Counted from the first letter of the stretch, positions 1 to 50,404 are shown. The stretch is DNA of 50,404 bases from Trueperaceae bacterium (GCA_020354625.1 CP070651.1:1948817-1999220), one strand, 5' to 3'. Numbers and translations are program-made. Notes: generated from the letters alone by a model not told the origin.

Positions 1-1
1 A

Positions 2-142
2 GCGCAACCCCACGAGCCGGATGTATCGGCGCTCATGCGCATCTGCGATGTTCATTCGGTCCCACTAGCGACCAACCTCGGCACCGCAGAGGCGATCGTA
101 GCGTGGCTCGAAGAGCAACAAAAGGGCGGGGATGGGTTATGA
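2..142 (+). CDS. mgsA: Methylglyoxal synthase, C-terminal fragment (cut by window edge)
   Basis: Reading from base 2 gives 46 codons ending in TGA at 140-142. The peptide contains [17 protein letters not shown] followed by [13 protein letters not shown], which matches the conserved C-terminal part of methylglyoxal synthase (the H-D-V-x-A-L and P-x-A-T-N-x-x-T-A segments). The family converts dihydroxyacetone phosphate to methylglyoxal and phosphate in the cytoplasm. The N-terminal two thirds, including the catalytic aspartates, lie outside the window. The last four residues (GDGL) and the stop codon are encoded by the first units of a heptanucleotide repeat array, so the array has grown into, or replaced, the native end of the gene. 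Identification rests on a short fragment but the motif match is good. Confidence 0.78.
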
Positions 143-158
143 GTAATGAGTGATGGGT
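131..158 (+). repeat. Heptanucleotide repeat array (NATGRGT), left arm
   Basis: Four uninterrupted 7-bp units (GATGGGT, TATGAGT, AATGAGT, GATGGGT) follow the consensus NATGRGT. They overlap the stop codon of the mgsA fragment. The complementary array lies at 249-323, so the two could form an imperfect hairpin with about 90 nt between the arms. Confidence 0.85.
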
Positions 159-248
159 GCTGCGAAATTTGCGGCTGACCATGTCTACTTTTACACTTGC
201 GGCTTTGAACCAACGCGCTCCAGTATCGCTTTCTTTCGAGATTGCCCC

Positions 249-323
249 ACGCATCACCCATTCCCGTTTACTCATTACCGTCCAACCGGGATCCTACTCA
301 TAACTCATCACTGCTCACTCGTT
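249..323 (-). repeat. Heptanucleotide repeat array, inverted right arm downstream of ppk1
   Basis: Units on the plus strand read ACGCATC, ACCCATT, (degenerate), ACTCATT, then after about 19 nt ACTCATA, ACTCATC and two decayed units. They are the reverse complement of the NATGRGT consensus of the array at 131-158. The array lies between mgsA and the 3' end of the minus-strand ppk1 gene. No gene or clear terminator is visible in the rest of 143-338. Confidence 0.75.
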
Positions 324-338
324 CCTGCCCGCTTCGCT

Positions 339-2405
339 CTAGGGGCTGAGCGCCAAGCGCCGTGCTGAGATCTCGAGGAGTTTATCCTGGGCGTTGAGAC
401 GGTTCTGTCCCGGCTTGCGTTTAGGGTGACAATAGGTACCGTCAGACCTGAGAACACGTGCCTTTTCGTTATCCCTCAAGAGCAGGTCGAACACCTGCAT
501 GACCTTTTTCTTGAGGCGCGGTTCCTCGAGGGGAAAGATCGTTTCGATGCGTCCATTCAAGTTGCGCTGCATCCAGTCGGCTGAACCGAGATAGAGATTC
601 TCTTCTCCCCCATGGCGGAAATAAAAGGCACGAGAGTGCTCCAAAAAGCGCCCCACCACGCTGCGCACGTGGATGTTTTCGCTCACGCCTTCGACCCCCG
701 GACGCAAGCAGCAGATCCCACGAACCACGAGATCGATCTTGGTGCCGGCCCGCGACGCGCGGTAGAGCGCCCGGATGACTTCAGGATCGACGAGCGAGTT
801 CATCTTGGCGATGATGTGGGCCTCGTCACCAGCCTTGGCCTGTTTGGTCTCCCGGTCGATCGCTTCGACGAGCTTGGTGCGAAGGGTATCCGGCGCCACC
901 CAGAGCTTGCGCCAACTCTTCTGTTTGGAAAACCCTGTGAGATAGTTGAAAAGCTCCGAGCTGTCCGCCGTTAGATCAGGATCGCAAGAGAGGAGCGCCA
1001 TATCGGTGTACTGCGTGCTGGTGCCGGGGTTGTAGTTACCGGTACCCAAGTGCACGTAGCGGCGAATCTCGTTGCCTTCTCGACGCACGATCAGCAACGA
1101 TTTACAGTGCGTTTTCAGCCCGGGAACCCCGTAGACCACATGCACCCCGGCCCGCTCGAGCTCGCGCGCCCAAACGATGTTGTTCTCCTCGTCGAAACGG
1201 GCTTTGAGCTCTACCAATGCGGTCACCAACTTGCCGTTGCCGGCAGCTTTGGCGAGCGCAGCAACTACGGGCGAATGGCGCCCCACCCGGTAGAGGGTCT
1301 GTTTGATCGCCAACACGTCAGGATCATCCGCCGCCTCTTCGAGCATGTTGAGAACGGCATCGAAATCGTGAAACGGGTGATGGATGAAGACGTCCTGCTT
1401 TTGAACGGCATCAAAAACACTCGACTCGTTGCGGTACTCGGTGGGCAACCGGGTGACGAAGGGTTCGTCACGGAGCTCAGGCACTCCGAGGCTTGCCAGC
1501 TCCATGAAGTCTCCCACGCTCAAGTGCTTGGGTACGGCATACACATCGTCGGCGGTAAGGCCGAGGGTGTTGCGCAGGTATTGCAACCACAGCTTCGGCA
1601 TTTCGGCGCTGACCTCGAGGCGAACCGCATCACCCCAGCGCCGCCGGCGCACCTCGTCTTCGATCACTTGCAGAAGATCGTCGGCTTCATCTTCAGCGAT
1701 CTCGATGTCGGCATTGCGCGTAATGCGGAACCCGTGTAACCGCTTTACTTCATGCCCCGGAAATAGCGCTCCCACCTCTGTTTTGATGATGTCTTCGAGG
1801 GTAACAAACCGATAGCTCTTACCCGGCAAGCGAAAAAAGCGAGGCAGCACGCTCGGCACCTGGATCACGGCCAGTTTCGTCTCGGAGCGCTCCGGATCGA
1901 AGACCTCCAGGAGCAGCGAAAAGCTCAAGTTCGGAAGTCTGGGAAACGGATGGCTCGAGTCGACCGCGAGCGGTGTGAGAACCGGAAAGACCTCCTGGTG
2001 GAAATACTGCTCGATTGCCAGCTTGTCGGTCGCGCTCAGCTCAGTCAACGGCACCAATGCGATTCCACGGGACTCGAGCGCAGGGAGGATGTCCAGGCAG
2101 AGTACTCGCTGGTGCTCGAGAATCACTGGGTGAAGGTGGTCAGAGATCGCTTGCAGCTGCTCATCGGGCGTCATCCCATCGGCTGTTCGGCGCCCGATCC
2201 CGGCCGCAACCTGCTCTTTGAGGCCCGCGTAGCGGATCATGATGAACTCATCGAGGTTGGTACTGAAAATCGCCAGAAACTTCAGACGCTCCAGCAACGG
2301 GTTGCGCTCATCTTTGGCTTCTTCGAGTACCCGTTCGTTGAACTTGAGCCACGACAACTCCCGGTTGAAGTAGTAGCGGGGATCCCGCAAATCGATCCTA
2401 GGCAT
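339..2405 (-). CDS. ppk1: Polyphosphate kinase 1
   Basis: The enzyme reversibly transfers the gamma-phosphate of ATP to a growing inorganic polyphosphate chain. The product of about 688 residues has the usual PPK1 length and layout: an N-terminal domain opening with YFNRELSWLKFNERVLEEA and NLDEFIMIR, a central domain, and two C-terminal phospholipase-D-like domains. The expected autophosphorylated histidine lies in GLKTHCKSLLIVRR near residue 430, and the second conserved histidine in RFLEHSRAFYF near residue 590. Two adjacent ATG codons begin the ORF; the second (2405) is better spaced from the AAAGGA upstream. The gene stands alone between two heptanucleotide repeat arrays. A polyphosphate-consuming glucokinase is encoded in the same window near 48.3 kb. 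Confidence 0.97.
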   Translation of the reverse strand: MPRIDLRDPRYYFNRELSWLKFNERVLEEAKDERNPLLERLKFLAIFSTNLDEFIMIRYAGLKEQVAAGIGRRTADGMTPDEQLQAISDHLHPVILEHQRVLCLDILPALESRGIALVPLTELSATDKLAIEQYFHQEVFPVLTPLAVDSSHPFPRLPNLSFSLLLEVFDPERSETKLAVIQVPSVLPRFFRLPGKSYRFVTLEDIIKTEVGALFPGHEVKRLHGFRITRNADIEIAEDEADDLLQVIEDEVRRRRWGDAVRLEVSAEMPKLWLQYLRNTLGLTADDVYAVPKHLSVGDFMELASLGVPELRDEPFVTRLPTEYRNESSVFDAVQKQDVFIHHPFHDFDAVLNMLEEAADDPDVLAIKQTLYRVGRHSPVVAALAKAAGNGKLVTALVELKARFDEENNIVWARELERAGVHVVYGVPGLKTHCKSLLIVRREGNEIRRYVHLGTGNYNPGTSTQYTDMALLSCDPDLTADSSELFNYLTGFSKQKSWRKLWVAPDTLRTKLVEAIDRETKQAKAGDEAHIIAKMNSLVDPEVIRALYRASRAGTKIDLVVRGICCLRPGVEGVSENIHVRSVVGRFLEHSRAFYFRHGGEENLYLGSADWMQRNLNGRIETIFPLEEPRLKKKVMQVFDLLLRDNEKARVLRSDGTYCHPKRKPGQNRLNAQDKLLEISARRLALSP

Positions 2406-2473
2406 CATTCATCCTTTACATCAAAGCATCGCGTTACGTTAAGTGAGCTTCAGAAACTCAGTCAAAAAAGCAT

Positions 2474-2628
2474 CTGAGTAATGAGTAAACAGTGATGAGT
2501 TATGAGTTGAGGGTGATGGGTCATGAGTGATGGGTCATGAGTTCTGCAAAAGTCACAGCCAAGCCCGTCTGCTCCAACCGTTGCTTCTGAAAGAAAGGTG
2601 ATGGGTGATGGGTAATGAGTAATGGGCG
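2474..2628 (+). repeat. Heptanucleotide repeat arrays upstream of ppk1 (two blocks)
   Basis: Ten consecutive 7-bp units run in register from 2474 to 2543 (for example ATGAGTA, ATGAGTT twice, ATGGGTC, ATGAGTG), and a second block of five units runs from 2594 to 2628 (ATGGGTG, ATGGGTA, ATGAGTA and so on). They share the rTGrGTn consensus of the array at 131-158. The block lies in the 477-bp non-coding gap between ppk1 and the phosphatase gene; the remaining sequence of this gap shows no gene that I can support. Confidence 0.88.
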
Positions 2629-2722
2629 TTGCGAACAGTCGCGACCTTAGCCCGCCTCCATCTACTGATTGCGTCCAGCCAAGGATGCTCCCGCCTTCTC
2701 CCATGTTCGATGGTGACCCACG

Positions 2723-2799
2723 CATTCCCCATTCCCCATTACGCATTACCATATTCTCCGTTGCCCCACTCATCACTCATAACTCATCTCTCATCACCC
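2723..2799 (-). repeat. Heptanucleotide repeat arrays, inverted arm
   Basis: Plus-strand units CATTCCC (twice), CATTACG, CATTACC at 2723-2750 and CCACTCA, TCACTCA, TAACTCA, TCTCTCA, TCACCCT at 2765-2799 are reverse complements of the arrays at 2474-2628. The two arms enclose about 95 nt of unique sequence (2629-2722). The layout matches that at 131-323, suggesting two copies of one composite element on either side of ppk1. Confidence 0.85.
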
Positions 2800-2882
2800 T
2801 CAAGATCTTCCGGTCGTTTTTATCGAGATTCGTTCTCTGCACGCTGCCTTCAAAGGATAGCAGCTGTTCCTGACGCGTTTTG

Positions 2883-3644
2883 TTAGCTGAGCTCGAACAC
2901 GAAGCCCGGCCCTCCACGGTACAACCCGCCATCCACGTTGATGCACAAGCCGCCGTGATAGCTGCGGGCCTCACGAACCTGCTCCGGCTTGAGTAGAGAA
3001 AACTTGTCGACGGGGGTGTGACCGTGTACCAGGCGCCGGCCACCAAACCTCTGCAGGTAGCGCCGGGCCAGTTTGCGACCTCCCGCTTCAAAACCCCCAT
3101 GCTCACTGAAAGCCTCGAGGAGCTTGTTCAGCTCGTCCGGCCCGGCATCGCCGAGAATGCGCCTGAAAGAGGCATTGACCTCCTCGACGGTCTGGCCGTA
3201 GTCCAGATAGAGCTCGGCATCGGCGTGCAAGAAGAGCGTCTGCCGCTCGAGGTGCATGGCCGGCAAACTTTGAAACCAATCGATATGACGTGGTTCGAGG
3301 CTGACGAGGTCGCGGGGCTCGCCCCCGTTACGCTGCCACGACTCCAGCATGGTTTCACCGAACTCGTCTTGATACGCCGGAAACTTGTACGCCGCCACCA
3401 TAAGGAGCTCGTGATTGCCGACGAGGGACATCACGCGTCCGCCGGCCGAAGCCGCCTCCCGCTCGAGCCGCATCGCCAACTCGACCGCGCGAAGGCCATC
3501 CGTTCCGCGATCCACAAAATCCCCGATGAAGAGGAGCTCCGCCTCGCCCCCGGCCCAACTCAAATCGGGCGTCAACAGCTCCTTGGCTTGCAGGAGTTCG
3601 ACGAGCCTGTCGAACTGCCCGTGAATGTCGCCGACGATATACAT
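2883..3644 (-). CDS. PPP-family metallophosphoesterase (Ser/Thr phosphatase or ApaH-like)
   Basis: The 253-residue product carries the metal-binding motifs of the calcineurin-like PPP superfamily in order: GDIHGQ at residues 5-10, GDFVDRG at 41-47, GNHE at 76-79 and VHGHTP near 205-210. Such enzymes use a dinuclear metal centre to hydrolyse phosphoserine/threonine or, in the ApaH branch, symmetrical dinucleoside tetraphosphates. The sequence does not decide between these substrates. There is no signal peptide, so it should be cytoplasmic. It starts at ATG with a weak GAAGAAG upstream, and is 63 bp after the OsmC gene on the same strand, so the two may share a transcript. Confidence 0.88.
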   Translation of the reverse strand: MYIVGDIHGQFDRLVELLQAKELLTPDLSWAGGEAELLFIGDFVDRGTDGLRAVELAMRLEREAASAGGRVMSLVGNHELLMVAAYKFPAYQDEFGETMLESWQRNGGEPRDLVSLEPRHIDWFQSLPAMHLERQTLFLHADAELYLDYGQTVEEVNASFRRILGDAGPDELNKLLEAFSEHGGFEAGGRKLARRYLQRFGGRRLVHGHTPVDKFSLLKPEQVREARSYHGGLCINVDGGLYRGGPGFVFELS

Positions 3645-3707
3645 CTTCTTCGTTCTACACCCGGCTCAGCAGCTACCGTTGGACACGATGTGAGATTGCA
3701 AGCAGTT

Positions 3708-4130
3708 CTACACTTCCTGCTCGTGCTCGAGCACCACCTCGAAGCTGATTTCGGCTGTGAGGCTGGCGGCCACCGAACAGTACTTGGTCATCGCCAACTC
3801 CACGAAGCGGTCGGCGTTTCTCTGGTCGAGTCCGGGTGCGTCGATGAAGTGCTTGGCATGAATGGTCGTGTAACAGGAAGGGAGACTCTCCGATCGTTCG
3901 CCTTCGAGCTCCACACGGTAACCCTGAACGATGAGACGGCGTTTACGAAGCATCTCCACGATATCGAAAGCCGAACAGGCGCCGAGCGCGTTGAGCAGGA
4001 GCTGCATGGGGCGCATCCCGGTCGGGTGTTCCGGTTCGGCGTCGATCATGACGCGGTGCCCGTTGGACGTAATGCCCACAAACCGCTTATCGAGGATGTG
4101 ATGAACGGTGGTTGAGTGTGTCTTCGCCAT
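3708..4130 (-). CDS. OsmC family protein
   Basis: This 140-residue protein matches the OsmC/Ohr fold family in length and in its two conserved cysteines: Cys52 in ALGACSAFDIV and Cys118 in KYCSVAASL. Members reduce organic hydroperoxides with a thiol pair or act in general stress protection. The N-terminus (THSTTVHHILDKRFVG...NGHRVMIDAEPE) looks like the YhfA/YkcA-like OsmC branch rather than Ohr, so a specific peroxidase role is not certain. The start is ATG with no clear Shine-Dalgarno sequence. It is divergent from the 5-formyltetrahydrofolate cyclo-ligase gene. Confidence 0.9.
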   Translation of the reverse strand: MAKTHSTTVHHILDKRFVGITSNGHRVMIDAEPEHPTGMRPMQLLLNALGACSAFDIVEMLRKRRLIVQGYRVELEGERSESLPSCYTTIHAKHFIDAPGLDQRNADRFVELAMTKYCSVAASLTAEISFEVVLEHEQEV

Positions 4131-4231
4131 ATTTCAAACCACGCTTTGGAACCCTATGTACCTGCTCGAGGTGTGCGAGGGCTCTTGGAGTGTATTTTAG
4201 GATGCTATCACAACGGCGACCCACAGACTTT

Positions 4232-4240
4232 TGCCATACT
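4232..4240 (+). promoter_or_regulatory. Extended -10 promoter giving a probable leaderless mRNA
   Basis: TGCCATACT is an extended -10 element that ends 6 nt before the GTG at 4247. There is no Shine-Dalgarno sequence before this GTG and no convincing -35 box. The spacing would put the transcription start at or next to the start codon. Confidence 0.4.
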
Positions 4241-4246
4241 GGGTTC

Positions 4247-4852
4247 GTGCTCGAGCCGCTGCCCGCTCCACCACCCACCCACGCCCCGAAGGCCGCCTGG
4301 CGGGCCTGGGCCAGGCGGGTCCGCGCGCAGGAGGTGACTACCGAGCACAACCGCGAGGTGGCCAACGCGCTCATCGCCTGGCCTCCGTACCGGAGAGCGC
4401 AGCGAGTGCTGATCTACCTGCCATTCGGCAGCGAGGTAAAGCTGAACGACCTGCTGGTCGAAACCGGCAAGTCTTTCTACCTGACCCGGACCTGGGAGAC
4501 GGCCGACCGGGGCCTTACCGTCCACCGACTCGATTGGAATCGTTTGGAAACACACCGCTTCGGCTACCTGCAACCCGCCGCATCCACGGAGGTCGTGCCC
4601 CCAAAGGAGATCGAGCTGGCGCTCGTCCCCGGGCTTACTTTCGATCTACTCGGAACCCGGCTCGGATACGGGCAAGGATACTACGACCGGTTCCTGCCAC
4701 AACTCCGCGGCGAGGTGCCGCGGGTCGGGGTCACCCTGGATGCGCTGGTGGTGCCACAGCTACCGAGAGACGTCTTCGACGTGCCGGTCACGTACCTCGC
4801 CACCGAGAGCGGCGTGAGGCAGATAGTCGGGGAAGCTGAAACGGAAACGTGA
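4247..4852 (+). CDS. 5-formyltetrahydrofolate cyclo-ligase
   Basis: The enzyme converts 5-formyltetrahydrofolate to 5,10-methenyltetrahydrofolate using ATP. The family signature LGYGQGYYDR is at about residues 139-148, preceded by the substrate-loop region ELALVPGLTFDLLGTR. The reading frame is open from 4112, and ATG at 4202 is possible, but I prefer GTG at 4247: it gives a 201-residue product of normal family length beginning just before the basic helix KAAWRAWARRVRAQEV, and an extended -10 box sits 6 nt upstream. The gene is convergent with the ABC permease gene to its right, with only 4 bp between the stop codons. Confidence 0.92.
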   Translation: MLEPLPAPPPTHAPKAAWRAWARRVRAQEVTTEHNREVANALIAWPPYRRAQRVLIYLPFGSEVKLNDLLVETGKSFYLTRTWETADRGLTVHRLDWNRLETHRFGYLQPAASTEVVPPKEIELALVPGLTFDLLGTRLGYGQGYYDRFLPQLRGEVPRVGVTLDALVVPQLPRDVFDVPVTYLATESGVRQIVGEAETET

Positions 4853-4856
4853 CGCC

Positions 4857-5720
4857 TCACCCTTTGGTTCCGGTGAGAACGATCCCCTCGATGATGTGCC
4901 TCTGAAAGACGAAAAAGACGATCAGAACCGGCACGATGGCCATAGCGTTGGTGGCCATGATCAGGTGCCAGGCAGTCCCCGCCTCCCCCGAAAAGAGGGC
5001 GACGCCGACCGGCAGGGTCCGCATATCGGGCGACTTGGCGATGATGAGCGGCCAGAGAAAGGCGTTCCAGTTGCCGATGAAGGCGAAGATGCCGAGCGCC
5101 GCCAAGGCCGGCCGCACCAGCGGCAGGCCGATGTACCAAAAGAGGCCGAACTCGTTGATGCCGTCGACCCGCGCGGCGTCGAAGAGGTCGCGGGGCAACG
5201 TCTCGAAGAACTGCCGCATCAGAAAGACCCCGAAGGCGGGAATCAAGCCTGGAAAGGCGATGCCCCAGTAGCTGTTCACCCAGCCGAAGTCGGCCGAGAT
5301 CACAAACCAAGGAATCACCAGCATCTCGGTGGGGATCATCAGGGTGGCCAGGATGAGGATGAAGATCAGGGTGCGCCCGGGGAACCGCAGCCGGGTAAGC
5401 GTGTAACCGACCAGCGAGCAGAAGAAGAGGACCGAGGCGGTGGTGGCCACGGCGACGAGGAGGCTGTTGAAGAACCAGCGCGGGAAGTCGGTGTCGAACA
5501 GGACCTCGCGAAAGTTGGCCAGCATCCACTGGGTGGGCCAGAAGTTGAAGCGGAAGATCTCGCGAGCGTCTTTGAAGGCGCTGAGGACCATCCAGAGGAA
5601 GGGGAAGACCATCACGGTGGTACCGAGCGCCAGCAAGGTGTAGGCCAAGATGGTGGTAGGACGCATTCGGAAGCGGCGTTGTGACCGCGGCGCGCTCCGT
5701 CTTTGGGTTCGAGTTGCCAT
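4857..5720 (-). CDS. Carbohydrate ABC transporter permease, MalG type (CUT1)
   Basis: The 287-residue membrane protein has about six predicted hydrophobic helices and the ABC-permease EAA loop (AARVDGINEFGLFWYIGLPLVRPAL) that contacts the ATPase. The family pairs with a MalF-type partner to import sugars or similar solutes. It is the last gene of a five-gene minus-strand operon, and its ATG overlaps the TGA of the preceding permease by one base (ATGA), indicating translational coupling. No ATPase gene accompanies it; CUT1 importers often share an MsmX/MsmK-type ATPase encoded elsewhere. Confidence 0.94.
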   Translation of the reverse strand: MATRTQRRSAPRSQRRFRMRPTTILAYTLLALGTTVMVFPFLWMVLSAFKDAREIFRFNFWPTQWMLANFREVLFDTDFPRWFFNSLLVAVATTASVLFFCSLVGYTLTRLRFPGRTLIFILILATLMIPTEMLVIPWFVISADFGWVNSYWGIAFPGLIPAFGVFLMRQFFETLPRDLFDAARVDGINEFGLFWYIGLPLVRPALAALGIFAFIGNWNAFLWPLIIAKSPDMRTLPVGVALFSGEAGTAWHLIMATNAMAIVPVLIVFFVFQRHIIEGIVLTGTKG

Positions 5721-6694
5721 CAGTACTCCACCCGCTTGGAGAAGAAGCGGAGTTGAACCAGCGTAACGATCATGATGAGCACAAACAGCAAGACCACCAC
5801 CGCAGCGGCGTAGCCGAGCCGGAAGCGCGCAAAGGCTTCCTGGTACATGTAGAGGGCGATCGTCAGCGTGCTGTTGAGCGGCCCGCCCTGATCGGTGAAG
5901 TTGATGTTCACCACCTCGTCGAAGAGCTGCAGGGCGTAGATGGTAGAGATGATGACCGAGAAGGCCATCACCGGGTTGAGCAGCGGCAGGGTGACATACC
6001 GAAAGAGGCTCCAGCTATTGGCCCCGTCGATCTTGGCGGCGTCGTAGTACATGCGGGGTATGCCTTGGAGCCCGGCCAGGAAGATGACGACCTGAAAGCC
6101 GAGCTGCTTCCAGACCACCACCACCGCGACCGCGAAGAGCGCCTGGTCGGGATCACCGAGAAAGGGCTGCGGGTCGATCACCAGCCACGGCAGACCACGC
6201 TCCTCCCAGAAGATGCTCCACTCGATGAGAAAGTTGTTGATGATGCCGAAGTTCTCGGAGTACATCCAGCCCCACACCCAGGCGACGGCCGCCGCGGGCG
6301 TGACGTAGGGGGCGAAGTAGATGGCCCGAAAGAGCGGGCGGAACACCGTGACGACGTTGAGTAAGAGGGCAATGCCGAGCCCGAGCACCAGCTGCGCGGG
6401 CACGATGATGGCCGCGTAGAGCAGGGTGTTCGTCAAAGCACGGTGCAGCTTGGAGTCGGCGAGCATGTCCCGGTAGTAGCCGGCCCCCAGAAACTCGCGC
6501 TGGGCCGGGTCGACGTGCCAGCTGAAAAGCGAGAGCCAGAAGGCCTGGAAGGCCGGCCAGATCCGTAAAAAGAGGTAGAAGATCAGCGGGATGAGCAAAA
6601 AAGCGTAGGCCCAGAGCGCCTCGCGGGTAGCGAGCGTCAGCTTGAAGCGCCGCGGTCTTGCGCCTATCTGCTCTTGCCCTCGTTTCGTCTGCAC
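5720..6694 (-). CDS. Carbohydrate ABC transporter permease, MalF type (CUT1)
   Basis: This 324-residue integral membrane protein has about six helices and the EAA loop AAKIDGANSWSLFRYVTLPLLNP. It forms the channel with the MalG-type protein encoded downstream. The ORF can be extended to ATG at 6754, but that start lies beyond an inverted repeat (6719-6748). I choose GTG at 6694, which follows AGGTGGG at Shine-Dalgarno distance and gives a basic N-terminus (QTKRGQEQIGARPRRFK) before the first helix. Substrate is not evident from sequence; the operon partners are a lyase and an amidohydrolase. Confidence 0.93.
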   Translation of the reverse strand: MQTKRGQEQIGARPRRFKLTLATREALWAYAFLLIPLIFYLFLRIWPAFQAFWLSLFSWHVDPAQREFLGAGYYRDMLADSKLHRALTNTLLYAAIIVPAQLVLGLGIALLLNVVTVFRPLFRAIYFAPYVTPAAAVAWVWGWMYSENFGIINNFLIEWSIFWEERGLPWLVIDPQPFLGDPDQALFAVAVVVVWKQLGFQVVIFLAGLQGIPRMYYDAAKIDGANSWSLFRYVTLPLLNPVMAFSVIISTIYALQLFDEVVNINFTDQGGPLNSTLTIALYMYQEAFARFRLGYAAAVVVLLFVLIMIVTLVQLRFFSKRVEY

Positions 6695-6718
6695 CTGTGA
6701 CCCACCTAGGTATGGTAG

Positions 6719-6748
6719 TTGGGTGATGGCCTTTAAGCCATCACCCAA
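6719..6748 (-). promoter_or_regulatory. Perfect 12-bp inverted repeat between binding-protein and permease genes
   Basis: TTGGGTGATGGC and its exact complement flank a 6-nt loop. The hairpin begins 40 nt after the stop of the binding-protein gene and ends 24 nt before the GTG of the first permease gene. There is no T run after it on the minus strand. As in other binding-protein operons, it may protect the 3' end of the binding-protein mRNA or reduce read-through, giving more binding protein than permease. The arm sequence resembles the GATGGGT heptad repeats near ppk1. Confidence 0.72.
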
Positions 6749-6787
6749 ACCCATCGGTTTACATACGCCTGTTTGTTATGCGTGCCC

Positions 6788-8044
6788 CTACTGGGCAAAC
6801 TGATCGAGGAGCGCCTGCTCCTCGGCAGCTGCCTGCAACCAGGAGGCTTCCGGGTCCACACCTTCGAGCACCACCCGATTCACGGCGTCCATGATGACGG
6901 CACGCTGCGCCGACTCGTCGACGAACGTGGTCGCGTGGGCGTACTCGAGCGAGCGGATGAAGGGTCCGAAGACGGGGTCGGCAGCCAGCTCGGGATCGGC
7001 GATCAGCGCCTGACGGGCCGGCAGCTCACCGACGACGTCGAGCCACAGCTCCATCGCCTCGGGGCTGGTCACATACTGCAAGAACTTGGCGGCCGCTTCG
7101 GTCTTGGCCGGATCCGCCAAGGCGTTGGGGGTCAGGCCGTTCATCCAGAAGGAGCCGAAGTTGGACTTCACGCCGCTCGGCCCCACCGGGAGCTCGGTGA
7201 CGCCCCATTCGAACTCGGCCGTGTTCTGGGTGGCGCCGATAGCGAAGGAACCGTCGAAGATCATGGCGATGTTTTGAAGGCTCCGGAAGCCCTCGCGATA
7301 GCCGCTGGTGCCGGGCACGAAATCGATCACGCCGAGCTCGTGCTCGGTGATGAGGCCGGTGTAGAACGCGAACGCCTCGATCCCCGCCTCGCTGTCGTAA
7401 AGAACCTCGGTGCCGTCGTCGCTATAGGGCGCGGTGCCGAACTGGCGGGTGAGGACCTCGCGGATCACGTGGTGTTCCTGCCCTTGAGGGGCAACACCCC
7501 AGCCGATCTGTTCAAAGCGTGGGCCGCGCTTGATGGTGAGCGCCTTGGCGATTTCGATAAACTCGTCCCAGGTGGCGGGCGGGCTGTCGTAGCCCGCTTC
7601 GGAGAGTAGGTCCTTGTTGTAGAAGAGCCCCAGGCTCCGCACCGCGGTGGGCAGGCCGTAGTAGGTGCCGCCCAGCTTCGCGGCCTGGGCCATGGGCACG
7701 AAGGTCGCGTCGAGCTCGGCAGCGTCGAAGAACTCCGCGGGGAGCGGCTCGACATACCCCGAGCGCTGCCAGGTCGGCAGCCAGCCGTAGAAGAGCTGCA
7801 CCACATCAGGGCCCTCGCCTGCCGGTAGCGAGGCCGCTACCTGCTGCTGGTAGGCGTCGTACGGGAAGGTCTCCTGGCGGACGACGATGTCCGGATTTTC
7901 GGCGTTGAACTGTTCGATGAGCTGCTCCATGGCATCGAAGCGCGCATCGAACTGGTACTGCCAGTAGAGGATCTCAACCTGGGCCGCCGCCAGCCCCGCC
8001 AACAGGACGGCCGCCACCAACATGGCTCTTACCAAGTGCTTCAT
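6788..8044 (-). CDS. Extracellular sugar-type ABC transporter substrate-binding protein
   Basis: The 418-residue protein starts with a Sec signal peptide (MKHLVRAMLVAAVLLAGLAAAQ, likely cleaved after the Ala triplet) and continues VEILYWQYQF, typical of family 1 (CUT1) solute-binding proteins. The internal segment ADPAKTEAAAKFLQYVTSPEAMELWL is the usual C-lobe signature. The ATG at 8044 is chosen over longer upstream ORF starts because AAGGGAG precedes it and the signal peptide begins there. It lies 4 bp downstream of the lyase gene, and the Shine-Dalgarno sequence overlaps the end of that gene. Ligand unknown. Confidence 0.95.
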   Translation of the reverse strand: MKHLVRAMLVAAVLLAGLAAAQVEILYWQYQFDARFDAMEQLIEQFNAENPDIVVRQETFPYDAYQQQVAASLPAGEGPDVVQLFYGWLPTWQRSGYVEPLPAEFFDAAELDATFVPMAQAAKLGGTYYGLPTAVRSLGLFYNKDLLSEAGYDSPPATWDEFIEIAKALTIKRGPRFEQIGWGVAPQGQEHHVIREVLTRQFGTAPYSDDGTEVLYDSEAGIEAFAFYTGLITEHELGVIDFVPGTSGYREGFRSLQNIAMIFDGSFAIGATQNTAEFEWGVTELPVGPSGVKSNFGSFWMNGLTPNALADPAKTEAAAKFLQYVTSPEAMELWLDVVGELPARQALIADPELAADPVFGPFIRSLEYAHATTFVDESAQRAVIMDAVNRVVLEGVDPEASWLQAAAEEQALLDQFAQ

Positions 8045-8048
8045 GACT

Positions 8049-9509
8049 TCACTCCCTTTCCTTTTCGGGTGCAGATAGGTTTTCGCGCACCCGCTGTAAG
8101 GTCTCGCGCTTTTGCTCCAAGCTATCAGTGATTGTACCAAGCCGCTGCACCGCCTGAGCAACGTGCTCGCCCACCGCCTCTGGGGCCGGGCCGCCGAACC
8201 CGTAGCGGCGGCGCACGAAGGTGGCGGCGTCGAGGGCCTCTTTGAGCACTTCATCTTCGAGCTCCGGCCCGCCCAAGGTGACCAGATCGCTGCTGGTGGC
8301 TTCCTGGAGGTTCCTCCCCTGCTCGCAAAGGCGCTTCACCAGCTCTCCCGCCAACCGGTGGGCCTCTTGAAAGCTCACCTCGCAGCGGCGCGTCAGCTCG
8401 TCGGCCAACTCGGTGGCGGTGGTATCGGTGCAGCGCACCAGCTCCGCCAGCTTGGCGAGATCGAAGGCCCCCTCTTCGAGCGATACCGTCACCAACTCAA
8501 GACCCCCCCGCAGCTGGATGAACAAGCTGATCAACGCACCCTGGATGTCGGGGCCGAAATCGTTCAGGTCGGCAAAGGGGATGTTGTGGCTCGAGTAGAG
8601 CATCATCTGCGAGCTGCCCAGCGCGCGGGAAAAGCGGGTGCGGGCGTGCTCGAGCACCACGGGATTGCGCTTTTGCGGCATGATCGAAGACCCTTGAACC
8701 AACCCCTCGGCGAGGACGTAGAGCCCTTGTGAGGTCCAAATCAGCAGATCGCAGACGAAGCGTGAGAGCGTAAGCGCCACGCTCTGCATGTTGGTCGCGA
8801 ACTCCACCTGCCAGTCGCTGGCGGCCACCGCGTCGTAGGTGTTGGAGACGGGTGCGTCGAAGCCGAGCAGCTCGGCGGTGTAGTGGCGGTCGAGCGGATG
8901 GCTGCTGCCGGCCAACGCCGCCGCACCGAGTGGGCAGGTATTGAGGCGGGCGTAGGCCTCCAAGAGCCGCTCGAGGTCCCTGGCCAGCACGTTGTCGACC
9001 GCCGCCAGGTAGTGCGCCACCGTGGTGGGCTGCCCCGGTTGGTGGTGGGTCTGGGCGATAAAGACCGTCTCGACGTGGGTGCTCGCCTGGTTGAGCAGCG
9101 CGCGCCTGAGCGCACAGACCCGCTCGATGATGTCCAAGAGGAGCTCCCGGGTGCGCATCTTGTAGACGGTCATGTCGAGGTCGTTCCGGCTCAGCCCCAT
9201 CCTCAGGAAGCTGACCACCTCCCGGCCAAGCCCCCCTTCAAGTCGGGCATTGAAGGCGAAGTAGAGGTCCGGCACCTCGGTGTCGTATCTGGGAAGCGGC
9301 TCGTGGCGCAACGCTGCAAGCGCAGCCTCCAAACGAGCGATCTCCGGCTGATGGCTCCGCACCTTGGCATCCGGCAGGCGCTTGACCGTGCGGACATGCG
9401 CCGTCATGGCGTCGAGAAAGTGCGGCGCCAGGTGCTGGCTGGCAAACCGGTAGTCCGGCATCAGCACGTTTTCGCGATAGATCTCGTGCCACCTGGCAAC
9501 TCCCGTCAC
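8049..9509 (-). CDS. Argininosuccinate-lyase-like enzyme of the fumarase/aspartase superfamily
   Basis: The superfamily signature GSSIMPQKRNP is present, as are the argininosuccinate-lyase-type segments AQTHHQPGQPTT (catalytic His region) and ALAGSSHPLDRHYTAELLGF. Superfamily enzymes remove fumarate or a related group by beta-elimination. The 486-residue length fits argininosuccinate lyase, but the N-terminal segment (WHEIYRENVLMPDYRFA) is unusual and the gene sits with an importer and an amidohydrolase, not with argG. I infer a catabolic lyase acting on the imported compound, perhaps an N-succinyl or aspartyl adduct. The GTG start overlaps the TGA of the amidohydrolase gene (GTGA). Confidence 0.85.
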   Translation of the reverse strand: MTGVARWHEIYRENVLMPDYRFASQHLAPHFLDAMTAHVRTVKRLPDAKVRSHQPEIARLEAALAALRHEPLPRYDTEVPDLYFAFNARLEGGLGREVVSFLRMGLSRNDLDMTVYKMRTRELLLDIIERVCALRRALLNQASTHVETVFIAQTHHQPGQPTTVAHYLAAVDNVLARDLERLLEAYARLNTCPLGAAALAGSSHPLDRHYTAELLGFDAPVSNTYDAVAASDWQVEFATNMQSVALTLSRFVCDLLIWTSQGLYVLAEGLVQGSSIMPQKRNPVVLEHARTRFSRALGSSQMMLYSSHNIPFADLNDFGPDIQGALISLFIQLRGGLELVTVSLEEGAFDLAKLAELVRCTDTTATELADELTRRCEVSFQEAHRLAGELVKRLCEQGRNLQEATSSDLVTLGGPELEDEVLKEALDAATFVRRRYGFGGPAPEAVGEHVAQAVQRLGTITDSLEQKRETLQRVRENLSAPEKERE

Positions 9510-10438
9510 GACACCTCCAAACCGAGTAGTTTGGCAGCGTTCCCCCCAAAGATCGCCCGGATATCCTCATCTTTGAAGTTGAGCGAGTAGCAGGCCCGCA
9601 GCTGGTCTTGCAGGTAGCGCACCGAAAAGCCGCGCGGGAAGTAGCTCGAGTCGGAACCGAAGACGATCCGCTCCGGCCCGATGGTCTCATACGCTTTGGC
9701 GAAGAGGCTCTCGAGCGTCAGAGGGTAGGGCATCCACTTCATCCACTGGTTCGAGCCCGAGGTATCGATATAGATATTGGGCAGGCTCCAGCAAAGAGCC
9801 AGGAGCTCTTGCCAGTAACCCGCACCGAAGTGCGGGATCACAAAGGGGATCTCCGGAAAATCCCTGGCAACCTCGAAGAGCGATAGCGGGCTCATCCTGG
9901 GGTGCTGCACCACCCCACCCCCCCGGCCGAGAAAGCCGAAGTGGATCAGCACCGGCAGGCTTCTTTCGGCACAGAACTCCCAAACAGAGCGCAGGCGGGG
10001 GTCCTCGAAGGCATAATCGGTCATAGGCCCGAGCAGTTTGTACCCTCTGAGGCCCAGCTCGTCTACCGCACGCTTCAACTCCTCAGCGGCCCCCGGGGCG
10101 AGCCGGTGGTGCGCGAGGCCGACAAAGATCTCGGGATGACGCGCCACCAACCCGGCCAAAAGATCGTTTTCGCGGCCCGACACGAAGTTCACCATCCGAA
10201 GACCGTAGCGTTCGACCTCGGCCACCCAACGCTCCAACGCGTCGTCGATCTCTTCGGGTGTATCGGCGACAGGCTCTGCCGGCGCGAAGCCCCACTCGTC
10301 GCGCATACGCTCGCTGCGCTCTCGCGCGTAGGCGCTGAGGATCGGGTGGGGTTCGCGAGAACTCCCGCCGATTCCGGTCGTGTGCCGGATCGGGAAGTGG
10401 ACGTGGAAATCGATGACGTTTAGAGAGGCATAGGTCAT
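9506..10438 (-). CDS. Amidohydrolase_2-family TIM-barrel metal hydrolase or decarboxylase
   Basis: The 310-residue protein shows the metal-dependent amidohydrolase plan: DFHVHF (H-x-H) at the N-terminus, a histidine in VLIHFGFLGRGG, another in VIPHFGAGYWQEL and the barrel-end aspartate in IVFGSDSSYFPRG. Members hydrolyse lactones or amides, or decarboxylate carboxylates. The ATG at 10438 is chosen because GGAAGGG precedes it and the DFHVHF strand follows directly. It is the first gene of the five-gene operon, so it likely acts on the compound imported by the ABC components, before or after the lyase. Exact reaction unknown. Confidence 0.87.
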   Translation of the reverse strand: MTYASLNVIDFHVHFPIRHTTGIGGSSREPHPILSAYARERSERMRDEWGFAPAEPVADTPEEIDDALERWVAEVERYGLRMVNFVSGRENDLLAGLVARHPEIFVGLAHHRLAPGAAEELKRAVDELGLRGYKLLGPMTDYAFEDPRLRSVWEFCAERSLPVLIHFGFLGRGGGVVQHPRMSPLSLFEVARDFPEIPFVIPHFGAGYWQELLALCWSLPNIYIDTSGSNQWMKWMPYPLTLESLFAKAYETIGPERIVFGSDSSYFPRGFSVRYLQDQLRACYSLNFKDEDIRAIFGGNAAKLLGLEVS

Positions 10439-10466
10439 GGTCTGTATCAACCCTTCCAGTTGTTTG

Positions 10467-10527
10467 GGACACACCCGGGACTGAGAAGTACCTGAAAATA
10501 TACCCGACTTCGCGTAAGGGCGTGTCC
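10467..10527 (-). promoter_or_regulatory. Probable promoter/operator of the amidohydrolase-lyase-ABC operon
   Basis: On the minus strand a -10-like TATATT lies at 10497-10502. It is flanked by an imperfect inverted repeat, GGACACACCC at 10467-10476 and GGGCGTGTCC at 10518-10527 (9 of 10 positions complementary). One arm overlaps the likely -35 area and the other lies near the start point, an arrangement common for repressor sites. No good -35 hexamer is visible. Confidence 0.35.
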
Positions 10528-10640
10528 GGTCGGTAGCGCATAGCACCTGCCGCACCACCAGTCGTAAAGCGGCAACGAGACCTTACCGCACGGCGTATAC
10601 AAAAGAAACTCGACCGGTTACACTCCCACAGAAAAACGGG

Positions 10641-12182
10641 TCAGTCCGCACTGTCGCCGCACTGTCGCTTCCTCGCCTCACGATTCAGCACTTCGACCGT
10701 GTGTCCATACTGCTTGAGCGCCGCTCCGATGCTGTCGGCAACGCAGAGCACTCCGACCTTACCGTATTCGGAGAGCGCACCGATCAGGTGAAACACCACC
10801 CCTTGCTGACCAGCACCGTGAAAGTGAAGGGAGTGGTATGCGGAAATATCGATCAGGTCGTCTGGAGTAAGGCCCTTGTAGCTGGGCGACTCCAGATTGT
10901 CCGAGGTGTAGTAGGTGCGGACTTGGCCGCCCGAGGTCGTATAGAGTCCGGTTTCCGCATGGTACTCACCATCGGTCAAAAATTGCAGCATCAGGTAGGG
11001 GTGGGTGGTCCCACCCTTGCGAAGGTTGATCTCTATGGCGTAGTGTTTCCACTCACCGCCCTCCTCGACCGAAACGAAGTCCACCCCGTAACGGCCCAGC
11101 ACCCCTTTGGCCTTGAGCACCTCACCGACCCTCATGCCCGCCCTCTGAATCACAAACCGGTAAGCCTCATCGGCCGGGAAGGTCGCCCCGAGATAGATCT
11201 GCTGCGAGGGGCCACCGAGGAGCTGGTCGTGGGTAGAAACGAGCTGCACCTCACCGAGCGGGTCGATGCGTCCTTGCATGGAGGGAGAACGTTTCTTGTC
11301 TGCCTCGATCCAAGACTCGACCACACCCGTCATCCTGGTGAACTTGTCGCGAAAAGGCTCCCAACGCTCGGTTTCCTCCTCGAAGCGGAGACGTCTGGGA
11401 AGCTCGCGCTCGATCCAACCGCGCAGCGCGTTTCCACGGGGGCTCCCCTCAAAGGAGAAGACGGCATTCCCCTCCCCTGAGGTCCCATCGTTGAGTTTCA
11501 CGGCAGCGTGGCGGAGGTGGGGCTGCGCCGCTTTGAGCGCTTCAAGCGCCCCAACCATATCCCCCTCATCGCGCAACCCTTCGAAGCCCGGCGGCATCTC
11601 TATACCCGCCTCTTTGAACACCCGGCGGCTACCGGTCTTGGTCCCCAGCTCACTCAGGGCCGGATCACAGGCATAGAGTGGCAGACCGAGCTGCACTGCC
11701 AGGGTGCGCTCGAGGGCGGTGGCGTTGAAACAGGTCATGTGCGCGCTGGCGGGATCGTCGACTACCCGGCGGATGTGCTGGAGCAGCTGGGGCCGCTCCA
11801 AGATCTTTTGGGTCAAGGGTGTAATAGAGCCATCGTCGGCACTGAGCAGGGTGAGTCGCTTTCGAGCGTGACCCGCAGGGATGCCGGGGAGGAGGTGGAG
11901 GTAGTAATCGAGGATGGTCGGGTGCACCGGCTGACTGCTCAAAAACACCACCCGGGTGCGCGGCAACCTGAGCAGCATCAGCATGCAGAGCATCCGCTCT
12001 TCGTAGTGCTGGACCCCTGCGATCTTGGCGAGGATGTCTGGGTTTAGGCTCAGGCTCGGGTTGACGACCACGGTACGCGGCGCCCGCGGGTCCGGGAAGA
12101 TCCGCTCATAGAGCGGTGCGAGCCTCCGCTGAAGCTCGGCAAAGCGGCTAAGTTCCTCTGCTGAGCCGGGCGGAGGGTGCAT
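10641..12182 (-). CDS. PGM1-type ATP-grasp carboxylate-amine ligase
   Basis: The 513-residue protein resembles peptide ligase PGM1-related proteins. The N-terminal third (VVVNPSLSLNPDILAKIAGVQHYEERMLCMLMLLR) is typical of that group. An ATP-grasp domain follows, with a nucleotide-binding lysine segment in HAAVKLNDGTSGEGNAVF and the metal-binding E-x-N in YAIEINLRKGGTTHP. PGM1 itself joins a modified amino acid to a ribosomal peptide in pheganomycin synthesis; substrates of the wider family are mostly unknown. It lies 15 bp downstream of a Tat-exported rhodanese gene and is probably co-transcribed with it. The C-terminus is encoded by a short tandem duplication (GCACTGTCGC twice on the plus strand). 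Confidence 0.8.
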   Translation of the reverse strand: MHPPPGSAEELSRFAELQRRLAPLYERIFPDPRAPRTVVVNPSLSLNPDILAKIAGVQHYEERMLCMLMLLRLPRTRVVFLSSQPVHPTILDYYLHLLPGIPAGHARKRLTLLSADDGSITPLTQKILERPQLLQHIRRVVDDPASAHMTCFNATALERTLAVQLGLPLYACDPALSELGTKTGSRRVFKEAGIEMPPGFEGLRDEGDMVGALEALKAAQPHLRHAAVKLNDGTSGEGNAVFSFEGSPRGNALRGWIERELPRRLRFEEETERWEPFRDKFTRMTGVVESWIEADKKRSPSMQGRIDPLGEVQLVSTHDQLLGGPSQQIYLGATFPADEAYRFVIQRAGMRVGEVLKAKGVLGRYGVDFVSVEEGGEWKHYAIEINLRKGGTTHPYLMLQFLTDGEYHAETGLYTTSGGQVRTYYTSDNLESPSYKGLTPDDLIDISAYHSLHFHGAGQQGVVFHLIGALSEYGKVGVLCVADSIGAALKQYGHTVEVLNREARKRQCGDSAD

Positions 12183-12197
12183 TTCGACCGTTACCGG

Positions 12198-13139
12198 TTA
12201 CCCGCTCTGCTCGACCGGCCGCCCCTCAACGCTGGTCCAGTCGGCCCAGGAGCCGTCATAAAGCCGGACATCGGGGTAGCCGAGTAGGCGCAAGACGAAG
12301 TAGTGGTGGGCGCTCAGCACACCCAGCTGGCAGTAACTCACCACCGTTTTGCCGGGGGTGACGCCCTGACCGGCAAAGCGCGTCAGGAGCTGACCTGTGG
12401 TCTTGAAGGCCTCTGTATCCCAATCGATATTCTCCCGCCAAGGGAGCGCTACGGCGCCGGGGAGGTGCCCCCGGTCATAGGACTCGACGGGCCGGGCATC
12501 GACGAAGACGACGTTCGGGTCGCCGAGGTGCTCCTCGACCCAGGAAGCGTCGACGATCTTGCTCGGGTCGGGTTCCGGCTGAAAGCGAGCGACGTCCGGG
12601 GTGACTTTGGGTTCACCCTCTTCGAGCATGCTCTCGTCCCGTGCCCAGCGAGCGAAGCCGCCGTCTAAGATCCGCACGTTGGTGTGCCCGTAATACTCGA
12701 GCATCCAGAACAGCCTGGTTGCCCAGAGGTTGCCCTCATCGCTGTAGAGAACGGTCTCTAATGTGGGGTCGAGTCCGGCCATGCCGAACAGCTCCTCGAC
12801 CGTTTCAGGGAGCGGAACCAGGCCGGGAACCCCGGCGCGTTCGGCCACGGTCGCCTGCTGGTCGAAGTGCACCGCGCTCAGGCTGTGCGCCCCCAAATAT
12901 TCCTCCTCGGGTCGAACGTCGACCAGCCGAAATTCAGACTGCAGGAGCCGGAGGGCGGACGGGCAACGTGACAGCGCCGGGACCAGGCGTTCGGACAGCT
13001 CGTCAGGATCGACGAGCAGCGAAGATCCCAAGGCTTGCGCGTAGGCGGTGACGCCTCTCCCGAAACCCAAGGTTAGCGCAGCAACGGCCAGGGAAGTACG
13101 CTTCAAAAACGCTCGGCGTGTCAACGGATCAAACGACAC
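12198..13139 (-). CDS. Tat-exported tandem-rhodanese sulfurtransferase
   Basis: The 313-residue protein begins with a twin-arginine signal (LTRRAFLKRTSLAVAALTLGFG, ending near AYAQA), so it is exported folded. Two rhodanese domains follow: an inactive first domain (FRLVDVRPEEEYLGAHSL) and a second (VVFVDARPVESYDRGHLPGAVALP) with the active-site loop SYCQLGVLSAHH. The cysteine should carry the persulfide; the loop lacks the arginine of CRxGxR-type enzymes. The GTG at 13139 is preferred since GGAG precedes it and it gives the signal peptide a short basic head; the ORF otherwise extends to 13217. The gene is divergent from the Rieske/cytochrome b genes. Thiosulfate or mercaptopyruvate could be the donor. 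Confidence 0.9.
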   Translation of the reverse strand: MSFDPLTRRAFLKRTSLAVAALTLGFGRGVTAYAQALGSSLLVDPDELSERLVPALSRCPSALRLLQSEFRLVDVRPEEEYLGAHSLSAVHFDQQATVAERAGVPGLVPLPETVEELFGMAGLDPTLETVLYSDEGNLWATRLFWMLEYYGHTNVRILDGGFARWARDESMLEEGEPKVTPDVARFQPEPDPSKIVDASWVEEHLGDPNVVFVDARPVESYDRGHLPGAVALPWRENIDWDTEAFKTTGQLLTRFAGQGVTPGKTVVSYCQLGVLSAHHYFVLRLLGYPDVRLYDGSWADWTSVEGRPVEQSG

Positions 13140-13397
13140 CTTTTTGCTCCTTCGCCCACCATGCCCGAGTATAGACGATCGATGGAGGCCTTGGCGCGTG
13201 TTCCGATCCTCACCCACTACCTGTTTTTATATGTTTGTCAACCATATCCCGAGCGTACGAAACGCATACAGGGACATATGACCCTTATGGTACCCGATCT
13301 TTTTCTTCTACCCTCGGCTTATGACCCAGGGGTTGGGTATTGAAGGGGCGTTCGATACCTGCCGGCTCTATTGTCAAAAACGCGAGGCTCAAGACGA

Positions 13398-13913
13398 ATG
13401 CGTAATGTCAACCTTCCACCACTCGATCCAGATAAGGGCGAATGGGACGAAAAGGCTCTGAATCGCCGAAGGTTCCTAGAGGCCAGTTTCTGGGTTGCGG
13501 CAAGCGGTGGGGTGATCGCTACGGTGGGGGCCGGCATACGGTTTCTGATCGGCAACTCTCTGGAACCCAAAAAGGAGAGCTGGGTGGAGATCGGCTCTAC
13601 CGAATCCCTCACCCCAGGGAGCATGCACCGTGTGCGCTACCGCTTGCGGGCCAAAGACGCCTGGCGCACGGTCGAGCAGAGCGGAGCTGTCTACGCCATC
13701 ACCGAAGATGGTGAAAGCTACACCGTATTCGACGCGACCTGTAGCCATCTCGGTTGTTTAGTCCGTTGGCAAGAGGGAGACAGGGTCTTCGCTTGCCCTT
13801 GCCACAAGGCTTATTTCGACCACCAGGGTCAAGTGCTGAGCGGGCCCCCACCCAAACCGCTAAGGCGCCTGGAAACCAAGATCGAAAACGGTGTGCTCTG
13901 GGCTCTGATCTAA
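13398..13913 (+). CDS. Rieske 2Fe-2S protein of a cytochrome bc complex
   Basis: The 171-residue protein has a Tat-type membrane anchor (NRRRFLEASFWVAASGGVIATVGAGIRFLIG) and a C-terminal Rieske domain with the cluster ligands in CSHLGC and CPCHKAYF. It transfers electrons from quinol at the cytochrome b site to a cytochrome c. ATG at 13398 is preferred; a TTG at 13371 would add nine residues but has no ribosome-binding site. The cytochrome b gene follows 14 bp downstream with a strong Shine-Dalgarno sequence in between, so the two form an operon. Confidence 0.95.
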   Translation: MRNVNLPPLDPDKGEWDEKALNRRRFLEASFWVAASGGVIATVGAGIRFLIGNSLEPKKESWVEIGSTESLTPGSMHRVRYRLRAKDAWRTVEQSGAVYAITEDGESYTVFDATCSHLGCLVRWQEGDRVFACPCHKAYFDHQGQVLSGPPPKPLRRLETKIENGVLWALI

Positions 13914-13927
13914 GTAAGGAGGGTGTC

Positions 13928-14977
13928 GTGAGCAAGCTCGGCAAATGGATCGACGAGCGAACCGGTATCAGCGGTCCCGTCAGGTCTTTTTTGAGTTATC
14001 CCGTGCCGAAATATGTTCACGGCAACCTGCTCTATACGCTAGGCGGATTGACCGCCATCGGCTTTTTGTTACAAGTCGTCACCGGCATCCTGCTGATGTT
14101 TTACTACGATCCCAGCCCAGAAGGTGCCTACAACAGCGTCGACTACATCACCTTCGAAGTACCTTTAGGTTGGCTGGTACGGGGGGTACACCACTACGGC
14201 GCCAGCGCCATGGTGATCCTGGCAGCTTTACACATGTTGCGCACCTATTTCATGAGCACGTACAAGAAACCGCGGGAAATCAACTGGCTGACGGGTGTCT
14301 TGCTGCTCTTCTTGACGCTTGCCTTCGGCTTCACCGGCTATCTCTTGCCGTGGGACCAAAAGGGATACTGGGCCACCAAAGTTGGCAGCGAAATCGCAGG
14401 CTCGGTCCCTGTCATCGGCTCCTGGTTGGCGTCTCTGATGCGTGGCGGGGAGGTGCTCGGCCAAGCCACACTGACTCGCTTCTACGCGACCCACGTGGTG
14501 CTATTACCGACCCTGGTGGCAATTCTCATCGTGATTCACATCCTGCAACTCCGTTTTCACGGCATGGCCCCCGCCATCACCGAGCGGGCCAAACGGAATT
14601 CGCGGAAGTTCGTGCCGTTCTTTCCTCACTGGGTCGTTACCGACACGATCCTTGGCCTTGGGCTCTTGGCCCTTCTCGTCTATCTGAGTTGGTCTCAAGG
14701 AGTGCCCCTCGACTTTCCCGCCGATCCCTCTGCCAGTGATTTCGTACCCCGACCCGAATGGTACTTTCTGTTCTACTTTCAGGCCTTAAAGTACTTCCCC
14801 GGCTCGCTCGAGGCAGTGGCCACCATACTCATCCCACTCTTTATCTTCGGGACCATGATTGTACTGCCGTTTGTAGACAAGGGTGATGAGCGCCGGCCTT
14901 GGAAAAAGCCCGTCACCACAGGTGTAGGCATCTTCTATACGGTGCTCATCATCGTGCTCACGATATTGGCTTGGTGA
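13928..14977 (+). CDS. Cytochrome b subunit of a quinol:cytochrome c oxidoreductase
   Basis: This 349-residue protein is a fused cytochrome b (b6 plus subunit IV regions). The N-terminal half has the haem-b helices (RGVHHYGASAMVILAALHMLRTY and FYATHVVLLP) with paired histidines, and the C-terminal half has the quinol-site PEWY motif (residues in PRPEWYFLFYFQALKYFPG). It forms the membrane core of the bc complex with the Rieske protein encoded just upstream. The start is GTG at 13928, with TAAGGAGGG ahead of it; the open frame extends further upstream inside the Rieske gene but without meaning. No cytochrome c1 gene follows; a haem protein of another type does. Confidence 0.95.
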   Translation: MSKLGKWIDERTGISGPVRSFLSYPVPKYVHGNLLYTLGGLTAIGFLLQVVTGILLMFYYDPSPEGAYNSVDYITFEVPLGWLVRGVHHYGASAMVILAALHMLRTYFMSTYKKPREINWLTGVLLLFLTLAFGFTGYLLPWDQKGYWATKVGSEIAGSVPVIGSWLASLMRGGEVLGQATLTRFYATHVVLLPTLVAILIVIHILQLRFHGMAPAITERAKRNSRKFVPFFPHWVVTDTILGLGLLALLVYLSWSQGVPLDFPADPSASDFVPRPEWYFLFYFQALKYFPGSLEAVATILIPLFIFGTMIVLPFVDKGDERRPWKKPVTTGVGIFYTVLIIVLTILAW

Positions 14978-15012
14978 TCCCCATGTGGGTCTGAATCAAA
15001 ACACACCGCACC

Positions 15013-15058
15013 TTGCCAAACGTAGCTGGTATGTGATGACGAGCCGGGTGTTTGGCAA
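15013..15058 (+). promoter_or_regulatory. Inverted repeat in leader of the haem-protein gene
   Basis: TTGCCAAAC at 15013-15021 and its exact complement GTTTGGCAA at 15050-15058 enclose 28 nt, in the 108-bp gap between cytochrome b and the next gene. It ends 15 nt before the AAAGGAGG ribosome-binding site. It could be a weak attenuator or a pair of half-sites for a regulator; there is no T run immediately after it. Confidence 0.4.
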
Positions 15059-15085
15059 AGCTTGTTTCTCAAAGGAGGATCTACA

Positions 15086-16033
15086 ATGAAACGTCTTTTG
15101 CTTGCCCTCGCAATCCTGGGTCTCGGCACGCTCGCCTTGTCCCAGTCCACCACACTCACCGCGGTACGGGCGAGCGACCTATCGCTCGATGCCGGCGCCG
15201 CCTACTGGACGGATGCACCCACACTCGAGGTACAGATGGTTGCGGCTCAAGAAGGCGATGCGGATGGACCCGTCGTCATGCTACAAGCCGTCTACGACAA
15301 CGACTCCATCGCTATTCGTGCCGAGTGGGCCGACGCCACCGAGAGCGTCATGAAAAACGCCTGGACCTGGGACGGCACGGCCTTTACCAAGTCCGGCGAC
15401 GAAGACCGCATCATGTTCGCATGGCCTATCGGCAACAACCCCGATTTCGCCAGCAAGGGCTGCACGGCAGCGTGTCACAACGAAGGTGACGATACCAGTA
15501 CCTGGTGGATGGGATCTGACAGCGACGACGTACGCTTCGATGCCTGGCAGTGGAAAGCGGCCCGAACGAACCCGGTCGGCTACATCGACGATAAGTGGTG
15601 GGGCACGCTCACCGATCCCGAGGATGTCGAGAGCAGCCGCCACGGCGATTCGAGGGAAGGTGGCAGTTACGCCAACAACCGTAACGAGGAGCAGACTGGA
15701 CCGACATTCATGAGCAGCGAAGGCACAGCGGCCCGCTTTATCGTAGATGGGCAACAGATCGAGCTCGACACGTCCACTCTTGCAGTGGGAGACGTGATTC
15801 CCGGATACATCCTTGCGGCTGCCGTCGGCTCCAGGGGTGACATCGCTACCAGAGGCGTTTGGACAGACGGCAAGTGGGTGGTGGTTCTTATGCGACCACT
15901 CGACACAGGTCACGATGACGACACCGTCTTCAGAGTAAGAAGGCGTACCCCGTTCGGCTTGTCTGTGGTCGACGATGGCGGGGGATTATCGCACACCGTC
16001 GGTGAGGAAGTTCTGGTTCTCGATTGGAAGTGA
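15086..16033 (+). CDS. Secreted haem-binding protein of the ethylbenzene-dehydrogenase-gamma (EB_dh) type
   Basis: The 315-residue protein has a Sec signal peptide (MKRLLLALAILGLGTLALSQ) and a beta-rich body like the EB_dh domain that binds haem b in gamma subunits of DMSO-reductase-family enzymes (WTDAPTLEVQM near the start; TPFGLSVVDDGG near the end). Residues 126-131 are C-T-A-A-C-H, a CX3CH sequence where a covalent haem c site (CX2CH) would be expected. It follows cytochrome b after 108 bp with its own AAAGGAGG site. I infer a periplasmic electron carrier working with the bc complex, possibly in place of cytochrome c1. The specific partner is unknown. Confidence 0.82.
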   Translation: MKRLLLALAILGLGTLALSQSTTLTAVRASDLSLDAGAAYWTDAPTLEVQMVAAQEGDADGPVVMLQAVYDNDSIAIRAEWADATESVMKNAWTWDGTAFTKSGDEDRIMFAWPIGNNPDFASKGCTAACHNEGDDTSTWWMGSDSDDVRFDAWQWKAARTNPVGYIDDKWWGTLTDPEDVESSRHGDSREGGSYANNRNEEQTGPTFMSSEGTAARFIVDGQQIELDTSTLAVGDVIPGYILAAAVGSRGDIATRGVWTDGKWVVVLMRPLDTGHDDDTVFRVRRRTPFGLSVVDDGGGLSHTVGEEVLVLDWK

Positions 16034-16071
16034 ACGAGGCAATCAGATAGGGCCTCGCTTTGAGCACGCTG

Positions 16072-17352
16072 CTAGCCGCCTGAACCGAGGCCTGTCAGGA
16101 TCTCTTTTGCAGCGCGGCGACCGCTCACAAGGGCCCCGTGCACGGTCGCGGCCCGGGCCTCGGGCTCGGTCGCCTCACCCGCCCAGTAGAGCGGTGGCGT
16201 CGGCTCAGCCAATAGGGCTCTGGCCCCGTGGTGGCCCGGCAATACAAAGCTGTAGCCTCCTCTGGCGTAGGGGTCCGACGGCCAATCGATGAGCCTTGCG
16301 TCGAGCGCGTCGAGATCAGGGCGGGCAAGCTCCCGGCACAGCGAGGTGAGCCCCGCCTCGAGCGCCGCCTGCTCGCCCCGACTCAACAGCTCCATCGCCC
16401 AGCTGCCCGAAGCGAACGCCGTCCAGACGACGGCGTCGGTCTCCTGTCCATGTGATGGCGACCACCACATGGGCGGGTTGAGGGCGCTGTAGATGGCGGT
16501 GATGGGGGGATCGAGGATCGCCTCACGAAAGCGGTAGACGAGTTTGATCACCGGACCCATGCGCAAGCCAGAAAGAGCCTGCTGCTTGCGGGCGCCGAGT
16601 GCGGGCGCAAAGCGGATCGCGCCGGCGTGAAGAACGCCTAAGGGCACCGTCAACACCGCCGCATCCGCATGATACATCTCACCCTGGGCGGTTTCGATAC
16701 GAACCCCGGACCCAGACCAGTCGAGAGCGGTGACAGCTTGGTTACAGCGGATATCGAGGTCTCGAGCCAAAGCGGCCACGAGGGCACCGTAGCCGTCCAG
16801 AATACGGTAGTCGTGGCCGGCCACCTCCTCGCCATCCATACCGTACAGCAGCTCGAGCAAGGCCTCGGCGCCCAGAAAGCGCATCGATTCCCCACAGGCG
16901 TTGGCGAACGAGCGAGCGGTGTAGCGCAACTGCTCATCGCTAAAGCCGATCCGCACCAAGTAAGATTGCCAGTCCTCGAAGGGCTGGGCCGGAATATCTG
17001 GTAAGGCCCAGCTTCGAGTAAGGTCGAAATCTGGACGGTTTCGAGCTTCCCCCATGGTCAGCCAGGCGCCGTCCTCGAGCCGCACCATCGACTCCTCGTT
17101 CTTGCGCCACGGCAAGGTGGTAAGGCTGTAGCGTTCGACGAGTTCCCAGGTCGCCGCTCGTTCGCCGTGGATGAACTCGGCGCCGAACTCCACGGGGAAG
17201 CCGGCGAATGCGGTATCGGTGTGGGTCCGCCCACCGAGACGGTCCCTGGCCTCGAGCACCACCACCTCACGACCCGTATCGGCGAGCTGTCGGGCCGCAG
17301 CCAAGCCGGCCATGCCGGCGCCGATCACCAGCACGTCCGCTCGCTGGGTCAC
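16072..17352 (-). CDS. FAD-dependent amine oxidase (flavin monoamine/polyamine oxidase family)
   Basis: The 426-residue protein opens with the FAD-binding Rossmann motif VLVIGAGMAGLAAARQL and VLEARDRLGGRTHT, and closes with LYWAGEATEPEARAATVHGALVSGRRAA, which encloses the flavin as in monoamine and polyamine oxidases. The reaction expected is oxidation of an amine to an imine/aldehyde with ammonia and peroxide. GTG at 17352 is preferred: the longer ORF start at 17409 would overlap the upstream acetyltransferase gene by 44 bp. The neighbouring acetyltransferase and nearby polyamine-type ABC genes suggest a polyamine or acetyl-polyamine substrate, but this is inference. Confidence 0.9.
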   Translation of the reverse strand: MTQRADVLVIGAGMAGLAAARQLADTGREVVVLEARDRLGGRTHTDTAFAGFPVEFGAEFIHGERAATWELVERYSLTTLPWRKNEESMVRLEDGAWLTMGEARNRPDFDLTRSWALPDIPAQPFEDWQSYLVRIGFSDEQLRYTARSFANACGESMRFLGAEALLELLYGMDGEEVAGHDYRILDGYGALVAALARDLDIRCNQAVTALDWSGSGVRIETAQGEMYHADAAVLTVPLGVLHAGAIRFAPALGARKQQALSGLRMGPVIKLVYRFREAILDPPITAIYSALNPPMWWSPSHGQETDAVVWTAFASGSWAMELLSRGEQAALEAGLTSLCRELARPDLDALDARLIDWPSDPYARGGYSFVLPGHHGARALLAEPTPPLYWAGEATEPEARAATVHGALVSGRRAAKEILTGLGSGG

Positions 17353-17365
17353 CGCTAGCGCGTCC

Positions 17366-18082
17366 TCACAAGCGAGCCTCGTCGGGACGGGTGTGGGCGG
17401 CCTTGCCACGCTTTTGCACCGCCCGCTTCCCGTCCGGTTGCCAGACGATCAACACGGCGGCGTTGCCGGCACGCGACTCCGGATAGTAGTTTTCGATCAC
17501 ACCCATGGCCTCGAGACCCTGATTGAGCTGCATGGTCACGGTAGGATCGTAAAGCTCATGGCGAATGACCTTCCAACCGTACTCCCGCGGCGACATCTGC
17601 TTACGGTAGCGGTGGTATCCAAAGAGCACACCACCCGCGTACCATCCCCTTAAACCGATTTTCTCTACCAGACCCAACCGTGCCCGGTAGAGGGCGCTGG
17701 CGACACCACGCCTCTGATAGGCGGGACGAACAGCGATCTCCACCCCATAGAGCCACCGGCCGTCCGGATCGTGGTTGGCAAGCCCCTTGGTGCCGATCAT
17801 CGCCTTCCACGGCAGCGGTGGTGCCGTGGGGGGGTAGTCGGTGCGCATCAGCGTGGCGGCCCCGATGACCTTCTCCTCACCGTTTTCGGTGATGACGGCC
17901 ACGAACTGACCTTCGGGGAAGCGTGTGATCTGCTCCCTGACATCTTTTGGCCTGATACAGGTCGGGCACTCGACCTCGAGCGGGATGCCGTTGGCCAACC
18001 TGATGGTGTCGTATACCCCCTGACAGTGACGAAACTCGGTACCGACGACGACAAAGTCTAAAGAACGATATGTGCCTCTCAT
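17366..18082 (-). CDS. GNAT-family N-acetyltransferase (paralogue of the one near 30 kb)
   Basis: This 238-residue protein has the acetyl-CoA binding motif A of GNAT enzymes in VRPAYQRRGVASALYRARLGL, preceded by NHDPDGRWLYGVEIAV. It shares the NHDPDG-W-YG pattern, the LYRAR segment and the C-terminal tail (ending AVLIVWQP) with the acetyltransferase at 29977-30606, so the two are clear paralogues. The same GNAT subgroup occurs fused to nitrilase-type hydrolases in other bacteria. It is immediately upstream of the amine oxidase gene (13 bp), suggesting the two act on related amines. Confidence 0.88.
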   Translation of the reverse strand: MRGTYRSLDFVVVGTEFRHCQGVYDTIRLANGIPLEVECPTCIRPKDVREQITRFPEGQFVAVITENGEEKVIGAATLMRTDYPPTAPPLPWKAMIGTKGLANHDPDGRWLYGVEIAVRPAYQRRGVASALYRARLGLVEKIGLRGWYAGGVLFGYHRYRKQMSPREYGWKVIRHELYDPTVTMQLNQGLEAMGVIENYYPESRAGNAAVLIVWQPDGKRAVQKRGKAAHTRPDEARL

Positions 18083-18523
18083 AACGTTGCTCGGACAACG
18101 CCTGCTGAGGTTGTTATGTGAGTTCGTTAAGGGGGAAAAACAGTCAAAACGGTCCGGGTTGCGATGACCCTAAGCCGGTCTGTGTGCTCCTCCACAACCT
18201 TTACGCGAGAGTGGTTCCTCCCGAGACCCTCAACGTGGGCTCATTTGGTCTGACTCACACTTTAGGGTTGTCTTAAAGCTTTCTCACGCTCCTTCGTACC
18301 CGTTTGACCCGATTATAGCATAATATTCGGTGCGCCAACGACAAAAACCCCTTCCTCAAGCGTCAACAGACCTCTAGATGACGACAAGAGAACGCTGCGC
18401 GTCAAACCGACCCCTCTCACGCACCAAAGCCTGGGTTCGAGGTATGCTTCTCGAAGCCATCACGACGCTCCAGGTCGGACAGGGACGTTGCGAACGGGAA
18501 CGAAGGTGCAAACGGGGTAGTGC
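18083..18523. other. Non-coding interval between divergent acetyltransferase and potB-like genes
   Basis: These 441 bp contain no convincing gene. The stretch around 18305-18335 is AT-rich (GATTATAGCATAATATTC) after a TTGACC, which could be a promoter region for the plus-strand transporter genes, but -35/-10 spacing is not standard. This interval is one possible boundary of a rearrangement discussed under findings. Confidence 0.45.
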
Positions 18524-19381
18524 GTGAACAGGTTCAGGCGTACACAGGCCGGACGCGGACGGGGCTTCGCCCTCGCCTTTCCGGGTGTCTTTTGGCTGAT
18601 CGTCTTCTTCCTTTTGCCCCTGGTCTTTGTAGCCGTGGCCAGCTTCATGAGTCGTGGTCCGGGGGGCGTCCCCGTGATGCCTTTGACCATCGATCACTAC
18701 GAGCGCACCTTCGGCGTGTTCGCTCGTGTCACCTGGCGCACGGTGAGATTCGCAGGTCTCACCACTCTCTACTGCCTGCTTCTGGGCTACCCTCTGGCGT
18801 TTTTCATCAGCCGCCGCCTGCACCCCCGCACCCGCCTGATCTTGCTCTTTTTGGTCCTCTTGCCCTTCTGGACGAACTTTCTGGTGAGGACCTATGCGCT
18901 CATCACCATCTTGCAGCGGGAAGGCTTCTTGAACGGAATCCTTGAGCGCCTCGGCCTGATCCAAGACCCGATCCAATTTCTGTTCACACCGAGCGCCGTG
19001 ATCCTCGGCCTGGTCTACGGCTACCTGCCATTTATGGTTCTGCCCATCTACGCAGCCGCAGAACGCCTCGATCTACGGTTCGTCGAGGCCGCGTATGATC
19101 TCGGAGCGAACGATTGGAACGCGTTCTGGAGGGTGGTGTTCCCGTTGACCCTGCCGGGCGTAATCGCCGGCTCGATGTTGGTCTTCATCCCCGCCATCGG
19201 CGCGTTCGTCACCCCCGACCTGATGGGGGGCACCAAGGGGCTCATGATCGGGAATCTGGTCCAGTCGCAGTTTCGAGGGCGCGGCAACATCCCACTCGGG
19301 TCCGCCGTCTCGATGGTTCTGCTGGTCATCGTGTTCATAGGCGTGCTCGTCTACACGCGCTTCGGTAATCGGGAGGACTAA
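18524..19381 (+). CDS. potB: Polyamine-type ABC transporter permease, PotB family
   Basis: The 285-residue membrane protein has about six helices and the EAA loop AAYDLGANDWNAFWRVVFPLTLPG. The motif LLPFWTNFLVRTYA before the third helix is typical of PotB/YdcU permeases. It should form a channel with the PotC-type protein encoded 3 bp downstream. Start is GTG at 18524, with CGGGG upstream. The matching ATPase and binding-protein genes are not adjacent but about 11.5 kb away on the opposite strand (31761-34037). Spermidine/putrescine is the family's typical substrate; related amines or amino acids are possible. Confidence 0.9.
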   Translation: MNRFRRTQAGRGRGFALAFPGVFWLIVFFLLPLVFVAVASFMSRGPGGVPVMPLTIDHYERTFGVFARVTWRTVRFAGLTTLYCLLLGYPLAFFISRRLHPRTRLILLFLVLLPFWTNFLVRTYALITILQREGFLNGILERLGLIQDPIQFLFTPSAVILGLVYGYLPFMVLPIYAAAERLDLRFVEAAYDLGANDWNAFWRVVFPLTLPGVIAGSMLVFIPAIGAFVTPDLMGGTKGLMIGNLVQSQFRGRGNIPLGSAVSMVLLVIVFIGVLVYTRFGNRED

Positions 19382-19384
19382 GCG

Positions 19385-20299
19385 ATGGCCGCACCCCCGA
19401 TCCAGCCGAGAGAGCCTCTCCAGGGGCGCGTGAAACGCGACCTGGCCGTACGGCGCATCGGGCGACTAGGGCTCTGGCTCACCCCAGTCGTGACCTACTT
19501 TTTTCTCTGGGCACCGATCTTGGTACTCATCCTCTTCTCTTTCAACGATGCCGAGAGCGTCTCGGTGTGGCGCGGGTTCAGCACCAAGTGGTATGAGAAT
19601 ATCTTTCGCAACACCGTTTCCACCGATGCCATCGCCACCAACTTCCGCACCCAGCTCCTCATCAAGGCGGTGAGCAACTCGCTGATCGTGGCCTCCTTCG
19701 CGACCCTGATCTCGACCGTTATCGGCACCATGTTCGCCCTGGCCGTGGCTCGTGGGAACTTCCCAGGCAGAAAGCTGTTCGACGCCCTTTTCTACCTGCC
19801 GGTGGTCATCCCCGACATTACCCAGGGGGTAGCGCTGGCGGTCTTTTTCAAGATCGTCTTCGATTACATCCAGCTCTGGACGGGACAGCGAATGGTAAGC
19901 GGCTACGGCACCATCATCATCGCGCACGTCGCCTTCAACATTTCGTATGTCGCCATCGTGGTGCGGGCGCGCCTCGCCACCATGGACCCCACCCTCGAAG
20001 AGGCCGCCCGCGACCTGGGCGCCAACCACTTCCAGACGTTCTGGCGCATCACCTTCCCCATCCTCATGCCGGGTATCTTGGCCGGTGCCCTGCTGGCCCT
20101 CACGCTCTCCTTGGACGATTTCGTGGTGACCTTTTTTACCTCTGGCGTGGGCACGACCACGCTCCCGCTCTTCGTCTACGGCATGCTCAAACAGCGCGTC
20201 CCACCAGAGATCAACGCCATCAGCACGCTGATGATCACCGCCTCGATCCTGCTGGTCGGGTTGTCTTTGATCCTGCAACAGCGCGGGTCGCGCTCGTAA
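19385..20299 (+). CDS. potC: Polyamine-type ABC transporter permease, PotC family
   Basis: The 304-residue protein has about six hydrophobic helices, LFSFNDAESVSVWRGFSTKWYENIF near the N-terminus as in PotC/YdcV proteins, and the EAA loop AARDLGANHFQTFWRITFPILMPG. The motif LSLDDFVVTFF is characteristic of the family. The ribosome-binding site GGGAGG overlaps the end of potB, so the two are translated together. No terminator is evident after its stop, leaving open read-through into the following ABC importer cluster. Confidence 0.92.
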   Translation: MAAPPIQPREPLQGRVKRDLAVRRIGRLGLWLTPVVTYFFLWAPILVLILFSFNDAESVSVWRGFSTKWYENIFRNTVSTDAIATNFRTQLLIKAVSNSLIVASFATLISTVIGTMFALAVARGNFPGRKLFDALFYLPVVIPDITQGVALAVFFKIVFDYIQLWTGQRMVSGYGTIIIAHVAFNISYVAIVVRARLATMDPTLEEAARDLGANHFQTFWRITFPILMPGILAGALLALTLSLDDFVVTFFTSGVGTTTLPLFVYGMLKQRVPPEINAISTLMITASILLVGLSLILQQRGSRS

Positions 20300-20462
20300 G
20301 AACTGCCCTAGAAATAGCCAGAGAACGATCCGAATGCAACCGCTGCCTCGAGCTTACGGGCTTGGCTTATTGAGAATGTATAGAAGGATGTCTCTGAGTC
20401 AATATATAATGCTTAAGTTATCTCGCATCTCAAGATTGCTAGATGGCATCAAGGAGGGAAGT

Positions 20463-22034
20463 ATGCGCCTCATCGTTCGGATTTTAGCCTCTTGTTTCGT
20501 GCTTTTGGGCCTCAGTGGGATCAGCCTTGTCAGTGCTCAAGAGCTTGCCGAAGAGCAGGTTGTAAAACTGCTTTTGCGCGGTAAGAAGGATGTCGTTCAT
20601 CCTAGCGCCGAAGGGGGTGATGGTCGTCATTGGTTGCGAGTTACCATGCTGGCTCCTTTCAATCTTGATGCCCAAGGGAATATGGTTCCCAGTTTGGCGA
20701 GCGGTTTTGAAAAGAGCGCTGATGAGCTCGAGTACACCCTTTCCTTTTATGAAGACGCCGTATTTTCCAATGGCAAGCCGATCACAGCCTCAGCTGTCAA
20801 GGAGGCCTGGGAATGGGGCGTGCTGAGTGAAAACCTACCCGGTTGGGGCGGCCTCATGTCGATTTTTCGCAAGATTGAAGGCATGCAAGCAGTCAGCGAA
20901 GGAAGTTCAACCGATGCTGAAGGCCTGGTTGTGATCGATGACCACACGTTGAAAATCGTGCTGAACGAACGCGTCATCGGCTGGGAAAATGCCCTTGCCA
21001 GCTATATGGCGGGGGTCTTTGATGTCAGTGGTGACGTCGACGATATCGACTACTGGAGAAACCCCGTTGTTTCAGGCCCTTATCTGTTCAACTGGGACCC
21101 GGATACCGGCGCCATCACCCTCACCCAAAACCCCAACTGGTGGGGTGAGCCGGTAACGCTTGAGCGCATCGAGTTTCAAGTCGTTGAAGATCCACAAACT
21201 CGCCTGATCGCCTATGAAAACGGTGAAGTGGATGTTATCAAGGATCTAGGTGACTTATTGGATCAGATTAAGGTCAGTCACCCCGATGAACTCGTAGCCA
21301 TTCCAGGCGTTGGCTTTTTCTATCTCGCCTTTAACAACCAGCTCGAACCTACCAATGATCCTCATATCCGCCGTGCCTTGCTCCACGCGATTGACCGTCG
21401 GGCCGTGTTTCAGGCTCTCTTCCCCAATCACCCCCTCACCGATTCCATTTTGCAAACGGGCACGCAGTGCGCCAATCCCGAATTCCAAATTAGCTATGAC
21501 CCTGACATGGCGCGAACCGAATTGAGTCAATCAGGTTACGGAAACGCCGAAAATGTTCCCCCGATTCGCATTCAATACTGGGCTGACATCAATTTCTGGG
21601 GCCGTATTCTCACGGCGTACCAGCAGCAGTGGCAGGATAATTTGGGGCTAAGAGTTGAGCTCTTTGGTGTGGATAACTATGATACGCCAAACTTCAACCT
21701 CCAACGCGATAGCACGGCACCCACCATCAATGATCCTTCTGAAGCTCTTGGTGTCTTTGCTGCAAGCGACGGTGCCAATGCGGCTTATCAGAGTTTTGCC
21801 GCCTCACCTGAACTTGATGCGCTCCTTGATGAGGCCAATACCCTTGCCAGCACCGATACGGCACGTTGCGAGTTGTATCGCCAGATCGAAGAGCGGCTGT
21901 TGCTCGACGAAACCGCCCTGATCCCCCAAATCGGTATCCCTTATAACTGGGTTGTCAAACCCTATGTCCAGGGCTTGGAAACCTCGCTCAATCAAGACAT
22001 CAACTGGGATCAGATTTCCATTCTTGAACACTAA
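20463..22034 (+). CDS. Peptide/oligosaccharide-type ABC substrate-binding protein (family 5)
   Basis: This 523-residue protein starts with a Sec signal peptide (MRLIVRILASCFVLLGLSG, cleavage probably at VSA-QE) and has the family 5 (DppA/OppA-like) signatures: WRVTMLAPF-like opening, GSGPYLF-equivalent VVSGPYLFNW and the segment NDPHIRRALLHAIDRRAVFQALF. ATG at 20463 follows AAGGAGGG; a longer ORF upstream (20334) lacks these features. It starts the plus-strand 20.4-29.8 kb cluster, whose base composition is noticeably lower in G+C than the flanks. Family 5 members bind peptides, nickel or oligosaccharides; the propeller enzymes encoded downstream favour a glycoside. Confidence 0.93.
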   Translation: MRLIVRILASCFVLLGLSGISLVSAQELAEEQVVKLLLRGKKDVVHPSAEGGDGRHWLRVTMLAPFNLDAQGNMVPSLASGFEKSADELEYTLSFYEDAVFSNGKPITASAVKEAWEWGVLSENLPGWGGLMSIFRKIEGMQAVSEGSSTDAEGLVVIDDHTLKIVLNERVIGWENALASYMAGVFDVSGDVDDIDYWRNPVVSGPYLFNWDPDTGAITLTQNPNWWGEPVTLERIEFQVVEDPQTRLIAYENGEVDVIKDLGDLLDQIKVSHPDELVAIPGVGFFYLAFNNQLEPTNDPHIRRALLHAIDRRAVFQALFPNHPLTDSILQTGTQCANPEFQISYDPDMARTELSQSGYGNAENVPPIRIQYWADINFWGRILTAYQQQWQDNLGLRVELFGVDNYDTPNFNLQRDSTAPTINDPSEALGVFAASDGANAAYQSFAASPELDALLDEANTLASTDTARCELYRQIEERLLLDETALIPQIGIPYNWVVKPYVQGLETSLNQDINWDQISILEH

Positions 22035-22069
22035 AGATCCCATCGAATGGGGATAAATCCTTGTGGGCT

Positions 22070-22108
22070 CACTATGGTTAGTTTGCATTATGCAAACTAA
22101 CCATAGTG
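22070..22108 (+). promoter_or_regulatory. Perfect 39-bp palindrome after the binding-protein gene
   Basis: A 19-bp arm (CACTATGGTTAGTTTGCAT) is followed by one T and its exact complement. It starts 36 nt after the binding-protein stop codon. There is no T run after it. RNA from it would fold into a very stable hairpin able to stop 3' exonucleases or attenuate transcription into the permease genes; as DNA it could be a dyad for a regulator. Confidence 0.9.
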
Positions 22109-22130
22109 ATAGCTGTTCCGTGACGAATGT

Positions 22131-22174
22131 CAGCGGTAAACGCAGTGTTAAACGCAGTGTCGACATAACCGCTG
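22131..22174 (+). repeat. Exact 12-bp tandem repeat inside a 7-bp inverted repeat
   Basis: TAAACGCAGTGT occurs twice back to back (22137-22148 and 22149-22160). The pair is enclosed by CAGCGGT (22131-22137) and its complement ACCGCTG (22168-22174). The element lies in the 235-bp gap between the binding-protein gene and the first permease gene and looks like an operator or iteron-like protein-binding site. Confidence 0.7.
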
Positions 22175-22269
22175 CAGAACTCTATTGCCCGTACAGGATA
22201 CTCTGGCAGTCTTTCAGCATCATGTCACCAACACCGTAGAGATACGTAAGCTTAGAAAGCCTGGATCGG

Positions 22270-23211
22270 ATGTTGCAGTATTTCATCAAACGAATTGCTC
22301 AATTGGTGCCAACGGTTCTGGGGGTTATCTTCATCACCTTTTCCCTGGGGTATTTTGGACCCGGTGACCCACTAAAACATCAGCTTGGTGAACGACTCCC
22401 CAGCGATCCGGCTCAGTTGGAACGGCTCAGAAAACATTATGGACTCGATAGACCATTTCATGTCCAATTCTCTAGCTATATCGGCAAATTAGCGCGTGGG
22501 GATATGGGAATTTCGATTGTGGTACAAAGCAAGCGTCCCATCCGCGACATGTTGGGTAAAGCCCTGCGGACTTCTGTGCAACTGGGCGGTGCAGCGGCTC
22601 TGATCATTTTTGTACTCGGGATTCCCCTTGGCATCTTGGCTGCCTATCGAAAAAATACCTGGCTGGATTATGTCATCGTCTCTTTAGCCGCCCTCCTGCC
22701 CACGGTCCCCCCCTTTGTCCTTGCGCCTTTACTCCTTATCCTCTTCGTTCTTCAACTCAAACTCTTGCCGGCATCCTTTGGCTGGGCGGGTCTTTTCGAT
22801 TCGCGCGCCATCTTGCCACTGATCATTCTGGTGATTGGTCCTATGTTGATTGTCGTTCGCCAAACCCGTAACAGCATTATCGAGGCGCTTACGCAGGATT
22901 ATGTACGCACTGCGCGGTCAAAGGGTGTGCTCGAGCACAAGGTTTTGTCACGACACGTTCTAAAAAACGCCATGATCCCCGTGTTGACCAGTATGGGCTT
23001 TATCATCTCGGGACTGCTGACGGGGTCACTCTTTGTAGAAAGCATCTTCGGTATACCGGGCTTTGGCAAACTCATCTACGATGGATTAAGGGCTTATGAC
23101 TATCCGCTGATTCTCGGTACAACACTGGTAGGCACCCTCATTATCCTGGCCTCGAACTTGCTGGTTGATTTGCTTTACCCCTTTTTTGATCCACGGGTGC
23201 AGTTCGGCTGA
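22270..23211 (+). CDS. Peptide/oligosaccharide-type ABC permease, DppB family
   Basis: The 313-residue protein opens with MLQYFIKRIAQLVPTVLGVIFITF, the typical DppB/OppB first helix, and has the periplasmic segment HYGLDRPFHVQFSSYIGKLARGDMG and the EAA loop DYVRTARSKGVLEHKVLSRHVLKNAMIP. It forms the import channel with the DppC-type protein encoded next. Start is ATG at 22270 with only a weak ribosome-binding site. It is separated from the binding-protein gene by the palindrome and tandem repeat described above, suggesting lower or separately controlled expression. Confidence 0.94.
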   Translation: MLQYFIKRIAQLVPTVLGVIFITFSLGYFGPGDPLKHQLGERLPSDPAQLERLRKHYGLDRPFHVQFSSYIGKLARGDMGISIVVQSKRPIRDMLGKALRTSVQLGGAAALIIFVLGIPLGILAAYRKNTWLDYVIVSLAALLPTVPPFVLAPLLLILFVLQLKLLPASFGWAGLFDSRAILPLIILVIGPMLIVVRQTRNSIIEALTQDYVRTARSKGVLEHKVLSRHVLKNAMIPVLTSMGFIISGLLTGSLFVESIFGIPGFGKLIYDGLRAYDYPLILGTTLVGTLIILASNLLVDLLYPFFDPRVQFG

Positions 23212-23254
23212 TGACAAAACCCCCTGCAACAACCGCCAACCTTCTGTGGCCCAC

Positions 23255-24190
23255 ATGAAAACCCAGGCGCGCTCAAACAACCTCTGGCTCGACGCGTTTA
23301 AACGCCTGGTGCGCAATCGCATGTCGATGCTGGCCCTCATCATTATCGTACTTATTGTACTGATGGCTATCTTCGGTCCTCTGCTTTCCCCTTATGACTA
23401 TACTCGTCAGGATCTGCTAAACACCAACCAGGGGCCCAGCCTGGAGCACTGGTTTGGCACCGATGAATTAGGCCGAGATATGTTTAGCCGTATTCTCTGG
23501 GGCGCGCGCACCGCTTTGGCTGTCGCCTTCATCAGTCAGGGCATCAGCTTTGGCCTTGGCATTCTTTTAGGGTCGATCGCCGCCTATAGCGGCGGCTGGG
23601 TGGACAACGCCATTATGCGCTTCGCCGATATTCTCATGTCCTTCCCGCACCTGCTATTAGCCATTTTTGTCAGTGCTACGATTCGTCAACCGATCTTAAA
23701 AAGTTTCTACGGCGTTTATGACCGCACGGGCTGGGACATTTTTCGCAACACGGTTTTTATCGATTACTTTATCGTCTTTGGTGCCTTAGCCGCAGCTGGT
23801 TGGCCTTGGGCAGCACGGCTGATCCGTGGGCAAATACTTTCCTTGCGCGAGCAGGACTTTGTCGCGGCAGCTCAAGCCCTCGGAGCAAGGCACTGGCAAA
23901 TTATCAGGGCACATTTGGTGCCCAACGCCATCGGCCCCATTATTGTCAGCTTCACCGCCGGCTTTGGCGATGCCATGCTTGCCGAGTCTTCTTTAAGTTA
24001 TCTGGGCATCGGTATTCGTCCGCCTGGTGCCAGCTGGGGTGCCATGATTAGCGAAAGTTTGATTGGTTGGCGCTTGCATCCGCATCTGGTTGCCGTGCCC
24101 GGCTTGGTTCTGGCGATCTGTGTTTTTGCTTTCAACCTCTTTGGTGACGGCCTCAATGACGCCTTGAATCCGAGGAGCAAAGTGCGTTAA
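23255..24190 (+). CDS. Peptide/oligosaccharide-type ABC permease, DppC family
   Basis: The 311-residue protein has the DppC/OppC N-terminus (LWLDAFKRLVRNRMSMLALIIIVLIV), the segment LEHWFGTDELGRDMFSRILWGAR conserved in the family, and the EAA loop DFVAAAQALGARHWQIIRAHLVPNAIGP. ATG at 23255 is chosen because the family N-terminus begins there; no good Shine-Dalgarno sequence precedes it. It ends the transporter part of the cluster. The DppD/DppF-type ATPases that normally follow are missing here and are not encoded anywhere in this window. Confidence 0.93.
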   Translation: MKTQARSNNLWLDAFKRLVRNRMSMLALIIIVLIVLMAIFGPLLSPYDYTRQDLLNTNQGPSLEHWFGTDELGRDMFSRILWGARTALAVAFISQGISFGLGILLGSIAAYSGGWVDNAIMRFADILMSFPHLLLAIFVSATIRQPILKSFYGVYDRTGWDIFRNTVFIDYFIVFGALAAAGWPWAARLIRGQILSLREQDFVAAAQALGARHWQIIRAHLVPNAIGPIIVSFTAGFGDAMLAESSLSYLGIGIRPPGASWGAMISESLIGWRLHPHLVAVPGLVLAICVFAFNLFGDGLNDALNPRSKVR

Positions 24191-24256
24191 GCTTATGGCT
24201 CATCATCGCTTTACAGGTTGTAAATCACCCAATACGTACCGCCATGAGGGTCTGCT

Positions 24257-25654
24257 TTGAAGGCGATCTTATTTTTTGACGACTGGCTTGTAAGCCGGGC
24301 CCAGGGACTCGAGCGCCGCTGGTACGAACCCGTTTTTGTCAAGCAGCTTATCGATCGGTTTCACCCCGAATCGCTGGGCTACGGCGGCTATTACAGCGTA
24401 TTTTTCGACGAGCGTCTGGGAAGTTATGTCATGTATCTGGCTGTTTATCCACCAGAGGCTGACCCAGGAACGTTTGTTCTGCGCTTAACTTCGGCTGACC
24501 CTCATCATTGGGAAAACCCAAGCTTTGATGTTCAGGCATCACCAACCTGGAAGGGCTTTAAAAACGTCCTGGTCCACGAAAAGAACGACCGTTTCTGGCC
24601 GCTGGTCACGCGCTCATTGGCAAACACGGCTTTTGCCGATTGGGGCTATGTCGCCACTTGCATTCCAGCAGATACGCAAGATCAGCATAGCTACCTGGCA
24701 TTTTCAAAAGATGGCCTCCATTTTCAAATTGACTACGCTCACCCCTGGCATCAAGCACGCAGTGACACCTGGAGTGGAGTGACCTGGAATGCAAAGCGCG
24801 AACTCTTTCAGATCGCGACGCGCCCAGTCAATGTCGACAGGCGGGTTGCGACTATTACCACACAAGACTTCAAACACTTTTCCCCGCCCGAAACGATTCT
24901 GCAGCCCGATGCGCTCGACCCGCTAGGTAGCGAAATATATAGCATGCCGATATTTTCTTATGAAGACCTCTTTCTCGCCTTACCACACCTATATTTCACC
25001 GATCCTTTTGAAACCGCAACGCGCATCAAATGGCGTGGCCGCATTGAATCCCATCTGGCTTATAGCTACAACGGGTTCAACTGGTATCGGCCTCAACGCA
25101 AGGCTTTTATTGGCACCCAGGTTTATGGCTTGCAAGGTGGTGGGCAAAACTATGCCATTGAAATGCTACACCACGACCATAAGCTGCTCTTTTTCACCAG
25201 CGCTACCCCTGGCGAACATGCTGCCTATGAAGATTTACAGCGAGACGGTAAGTGTACCGCCGGGTTTTTTGCCCCCTTGCTCTACGAAATGCGTCTGGAC
25301 GGTTTTTGCTCCCTGAAAACCTCGAGCCGCGAAGGTATCTTGCAAACCAAATCCATCATTGCCAAGTCGGCTGAGCTTACGCTCAATCTTCGCACGACGG
25401 CCCATTCCAGCGTTCGGATTCAGATTCTTGATGGCGAAACGCTCGAACCACTCCCGGGCTACCTGCTTGAAGAAGCTATTCCCATAAGCGGCGACCATCT
25501 CTTTATTCGACCTCGCTGGCAGCAGCGCGCCGATCTGAGCGAACTCCTTGGCAAACCTATTCGCCTCGAGCTCTATTTATGTGAAGCCGAAGTCTTTGCC
25601 ATCCGACTGGAGCACCAGATTTTCATTGGCAGAACGCCGACTGAGGACCTCTAA
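24257..25654 (+). CDS. Glycoside-hydrolase-like five-bladed beta-propeller protein, first copy
   Basis: The 465-residue protein has no signal peptide. It shows repeated beta-propeller strand motifs of the GH32/GH43/GH130-like type (YYSVFFDERLGSYVMYL, SYLAFSKDGLHFQID, SHLAYSYNGFNWYRP) and a C-terminal beta-sandwich (LRTTAHSSVRIQILDGETLEPLPGY ... GKPIRLELYLCEAEVFAIRLE) shared with the protein at 26945-28450. I infer a cytoplasmic glycosidase or phosphorylase-like enzyme acting on the imported compound; catalytic acids cannot be assigned with certainty. Start is TTG at 24257, with GAGGG six bases upstream; no suitable ATG exists near it. Confidence 0.75.
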   Translation: MKAILFFDDWLVSRAQGLERRWYEPVFVKQLIDRFHPESLGYGGYYSVFFDERLGSYVMYLAVYPPEADPGTFVLRLTSADPHHWENPSFDVQASPTWKGFKNVLVHEKNDRFWPLVTRSLANTAFADWGYVATCIPADTQDQHSYLAFSKDGLHFQIDYAHPWHQARSDTWSGVTWNAKRELFQIATRPVNVDRRVATITTQDFKHFSPPETILQPDALDPLGSEIYSMPIFSYEDLFLALPHLYFTDPFETATRIKWRGRIESHLAYSYNGFNWYRPQRKAFIGTQVYGLQGGGQNYAIEMLHHDHKLLFFTSATPGEHAAYEDLQRDGKCTAGFFAPLLYEMRLDGFCSLKTSSREGILQTKSIIAKSAELTLNLRTTAHSSVRIQILDGETLEPLPGYLLEEAIPISGDHLFIRPRWQQRADLSELLGKPIRLELYLCEAEVFAIRLEHQIFIGRTPTEDL

Positions 25655-25665
25655 GGGGAGCATTT

Positions 25666-26826
25666 ATGCAGCTCGGCGACTTTCGCAAGCTCATCCCAGG
25701 CATCGACGACTGCAGCTATTTCCAGACCAGTGGCTTTTCACCCAAGCCTCAGCCTGTACTTGAGGAAGTCATTGCCTCTCTGCACTTACAAAGCCGAGGA
25801 CCTGCCATCGACGAAATCCATGAGGCCATGCAACGCCGTTCTGAAGCGGTACGAAGTCGACTCGCACAGCTGATTCAGGCTGATCCCGATGAAATCATGC
25901 TCAATGAAAATGCCACCATAGGCATCAACATCGTTGCGCAGGGAATCTCGTGGCGAGCGGGAGACAACCTCATCCTCAGCAATCACGAGCATCCAGGAAA
26001 CCGCATACCCTGGTATCAGCTCAAGACGCAAGGGCTTGAGTTGAGATTTTTGGAAGCCCACAATGACGCCGAACAAATGCTTGAAGACTTTGCCCACCTG
26101 CTCGATAGGCGTACCCGTTTGGTAAGTATCAGCCATGTATCACGGCGTAGCGGCTTGCGCTTTCCCGTGAACCGACTTATCGAACAGGCCCGGCAAAAAG
26201 GCATCCCCGTATTGCTTGACGGCGCTCAGGCCGTTGGGGCTATTCCTGTTGACGTCAAAGTTCTCAACTGTGACTTTTATACCCTGAGTGGTCATAAGTA
26301 TCTCATGGGCCCCCAAGCCACCGGCGCTTTATACGTGCGGCAGGATCGCATAGCCTGGTTAAAACCCAGCTGGCTGGGGTCGCATTCTCAGGAAATCATG
26401 GACATGATTGGCAACATGAAGCTGCATGATTCCGCCAGGCGCTTTGAATTCGGCACACGCAACCTAGCCGATCAGGCTGGTCTGGGCAAAGCCCTGGAAT
26501 TGTGGCAAAGTATCGGCTGGGACAAGGTATTCGCCTACCTCGCGGCATATACGCACACCCTTAAAATCGCCCTGCAAGACATTCCGGGACTCATCCTTGA
26601 AACCCCTTTGGCCTACTCCCAATCCTCTGGCATCGTCAGCTTTCACTTGCCGAATTTCAAAGCTGCCGGCATCCAAAAAAGCCTCTGGGACCGGGAGCGT
26701 GTCCTGGTTTCTACCCTGGAGGGCAATGACCACAGCATACGCGTATCAGCCCATGTTTTTAACACTGACGAAGATCGTGAACGCCTACTTGCAGGACTCG
26801 GGCGCATCCAAGCCCGTGGCTGTTAA
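25666..26826 (+). CDS. Class V PLP aminotransferase (cysteine-desulfurase/isopenicillin-N-epimerase-like)
   Basis: The 386-residue protein has the class V fold: NENATIGINIVAQGISWRAGDNLI, the cofactor aspartate region VLLDGAQAVGAIPVDV and the Schiff-base lysine Lys211 in LSGHKYLMGPQ. The C-terminal half (FEFGTRNLADQAGLGKALEL) fits epimerase- or lyase-like members better than IscS/SufS, and no catalytic cysteine loop is seen. The ATG follows AGGGGAG, 11 bp after the first propeller gene. Within the cluster it may remove or exchange an amino group on a sugar or amino acid released by the propeller enzymes. Confidence 0.9.
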   Translation: MQLGDFRKLIPGIDDCSYFQTSGFSPKPQPVLEEVIASLHLQSRGPAIDEIHEAMQRRSEAVRSRLAQLIQADPDEIMLNENATIGINIVAQGISWRAGDNLILSNHEHPGNRIPWYQLKTQGLELRFLEAHNDAEQMLEDFAHLLDRRTRLVSISHVSRRSGLRFPVNRLIEQARQKGIPVLLDGAQAVGAIPVDVKVLNCDFYTLSGHKYLMGPQATGALYVRQDRIAWLKPSWLGSHSQEIMDMIGNMKLHDSARRFEFGTRNLADQAGLGKALELWQSIGWDKVFAYLAAYTHTLKIALQDIPGLILETPLAYSQSSGIVSFHLPNFKAAGIQKSLWDRERVLVSTLEGNDHSIRVSAHVFNTDEDRERLLAGLGRIQARGC

Positions 26827-26842
26827 GGCGCGTTGCTTACCT

Positions 26843-26862
26843 GATTGTGCAGCTGCGCAATC
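26843..26862 (+). promoter_or_regulatory. 20-bp near-perfect palindrome upstream of the second propeller gene
   Basis: GATTGTGCAG followed directly by CTGCGCAATC forms a dyad in which nine of ten pairs are Watson-Crick and one is G-T. It lies in the 118-bp gap after the class V aminotransferase gene, about 80 nt before the next start. It could be a regulator site for the last two genes. Confidence 0.5.
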
Positions 26863-26944
26863 GATACCGAGCGGAGCGAGGTTCGATCGAGACATTGCGT
26901 GGGCGAATCTGTTATTCGGCAATCTGCCGTAACGAGGAGGAATG

Positions 26945-28450
26945 ATGGCATATACTGTCGGCAACAAAAAGCAGGTCTTTATCAACTGGGATCTAATCGA
27001 GCCGGGCTATGGGGTGGCCTGGCGTGGCGAGGAACCTGGAGGTCGTGAAGTCCCCTTTGGTGTCAGGTTAAAAACCCACCCACCGCGCCTCGAGGCCAAA
27101 CCACTCCTGGTAGCCGATCAGCCCTGGGAAACTTTTATCAATGTCTATGCCTCGATCTTTCAAGACGAAGACCGCTACCGCCTTTATTACGAGTGTTACT
27201 ACATCCCCGAACACGAAGAGCAAGATGACCTTAAAGCCCTACTGGCTTATGCTGAGTCGTTTGATGGAAAAACCTGGACCAAGCCCACGGTCGGCGCACT
27301 ACATTTTGAGGGCTCGCCCGACAACAATCTGGTATATGGGCTCGAGCTGGCCCGCTGGCGCAGCGCTCACGGCGCGTCGGTTTTTAAAGACCCTAATCCC
27401 GATGCCCCTGCTGCCGAGCGCTACAAGATGATCCATATGGGCAAAGAGCAAGAATTGCTTGCCGTCTTTGGTGCAATCTCGGCCGATGGGCTTCACTGGA
27501 AACCCCTTGAGCATCCCCTTATTCAAGACTATATGAGTGACACGCAATCCATCGTCTATTTTGACGCCGAACTCGGTAAATATCGCGGCTATTTTCGCGG
27601 GTGGCGCGGCTACGAACGCGGACGCTGGCACGGCCGCCGAGCCATCGCCTATGCTGAAACCGACGATTTTAGAAATTGGCCCAGACCAGAAATCATCGTC
27701 GAACCCGACCTTCACGATCCACCCGAGGTCGATATCTATACCAACAGCTATACGCCTTGGCCCGAAACCGATGCGCATCTGATGTTTCCGGCATTTTATC
27801 AGCGCACCCTTGATACAACGCAAGTACACCTTTTAAGCAGTCGCGACGGTAAAGTGTGGCATCGCCCCAGTCGCAACCCGATCATTGCTACCGACGATTT
27901 GGGGGCAGCCTGGGCAGGTGGGGCTTATGCGGGTTGTGGCCTGGTTTCGCTTGGTTCGATGGATGTTTCGTTACTCATCTCACCAGTCTGGCATACCCAC
28001 AACCAGCCTCATTATGCCTCTGGCAGAATGGCCAATCCTCCCCATCGGGGTATGCCCAGCTTGGCAACTTGGCGCAAGGATGGTTTTATGTCGCTCGAAG
28101 CAGAATCGCTGGGTTGCTTTACCACCGTCCCTCTCATTTTCAAAGGTCATCAGCTCGAGCTGAATGTCCTGACGCGCTTTGGTGGTGAAATCCGCGTTGA
28201 AGTCATTGACCCGACGTCCGATATTTATGTCGCTCAACCTCGCGCCAATGCCTACCTCGATTTTGAACAGAACAGCGACGCCATACCGGGCTATTCCTTT
28301 CGCGACTGCGATCCGATTACTGGCGATCACATCGAGCATATCGTCAGCTGGCAGGGAAAGTCTGATTTATCCCGCTGGGCCGGCAAACCGATACGCCTGC
28401 GTTTCTGGCTGAACCGAGCACACCTATATGCGCTTCGCTTCGGCCCCTAG
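26945..28450 (+). CDS. Glycoside-hydrolase-like beta-propeller protein, second copy
   Basis: The 501-residue protein has no signal peptide and shows propeller motifs in order (INVYASIFQDEDRYRLYYEC, LLAYAESFDGKTWTKP, FGAISADGLHWKPL, SIVYFDAELGKYRGYFRG, LLSSRDGKVWHRP) followed by a C-terminal beta-sandwich with IRVEVIDP, IPGYSFRDCDPITGDHIEHIV and SDLSRWAGKPIRLRFWL. The same tail is recognisable in the protein at 24257-25654, so they are distant paralogues. Two ATG codons precede the sequence; the second (26945) is better spaced from GAGGAGG. Likely a cytoplasmic glycosidase-like enzyme; the substrate is unknown. Confidence 0.77.
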   Translation: MAYTVGNKKQVFINWDLIEPGYGVAWRGEEPGGREVPFGVRLKTHPPRLEAKPLLVADQPWETFINVYASIFQDEDRYRLYYECYYIPEHEEQDDLKALLAYAESFDGKTWTKPTVGALHFEGSPDNNLVYGLELARWRSAHGASVFKDPNPDAPAAERYKMIHMGKEQELLAVFGAISADGLHWKPLEHPLIQDYMSDTQSIVYFDAELGKYRGYFRGWRGYERGRWHGRRAIAYAETDDFRNWPRPEIIVEPDLHDPPEVDIYTNSYTPWPETDAHLMFPAFYQRTLDTTQVHLLSSRDGKVWHRPSRNPIIATDDLGAAWAGGAYAGCGLVSLGSMDVSLLISPVWHTHNQPHYASGRMANPPHRGMPSLATWRKDGFMSLEAESLGCFTTVPLIFKGHQLELNVLTRFGGEIRVEVIDPTSDIYVAQPRANAYLDFEQNSDAIPGYSFRDCDPITGDHIEHIVSWQGKSDLSRWAGKPIRLRFWLNRAHLYALRFGP

Positions 28451-28466
28451 AGAAAGGTTGTCTGGC

Positions 28467-29816
28467 ATGAACACAAAAACCGAGAGCCGTTCGAGAGTCA
28501 AAACCTCGCTCGAGCTGTACCAGCAAGCAGGCAACCTCATCCCTGGCTGGACGCAGCTGATCAGTCGCCGGGCTGATCAATTCGCCTTCGGTGTCAGTCC
28601 TATCTATGCCCAGTCCGCCAAGGGCGCGCGCTTTAGAGATGTAGACGGCAACGACTATCTCGACTGGGTCAACGCCGTAGGGGCTGTCATTCTGGGACAT
28701 GCCGATGACGCGGTGGATAATGCCGTCATAGAGCAAATCCGCAAAGGGAGCATCCATACGGTCAACAGCCCCCTCGAGCTCGAGCTTGCCGAAGAGCTCA
28801 ACGCGACCATCCCCAGTTCGCAGATGGTGCGCTATACCAAAGCCGGGGGCGAAGCCTGTGCGGTGGCGGCGCGTATCGCCCGAGGCACCCGTGATCGCGA
28901 CCTCATCTTGTTCTGCGGCTATCACGGCTGGACCGACTGGTACCAGGCGGCCAACTTCGGCGCGGACCCCGAGAGCGGTGAATATCCCTTTGCTGGAATC
29001 GAACCGATCGGCATTCCCAAGGTTTTGGCCGGTACGGCTATCCCCTTTCGTTACGGTGACTTAGCCGCCCTCGAGCAGGCGCTCGAGCAGCACCAGGACA
29101 AAGTAGCTGCCATCATGATGGAACCCATGCGCAGTGAGTTGCCGCCACCAGGCTATCTTGAAGGCGTCAGAGAGCTAGCAACAAAACACGGCGTCATTTT
29201 GATTTTCGACGAGGTTTCCTGCGGCTTTCGCATGGCGATCGGTGGCGTGCAAGCCTATTTGGGTGTCACGCCCGATATGACGATCCTTTCCAAGTCGATG
29301 TCCAACGGCTATCCCATGGGGGCAGTGGTGGGTTCACGCGACGTAATGGAACCCGCCAAACACATGTTCATCTCGAGCCAGTACTGGAGCGATACGATCG
29401 GCATCGTCGCCTCCTTGGTCACCATTCGCGAGCTTAAAAGACGCGACGCGCAGAGCCGGTTCAAAAGCATCGGCGAAAAGCTGCGCCGTACCCTTGATCA
29501 GGCTATTGCCGAAGCGGGTGTTGCCGGAGCATGCACCGGTGTCTATGCCAATCCCGTACTCTCTCTGGAGATCCCCGAGGGTGTCGACGGACGCAAGGTC
29601 TCAACACTCTTCATTCAGGAGATGGCCAAACAGGGCATTCACTGTCAGCTCAGTTTTAAAGCGACGCTAGCACATCGTGATGAAGATATCGAACAAACGG
29701 GTATCGCCGCCTGCAAAGCGCTCACGGTGATCAAGCAAGGGCTTGAGTATGAGGCGCTAGATGACTTGCTCGAGGCCGACCTAAAGAAAGAACCCTTTCG
29801 GAGACAGGTGCGCTAA
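28467..29816 (+). CDS. Class III aminotransferase, glutamate-1-semialdehyde-aminomutase-like
   Basis: The 449-residue protein resembles GSA 2,1-aminomutase and related class III enzymes: GARFRDVDGNDYLDWVNAVGAVILGH near the N-terminus, the SQMVRYTKAGGEACAVAARIAR segment, VILIFDEVSCGFRM for the cofactor aspartate and Lys276 in LSKSMSNGYPMGAVVG for the Schiff base. A haem-biosynthesis role is unlikely in this setting; catabolic or biosynthetic aminotransferases on amino sugars share the same architecture. ATG at 28467 follows AGAAAGG. The gene appears more G+C-rich and richer in CTCGAG than the upstream part of the cluster. It ends the plus-strand run. Confidence 0.9.
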   Translation: MNTKTESRSRVKTSLELYQQAGNLIPGWTQLISRRADQFAFGVSPIYAQSAKGARFRDVDGNDYLDWVNAVGAVILGHADDAVDNAVIEQIRKGSIHTVNSPLELELAEELNATIPSSQMVRYTKAGGEACAVAARIARGTRDRDLILFCGYHGWTDWYQAANFGADPESGEYPFAGIEPIGIPKVLAGTAIPFRYGDLAALEQALEQHQDKVAAIMMEPMRSELPPPGYLEGVRELATKHGVILIFDEVSCGFRMAIGGVQAYLGVTPDMTILSKSMSNGYPMGAVVGSRDVMEPAKHMFISSQYWSDTIGIVASLVTIRELKRRDAQSRFKSIGEKLRRTLDQAIAEAGVAGACTGVYANPVLSLEIPEGVDGRKVSTLFIQEMAKQGIHCQLSFKATLAHRDEDIEQTGIAACKALTVIKQGLEYEALDDLLEADLKKEPFRRQVR

Positions 29817-29951
29817 GAACGAATCATGCAAGTGATCCAACGTGGCGCTGTAGCAAGCAGACGTGAAAAGAGCGGTGGCTCGAGCCTCTGCTCTCCCGGG
29901 GTTACCGCGCCCTGGTGGTTTGACGTGGACGAAGTCTAGCCGGGCGTTTAC

Positions 29952-29978
29952 AGAAGCCGGTCAACGTGATCGGCTTCT
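29952..29978. terminator. Hairpin between convergent genes (probable bidirectional terminator)
   Basis: AGAAGCCG (29952-29959) and CGGCTTCT (29971-29978) form an 8-bp stem with an 11-nt loop. It overlaps the stop codon of the minus-strand acetyltransferase and lies after the plus-strand aminotransferase. A T-rich tail on the plus strand (GATTCTTTAAAG) is weak. The rest of 29817-29951 shows no gene. Confidence 0.5.
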
Positions 29979-30606
29979 AGTCTGATTCTTTAAAGTCGGG
30001 GTTTTGCCATACGATCAAGGTCGCCCAGTTGTCCGAGGCCGGATCGTCAATATAGCCTTCCAGAAGACCCTTCACCTCGAAGCCGTTTCTGAGTTGGAAG
30101 CTGAGGGTGGCGTCGTAGAGATCCCCCCTCACAACGGCATCCACATAGTCGGGTAAAGAGAGGGTGTCCTCGACCGCCGGGTAGCCGGGCAACATTCCAC
30201 CGGCGACGATCCCGCGCCGGTTATAACGTCGCACGAGCTCTTTTCTGGCCCGGTAGAGCCTCGTACCTATGCTGCGGCCCCGGTAGTCCGGGTGCACGCT
30301 GATATCGCCCCCGTAGTACCAATCTCCGTCCGGATCGTGGTTGGTATAAAAGCCTTCGGCGATAATCTCCTTGAAGGTATGGTCGGGATGGGCGAGATCG
30401 AAGTCGGTAAAGAATCCGGAGCCGAGCCCCACCACACGCTCGCCGTCGAGCGCCACGAAATCCCCTTCGGGAAAGATTCGGCAGTGGCTCAAAAAGTGCT
30501 CGCTCGTCATCCGCTCGTGAGGGGCCAGTGTAGGAAAGCAATCGATCTGCAGCTGCTCGAGGGCTTCGGCGTAGCTCGGTTCGATCGTGACGATCCGAAT
30601 GCTCAT
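29977..30606 (-). CDS. GNAT-family N-acetyltransferase (paralogue of the one near 17.4 kb)
   Basis: The 209-residue protein has GNAT motif A in VHPDYRGRSIGTRLYRARKELVRR, preceded by NHDPDGDWYYGGDISV, and ends with WATLIVWQNPDF. These segments align with the acetyltransferase at 17366-18082. ATG at 30606 overlaps the TGA of the upstream C45-type gene (ATGA), so the two are translationally coupled; a longer upstream start is not needed. Its partner removes or transfers acyl groups, so acylation and deacylation of a common amine is a reasonable inference. Confidence 0.9.
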   Translation of the reverse strand: MSIRIVTIEPSYAEALEQLQIDCFPTLAPHERMTSEHFLSHCRIFPEGDFVALDGERVVGLGSGFFTDFDLAHPDHTFKEIIAEGFYTNHDPDGDWYYGGDISVHPDYRGRSIGTRLYRARKELVRRYNRRGIVAGGMLPGYPAVEDTLSLPDYVDAVVRGDLYDATLSFQLRNGFEVKGLLEGYIDDPASDNWATLIVWQNPDFKESD

Positions 30607-31697
30607 GACCTCAGACTGAAGTGTTCGTATTCGTTCTCGGTGGGCAAGCCCCAAACGGCCCAGAAATCTCCGGTGGTTGGGCGCATGATGGCCGCCCCAC
30701 AGGTTTCGACATGTCTGGGGGGTTCAGCTGTCACGCAGATGGTATCCCGGTCCCGGGTCAATTCCTGGAGATCCTCGACGGTCACTTGGTCTTTGGCCAA
30801 GAGCTCCCGGCCCCGGATCAGCCGTTTTTCAGAAGCGTGCTGCGAGGCCGGCTCCCGCCACCGCTCGAAGGCGTGCGTCGCGTCGACCAGACAGTGGTTG
30901 GTGTGGACGATCGGTGCGTCTTTGAGCTCGGTGACGTGATGCCGGCTGGACATCGCCTCGACGTTATAACCCCGTCCCCGATCGTCGAACAGCAGGTAGT
31001 TGTGTGCACCGGCGAGCCGGGCGCCGAGCAGGAACTCGAGCGCCGCCTCGAGATCCGTCTGCTGGAGGATCTTGCGCACCACAAAGGGCCAGGTTATACC
31101 GACCTGACCATCAGCCCCGAGCAGGTTGTTGATCCCTACGGCGATACCCGCCTCGTTCATACCGATCATGCCCAAGCAACCGACTGTGGTGAAGGCGAGG
31201 AAAGCCGGAGCGTTCCGTGGCTTGCCACGAAGCAACACCACATGTTTGGTGGAGCTGGCGTGCATATCCCAGGTCTGCCCGAAAAAGCCCCGGCCGGATT
31301 CTGCCCGATGATCCGGCACGATAAAGGCGGTACAGTTGTCGGCTCCGGCCGGCGAGGCCGCCTTGGGAGCATCGACCCCCGCATTGTAGACCGTATCGAT
31401 GAAGTCGGTGAACCCCCCCACGATGATGAGCTCAGAAGGGCTCAGGCCGGTCGCCTGTGCGAGGCCAGAGAGCTCCTCGACAAGGTCTGGGGCGTAGGTT
31501 CGATGTTCGTGCAAGCACGCCTCGCCGAGGCTTAGCACCTCTTGAGAGCTGAGACGGCGGCCGGTCCAGGCCTCCTCACCGCTCAGACGCACGCGTTCTT
31601 CGGCGTACTCACGGATGTCTTCGCGAAAGGCCTCGCCGTGCGCGTAACCCATTTCGAAGGGCGAACCATTTAGCTCGAGTAGTCGGATTCCCATCAT
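30603..31697 (-). CDS. C45-type acyltransferase/amidohydrolase (NTN hydrolase, isopenicillin-N acyltransferase-like)
   Basis: The 364-residue protein belongs to the C45/acyl-CoA:6-aminopenicillanate acyltransferase-like NTN-hydrolase group. The self-processing nucleophile should be Cys122 in GADNCTAFIV, followed by GQTWDMHASSTKHVVLLR and the conserved NEAGIAVGINNL. Family members include carcinine hydrolase and N-acyl-amine or N-acyl-amino-acid hydrolases. Start is placed at ATG 31697 with GTGAGG upstream; GTG at 31706 is also open. It lies between the polyamine-type ATPase gene and the acetyltransferase on the same strand, pointing to processing of imported amine conjugates. Confidence 0.85.
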   Translation of the reverse strand: MMGIRLLELNGSPFEMGYAHGEAFREDIREYAEERVRLSGEEAWTGRRLSSQEVLSLGEACLHEHRTYAPDLVEELSGLAQATGLSPSELIIVGGFTDFIDTVYNAGVDAPKAASPAGADNCTAFIVPDHRAESGRGFFGQTWDMHASSTKHVVLLRGKPRNAPAFLAFTTVGCLGMIGMNEAGIAVGINNLLGADGQVGITWPFVVRKILQQTDLEAALEFLLGARLAGAHNYLLFDDRGRGYNVEAMSSRHHVTELKDAPIVHTNHCLVDATHAFERWREPASQHASEKRLIRGRELLAKDQVTVEDLQELTRDRDTICVTAEPPRHVETCGAAIMRPTTGDFWAVWGLPTENEYEHFSLRS

Positions 31698-31760
31698 CGA
31701 CCTCACAAAGCGTTGCTACCGAACCAGTCTACCAGCTCGAGCCGGTTGGAGCGGGGCAGA

Positions 31761-32885
31761 TCAAGCCAGAATCGAAGCGTGTTCGTTGTGCCAAGAAACC
31801 CGAACCGCTTCTCCGACCCGCCGCATACCCTCAAAACCGTAGTGCTGGTTCTGGGCGCGCACGACGAGCACGATATCGGGGCCGACCCGTACGTGGTAGC
31901 GGGTATCGGTACCGATATAGAGCGCCTCCACCACGGTCCCTTCCAACTCGGTGACACCGGGTTGAGACGAACGACCCTCGACGGGCTCGTCTGAGACGAT
32001 GGAGAGTTTCTCGGGTCGAATCGCCACCGTCACGGCTTCCCCAGACGCCATGGCCGGATCACGGAGGACGGCCTCGAGACGGTGACCGCCGGTGAGTTCT
32101 ACGCGCCCGCTTGTGCCCGTTGCCTGCTGCAAGGTTCCGCTCAAGAAGTTGGTTTCACCGATGAAATCGGCGACGAAACGGCTTGTCGGACGCTCGTAGA
32201 TGTCATCAGGGGCACCGACTTGCAACACGTTTCCCTCATTCATCACGGCGATCCGGTCGGCCATGGTGATGGCCTCTTCCTGATCGTGGGTGACGTAGAT
32301 AAAGGTGATCCCGACCCTTTGCTGCAAGGATTTGAGTTCAAACTGCATGGCCTTGCGTAACTTCAGATCGAGCGCCCCCAACGGCTCGTCGAGCAAGAGA
32401 ACCGCGGGGTGATTGACCAGCGCGCGCGCCAGAGCGACCCGTTGCCTCTGCCCCCCCGAGAGTTGATGGGGCCTACGTCCGGCAGCCTGCGGAAGCCTCA
32501 CCATCTCGAGCGCTTCCAGCGCCCTCCGCCGCGCCTCCGCATGGTCGATCCCAGACATCTTCAACCCGAAGGTGACGTTGTGGAGGACCGACATGTGCGG
32601 AAACAACGCGTAGTCTTGGAAGACGGTGTTGACGGGGCGATGAAACGAGGGGATGCCCTCGACAGAGCGTCCCCTCAAGAGAATCTCGCCAGAAGTGGGC
32701 GTCTCGAACCCGGCGATAGACCGAAGCGTGGTGGTCTTTCCGCAACCGCTCGGACCCAAGAGGGCGAAGAACTCCCCCTCTTCGATGCGGAGCGAGATGT
32801 CGTCGACTGCCCTGACAATCTGATGCTGGCGCAGGTCGGTGAACTCCTTGACCAGGTTCTTGACCTCGACTGCAGGCACGTTCAT
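31761..32885 (-). CDS. potA: Polyamine-type ABC transporter ATP-binding protein, PotA family
   Basis: The 374-residue protein has the ABC ATPase motifs: Walker A GPSGCGKTT, Q-loop NTVFQDYALFPHMSV, signature LSGGQRQRVALARAL, Walker B VLLLDEPLGALD and the switch histidine in YVTHDQEEA. A C-terminal TOBE-type regulatory region follows (VTVAIRPEKLSI). It should energise the PotB/PotC-type permeases encoded 11.5 kb away. ATG at 32885 is preferred; a GTG 33 bases upstream (32918) is an alternative. It lies about 75 bp downstream of the binding-protein gene. Confidence 0.94.
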   Translation of the reverse strand: MNVPAVEVKNLVKEFTDLRQHQIVRAVDDISLRIEEGEFFALLGPSGCGKTTTLRSIAGFETPTSGEILLRGRSVEGIPSFHRPVNTVFQDYALFPHMSVLHNVTFGLKMSGIDHAEARRRALEALEMVRLPQAAGRRPHQLSGGQRQRVALARALVNHPAVLLLDEPLGALDLKLRKAMQFELKSLQQRVGITFIYVTHDQEEAITMADRIAVMNEGNVLQVGAPDDIYERPTSRFVADFIGETNFLSGTLQQATGTSGRVELTGGHRLEAVLRDPAMASGEAVTVAIRPEKLSIVSDEPVEGRSSQPGVTELEGTVVEALYIGTDTRYHVRVGPDIVLVVRAQNQHYGFEGMRRVGEAVRVSWHNEHASILA

Positions 32886-32960
32886 GCCCGGGGTCCTCGC
32901 TTCGTCCTCTCCATGCACGCCCCGTCTGCTCCGTCCGATTACAAGCGACCCAGCGTCAAC

Positions 32961-34037
32961 TCACTGACCCACGAAGATGCGAACTTCATCCCAGGCATCG
33001 TTGTAGAGCTGCTCTAGCGCCGAGTCCTGCACGATGAAGAAGAGGCCGGCTTGCGTCTCTGCCCCTGGGTAGATACCCGGGTCCTCGAGAAGCTCGGCCT
33101 CGATCAGACCGGCCTCGATCGCCGCCTGGTTGGGCGAGCCGTAGGCCGTGTAATTGCTGATGTCTGCTCCGACTTGTGCGTCGAGGACGTAGTCGATAAA
33201 CACCTCCGCCAACGCTTTGTTGGGCGCATCGATCGGGATGCCGAGATTGTCTACCCAGAAGTTGGTCCCCTCGTCGGGAATCACGTAGGCGTAGTCGTCA
33301 CACTCACACTCGTCCATGATCTGGAAGATATCGCCCGAGTACTCGACCACGATGTCCGCCTCGCCCCGGAGCAGGACCTCTTGGCCGTCATCCTGATTGA
33401 GGTAGACTACGTTCCCGCCATTTTCAACCAGATAATCCCTGGCAGCAGCGATCTCGTCCGGATCACCGGTGTTGGGGTCGAAGCCGAGCATCAACAGGGC
33501 GATGCCCATGGTGGCCCGCACATCCTCGATCCACGACACCGGCCCGTCGTACTCGAACATTTCGGTCCAACTGGTGATCTCCATGCCCACCGTACTGGTG
33601 TTATAGCCGATCCCGATCGTCCCCCACTGGTAGGGAACCGTGAAGGTGTTGTCGGCATCGAAGTCGAGGCCTTTGAAGGTCGGGTCGACGTTGGCCATGT
33701 TGGGGATGTTTTCGTAATCCAAGGGCTCGAGCAAACCCTCTTCCACCATCAGGTAGACGACCGAACCGCTCGGGACGACGATGTCGTAACCGGGGTTCCC
33801 TTGGCGAATGCGAGCGAGCATATCGTCGTCAGAAGGATAGGTGTCGTAGACAACCGAAACGCCACAGAGCTCCTCGAAGTTACCGATGGTGTCTTCTGCA
33901 ATGTAGGTCGTCCAGTTGTAGACGCTGAGCGTCTGACCTTCAAACCCTGCCGGACACGTCCAGGAGGAGTCCTGGGCTACCGCCATACCACCCATTGCGA
34001 GCAGCGCTATGAGGATCACGATCAACTCTTTTCTCAT
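32961..34037 (-). CDS. potD: Polyamine-type ABC substrate-binding protein, PotD family
   Basis: The 358-residue protein has a Sec signal peptide (MRKELIVILIALLAMGGMAVAQ) and the PotD/PotF opening LSVYNWTTYIAEDTIGNFEE with YDTYPSDDDMLARI and YDIVVPSGSVVYLMVEEGLLEPLD. ATG at 34037 follows AAGGGAG; the ORF could extend to 34103 but without a ribosome-binding site. The mature protein has cysteines in SWTCPAG, ELCGV and ECECDDY that might form disulfides. It is the first gene of the potD-potA-C45-GNAT unit. The 252 bp upstream to the MFS gene contain no supportable gene. Confidence 0.94.
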   Translation of the reverse strand: MRKELIVILIALLAMGGMAVAQDSSWTCPAGFEGQTLSVYNWTTYIAEDTIGNFEELCGVSVVYDTYPSDDDMLARIRQGNPGYDIVVPSGSVVYLMVEEGLLEPLDYENIPNMANVDPTFKGLDFDADNTFTVPYQWGTIGIGYNTSTVGMEITSWTEMFEYDGPVSWIEDVRATMGIALLMLGFDPNTGDPDEIAAARDYLVENGGNVVYLNQDDGQEVLLRGEADIVVEYSGDIFQIMDECECDDYAYVIPDEGTNFWVDNLGIPIDAPNKALAEVFIDYVLDAQVGADISNYTAYGSPNQAAIEAGLIEAELLEDPGIYPGAETQAGLFFIVQDSALEQLYNDAWDEVRIFVGQ

Positions 34038-34289
34038 CCGTTTTCTCCCTTTTGCATCGGCCCGCCACCAGGAACTTTCAACTTTGACAGTCCTGGTCGG
34101 CAAGCCATTTTTTCCAGCAGATCTTTCAGGCAGCCTATGTACCAGACAGACTTGGCGACCTGAAGCGACAGCTGAAAATCATCCAAAAATACCACATCCG
34201 GAGGCCAGCGGTTTCGGGTGATCAACGAGAGTCTGTGGACGTCATGCACAGCTACCGCTTCACCCACGAAGAAAGAGCGTGGCTGGGCT

Positions 34290-35534
34290 TCAAGCGCTCC
34301 GGCCAGAAGCCCCACTCCTCGGCAAGAACCAGATGGCTGGGATGCTCAAAAAAGCAGAGACGCCAGCCAATACAAACGTGCTCTGAAGACCGATACGGTC
34401 TGCCAACACCCCGACGAGCCAAATCCCCAAGGCGCGCACCAAAAAGTTGAGGGCCATAAAACTCCCGTTGGCGAGCGCCCGGTTATCCGGGAACTCATCT
34501 TGAATGATCGCCAGGAACACCGGGGTCGGCGAGATAGCCGTCAGACCCAACGCGATCAGGAGTGGAACGGTCAACCAACCGGGGGCATACACAAAAGCGA
34601 ACAGGAACACGGGTGAGAGCCCGAGCAATACCAACAACACCTGTGGGCGCCCCAGGCGGTCGCTTAGGGTACCTGTCATCAACGCCCCCACCACCCCGGC
34701 CGCCTCCAAAATGGTGAGCGAGGCAGCGGCCAACCACAGTCCCGAACCCCTCGTATCGCTCATAAAAAGCGGGAGGAAGGTGGTGAGACATACCACGATG
34801 AAAATCCGGGGGATAAGCAACCAGCCGAGGGTGCCGAAGAGGCGCCGGGCTTTTCGCCAGGGTAGTTGGGTGGCGGCGTTGATCCCCGGCCTGGCCGAAA
34901 CCCGGCGGAGGCGCAGGTAGAGGATACCCGAAACCAACCAACCGACGAATGCGAGGCGCCAAATACCCTCCAATCCGAACCAGCCGACCCCAGCCACCGC
35001 GACAATCGGCCCCAGAGTCCGCCCCAATTCACCGGCTGCCATAAAGAGGCTCATACCGGTGCCCAGGCGGCGTCCGGAAATGCGAGCGATCATGGCGGGA
35101 GCGGGGGCATGGAAAGCGGCGATGCTAACCCCTGCGGCCAGCAGTAGGAAGGCGAGTGCGAGGTAGTCGGAGGTAAGCCCCAAACAGCTGATCAAGGTGG
35201 CCGATACGGCAGGCGCAAGAATGACGAAATATCGGAGGCTGACCTTGTCCGCCAGGTAACCGATCAGGGGGTTGAGCAGACTGGGGAGCTGCGTGAAGAC
35301 GACCAACCCACCGGTGAGTGCGTAGCTGGCGCCCAACCGCTCTTGCAAGAGCGGCAACAGGGGCGGGATGAAGGCGCTGTAGGTATCGTGAACGAAGTGA
35401 CCACCGGCGATGGTGAGCACCTGTTCTCCGTGAAACTCCTCGTCTGGCGGGGGCATATTCTGAGGGGTTTTAGGGCTCCTCGACCCGTTGGCGTCGTCAG
35501 GCATCTCGGTCTTGTCCGGTACAGACGGCTCCAT
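34290..35534 (-). CDS. Major facilitator superfamily exporter (fosmidomycin-resistance-like)
   Basis: The 414-residue protein has a soluble N-terminal tail of about 35 residues, then about 12 hydrophobic helices. GGHFVHDTYSAFIPPLLPLLQERLG is the N-terminal signature of the Fsr-like MFS group, and the loop ADKVSLRY and TLSDRLGRP are MFS loop-2/3 and loop-8/9 motifs. Such proteins export small molecules by proton exchange. ATG at 35534 follows GGGGAGG; an in-frame TTG lies directly before it. Substrate unknown. Confidence 0.9.
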   Translation of the reverse strand: MEPSVPDKTEMPDDANGSRSPKTPQNMPPPDEEFHGEQVLTIAGGHFVHDTYSAFIPPLLPLLQERLGASYALTGGLVVFTQLPSLLNPLIGYLADKVSLRYFVILAPAVSATLISCLGLTSDYLALAFLLLAAGVSIAAFHAPAPAMIARISGRRLGTGMSLFMAAGELGRTLGPIVAVAGVGWFGLEGIWRLAFVGWLVSGILYLRLRRVSARPGINAATQLPWRKARRLFGTLGWLLIPRIFIVVCLTTFLPLFMSDTRGSGLWLAAASLTILEAAGVVGALMTGTLSDRLGRPQVLLVLLGLSPVFLFAFVYAPGWLTVPLLIALGLTAISPTPVFLAIIQDEFPDNRALANGSFMALNFLVRALGIWLVGVLADRIGLQSTFVLAGVSAFLSIPAIWFLPRSGASGRSA

Positions 35535-35614
35535 CAACCTCCCCTTCCATGGCGCATTGCGTAGCCCTAGCGCTCACCTAATAGAGATAGAGGGCAACAA
35601 GGGGAAGCGCTCCA

Positions 35615-36460
35615 TTAGCTGAGGAATCGCCGCAAGAGGGCGTCGAGAATGGAGTCGGGCAGTATTCGCGCCACGAGCGAGGCGACTCGGGCATCGAGGC
35701 CGACCGTATAGCGGCTGCGCGGGTGTTCCGCCGTCAGCGCGTGCCCCACCACCCTGGCGACGTCGTCCACCGATCCCCCTTCGGTCTTCGCCCGAGCGAG
35801 AGTCTTGAATAGCGGTTCGCTACGTGAGGCATACAGATCCAAGCCGGCTGTCGGATAACCGGCCAACTGCTGCTCGGCCGCCTCGAACGATTTGTCCCAG
35901 ATGGGGGTTTTGATCCGCCCGGGGCGGATCAACGCCACGTGTATCCCCCAAGGTGCGAGCTCCCGCCGCAACGAGTCGCTGAGGGCCTCAAGCGCAAACT
36001 TCGAAGCGGAGTAGGGGCCGAGCCCACCCGGAGAAATCACCCCGGAGATACCGGCTCCCATCAAGACGACCCGGCCGGTGGCTTTTCGAATCAGCGGCAA
36101 AAAAGTCTGGACGACTGCCACCGGACCGATCACGTTGACGTCGAACTGACGCCGCAATTCCTCCACCGGCAGAAACTCGAGCGCCCCGCCGATGGCGATC
36201 CCGGCATTGTTGACAAGACCGTCGAGCCCTCTCCCCCCAGTCGCCTCCTCCACCCGGTGAAAGGCAGCTGTAATATCGTCTTGGACGGTTACATCCAGAT
36301 GTATCGGGACGATGTCTTCGGGAGCCTGTTCGCGTAACGCCAGCGCATCACGCTCTTTGCGAACCCCCGCAAAGACCTGGAAACCGTTTTGTTGAAGATG
36401 CAAGGCGCACGCCTGGCCGATCCCCGTAGAGGCTCCCGTGATCAAAACCGTACGCTTCAC
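35615..36460 (-). CDS. Short-chain dehydrogenase/reductase
   Basis: The 281-residue protein has the classical SDR cofactor motif TGASTGIG at residues 8-15, LVNNAGIAIGG, and the catalytic YSASK near residue 155. The catalytic serine is likely in GAGISGV just before it. Substrate inference is not possible; the C-terminus (ILPDSILDALLRRFL) resembles oxidoreductases acting on lipids or sterol-like ketones. Start is GTG at 36460 after GGGGGATAGG. It is 72 bp downstream of the thioesterase gene on the same strand. Confidence 0.92.
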   Translation of the reverse strand: MKRTVLITGASTGIGQACALHLQQNGFQVFAGVRKERDALALREQAPEDIVPIHLDVTVQDDITAAFHRVEEATGGRGLDGLVNNAGIAIGGALEFLPVEELRRQFDVNVIGPVAVVQTFLPLIRKATGRVVLMGAGISGVISPGGLGPYSASKFALEALSDSLRRELAPWGIHVALIRPGRIKTPIWDKSFEAAEQQLAGYPTAGLDLYASRSEPLFKTLARAKTEGGSVDDVARVVGHALTAEHPRSRYTVGLDARVASLVARILPDSILDALLRRFLS

Positions 36461-36532
36461 CCTATCCCCCCGTCAACGGACATTCTTGGAAACAGACCCG
36501 ATGATCTGATCACGATCTCCTAACCCCTGTCA

Positions 36533-36919
36533 TCACGTTTTGAACCGCTCGAGGCGTTCACGCAACGCCTCGGGAATGGGTCTGGAACGATCGGAAAGGT
36601 AGTCGAAAAAGACCAGCACCGAACGGCAGTCAGCCGCCACCTCGCCGTCCGATTGCACTGTGTGTGAAAGTGTCAGGCTGCTGGTGCCGATACGCTCCAC
36701 CGCCGTGAGGACCGACACCGCTTCTCCGAAGCGCACCTGTCTGCGGAAGTCGATCGAGAGGTGCGCGAGAATGAACATTCCCGACTCGCTGCCCTGCGCT
36801 CTTATAAAGTCGACCCTGGCTAGCTCGGCGTAGGCGGCATAGGCGGTGTTGTTCAAGTGGCCGAGGGCGTCGGTGTCGTGAAAGCGAACTTGGATGGCCG
36901 TGGTGAAAGGCTGCGCCAC
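36533..36919 (-). CDS. Acyl-CoA thioesterase, 4-hydroxybenzoyl-CoA-thioesterase fold
   Basis: The 128-residue single hotdog-fold protein has the characteristic QVRFHDTDALGHLNNTAYAAYAELARVDF opening, where the aspartate in DTDALGH is the expected catalytic residue of YbgC/FadM-type thioesterases. It should hydrolyse acyl-CoA or related thioesters in the cytoplasm. Start is GTG at 36919, 4 bp after the stop of mutM, with AGGTAGC as ribosome-binding site, so it is in the hisA-mutM transcript. Confidence 0.92.
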   Translation of the reverse strand: MAQPFTTAIQVRFHDTDALGHLNNTAYAAYAELARVDFIRAQGSESGMFILAHLSIDFRRQVRFGEAVSVLTAVERIGTSSLTLSHTVQSDGEVAADCRSVLVFFDYLSDRSRPIPEALRERLERFKT

Positions 36920-36923
36920 AACG

Positions 36924-37820
36924 CTACCTTGAGCTTTCGAACCGCGTCGGTTTTCGCGCGGACCTGCTTCTACGGCTCAAAGAGGTTGGACGGTGCCGGG
37001 GAGGATCATCGGGGCGTTGGCAATCGGGGCAGTAGAAGGTGCTCCGCCCACCCACCACACGTCTTGAGATGGGTGCACCACACGCGGGGCAGGGATCACC
37101 CTCGTGTCCGTATGCGTTGAGCTCGCTCAGGTAAGCCCCCACCTCACCGTTGACGGTGCGGTAGTCGTTCAAGGTGGTTCCTTGGGCTTCGATGCTGGCA
37201 CGCAGAACGCGACGTATGGCGTCTCGCAAGGCACCCACCTTACGTTCAGGCACCTCTTTTGCCGGCGTCAACGGGTGGATTTTGCTCGACCAAAGGGCTT
37301 CATCAGCGTAGATATTTCCCACCCCTGCTACCGGCCTCTGGCTGAGGAGATAGGTCTTGATCGGTGTCGAAGAACGTTGCAACGCTCGATGAAGGTGCGC
37401 TTCGGTAAACGCCTCACTCAGAGGCTCGGGGCCGATACTGTGAAGCGTCGGCAGGGTGCGGTAATCGCCGGCGGGAACGACCAAGAATCTCCCGAACCGG
37501 CGCGTGTCTCGAAAGTAGAGCTGGCGAGGTTCGCTGCCGGTTAGTAAGAGCCGCACCCGTGCGTGGCGCTCTGGCTTCTCGGCCGTGATGATGCCGGTCA
37601 TGCCGAGGTGGATGATGAGTTCCAATCCGTGGTCGAGAGGCAAGATGAGAAACTTACCGCGGCGCTCGACCGCTTCGATGCAGCGCCCTTGTGCCCACTC
37701 CAAGTTGGCGTACTTCGGCCCCGGTGGTGCCTCGAGGCGCTCGGCCGTCACAATGCTGCGGCCCGTCAACCATGGTGCCAGCTCACGCCGTACCGTTTCG
37801 ACCTCAGGGAGCTCTGGGAT
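36924..37820 (-). CDS. mutM: Formamidopyrimidine-DNA glycosylase with an apparent ATC start codon
   Basis: MutM/Fpg removes oxidised purines and cleaves the abasic site. The catalytic N-terminus must be Pro followed by Glu after Met removal. The frame reads ATC then PELPEVETVRRELAPWL, a perfect family N-terminus, and ends in a zinc finger (CPAC and CPDC). There is no ATG, GTG, TTG or CTG between the upstream in-frame TAG at 37854-37856 and this point, so ATC at 37818-37820 must be the start unless there is a sequencing error. The next TTG (37769) would delete Pro1 and Glu2. The start overlaps the end of hisA by 17 bp, in another frame. The product has about 298 residues, including a C-terminal basic tail. 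Confidence 0.9.
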   Translation of the reverse strand: MPELPEVETVRRELAPWLTGRSIVTAERLEAPPGPKYANLEWAQGRCIEAVERRGKFLILPLDHGLELIIHLGMTGIITAEKPERHARVRLLLTGSEPRQLYFRDTRRFGRFLVVPAGDYRTLPTLHSIGPEPLSEAFTEAHLHRALQRSSTPIKTYLLSQRPVAGVGNIYADEALWSSKIHPLTPAKEVPERKVGALRDAIRRVLRASIEAQGTTLNDYRTVNGEVGAYLSELNAYGHEGDPCPACGAPISRRVVGGRSTFYCPDCQRPDDPPRHRPTSLSRRSRSARKPTRFESSR

Positions 37821-38505
37821 AGGTGATCTTCCCTTCGTAGAGTGCGCGACCGACTACCGCGCCATCGAGACCCAGCTCTTCATAGAGCTCGAGATCCTCG
37901 TCGCTCGCCACCCCACCGCCGGCCACAAGGGTGTGGGGGAAAGCCTGGCGCATCTGGCGCACAGCTTCCGCGTTGACGCCTTTCATGGTGCCGTCTCTGG
38001 CGATATCGGTATAGATGAGTTGCCTAACCCCTCGCGCAGCCACCTGTTCGGCCAGTTCATAGGCCGTTACCTCGGTCACCTTGGCCCAGCCACGGACGGC
38101 GACTTGACCATCGCGGGCATCGACCGAAACGGCGATTCGATCGGGATCGTAATCGGCCAACAAGGCATCGAGCACCTCCGGATGGGTTACGGCCACCGTC
38201 CCGAGCACTACGCGGTCGACCACTCCCAGCCACAGGTGCGCCGTCTCCGCGCTCCGAATCCCCCCTCCGAGTTCGATCTTGGCTTCGACCGAGGTCGCGA
38301 TCTCCCGAACGAGATCGGCGTTGTTTCCCCTCCCGAGAGCCGCATCGAGATCGACGATATGCAACCAAGTGGCACCGAGTTTCGTCCAGTGCCGCGCTGC
38401 ATCCAAGGGGTGATCGAAGTACACGGTCTCCCGTTCCGGATCGCCTTCGTAGAGCCTTACTGCCTTGCCTCCTTGGATATCTACTGCCGGTATGATGTCA
38501 AACAT
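37804..38505 (-). CDS. hisA: HisA: phosphoribosylformimino-5-aminoimidazole carboxamide ribotide isomerase
   Basis: HisA catalyses the Amadori rearrangement in histidine biosynthesis. The 233-residue TIM-barrel protein begins MFDIIPAVDIQGGKAVRL with the catalytic aspartate (Asp9), has the phosphate-binding IELGGGIRS and LVAGGGVASDED segments, and the second catalytic aspartate in YTDIARDGTMKG. ATG at 38505 is chosen over longer starts because the family N-terminus begins there. There is no Shine-Dalgarno sequence, but TATACT lies 9 nt upstream, consistent with a leaderless mRNA. Other his genes are not in the window. Its end overlaps the start of mutM. Confidence 0.95.
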   Translation of the reverse strand: MFDIIPAVDIQGGKAVRLYEGDPERETVYFDHPLDAARHWTKLGATWLHIVDLDAALGRGNNADLVREIATSVEAKIELGGGIRSAETAHLWLGVVDRVVLGTVAVTHPEVLDALLADYDPDRIAVSVDARDGQVAVRGWAKVTEVTAYELAEQVAARGVRQLIYTDIARDGTMKGVNAEAVRQMRQAFPHTLVAGGGVASDEDLELYEELGLDGAVVGRALYEGKITYPRAP

Positions 38506-38514
38506 TGCTGAGAA

Positions 38515-38520
38515 AGTATA
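38515..38520 (-). promoter_or_regulatory. -10 box TATACT for leaderless hisA transcript
   Basis: TATACT on the minus strand ends 9 nt before the hisA ATG, which lacks a ribosome-binding site. No clear -35 hexamer is seen. The spacing implies that transcription starts at or beside the start codon. Confidence 0.55.
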
Positions 38521-38633
38521 GCGTGATCGCTTTGGAAGGGTGGGCGCCTGATCCGAGGCGGGTGCGGCCGGAACGAGCCGAGATCTGGGCAAGCGGAGCA
38601 CGATTTACCCCGGCGTGGAGGTAGCTTATGAGG

Positions 38634-38661
38634 TTGACACCCCCCCTCGGCGACCTATACC
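38634..38661 (+). promoter_or_regulatory. Sigma-70-type promoter for the DUF177-rpmF operon
   Basis: A consensus -35 TTGACA (38634-38639), a 16-bp spacer and a -10 TATACC (38656-38661) end 8 nt before the ATG at 38670. This is the clearest promoter in the window and, by its spacing, yields a leaderless or nearly leaderless mRNA. Confidence 0.75.
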
Positions 38662-38669
38662 TTTAGGGG

Positions 38670-39233
38670 ATGGTTTCTCGGCCCGACGCCACCTTACATC
38701 TCGCCAGCCTGTTGACCCAAGGCCCGGGTAGTGCCAGTGAAGTCGAGGGCCAGGGTCTGCTCGAGCCTGGCGAGGCCCTGCTCGAATCCTACGACCTGCG
38801 GCTCGCGGAACCGCTCGCCTGGGAATTGGTGGTGCGGCGAGCGGGTGGAGAAGACGACTTCCTCGTCGAGGGTCGCGTCAGCGGCAGCGCACTGCTTGAA
38901 TGCCGCCGCTGCCTGGTGGACGTGCCGACCGATATCTCCGTATCGTTGATCTTTCCCATGGTGTATAAGCCGGGGCAAAAAGAGCTGGTCTTGATCGAAG
39001 GGGTCGAAGATGCAGAAGAGACGCTCAGCTTCGGTGATCCCAGCGTCGACTTCACCGAGCTCCTGCTGCAGCTTTTCGCCATCAACTTGCCACTAACGGT
39101 GCTTTGCAAGGAGTCGTGCCGCGGCCTGTCCCTCGACGGAGTCAATTTGAACGAACACCCCGATCAGGAGACGAAACCCCAGAAAGGTACGGAACCCTCA
39201 CCGTTCGAGGTTCTCAAGGATTTCGACCTCTAA
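38670..39233 (+). CDS. DUF177 (YceD) protein linked to 23S rRNA/L32
   Basis: The 187-residue protein belongs to DUF177/YceD: conserved SALLECRRCLVDVPTDI in the middle and LCKESCRGLSLDG near the C-terminus, with CxxC and CxxxC cysteine pairs that probably bind metal. In bacteria and plant plastids this family is needed for 23S rRNA accumulation and is typically encoded directly before rpmF, as here. Start is ATG at 38670 without a Shine-Dalgarno sequence, 8 nt after a good -10 box. Its TAA stop is the first triplet of an 18-bp tandem repeat. Confidence 0.92.
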   Translation: MVSRPDATLHLASLLTQGPGSASEVEGQGLLEPGEALLESYDLRLAEPLAWELVVRRAGGEDDFLVEGRVSGSALLECRRCLVDVPTDISVSLIFPMVYKPGQKELVLIEGVEDAEETLSFGDPSVDFTELLLQLFAINLPLTVLCKESCRGLSLDGVNLNEHPDQETKPQKGTEPSPFEVLKDFDL

Positions 39234-39266
39234 ACAGCGTGTAATAGGTAAACAGAGTGTAATAGA
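39231..39266 (+). repeat. 18-bp tandem repeat between DUF177 gene and rpmF
   Basis: TAAACAGCGTGTAATAGG is followed directly by TAAACAGAGTGTAATAGA; 16 of 18 positions agree. The first TAA is the stop codon of the DUF177 gene. A TTGACG follows at 39267-39272 but no -10 hexamer lies at normal spacing from it. The pair could be a regulator-binding site or a simple duplication. Confidence 0.7.
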
Positions 39267-39307
39267 TTGACGTTTGGTACAGTGAATACGGTTCAAAGGA
39301 GTCTGCC

Positions 39308-39493
39308 ATGGCAAAACATCCGGTCCCCAAAAAGAAAACATCGAAGGCGCGTCGTGACCAGCGTCGTGCTCACGACGCCTTGAGCGCCCCGACACTGGTC
39401 GAGTGCGCAACGTGCAAGGCCGTGAAACCCGCCCATGTGGTCTGCCCCGAATGCGGCAGTTACGGTGGCCGCCAAGTCGTTGCAGAAGCTTAG
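39308..39493 (+). CDS. rpmF: 50S ribosomal protein L32
   Basis: The 61-residue protein [20 protein letters not shown]... is L32, a basic large-subunit protein. It retains two CxxC pairs (CATC and CPEC), so it is the zinc-binding form. The ATG follows AAAGGAG. It lies between DUF177 and the fatty-acid synthesis genes, the common bacterial order, but plsX, usually next, is absent and an intrinsic terminator follows about 100 bp downstream. Confidence 0.97.
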
Positions 39494-39590
39494 CCCGAAG
39501 CATCGAAAGCCCTTGATGGGCAACGTCATCTTTACCCAACGATACGCCTGCGTGGGAGCGTGCAGACCGTGCGTACAACCATCGCCCCTA

Positions 39591-39617
39591 GGGCTGCCCA
39601 CGGCAGTCCGGTTTTTT
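39591..39617 (+). terminator. Intrinsic terminator after rpmF
   Basis: GGGCTGCC and GGCAGTCC form an 8-bp stem (one G-T pair) with a 3-nt loop, followed by GG and six T residues. It separates rpmF from fabH, whose ATG is 38 nt further on, so fabH must rely on read-through or a promoter in this short interval. Confidence 0.8.
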
Positions 39618-39654
39618 GTAAGGCGGTTCGGCTGAGAGTAGGTGTGGTGATGTG

Positions 39655-40647
39655 ATGCAGCATAAGAAGGTACGGGCTGGGATCACGGCACTCGGTGCGT
39701 ACGCACCGAAAACCGTCCTGACCAATGCGGACCTAGAAAAGATCATGGATACCACAGACGAGTGGATTCGGACCCGCACCGGTATCAGAAGGCGCCACGT
39801 AGCAGGGGACGATGAGTTTACGAGCGACCTGGCCATTCGCAGCGTGGAAGACCTGCTGGCTCGCCACGGTGACGAAACTCTTGCGGGCGTCGACATGGTG
39901 ATTGTCGCCACCAACACACCCGATGCCCTCTTCCCTGCGACGGCGGCACTGGTACAAGATCACTTTAAATTACGTGCAGGTGCCTTCGATCTGCTGGCTG
40001 CCTGTCCTGGGTGGCTGTACGCACTCTCGGTTGCCCAGGCGTACGTTGAAGCGGGGGTCTGCAAAAGAGTCCTGGCCGTGGGTGCCGAGGTGCTTACCAA
40101 GCTCATCGACTGGCAAGATCGCTCTACGGCTGTACTCTTCGGAGATGGGGCCGGAGCTACAATCATCGAGGCGGTGCCGGAACCGTTCGGTCTCAAATCG
40201 ATGATTCTCGGTGCCGACGGCTCGGGAGGTCACCACCTGCACATGGGTTGTGTCGGCAAGTGCCTACCGAATAGTACCCCCCTTTCGAAATACGTGTATA
40301 TGAACGGGCGTGAGGTCTTCAAGTTCGCCGTAAGGGTCATGAATACCGCCACCATCGATGCGGTAGCAGAAGCCGGCCTGGAAAGTGCAGATATCAGTCT
40401 GTTCGTTCCACACCAAGCCAATCTTCGAATCATCGATGCAGCCCGAGAAAGACTCGGGCTCGCGCGTGAGCAGGTGGTCATCACGGTCGATGAGTATGGG
40501 AACAACTCGACCGCCAGCATCCCACTCGCTCTCAAACACGCCCTGGACAAAGGACAAATCGAGGTCGGTGACAACCTACTGCTAGTCACCTTCGGAGCAG
40601 GTCTCACGTGGGGAGCGAGCGTCCTGACTTGGGGTGGGGGGGCGTGA
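39655..40647 (+). CDS. fabH: Beta-ketoacyl-ACP synthase III
   Basis: FabH condenses acetyl-CoA (or a branched acyl-CoA) with malonyl-ACP to start fatty acid synthesis. The 330-residue protein has the Cys-His-Asn triad: Cys117 in LLAACPGWLYAL, His in VPHQANLRII and Asn in YGNNSTASIP. ATG at 39655 is preferred over an in-frame GTG immediately before it. Its stop overlaps the fabD start (GTGA). The position directly after a terminator suggests separate control from rpmF. Confidence 0.96.
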   Translation: MQHKKVRAGITALGAYAPKTVLTNADLEKIMDTTDEWIRTRTGIRRRHVAGDDEFTSDLAIRSVEDLLARHGDETLAGVDMVIVATNTPDALFPATAALVQDHFKLRAGAFDLLAACPGWLYALSVAQAYVEAGVCKRVLAVGAEVLTKLIDWQDRSTAVLFGDGAGATIIEAVPEPFGLKSMILGADGSGGHHLHMGCVGKCLPNSTPLSKYVYMNGREVFKFAVRVMNTATIDAVAEAGLESADISLFVPHQANLRIIDAARERLGLAREQVVITVDEYGNNSTASIPLALKHALDKGQIEVGDNLLLVTFGAGLTWGASVLTWGGGA

Positions 40648-41561
40648 CCACGCCCGCTCTAGCCGCACTCTTTCCTGGGCAGGGCTCACAGAAGGTCGGC
40701 ATGGCTTTTGAGCTCTACCGAGCGAGTGCAGCCGCCAAGGACGTTCTCGATGAGGCCGAGCGGACGATACCGGGTCTCCTCGATATCATGTGGCAAGGCC
40801 CCGCCGAGGTTCTCCAACTCACGGTCAACCAACAGCCTGCGCTCGTTGCAGCCGGCGCGGCAGCGTTCGCAGCCTACCTCGAAGCGGGGGGGGATGAACC
40901 CCGGTTTGGAGCCGGTCACAGCCTGGGTGAGATCACAGCCCACGTGGCAGCTCGGTCGTTATCCCTTTCAGATGCCCTGAAGCTCGTACGCCATCGCGGA
41001 ACGTACATGCAAGAAGCGGTGCCACCCGGACAAGGGGCGATGGCGGCCGTACTCAAAACCGACAGGGCACATGTCGAACGCATCTGCCTCGAGACCGAGG
41101 GAATCGTCGAGATCGCCAATCTCAACGCCCCCGAACAGACTGTTATCTCGGGTGAGGCCGGTGCTGTGGCCGTTGCCAGCGAGCAGCTCGCCTCGGAAGG
41201 TGCACGAGTTGTGGCGCTCGATGTCTCGGCCCCTTTCCACTGCAGTCTTATGCGACCGGCTGGCGAGCGCCTCGCCGACCGGCTTCGGGGAATACGCTTC
41301 CGGGAACCCTCTTTCGATATCGTCACGAATGTGACGGCCGATATCTTGGGTTCGATCGAAGACGCAGCCGATCTGCTCGAGGCACAGGTCACGGCTCCGG
41401 TACGCTGGGTAGAATCGATCGAGCGGCTACAGGCGCTGGGAGCCGAACGCTTTCTCGAGTTCGGCTCCGGCAAAGTGTTGAGTGGGCTGGTAAAGCGCAT
41501 TCTCAACAATGCCGAGGCACGAGCTATCACTGACATGAAGACCTTGCAGGAGGCTCTATGA
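40644..41561 (+). CDS. fabD: Malonyl-CoA:ACP transacylase
   Basis: FabD loads malonyl groups from CoA to acyl carrier protein. The 305-residue protein has LFPGQGSQKVGM at the N-terminus, the nucleophile Ser93 in GAGHSLGEITAHVAA, and the histidine in SAPFHCSLMRPA. GTG at 40644 is chosen because it overlaps the fabH stop by four bases and the family N-terminus begins there; GGGTGGGG precedes it. Its stop overlaps the fabG ATG (ATGA). Confidence 0.96.
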   Translation: MTTPALAALFPGQGSQKVGMAFELYRASAAAKDVLDEAERTIPGLLDIMWQGPAEVLQLTVNQQPALVAAGAAAFAAYLEAGGDEPRFGAGHSLGEITAHVAARSLSLSDALKLVRHRGTYMQEAVPPGQGAMAAVLKTDRAHVERICLETEGIVEIANLNAPEQTVISGEAGAVAVASEQLASEGARVVALDVSAPFHCSLMRPAGERLADRLRGIRFREPSFDIVTNVTADILGSIEDAADLLEAQVTAPVRWVESIERLQALGAERFLEFGSGKVLSGLVKRILNNAEARAITDMKTLQEAL

Positions 41562-42292
41562 GAGCAGTTCTGGTAACCGGTTCAAGCCGTGGGTTGGGAA
41601 GGGCGATGGCGCTGGAATTCGGATCTAGAGGCTACAGGGTGGCTGTGCACTACGCCCGATCCGAAACGGCTGCCCAAGAGGTGGCAGAAATCATTCGTGG
41701 TGCCGGCGGGGAAGCGAGTGTGTTCGGCGCCGATGTGTCGCAACCCGATGACTGCCAGCAGCTCATCAAAGACGTCACCGGAGCGTTTGGTGAGCTCGAC
41801 GTGCTAGTCAACAATGCTGGGATCACCAGAGATACTCTAGCCTTGCGCATGAAAGCACCCGATTGGCAAAGCGTTCTCGACACCAACCTTTCGAGTGCCT
41901 TCTACCTATCGAAAACGGCGCTCCGTGGCATGCTGCGCCGGGAGTTCGGGCGCATCATCAACATCTCTTCAGTGGTCGGTTTGATGGGCAACGCCGGACA
42001 AGCCAACTACGCCGCTGCCAAAGCTGGGCTCGTCGGTCTTACCAAGGCACTCGCCCGTGAATACGCCGGCAAAGGGGTGACCGTCAACGCCGTCGCACCC
42101 GGCTTTGTGGAGTCGGACCTGACCACCGGCTTGCCAGAAGACGTCAAGGCGACCTATCTAGCTCAGATCCCCATGGGGCGCTTCGGTGAGGCATCGGAGA
42201 TTGCCAAAGTGGTGGCCTTCCTCGCCAGTGAAGACGCGTCGTATGTTACCGGGCAGACGCTGATCGTCGACGGAGGACTACTGATGCCGTGA
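41558..42292 (+). CDS. fabG: 3-oxoacyl-ACP reductase
   Basis: FabG reduces beta-ketoacyl-ACP with NADPH. The 244-residue SDR has TGSSRGLGRA as cofactor loop, NNAGITRDTLALRM, the catalytic serine in INISSVVGLMGNAGQ, and Tyr151 and Lys155 in NYAAAKAGL. The C-terminal VTGQTLIVDGGLLMP is characteristic of FabG. It is translationally coupled to fabD. Confidence 0.96.
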   Translation: MRAVLVTGSSRGLGRAMALEFGSRGYRVAVHYARSETAAQEVAEIIRGAGGEASVFGADVSQPDDCQQLIKDVTGAFGELDVLVNNAGITRDTLALRMKAPDWQSVLDTNLSSAFYLSKTALRGMLRREFGRIINISSVVGLMGNAGQANYAAAKAGLVGLTKALAREYAGKGVTVNAVAPGFVESDLTTGLPEDVKATYLAQIPMGRFGEASEIAKVVAFLASEDASYVTGQTLIVDGGLLMP

Positions 42293-42330
42293 GATGTGGC
42301 CAAACACTTATGCTCACCAGTCAAAGAACG

Positions 42331-42339
42331 TGTTAGAAT
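42331..42339 (+). promoter_or_regulatory. Extended -10 promoter upstream of acpP
   Basis: TGTTAGAAT is an extended -10 element (TGn-TAGAAT) located about 40 nt before the acpP start. The -35 region (TGCTCA at 17 bp) is a poor match, as is common for extended -10 promoters. It would allow acyl carrier protein to be made in excess of the upstream enzymes. Confidence 0.5.
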
Positions 42340-42379
42340 CGCATGACTTTTGGAAATCAGGACCGTTAAGGAGGAGATG

Positions 42380-42616
42380 ATGGACGAGCAAGAGGTCTTT
42401 GAAAAGATTCGGGAAGTTGTAGCCGACAAGTTGGATGCCGACCCCGAAAACATTACTGAAGACGCCTCATTTGTCGATGATTTGGGTGCAGATTCCCTCG
42501 ACGTCGTCGAGCTAATCATGGGGCTCGAGGACGAGTTTGGCATCGAGATCAGCGACGAGGAAGCTGAAAACATCCGAACTATCGGAGATGCGGTCTCATT
42601 CATTTCCAAAAGTTAG
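42380..42616 (+). CDS. acpP: Acyl carrier protein
   Basis: The 78-residue acidic protein carries the phosphopantetheine attachment serine Ser39 in the invariant [10 protein letters not shown] motif, followed by [16 protein letters not shown]. It shuttles growing acyl chains between the Fab enzymes encoded around it. Of two adjacent ATG codons, 42380 lies at the better distance (5 nt) from TAAGGAGG. Confidence 0.97.
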
Positions 42617-42757
42617 TTCCCTCAACATCATCGACTGTTGACAAGCTCGCCGGTTTTGGACGTGAAGGGTGTTTACGGGGGCGCTTAGCGCTTTCAAGAA
42701 CACCGAGGTCTCTGTTTTCTGGTGTTACTGCTTCTACAGGCACCATTTAGCTAACAT

Positions 42758-43987
42758 ATGAAACGAGTTGTTGTAACAGGCGTCGGCCCGGTCACCCCGA
42801 TCGGGATTGGGGCGCAGGCTTATCTAACGGCCCAGCAAGAGGCCAAAAACGGTATCCGCAAGATCTCTCACTTCGATGCCGGCAACCTGAGCGCGCAGAT
42901 CGCAGGTGAGACCGATGTGGAAATTCTCGATTATATCGGCCGGAAGGAGGCGAGGCGGCTCGACCGCTTTGCTCAATTTGCGCTGATCGGCACCGAATTG
43001 GCGCTCGAAGACGCGGGCCTCGACCAGGAGGATGTCTCTGGCGAGCACACGGGTACCTGCATCGGCACCGGTATCGGTGGACTGACCACCTGGCAAGAGC
43101 ACACCCGAACCTTCTTCGACCGCAGCCCGATGCGCTCGAGTCCCTTTTTCATCCCCATGATGATCGCCAACATGGCTAGTGGCCACGTCGCGATGCGCTA
43201 TGGGCTGCTCGGCCCATGCAGCACGGTGGTCACGGCCTGCGCAAGCGGCTCGGGTGCGATCGGTGACGCCTACCGAATCATCCAACGCGGTGAAACGACG
43301 CTCATGATTGCAGGTGGAGCGGAGGCTTGCGTCTGTTTGATGGGCATCACCGGCTTCGCTGTCATGAAGGCACTCTCCACTCGCAACGACAGTCCCGAAA
43401 CGGCGAGCCGGCCCTTTTCGGCTTCCCGCGACGGCTTCGTAGCGGGCGAAGGTGCGGGGATCTTGGTGCTCGAAGAGTACGAACACGCCAAAGCCCGCGG
43501 CGCTCGCATCTATGCCGAGATCGTCGGGTACGCCACCAGCGCAGACGCACACCACATCACGGCTCCGGCACCAGGTGGCGCAGGTGCGGTGCGGTGTCTC
43601 AACTGGGCCCTGCAATCCGCCGGCATCTCTAGTGACAAAATCGGCTATATCAATGCCCACGGAACCAGTACCCCAGCCAACGATCTGACCGAGACCCTGG
43701 CGCTCAAGAACGTCTTTGGGGGTAAGGAGAACGTACCGCCGGTCTCCTCAACCAAATCGATGACCGGCCACCTTTTGGGCGCAGCCGGAGGCATCGAAGC
43801 GATCGCCACCGTGCAGGCGCTTCACAGCTGTGTGTTACCCCCTACCCGCAACTACATCGATCCGGATCCCGAGCTGGATCTGGATTACATCCCCAATGAA
43901 GCGCGCCAACAGCGCGTCGAGTACGCGCTCAGCACCAACTACGCCTTCGGTGGCCAGAACGCTGCTCTGGTGTTCAAGAGGATGTAA
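42758..43987 (+). CDS. fabF: Beta-ketoacyl-ACP synthase II
   Basis: FabF elongates acyl chains by condensing acyl-ACP with malonyl-ACP. The 409-residue protein starts MKRVVVTGVGPVTPIG and has the Cys-His-His triad: Cys161 in VVTACASGSGAIGD, His in NAHGTSTPANDLTE and His in KSMTGHLLGAAGG. The 141-bp gap after acpP lacks a ribosome-binding site near the ATG; a TTAGCT close to the start suggests another leaderless or short-leader transcript, but this is weak. Confidence 0.97.
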   Translation: MKRVVVTGVGPVTPIGIGAQAYLTAQQEAKNGIRKISHFDAGNLSAQIAGETDVEILDYIGRKEARRLDRFAQFALIGTELALEDAGLDQEDVSGEHTGTCIGTGIGGLTTWQEHTRTFFDRSPMRSSPFFIPMMIANMASGHVAMRYGLLGPCSTVVTACASGSGAIGDAYRIIQRGETTLMIAGGAEACVCLMGITGFAVMKALSTRNDSPETASRPFSASRDGFVAGEGAGILVLEEYEHAKARGARIYAEIVGYATSADAHHITAPAPGGAGAVRCLNWALQSAGISSDKIGYINAHGTSTPANDLTETLALKNVFGGKENVPPVSSTKSMTGHLLGAAGGIEAIATVQALHSCVLPPTRNYIDPDPELDLDYIPNEARQQRVEYALSTNYAFGGQNAALVFKRM

Positions 43988-44001
43988 CAGGACACACCGT
44001 A

Positions 44002-44793
44002 GTGAACCGAGACAGCTACACCGAGGCGAACCGAGTAACCTGGAACGAAACGGCGGGCATTCACGCCGGCGTGGAATTGCCAGGGCTCTTACGGAAATTT
44101 CGAGATCCTGAGTTCACGACCCTAGACACGATCGAGAAAGAGATCTTTTCCCGACTCGGTGTGGAGGGTAAAGTGGTCGCGCAACTCAGCTGTAACAACG
44201 GCCGCGAGCTCCTTTCGGTGAAGCGGCTGGGGGCAGGACGCTGTGTCGGCTTCGACATCTCAGATGCCTTTATCGCGCAAGGGCTGAAACTGGCCCAATC
44301 TGGCCAGATCGATGTCGAGTTTGTCTGTGCCGACGTGTACCAGATTCCCCAAACCTACGATGGCAACTTCGACATCGTCTATGTCACCATCGGCGCGCTG
44401 GGTTGGCTACCCGATTTAGATGGCTACTTTTCGGTGGTGGCTCGGCTGTTAAGACCTGGCGGGACCCTGTTTATCTACGAGATGCATCCGGTTCTCGATA
44501 TGTTTGACGCTGAAACCGGTCTGGAGATTGCACACTCCTACTTCAAATCCGAACCCTTTGAAAGCTCGGACGATCCTGACTACTACGACCCCAGCCAACG
44601 AATAAGCTCGACCTCGTATTGGTTTCATCACAAGCTATCCGACGTAATCGGTGGGTGTCTACAAAAGGGGCTCTCCCTCATCTCTTTCGAGGAATACGAC
44701 CACGATATCTCCATGGTGTATAGAGCCTTTGAGAAGCTCGAGCACAAGCCCCCGCTCTGCTACAGCCTGGTGGCGCGCAAAAATAACGACTAG
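44002..44793 (+). CDS. Class I SAM-dependent methyltransferase
   Basis: The 263-residue protein has a Rossmann methyltransferase fold: motif I region VVAQLSCNNGRELLSVKRLG, acidic loop VGFDISDAFI, VEFVCADVYQIP and LRPGGTLFIYEMHPVLDMFD. The N-terminus (YTEANRVTWNETAGIHA) matches a group of small-molecule methyltransferases of unknown substrate. Start is GTG at 44002, 14 bp after fabF, so it may be co-transcribed with the fatty acid genes. Its TAG stop lies inside the stem of the following terminator. Confidence 0.87.
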   Translation: MNRDSYTEANRVTWNETAGIHAGVELPGLLRKFRDPEFTTLDTIEKEIFSRLGVEGKVVAQLSCNNGRELLSVKRLGAGRCVGFDISDAFIAQGLKLAQSGQIDVEFVCADVYQIPQTYDGNFDIVYVTIGALGWLPDLDGYFSVVARLLRPGGTLFIYEMHPVLDMFDAETGLEIAHSYFKSEPFESSDDPDYYDPSQRISSTSYWFHHKLSDVIGGCLQKGLSLISFEEYDHDISMVYRAFEKLEHKPPLCYSLVARKNND

Positions 44794-44815
44794 CGGCTAA
44801 GTGCCGCTAGTCGTT
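44785..44815. terminator. Bidirectional intrinsic terminator overlapping a stop codon
   Basis: AACGACTAGCGGC and its exact complement form a 13-bp stem with a 5-nt loop. On the minus strand the stem is followed at once by ATTTTT, a good terminator for murJ; on the plus strand a T6 run lies 12 nt further on. The left arm contains the TAG stop of the methyltransferase gene (44791-44793), so the end of that gene is part of the terminator. Confidence 0.88.
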
Positions 44816-44849
44816 GACTGATCACCCTTTTTTCTTCACCAATAGAGTT

Positions 44850-46397
44850 CTACCCACGAATCCTTCCGAACAGTCTCCTGGCTTCGGTCACGCCGAGTAC
44901 CGTCCCAGCGCCGAGGTAGAGAGCTATGAGCAGCAATAGCCCGGTGAGCGCTTGGCCGAAAAACCCCCACCAGCCGGCCGGAAAGCCGATCGCTTGAAGC
45001 GAAAGCCAAACACCGACTGCGGCGAGACCCGCCACCAACCAGATGATCACCACATAGCGTAGAAAGGTCGCGAGGGCGAACCTTTCACGCGAGCGCACCA
45101 ACACAAGCAATACCAGACACTGGGACCAACCGACCACCACGGTCGCCCAAGACATGCCTACAATGCCGAAACGGAGCGCCAACTGCCAGTAGAGCAGTGC
45201 CTGAAGCCCCAAAAAGACCAGTATGACCGCGATCGGTATCCGAACCGCCTTCCGTACGTAAAAGGTGCGCACGAGCAAGTTGAAGACGCCGAGCGGGAAG
45301 ACCGCCAACCCCAACGGGGTGGTCGCGGCGACCGAAAGTCCGAGTCGAGCTTCATCGAGTCCTCTACCGACGAGAGAGAGGTAGTTGAACACCACGTGAA
45401 CCGCCGGCTCGGCGAGCAGCCAGAGGGCGAGACCCGCCGGTACGGTGAGGAAGGTGATGAGACGAAGGCCCTCGAGGAGGGTCAGCGGAAACTGTCCGGG
45501 ATCCCTCACAGCGTTGTCGCTAAGCCTCGAGTAGTACGCCAGGGCCGGTGAAATACTGAAAAGGCCGAGCGCCAAGCTGAGAAAGAGATCGGCATTGGAA
45601 AAAGCCGTCACGCTCCCTCTCTCGAGCGATGTCAGGACCCGGGAAGAGACCACATTGAGTACTTGGCGACCGCTGGTGGTGAGCGCAAACGGGACCATGA
45701 GCAGAAGGACCCCGGGGAGTGCCGGGTGCCATAAACCCGTGAGTCTTGGCAACAGCCCATACCTGGCCAAGGCCGGTAGTTGAACCAACACCTGCGCAGC
45801 GCCCCCCAATACGAAGGCGATCGCCAACGGGACAGCTTGCGCCGGAAACAGAACCATCAGCGTGACCGTGACGATATTGAGTGCCACCGGAGCCCAGGCT
45901 GGGGCCAAGAAGCGCTCCTCGGCGTTGAGAATACCCATGGCCAGAGCTGAAAAAGAGATCGCTGCCAGAAAAGGAAATACGATGCGGGTCAACGTGACGG
46001 TCAGCGCGACATCGACCGACTCTCGGTCGCTAATCAGCAATGTCACCACCCAGGGAGCGGTCCAGTAAGCGAGTAGAATCAGCAGGCCGTTCACCAGAAT
46101 AAGGAGCCCCAGAAGCGCTCCTGAAAGCCGCTTGGCATCGTCGCGATCAACAGATTTGTAGATCGGCACGAACGAATTGGTCAGGGCCCCTTCGGCCAGA
46201 AGCTCCCGAAACAGATTCGGCACCCGGTACGCCACCAGAAAGGCGTCGGTAATCTCCTTGGGAAAGAGTTGGTTGAGAAGGGAGTTTCGAAGCAGCCCCG
46301 TGGCGCGGCTCGCCAAGGTACCCACCATGAGCGTCACCGCTCCCCGTGCGCTCGAAGGCGCTCTCGTAGACGGCTTGCCTGGTTCCGGGGTCGCCAC
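44850..46397 (-). CDS. murJ: Lipid II flippase MurJ
   Basis: The 515-residue polytopic membrane protein is of the MurJ/MviN family, which moves lipid II across the cytoplasmic membrane for peptidoglycan synthesis. The N-terminal segment RATGLLRNSLLNQLFPKEITDAFLVAYRVPNLFRELLAEGALTNSFVPIY is diagnostic, and about 14 hydrophobic helices follow. Start is GTG at 46397 with a weak ribosome-binding site, 8 bp after the aminotransferase gene; a short proline- and serine-rich tail precedes the first helix. Confidence 0.96.
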   Translation of the reverse strand: MATPEPGKPSTRAPSSARGAVTLMVGTLASRATGLLRNSLLNQLFPKEITDAFLVAYRVPNLFRELLAEGALTNSFVPIYKSVDRDDAKRLSGALLGLLILVNGLLILLAYWTAPWVVTLLISDRESVDVALTVTLTRIVFPFLAAISFSALAMGILNAEERFLAPAWAPVALNIVTVTLMVLFPAQAVPLAIAFVLGGAAQVLVQLPALARYGLLPRLTGLWHPALPGVLLLMVPFALTTSGRQVLNVVSSRVLTSLERGSVTAFSNADLFLSLALGLFSISPALAYYSRLSDNAVRDPGQFPLTLLEGLRLITFLTVPAGLALWLLAEPAVHVVFNYLSLVGRGLDEARLGLSVAATTPLGLAVFPLGVFNLLVRTFYVRKAVRIPIAVILVFLGLQALLYWQLALRFGIVGMSWATVVVGWSQCLVLLVLVRSRERFALATFLRYVVIIWLVAGLAAVGVWLSLQAIGFPAGWWGFFGQALTGLLLLIALYLGAGTVLGVTEARRLFGRIRG

Positions 46398-46405
46398 TGG
46401 CTTGT

Positions 46406-47596
46406 CTAGATGCCCACTCTCACTCGTAGCCTCTCGAAGCGCCTGGCCACCTCGTCGAGCGTTTCATCTTTCTTGGGGAAGGCGAAACGCACCCTGCCCC
46501 GACCGAGGCTCGGATCGCTTCGGTAAAACGACGAACCCGGAACGGTGCCGATACCGATCTCATCGATCATCCAGTAGGTAAAGGCGTCGTCGTCGTCATC
46601 GATGCCGAGCGCCTCGGCGACCGGTCGAAAATCAGCTAAGGTGTAGTAAGCACCCTCGGGTATCGGGGCGACGAAACCAGACTCCTCTAAAATCTGCATC
46701 ATGCGCTGACGCCGCTCATCGTAGTAGCTAGTCAGCCAATCGTAGTAGTCCTTCCCGAGGCGCAGAGCGGTAACCGAAGCCTTCTGCAGCGGTGTCGGGG
46801 CACAGATCGTGGTGAAGTCGTGAATCTTCCTCAAAGCATCTGTGAGGTGCGCGGTGGCGAGGGCATAGCCGACGCGCCAGCCCGTGACCGAGTAGCTTTT
46901 GGACAGGCCGCTGATGGTGATGGTGCGCTCCATCATGCCCGGCAGGGTAGAGATGGGGATGTGCCTACGGCCATCGAAGACCATGTGCTCGTAAATTTCG
47001 TCGCTGATCGCGATCACGCCGAACTCCAGACAGAGATCGGCGATCTGTTGCAACTCCTCACGGCTGAACACGCGCCCGCTGGGGTTGTGGGGAGTATTGA
47101 AGATCACCGCCTTGACCTTCGGTTGGCGAAATGCCCGACGCAATTCGTCCGGATCGAAGGTAAAGTCAGGCGGGCGAATCGGTACCCACAGCGGTTCCGC
47201 CCCGGCGAACACCACCCCGGCATGATAGTTCTCGTGAGCGGGCTCTAAAATGACAACCTTATCACCACGGTCGACCAACCCGACCAGGGCACTAATCACC
47301 GCTTCGGTGACGCCACAGGTAACGGTCACCTCGGTATCGGGATCGGGCCTGAAACCGTAAAATGCCTCGGTCTTGTCGCTGATCGCTTCCCGAAGTTCAG
47401 CGAGTCCCCATGTCGGCGCATATTGGTTGTAGTTTTCAGAGAGTGCCTGCTGGGCAGCCTCGATCAACGCCCTAGGAGGATCGAAGTCGGGTGATCCCTG
47501 CCCCAGGTTGATCGCCCCCTTCTGAATAGCGTGCACGGTGATGCTGCGGATGACCGATTCGTAGAGGTTCTCAACGCGATGAGCAGCCTGAATCAT
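46406..47596 (-). CDS. Class I/II PLP aminotransferase
   Basis: The 396-residue protein has the type I fold: INLGQGSPDFDPPRALIEAA, YAPTWGLAELREAISDK, the cofactor motifs FNTPHNPSGRVFSREEL and ISDEIYEHMVFDG, and the Schiff-base lysine in ISGLSKSYSVTGWRVGYA near residue 235. It resembles kynurenine/methionine/aspartate-type aminotransferases (YbdL-like); the exact substrate is open. ATG at 47596 follows AGGAGGGAG closely, so the longer ORF start is rejected. It is upstream of murJ in one transcript. Confidence 0.92.
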   Translation of the reverse strand: MIQAAHRVENLYESVIRSITVHAIQKGAINLGQGSPDFDPPRALIEAAQQALSENYNQYAPTWGLAELREAISDKTEAFYGFRPDPDTEVTVTCGVTEAVISALVGLVDRGDKVVILEPAHENYHAGVVFAGAEPLWVPIRPPDFTFDPDELRRAFRQPKVKAVIFNTPHNPSGRVFSREELQQIADLCLEFGVIAISDEIYEHMVFDGRRHIPISTLPGMMERTITISGLSKSYSVTGWRVGYALATAHLTDALRKIHDFTTICAPTPLQKASVTALRLGKDYYDWLTSYYDERRQRMMQILEESGFVAPIPEGAYYTLADFRPVAEALGIDDDDDAFTYWMIDEIGIGTVPGSSFYRSDPSLGRGRVRFAFPKKDETLDEVARRFERLRVRVGI

Positions 47597-47769
47597 ACTG
47601 GCTCCCTCCTCCATTTTGCCTGGCCCACACCGAAAGCCGCCTGGCGTGAACATAAGGACTCTGTCTGAGCACCCTTCAGAATACGCTATCCGAACCGGCC
47701 GGGGAATGCAGTCTCACAACACCCACCGAAGGCACAGCTTGGCCGACCGAGAAAGCGGATTGGCTGAGC

Positions 47770-48156
47770 TTACGATTCAGAATCTGTCGCGGCGAGTTCT
47801 TCTCGGGTGAACCACTCCGCTACGGGAACGACCTCTTCAGCCGGGGGCGGCCCTGTATCTTTCCACTGTTCGACCATCTCCAGAGTCTTGAGGGGTTTCA
47901 CTTCCATGTCTCCCACACAGGTGACCTGACAAGAGAGGCGTACTCGATCGAGCAAGCCTTCCTGTAAAAGCTTGTCGTATTCGGCCCTGGTCATGTCCGC
48001 AGGTTCTCCGGAGACAAACTCCACCCTACACGTCGTACAGCTCGCCTTGCCCCCACAGCGATGGCCGATGTTGATTCCCAAAGATTCGATCGCCAAGACC
48101 AGGCGTTTTCCAGCCGGGAACTCAGCGCTCTTCCCCTCGACGGTCAGTTTTGGCAC
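47770..48156 (-). CDS. Plant-type 2Fe-2S ferredoxin
   Basis: The 128-residue protein has the plant-type 2Fe-2S ligand pattern C-x5-C-x2-C in HRCGGKASCTTCRV and the fourth cysteine in RVRLSCQVTC. The C-terminal tail after the cluster domain (WKDTGPPPAEEVVPVAEWFTREEL) is longer than usual. It is an electron carrier whose partner is not evident here. GTG at 48156 follows GGAGGAA, which excludes the longer start at 48207. Confidence 0.92.
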   Translation of the reverse strand: MPKLTVEGKSAEFPAGKRLVLAIESLGINIGHRCGGKASCTTCRVEFVSGEPADMTRAEYDKLLQEGLLDRVRLSCQVTCVGDMEVKPLKTLEMVEQWKDTGPPPAEEVVPVAEWFTREELAATDSES

Positions 48157-48287
48157 GATTCCTCCTAACGGCCGAGCACTCTCGGCCCCGACCATTGTAA
48201 CCAGCAATAAGAACGTCGCCGGAAAGTTGTGCAGGTGTACGCTTGTGAGATCGAACCGATCTCAACCCAAAGACGTCTGCCCCTTCA

Positions 48288-49040
48288 CTACGAAGGAATC
48301 GTCCTACCAGCAACATAGGCAGCACCGACGATTCCGGCCTCGTTGAGCAGCTCGGCCGCTACCACCGGTACGGTGACTTCGAGGTAGGGGAAAAATCTGG
48401 TGCTCTTCTTGCTCACGCCACCCCCGATGATGAACAGATCTGGCGAGAAGAGAAACTCGAGGTACTGCAGATACCGGTCGACGCGTTTAGCCCACTTTTT
48501 CCACCCGAGATCCGACTCTTTGCGAACTTTATCCGAGGCCCAGTCCTCCACCTCTCGGCCACCGAGTTCGAGGTGGCCGAGTTCGGTATTGGGCAACAGT
48601 TCGCCTTCTGTGAAAACGGCGCTGCCGATACCGGTTCCAAACGTCAGCATGAACACCACCCCATCGTGTTCCCGTCCCGCCCCGAACGCCATCTCAGCCA
48701 CGCCAGCAGCGTCCGCATCGTTCAGCACCTGGACGTTACAGCCGGTCGCTTTGGAAAACGATCCTGCGGCGTCGGCACCGATCCAGGAACTGTCGACATT
48801 GGCTGCGGTATGGGTTACCCCGTGACGCACGACCGCAGGAAAGGTGACACCGATCTTGCCCCGGTAGTCGAAGTGACTTCTGAGCTCTTCTACGACCTTG
48901 GTCACGGCTTGTGGGGTGGCTGGTTGCGGGGTGGGAATGCGATGGCGCTCCCCGATCAGCGTACCCTTTTCGACGTCTACCAGGGCCCCTTTGATACCGG
49001 ATCCTCCGATGTCGATGCCCAGAACAGGGTGGTTGACCAT
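48288..49040 (-). CDS. ppgK: Polyphosphate glucokinase (ROK family)
   Basis: The 250-residue protein resembles PpgK, which phosphorylates glucose with inorganic polyphosphate or ATP. It has the phosphate loop [16 protein letters not shown], the sugar-binding aspartate region [30 protein letters not shown] and the E-x-G-H segment [12 protein letters not shown]. It lacks the long zinc-binding cysteine cluster of typical ROK sugar kinases, as expected for PpgK. Start is ATG at 49040 with a -10-like TAAACT 7 nt upstream and no ribosome-binding site. Together with ppk1 near the left end, it allows stored polyphosphate to drive glucose phosphorylation. Confidence 0.93.
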
Positions 49041-49047
49041 AGCAAGG

Positions 49048-49053
49048 AGTTTA
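49048..49053 (-). promoter_or_regulatory. -10 box TAAACT for leaderless ppgK transcript
   Basis: On the minus strand TTAAACT ends 7 nt before the ppgK ATG and no Shine-Dalgarno sequence is present. The -10 sequence fits TAnnnT. The -35 area is not a clear match. Confidence 0.5.
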
Positions 49054-49086
49054 ACAGACAGCTGTTATCGGCCAGGATATCCCCAC

Positions 49087-50217
49087 CTACACCCACCCCC
49101 GCCGGATCTCCGTCGAGCTGACGTCGAGCCGGAAATCCTCCTCTGACAGCGCTTCGAACAGGTCTTTGAACGCTTCGGGAACCCCGATGTCATCGAGGGA
49201 CACATAGCGCCCCCCCTGCTGCCGCCCCGCCACCAAAAAGCTCACGCCAAGCTCCCTTAAGCTCTCTAGCGCCCTCGTCATCTCCACCCGACTATCTCCA
49301 TAAAACCGAGGATCCACCACCCGCGCCGCCGTATCGGCTCCCACGACGAACACGCAACCGGGAAAGAGCCTTGCCTTCTCGATAAACAGCGGGGAGCGCG
49401 TAAAAAGCAGGGGGGCGACACCGACAAACTGTGCGGCACGGCGCCGAGCTTCCAAGATACCGATCGGCGTCTTGTCGGCGTTTAGAAGCGGCAGCTCGAA
49501 GAACACCTCTCGGCCCAACCGTGTTGCGGCCACCTCTGCAAGTCTCCGGTGGCCCTGGTGTAGTGGATGGAACGCACCCGAAAAGAGTGCCACATTCTCA
49601 GGTACGACCTCGTTCAGGCACTGGCCGTCTGGTCGCACCAGCAGCCAAGGGCGTTCACCGTCCAAAAAGCGCTTCACGATTCCCAAGGGCTTGAGCGTCT
49701 GGATAAGCTCCTCACGCTCCAAAAGCGGCAAGTCGGGATCGTCCAGCACACCACACGCGTCAGCGATCGCCTTGAGGATAACGAGGCTCACCAGCTCCTC
49801 TTCCCCGCGCCGGTCACGGGCCCCTTTGGTCATGATCAGCTCATAACCCGTAACCCCGAAGCCGTCACGCACCGCGACGACGCAGCGGTGCTCGCCGCGC
49901 TTTTGGCGATCGGTGGCGATGGTTGCGCTGCAACCCAAGCCGAACACCACCTTCTCCTCCTCAGCAAGCATGCCCGCACGTGCATAGGCGTGCTCGGCGA
50001 GCGCGCCGGCGACCCGCAACGAGGTAAAGCGTTTCGGTTCGAATCCGGTCGCTTCGATGAGCGAGGGGGCGGTGTAACGGTCGGTGGCTTCAAGAACGGT
50101 CCGCGAAGAGCCCCCAACGCTGTGAAGCCACGCCAGTGCCTGCACTCCAGCACCGGCGAAGTTCATCACCATCAGCTGTGGTGTGCCGTGGATGGCCGTC
50201 ACGAGTTCGCTGATCAC
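49087..50217 (-). CDS. CinA C-terminal domain fused to a NadD-like nucleotidyltransferase
   Basis: The 376-residue protein has two parts. Residues 1 to about 160 resemble the CinA C-terminal (PncC, nicotinamide-nucleotide amidohydrolase) domain: AGAGVQALAWLHSVGGSSRTVLEA and FGLGCSATIATDR. The C-terminal half is an adenylyl/cytidylyltransferase with the nucleotide-binding H-x-x-H-like motif in FSGAFHPLHQGHRRLAE and the second signature DVSSTEIRRG. Both domains act on nicotinamide mononucleotide in other proteins, so a role in NAD metabolism or repair is plausible, though the order of reactions is not known. Start is GTG at 50217 after TAAGGG. It ends 46 bp before ppgK. Confidence 0.85.
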   Translation of the reverse strand: MISELVTAIHGTPQLMVMNFAGAGVQALAWLHSVGGSSRTVLEATDRYTAPSLIEATGFEPKRFTSLRVAGALAEHAYARAGMLAEEEKVVFGLGCSATIATDRQKRGEHRCVVAVRDGFGVTGYELIMTKGARDRRGEEELVSLVILKAIADACGVLDDPDLPLLEREELIQTLKPLGIVKRFLDGERPWLLVRPDGQCLNEVVPENVALFSGAFHPLHQGHRRLAEVAATRLGREVFFELPLLNADKTPIGILEARRRAAQFVGVAPLLFTRSPLFIEKARLFPGCVFVVGADTAARVVDPRFYGDSRVEMTRALESLRELGVSFLVAGRQQGGRYVSLDDIGVPEAFKDLFEALSEEDFRLDVSSTEIRRGWV

Positions 50218-50281
50218 GCCCTTATGATGACATCCTGGAAGCCGGCGAGACGCCAGCGGTCGTCCTCACCTCTGCGCTTCC

Positions 50282-50404
50282 TCAGTACCGCTTCAGCTTG
50301 GGGTAGCTGTGCCGCTCTTCGGGCGGAATCCCGTCATAGGGGGGCGGAGGGTCTTCCATGACCACTTCGGGAAACTTCTTGGTCTGGAATCCCTCGAAAT
50401 CTCT
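50282..50404 (-). CDS. C-terminal fragment of an unidentified protein (cut by window edge)
   Basis: Reading the minus strand from base 50404 gives 40 codons ending in TGA at 50282-50284. The peptide is proline- and charge-rich (DPPPPYDGIPPEERHSYPKL) and ends KLKRY. Only the end of the gene is inside the window and I do not recognise the family. The absence of stops, the coherent GC-rich codon use and the same orientation as its neighbours support a real gene. Confidence 0.55.
   Translation of the reverse strand, partial: RDFEGFQTKKFPEVVMEDPPPPYDGIPPEERHSYPKLKRY

What the first reader, a model, noticed from the sequence alone, without database searches (positions are those of the whole stretch)
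20463..29816. Candidate undescribed glycoside/amino-compound uptake and processing cluster
One strand carries a family 5 binding protein, DppB and DppC permeases, two related signal-less beta-propeller glycoside-hydrolase-like proteins, a class V aminotransferase and a class III aminotransferase, in tandem. Two propellers with a shared C-terminal sandwich alternating with two different PLP enzymes is not a pathway I can name. Since the propeller proteins lack signal peptides, the substrate would enter intact through the ABC importer, be cut inside, and the amino-containing product be transaminated or epimerised.
Basis: partly seen in the sequence, partly recalled or inferred. Interest (0 to 1): 0.75.

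Follow-up and report, generated by a model that had tools for sequence, protein, structure and literature searches.

The report
Borrowed sugar-amine uptake and breakdown cluster
A Deinococcota bacterium of the Truepera type appears to have acquired from Chloroflexi a seven-gene set that imports a small, probably sugar-linked, amino compound, modifies it with two unstudied propeller enzymes and strips its nitrogen; the genes travel together across Chloroflexi but their substrate is unknown.

Summary
In detail: SBP_bac_5, OppB- and OppC-like permeases, propeller P1, class V aminotransferase (ATV), propeller P2 and class III aminotransferase (ATIII) lie in tandem at 20463-29816. Both propellers model as five-bladed propellers with a C-terminal sandwich. 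Chloroflexi neighbours add a sialidase-like protein, a D-amino-acid-oxidase-type flavoenzyme, pyruvate aldolases, dehydrogenases, an amidohydrolase and an M81 protein; the window genome carries relatives of four of these about 0.65 Mb away. The cluster is a horizontal acquisition: GC3 0.56-0.67 against 0.74-0.85 around it, ATIII in 1 of 111 genomes of its phylum, and a relative with the same flanks lacks it. Best reading: import, intracellular cutting by the propellers, deamination by PLP/FAD enzymes, then retro-aldol cleavage to pyruvate and an aldehyde. Substrate and propeller chemistry are not shown. Novelty: an undescribed, conserved pathway of known enzyme classes plus an uncharacterised propeller family.

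The parts
20463..22034 (+). SBP: secreted family-5 solute-binding protein of an Opp/Dpp-type ABC importer
   Evidence: Pfam SBP_bac_5 E 7.7e-56; nearest PDB chains are OppA/MppA at E about 1e-30; 54-56% to the SBP of the Chloroflexi operons
22270..23211 (+). OppB-like permease
   Evidence: BPD_transp_1 E 2.4e-40; 68-69% to Chloroflexi orthologs
23252..24190 (+). OppC-like permease
   Evidence: BPD_transp_1 and OppC_N; 71-75% to Chloroflexi orthologs
24257..25654 (+). P1: cytosolic five-bladed propeller plus C-terminal beta-sandwich, glycan-active-like, uncharacterised family
   Evidence: no Pfam, NCBIfam or PDB sequence hit; model pLDDT 92.7; fold matches GH137, GH32, GH130, 6n1a; 44-63% orthologs in Chloroflexi
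25666..26826 (+). ATV: class V aminotransferase fold, cysteine-desulfurase/epimerase-like, Lys211 kept, no Cys in the desulfurase loop
   Evidence: Aminotran_5 E 5.2e-66; alignment to SufS; residues; 56-60% orthologs in 19 of 396 Anaerolineae
26942..28450 (+). P2: paralogous five-bladed propeller plus sandwich
   Evidence: 29% to P1; model pLDDT 87.8; fold matches GH137, GH130; 62% orthologs in Chloroflexi, about 50% in Acidobacteria
28467..29816 (+). ATIII: class III aminotransferase of the GSAM-like branch, Lys276 kept
   Evidence: Aminotran_3 E 2.1e-43; alignment to GSAM; 65-73% orthologs in 33 of 396 Anaerolineae and in no other of 111 genomes of the phylum at E 1e-60
20300..29976 (.). inferred extent of the horizontally acquired insert between potC (ends 20299) and a GNAT gene (29977-30609, - strand)
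   Evidence: GC3 0.56-0.67 inside, 0.74-0.85 in flanking genes; relative G016 (L201) keeps the flanks with about 0.9 kb between them

Best explanation
The cluster is the import, cutting and deamination part of a catabolic route for a small glycoconjugate with an amino group (amino sugar, amino-sugar acid, or sugar-linked amino acid), acquired from Chloroflexi. The binding protein captures the compound outside and the two permeases bring it in, using an ATPase encoded elsewhere. In the cytosol P1 and P2 act on the glycan part, most likely cutting it. ATIII and ATV, with a D-amino-acid-oxidase-type flavoenzyme from a second locus, remove or move the amino group to give a keto compound. An HpcH-type pyruvate aldolase, replaced or accompanied by an NAL/DHDPS-type one in some Chloroflexi, splits the resulting 2-keto-3-deoxy acid into pyruvate and an aldehyde, which ADH/AKR-type enzymes handle. 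Shown: gene content, conservation, folds, horizontal acquisition, co-occurrence, partners in the same genome. Inferred: every reaction step and the substrate class.
For: Contiguous or contig-split orthologous operon in three marine Chloroflexi MAGs, with NAL-like aldolase, sialidase-like protein and D-amino-acid-oxidase-type flavoenzyme interleaved. Co-occurrence in 396 Anaerolineae: P1-ATIII 17/18, P1-ATV 15/18, ATV-ATIII 19/19, Fisher p 7e-20 to 7e-24, uncorrected for relatedness. ATIII neighbourhoods hold AMH2 in 7 lineage groups, sialidase-like in 6, HpcH, ADH and the two permeases in 5, flavoenzyme in 4, though the counts include the second window-genome locus, which has no ATIII. Second locus of the window genome at C1 2.631-2.643 Mb with BhcC-like PLP enzyme 56%, M81 58%, flavoenzyme 52%, HpcH 67%, AMH2 65%. 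Propeller folds. Insertion evidence and ATIII tree nesting the window among Chloroflexi, 98/90.
Against: No protein of the set has a characterised close relative, so all substrate and reaction steps are inferred. No homolog of the Chloroflexi sialidase-like protein was found in the window genome. Partner genes vary between lineages (NAL in some, HpcH in others), and P2 at about 50% in Acidobacteria sits without these partners. No ATPase in the cluster. The genomes counted are related, so p-values overstate independence. The window's ATIII lies on a long branch.
Confidence: 0.45

Rival explanations
1. The real substrate is a modified or D-amino acid or peptide, not a sugar: the Opp-type importer brings in a peptide-like compound, M81 and amidohydrolase open it, and the PLP and FAD enzymes deaminate D- or beta-amino acids; the propellers only trim a sugar decoration or bind.
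For: SBP is closest to OppA/MppA; partners include an M81/MlrC-like protein, a BhcC-like (3-hydroxy-D-aspartate aldolase type) PLP enzyme, a D-amino-acid-oxidase-fold flavoenzyme and a class IV aminotransferase next to HpcH in the second locus.
Against: Two or three glycan-type propellers per operon plus NAL/HpcH aldolases and sugar-type AKR, ADH and GFO oxidoreductases point to a polyhydroxylated substrate.
Confidence: 0.25
2. The propellers are not hydrolases but do other chemistry on the five-bladed scaffold, such as phosphorolysis (GH130-like) or metal-dependent N-deacetylation (as in the F. plautii GalNAc deacetylase), feeding the same deamination route.
For: Profile hits to 6n1a (E 1e-10) and to beta-1,2-mannobiose phosphorylase (E 8e-10 with the P2 alignment) rank above the GH32 enzymes; fold matches include both; cytosolic location suits phosphorolysis.
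Against: The 6n1a profile alignment is out of register, matching blade repeats rather than a colinear active site; no family cut-off is met.
Confidence: 0.2
3. Biosynthesis or remodelling of an amino-sugar-containing surface glycan rather than catabolism.
For: Class III and V aminotransferases also occur in sugar biosynthesis (background knowledge); ATIII has distant PDB matches to gentamicin C-6' aminotransferases and neamine transaminase NeoN.
Against: No glycosyltransferase, nucleotidyltransferase or NDP-sugar enzyme was recognised among the annotated neighbours; an importer with a binding protein and retro-aldolases indicates breakdown.
Confidence: 0.05
4. The genes are a chance, functionally unlinked arrival on one insert.
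For: Clear horizontal acquisition into one lineage.
Against: Orthologous set in three Chloroflexi MAGs and strong co-occurrence with P1, ATV and ATIII on separate contigs or distant loci in others.
Confidence: 0.05

Closest known systems
Bacterial sialic acid utilisation clusters (SatABCD-type ABC importer, NAL aldolase, sialidase, NanOx-type oxidoreductase; PMC10017367)
   Same: ABC importer with a binding protein (SatA structure 5z99 is in the SBP hit list), an NAL-like aldolase and a sialidase-like propeller in the Chloroflexi form, GFO-type oxidoreductases nearby
   Different: NAL hit is below the nanA cut-off; in the alignment to 4x47 the residue opposite the FRIP arginine is not arginine in the sialidase-like protein; two aminotransferases, flavoenzyme and two extra propellers have no counterpart; SatA is a weak SBP hit
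GH137 / GH130 / GH32 / GH43 five-bladed propeller enzymes
   Same: Five-bladed propeller fold, Foldseek probability 1.00
   Different: 8-17% identity in the structural alignments, below every family cut-off, extra C-terminal sandwich with its own conserved motifs
F. plautii N-acetylgalactosamine deacetylase (6n1a)
   Same: best PDB sequence profile match for both propellers, E about 1e-10, same fold class
   Different: alignment not colinear; metal site not demonstrated
Non-phosphorylative sugar-acid routes (dehydrogenase, lactonase-type amidohydrolase, enolase-family dehydratase, HpcH/KDG-type aldolase)
   Same: HpcH aldolase, ADH/AKR, amidohydrolase PF04909 and in one locus an enolase-family protein gather around ATIII
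   Different: adds amino-group removal by ATIII, ATV and a flavoenzyme and intracellular propellers; specificities unknown

Membership tests
SBP_bac_5 / Opp-Dpp-type ABC importer | SBP_bac_5 and BPD_transp_1 domains over curated cut-off | tested here: met
   190.2 bits vs 32.4; 138.7 and 129.8 vs 26.4
SBP_bac_5 / Opp-Dpp-type ABC importer | named Dpp, Opp, Nik or Gsi equivalog | tested here: not met
   all NCBIfam equivalogs below cut-off, e.g. DppA 32.7 vs 1005, Opp2B 249.5 vs 350
GH32 glycoside hydrolases (P2) | Pfam Glyco_hydro_32N over cut-off | tested here: not met
   18.6 vs 22.1 bits; P1 no hit
GH130 phosphorylases (P2) | NCBIfam mannobiose phosphorylase equivalog | tested here: not met
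   22.9 vs 450 bits
Five-bladed propeller superfamily (P1, P2) | five-bladed propeller fold | tested here: met
   confident models; Foldseek E down to 1e-9 (P1) and 8e-13 (P2)
Five-bladed propeller superfamily (P1, P2) | catalytic residues in a central pocket | not testable with these tools
   no model coordinates available; only sequence conservation: D170/D200, R189/R219, R195/R233, Y228/Y266, R278/R308 and H321/H353 are kept across most of the 46-50 sequences
SufS/IscS cysteine desulfurase (ATV) | catalytic loop cysteine and equivalog score | tested here: not met
   no Cys in the loop, Cys only at 16, 202, 386; sufS 201 vs 475 bits
Class V aminotransferase fold (ATV) | Aminotran_5 and PLP lysine | tested here: met
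   223.6 bits vs 21.5; SGHK Lys211
Glutamate-1-semialdehyde aminomutase HemL (ATIII) | hemL equivalog cut-off | tested here: not met
   231 vs 527 bits
Class III aminotransferase (ATIII) | Aminotran_3 and PLP lysine | tested here: met
   149 bits vs 30.5; Lys276 aligned with the GSAM lysine
GH33 sialidase (partner protein in Chloroflexi) | FRIP arginine | tested here: inconclusive
   profile matches sialidases at E down to 3e-8, but in the alignment to 4x47 no arginine stands opposite the FRIP arginine; alignment only
N-acetylneuraminate lyase (partner in Chloroflexi) | nanA equivalog cut-off | tested here: not met
   207 vs 382 (nanA), 258 vs 281 (PRK04147)

The most novel reading that the evidence does not exclude
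P1 and P2 found a new enzyme family on the five-bladed propeller scaffold, with a conserved Asp/three-Arg/Tyr/His set suited to an anionic sugar, and work with a class III and a class V PLP enzyme in an undescribed pathway for an acidic amino-sugar glycoside that is widespread in marine Chloroflexi and has moved by horizontal transfer into Deinococcota, where its parts are split over two loci.
Probability: 0.3. Interest if true: 0.7.

Novelty: new variant of a known kind. Interest (0 to 1): 0.5.

Why it matters
Marine and sponge-associated Chloroflexi are abundant, and what they eat is poorly known (background knowledge). A conserved set of importer, propellers and deaminases with no family assignment for its key enzymes marks a likely unrecognised nitrogen-containing substrate. 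The propeller family is spread over many phyla and no solved member was found by sequence, so one characterised enzyme would annotate many genes.

Tried and rejected
A single-sequence scan of genome contigs with P1 found nothing; the four-sequence alignment found 47 loci. Named Dpp/Opp identity rejected on NCBIfam cut-offs. Cysteine desulfurase rejected for ATV and GSAM for ATIII. Canonical sialic acid catabolism considered because of the NAL-like and sialidase-like partners, kept only as a relative. Deacetylase kinship to 6n1a weakened because the alignment is out of register. Chance clustering rejected by co-occurrence. Literature searches for a described system of this make-up returned nothing relevant; the library holds only open-licence papers. 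Pocket mapping on the models was not possible, since no coordinates are given.

Full report
What is there. SBP has a signal peptide; P1, ATV, P2 and ATIII show none by inspection. P1 has no Pfam, NCBIfam or PDB sequence match, and P2 only a sub-threshold GH32 match. They are paralogs (29%, E 1e-23).

Fold. With alignments of 46 and 50 relatives AlphaFold2 gave confident models. The best solved folds are GH137 BT_0996, GH130 phosphorylases, GH32, GH43 and the F. plautii GalNAc deacetylase. Conserved across most relatives are P1 D170, R189, R195, Y228, R278 and H321 (P2 D200, R219, R233, Y266, R308, H353). This suggests a functional site rich in arginine, but no coordinates were available to place it in a pocket.

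Host and origin. The window is G000:C1:1948817-1999220. The 16S fragment, the phylum size and a same-family genome whose single contig has 3,260,398 bases (from memory the size of Truepera radiovictrix) point to Trueperaceae, Deinococcota; this assignment is inference. P2 has no match in the phylum at E 1e-10 outside G000 except one distant protein in G003, and ATIII none at E 1e-60 outside G000. GC3 falls to 0.56-0.67 inside the cluster against 0.74-0.85 in the flanking genes. Relative G016 (L201) has the same flanks, PotD-PotA-C45-GNAT facing PotC-PotB, with about 0.9 kb between them, and G029 (L199) has other genes in that gap. In the ATIII tree the window nests among Chloroflexi (98/90), on a long branch.

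Conservation. Two marine Anaerolineaceae MAGs (L012/L096, L041/L095) carry SBP-PermB-PermC-ATIII-SIA-P1-ATV-DAO-P2 contiguously with a divergent NAL-like aldolase and AKR, and in L012 an M81 gene; a third genome (L117 and L013) shows the same order on split contigs as far as they reach. Identities to the window are 54-75%. In 396 Anaerolineae genomes P1 orthologs are in 18, ATV in 19, ATIII in 33; overlaps are 17 (P1-ATIII), 15 (P1-ATV), 19 (ATV-ATIII) and 15 for all three, Fisher p between 7e-20 and 7e-24. Many of these genomes are close relatives, so the p-values overstate the evidence, but ATIII neighbourhoods fall in 15 lineage groups at 85% identity. Across those, plus the second window-genome locus, the commonest partners are AMH2 (PF04909), the sialidase-like protein, HpcH, ADH, the permeases, AKR and DAO. 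In several Caldilineaceae-like genomes ATV lies roughly 15-30 kb from ATIII on the same contig.

Second locus. A concatenated query found strong relatives of M81, DAO, HpcH and AMH2 together at C1 2.634-2.641 Mb. Reading the region adds a BhcC-like PLP enzyme, a GntR regulator, a class IV aminotransferase, an SDR, a DHDPS-like protein and a PhzF-like gene (the last by eye). This locus has host-like GC (about 0.58-0.68) and no ATIII or sialidase-like gene; the latter was not found in the genome. It is a plausible source of the missing steps, not a demonstrated one.

Mechanism. Import through an Opp/Dpp-type system, intracellular action of P1 and P2, deamination by ATIII, ATV and DAO, retro-aldol cleavage by HpcH or NAL-type aldolases. 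The NAL/HpcH exchange between lineages suggests that both make pyruvate from a 4-hydroxy-2-oxo acid, which is the common chemistry of these aldolase families (established knowledge). All reaction steps are inference. ATV lacks the desulfurase cysteine and ATIII falls below the GSAM cut-off, so neither housekeeping role fits.

Verdict. An ordinary kind of locus (importer plus catabolic enzymes) with an unordinary content: an unnamed, conserved, horizontally mobile pathway with an uncharacterised propeller family at its core.

Noticed in passing
18524-20299 and 29977-34103; L201, L199: The insert sits between polyamine-type transport genes: PotB-PotC on one side and GNAT-C45-PotA-PotD on the opposite strand on the other. 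The same order without the insert exists in a relative, and another relative has different genes in the gap, so the gap looks like a variable site.
   Followed up: partly
G000:C1:2629000-2644000 (L189): Second catabolic locus with BhcC-like PLP enzyme, M81, D-amino-acid-oxidase-type enzyme, HpcH aldolase, class IV aminotransferase and amidohydrolase.
   Followed up: partly
L101-L113: Caldilineaceae-like genomes hold several P1/P2-type propeller paralogs in one locus with an Opp-type transporter, LLM-class and PhyH-type genes.
   Followed up: no
L031, L036, L038, L046: P2 orthologs at about 50% in Acidobacteria/Terriglobia MAGs without the aminotransferases, suggesting P2 can serve another pathway.
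   Followed up: no
4857-10558: Another - strand set in the window: two permeases, an SBP_bac_1 binding protein, a lyase of the argininosuccinate-lyase superfamily and an Amidohydro_2 protein.
   Followed up: no
15062-16033: Ethylbenzene-dehydrogenase-type heme domain protein (PF09459) alone between unrelated genes.
   Followed up: no
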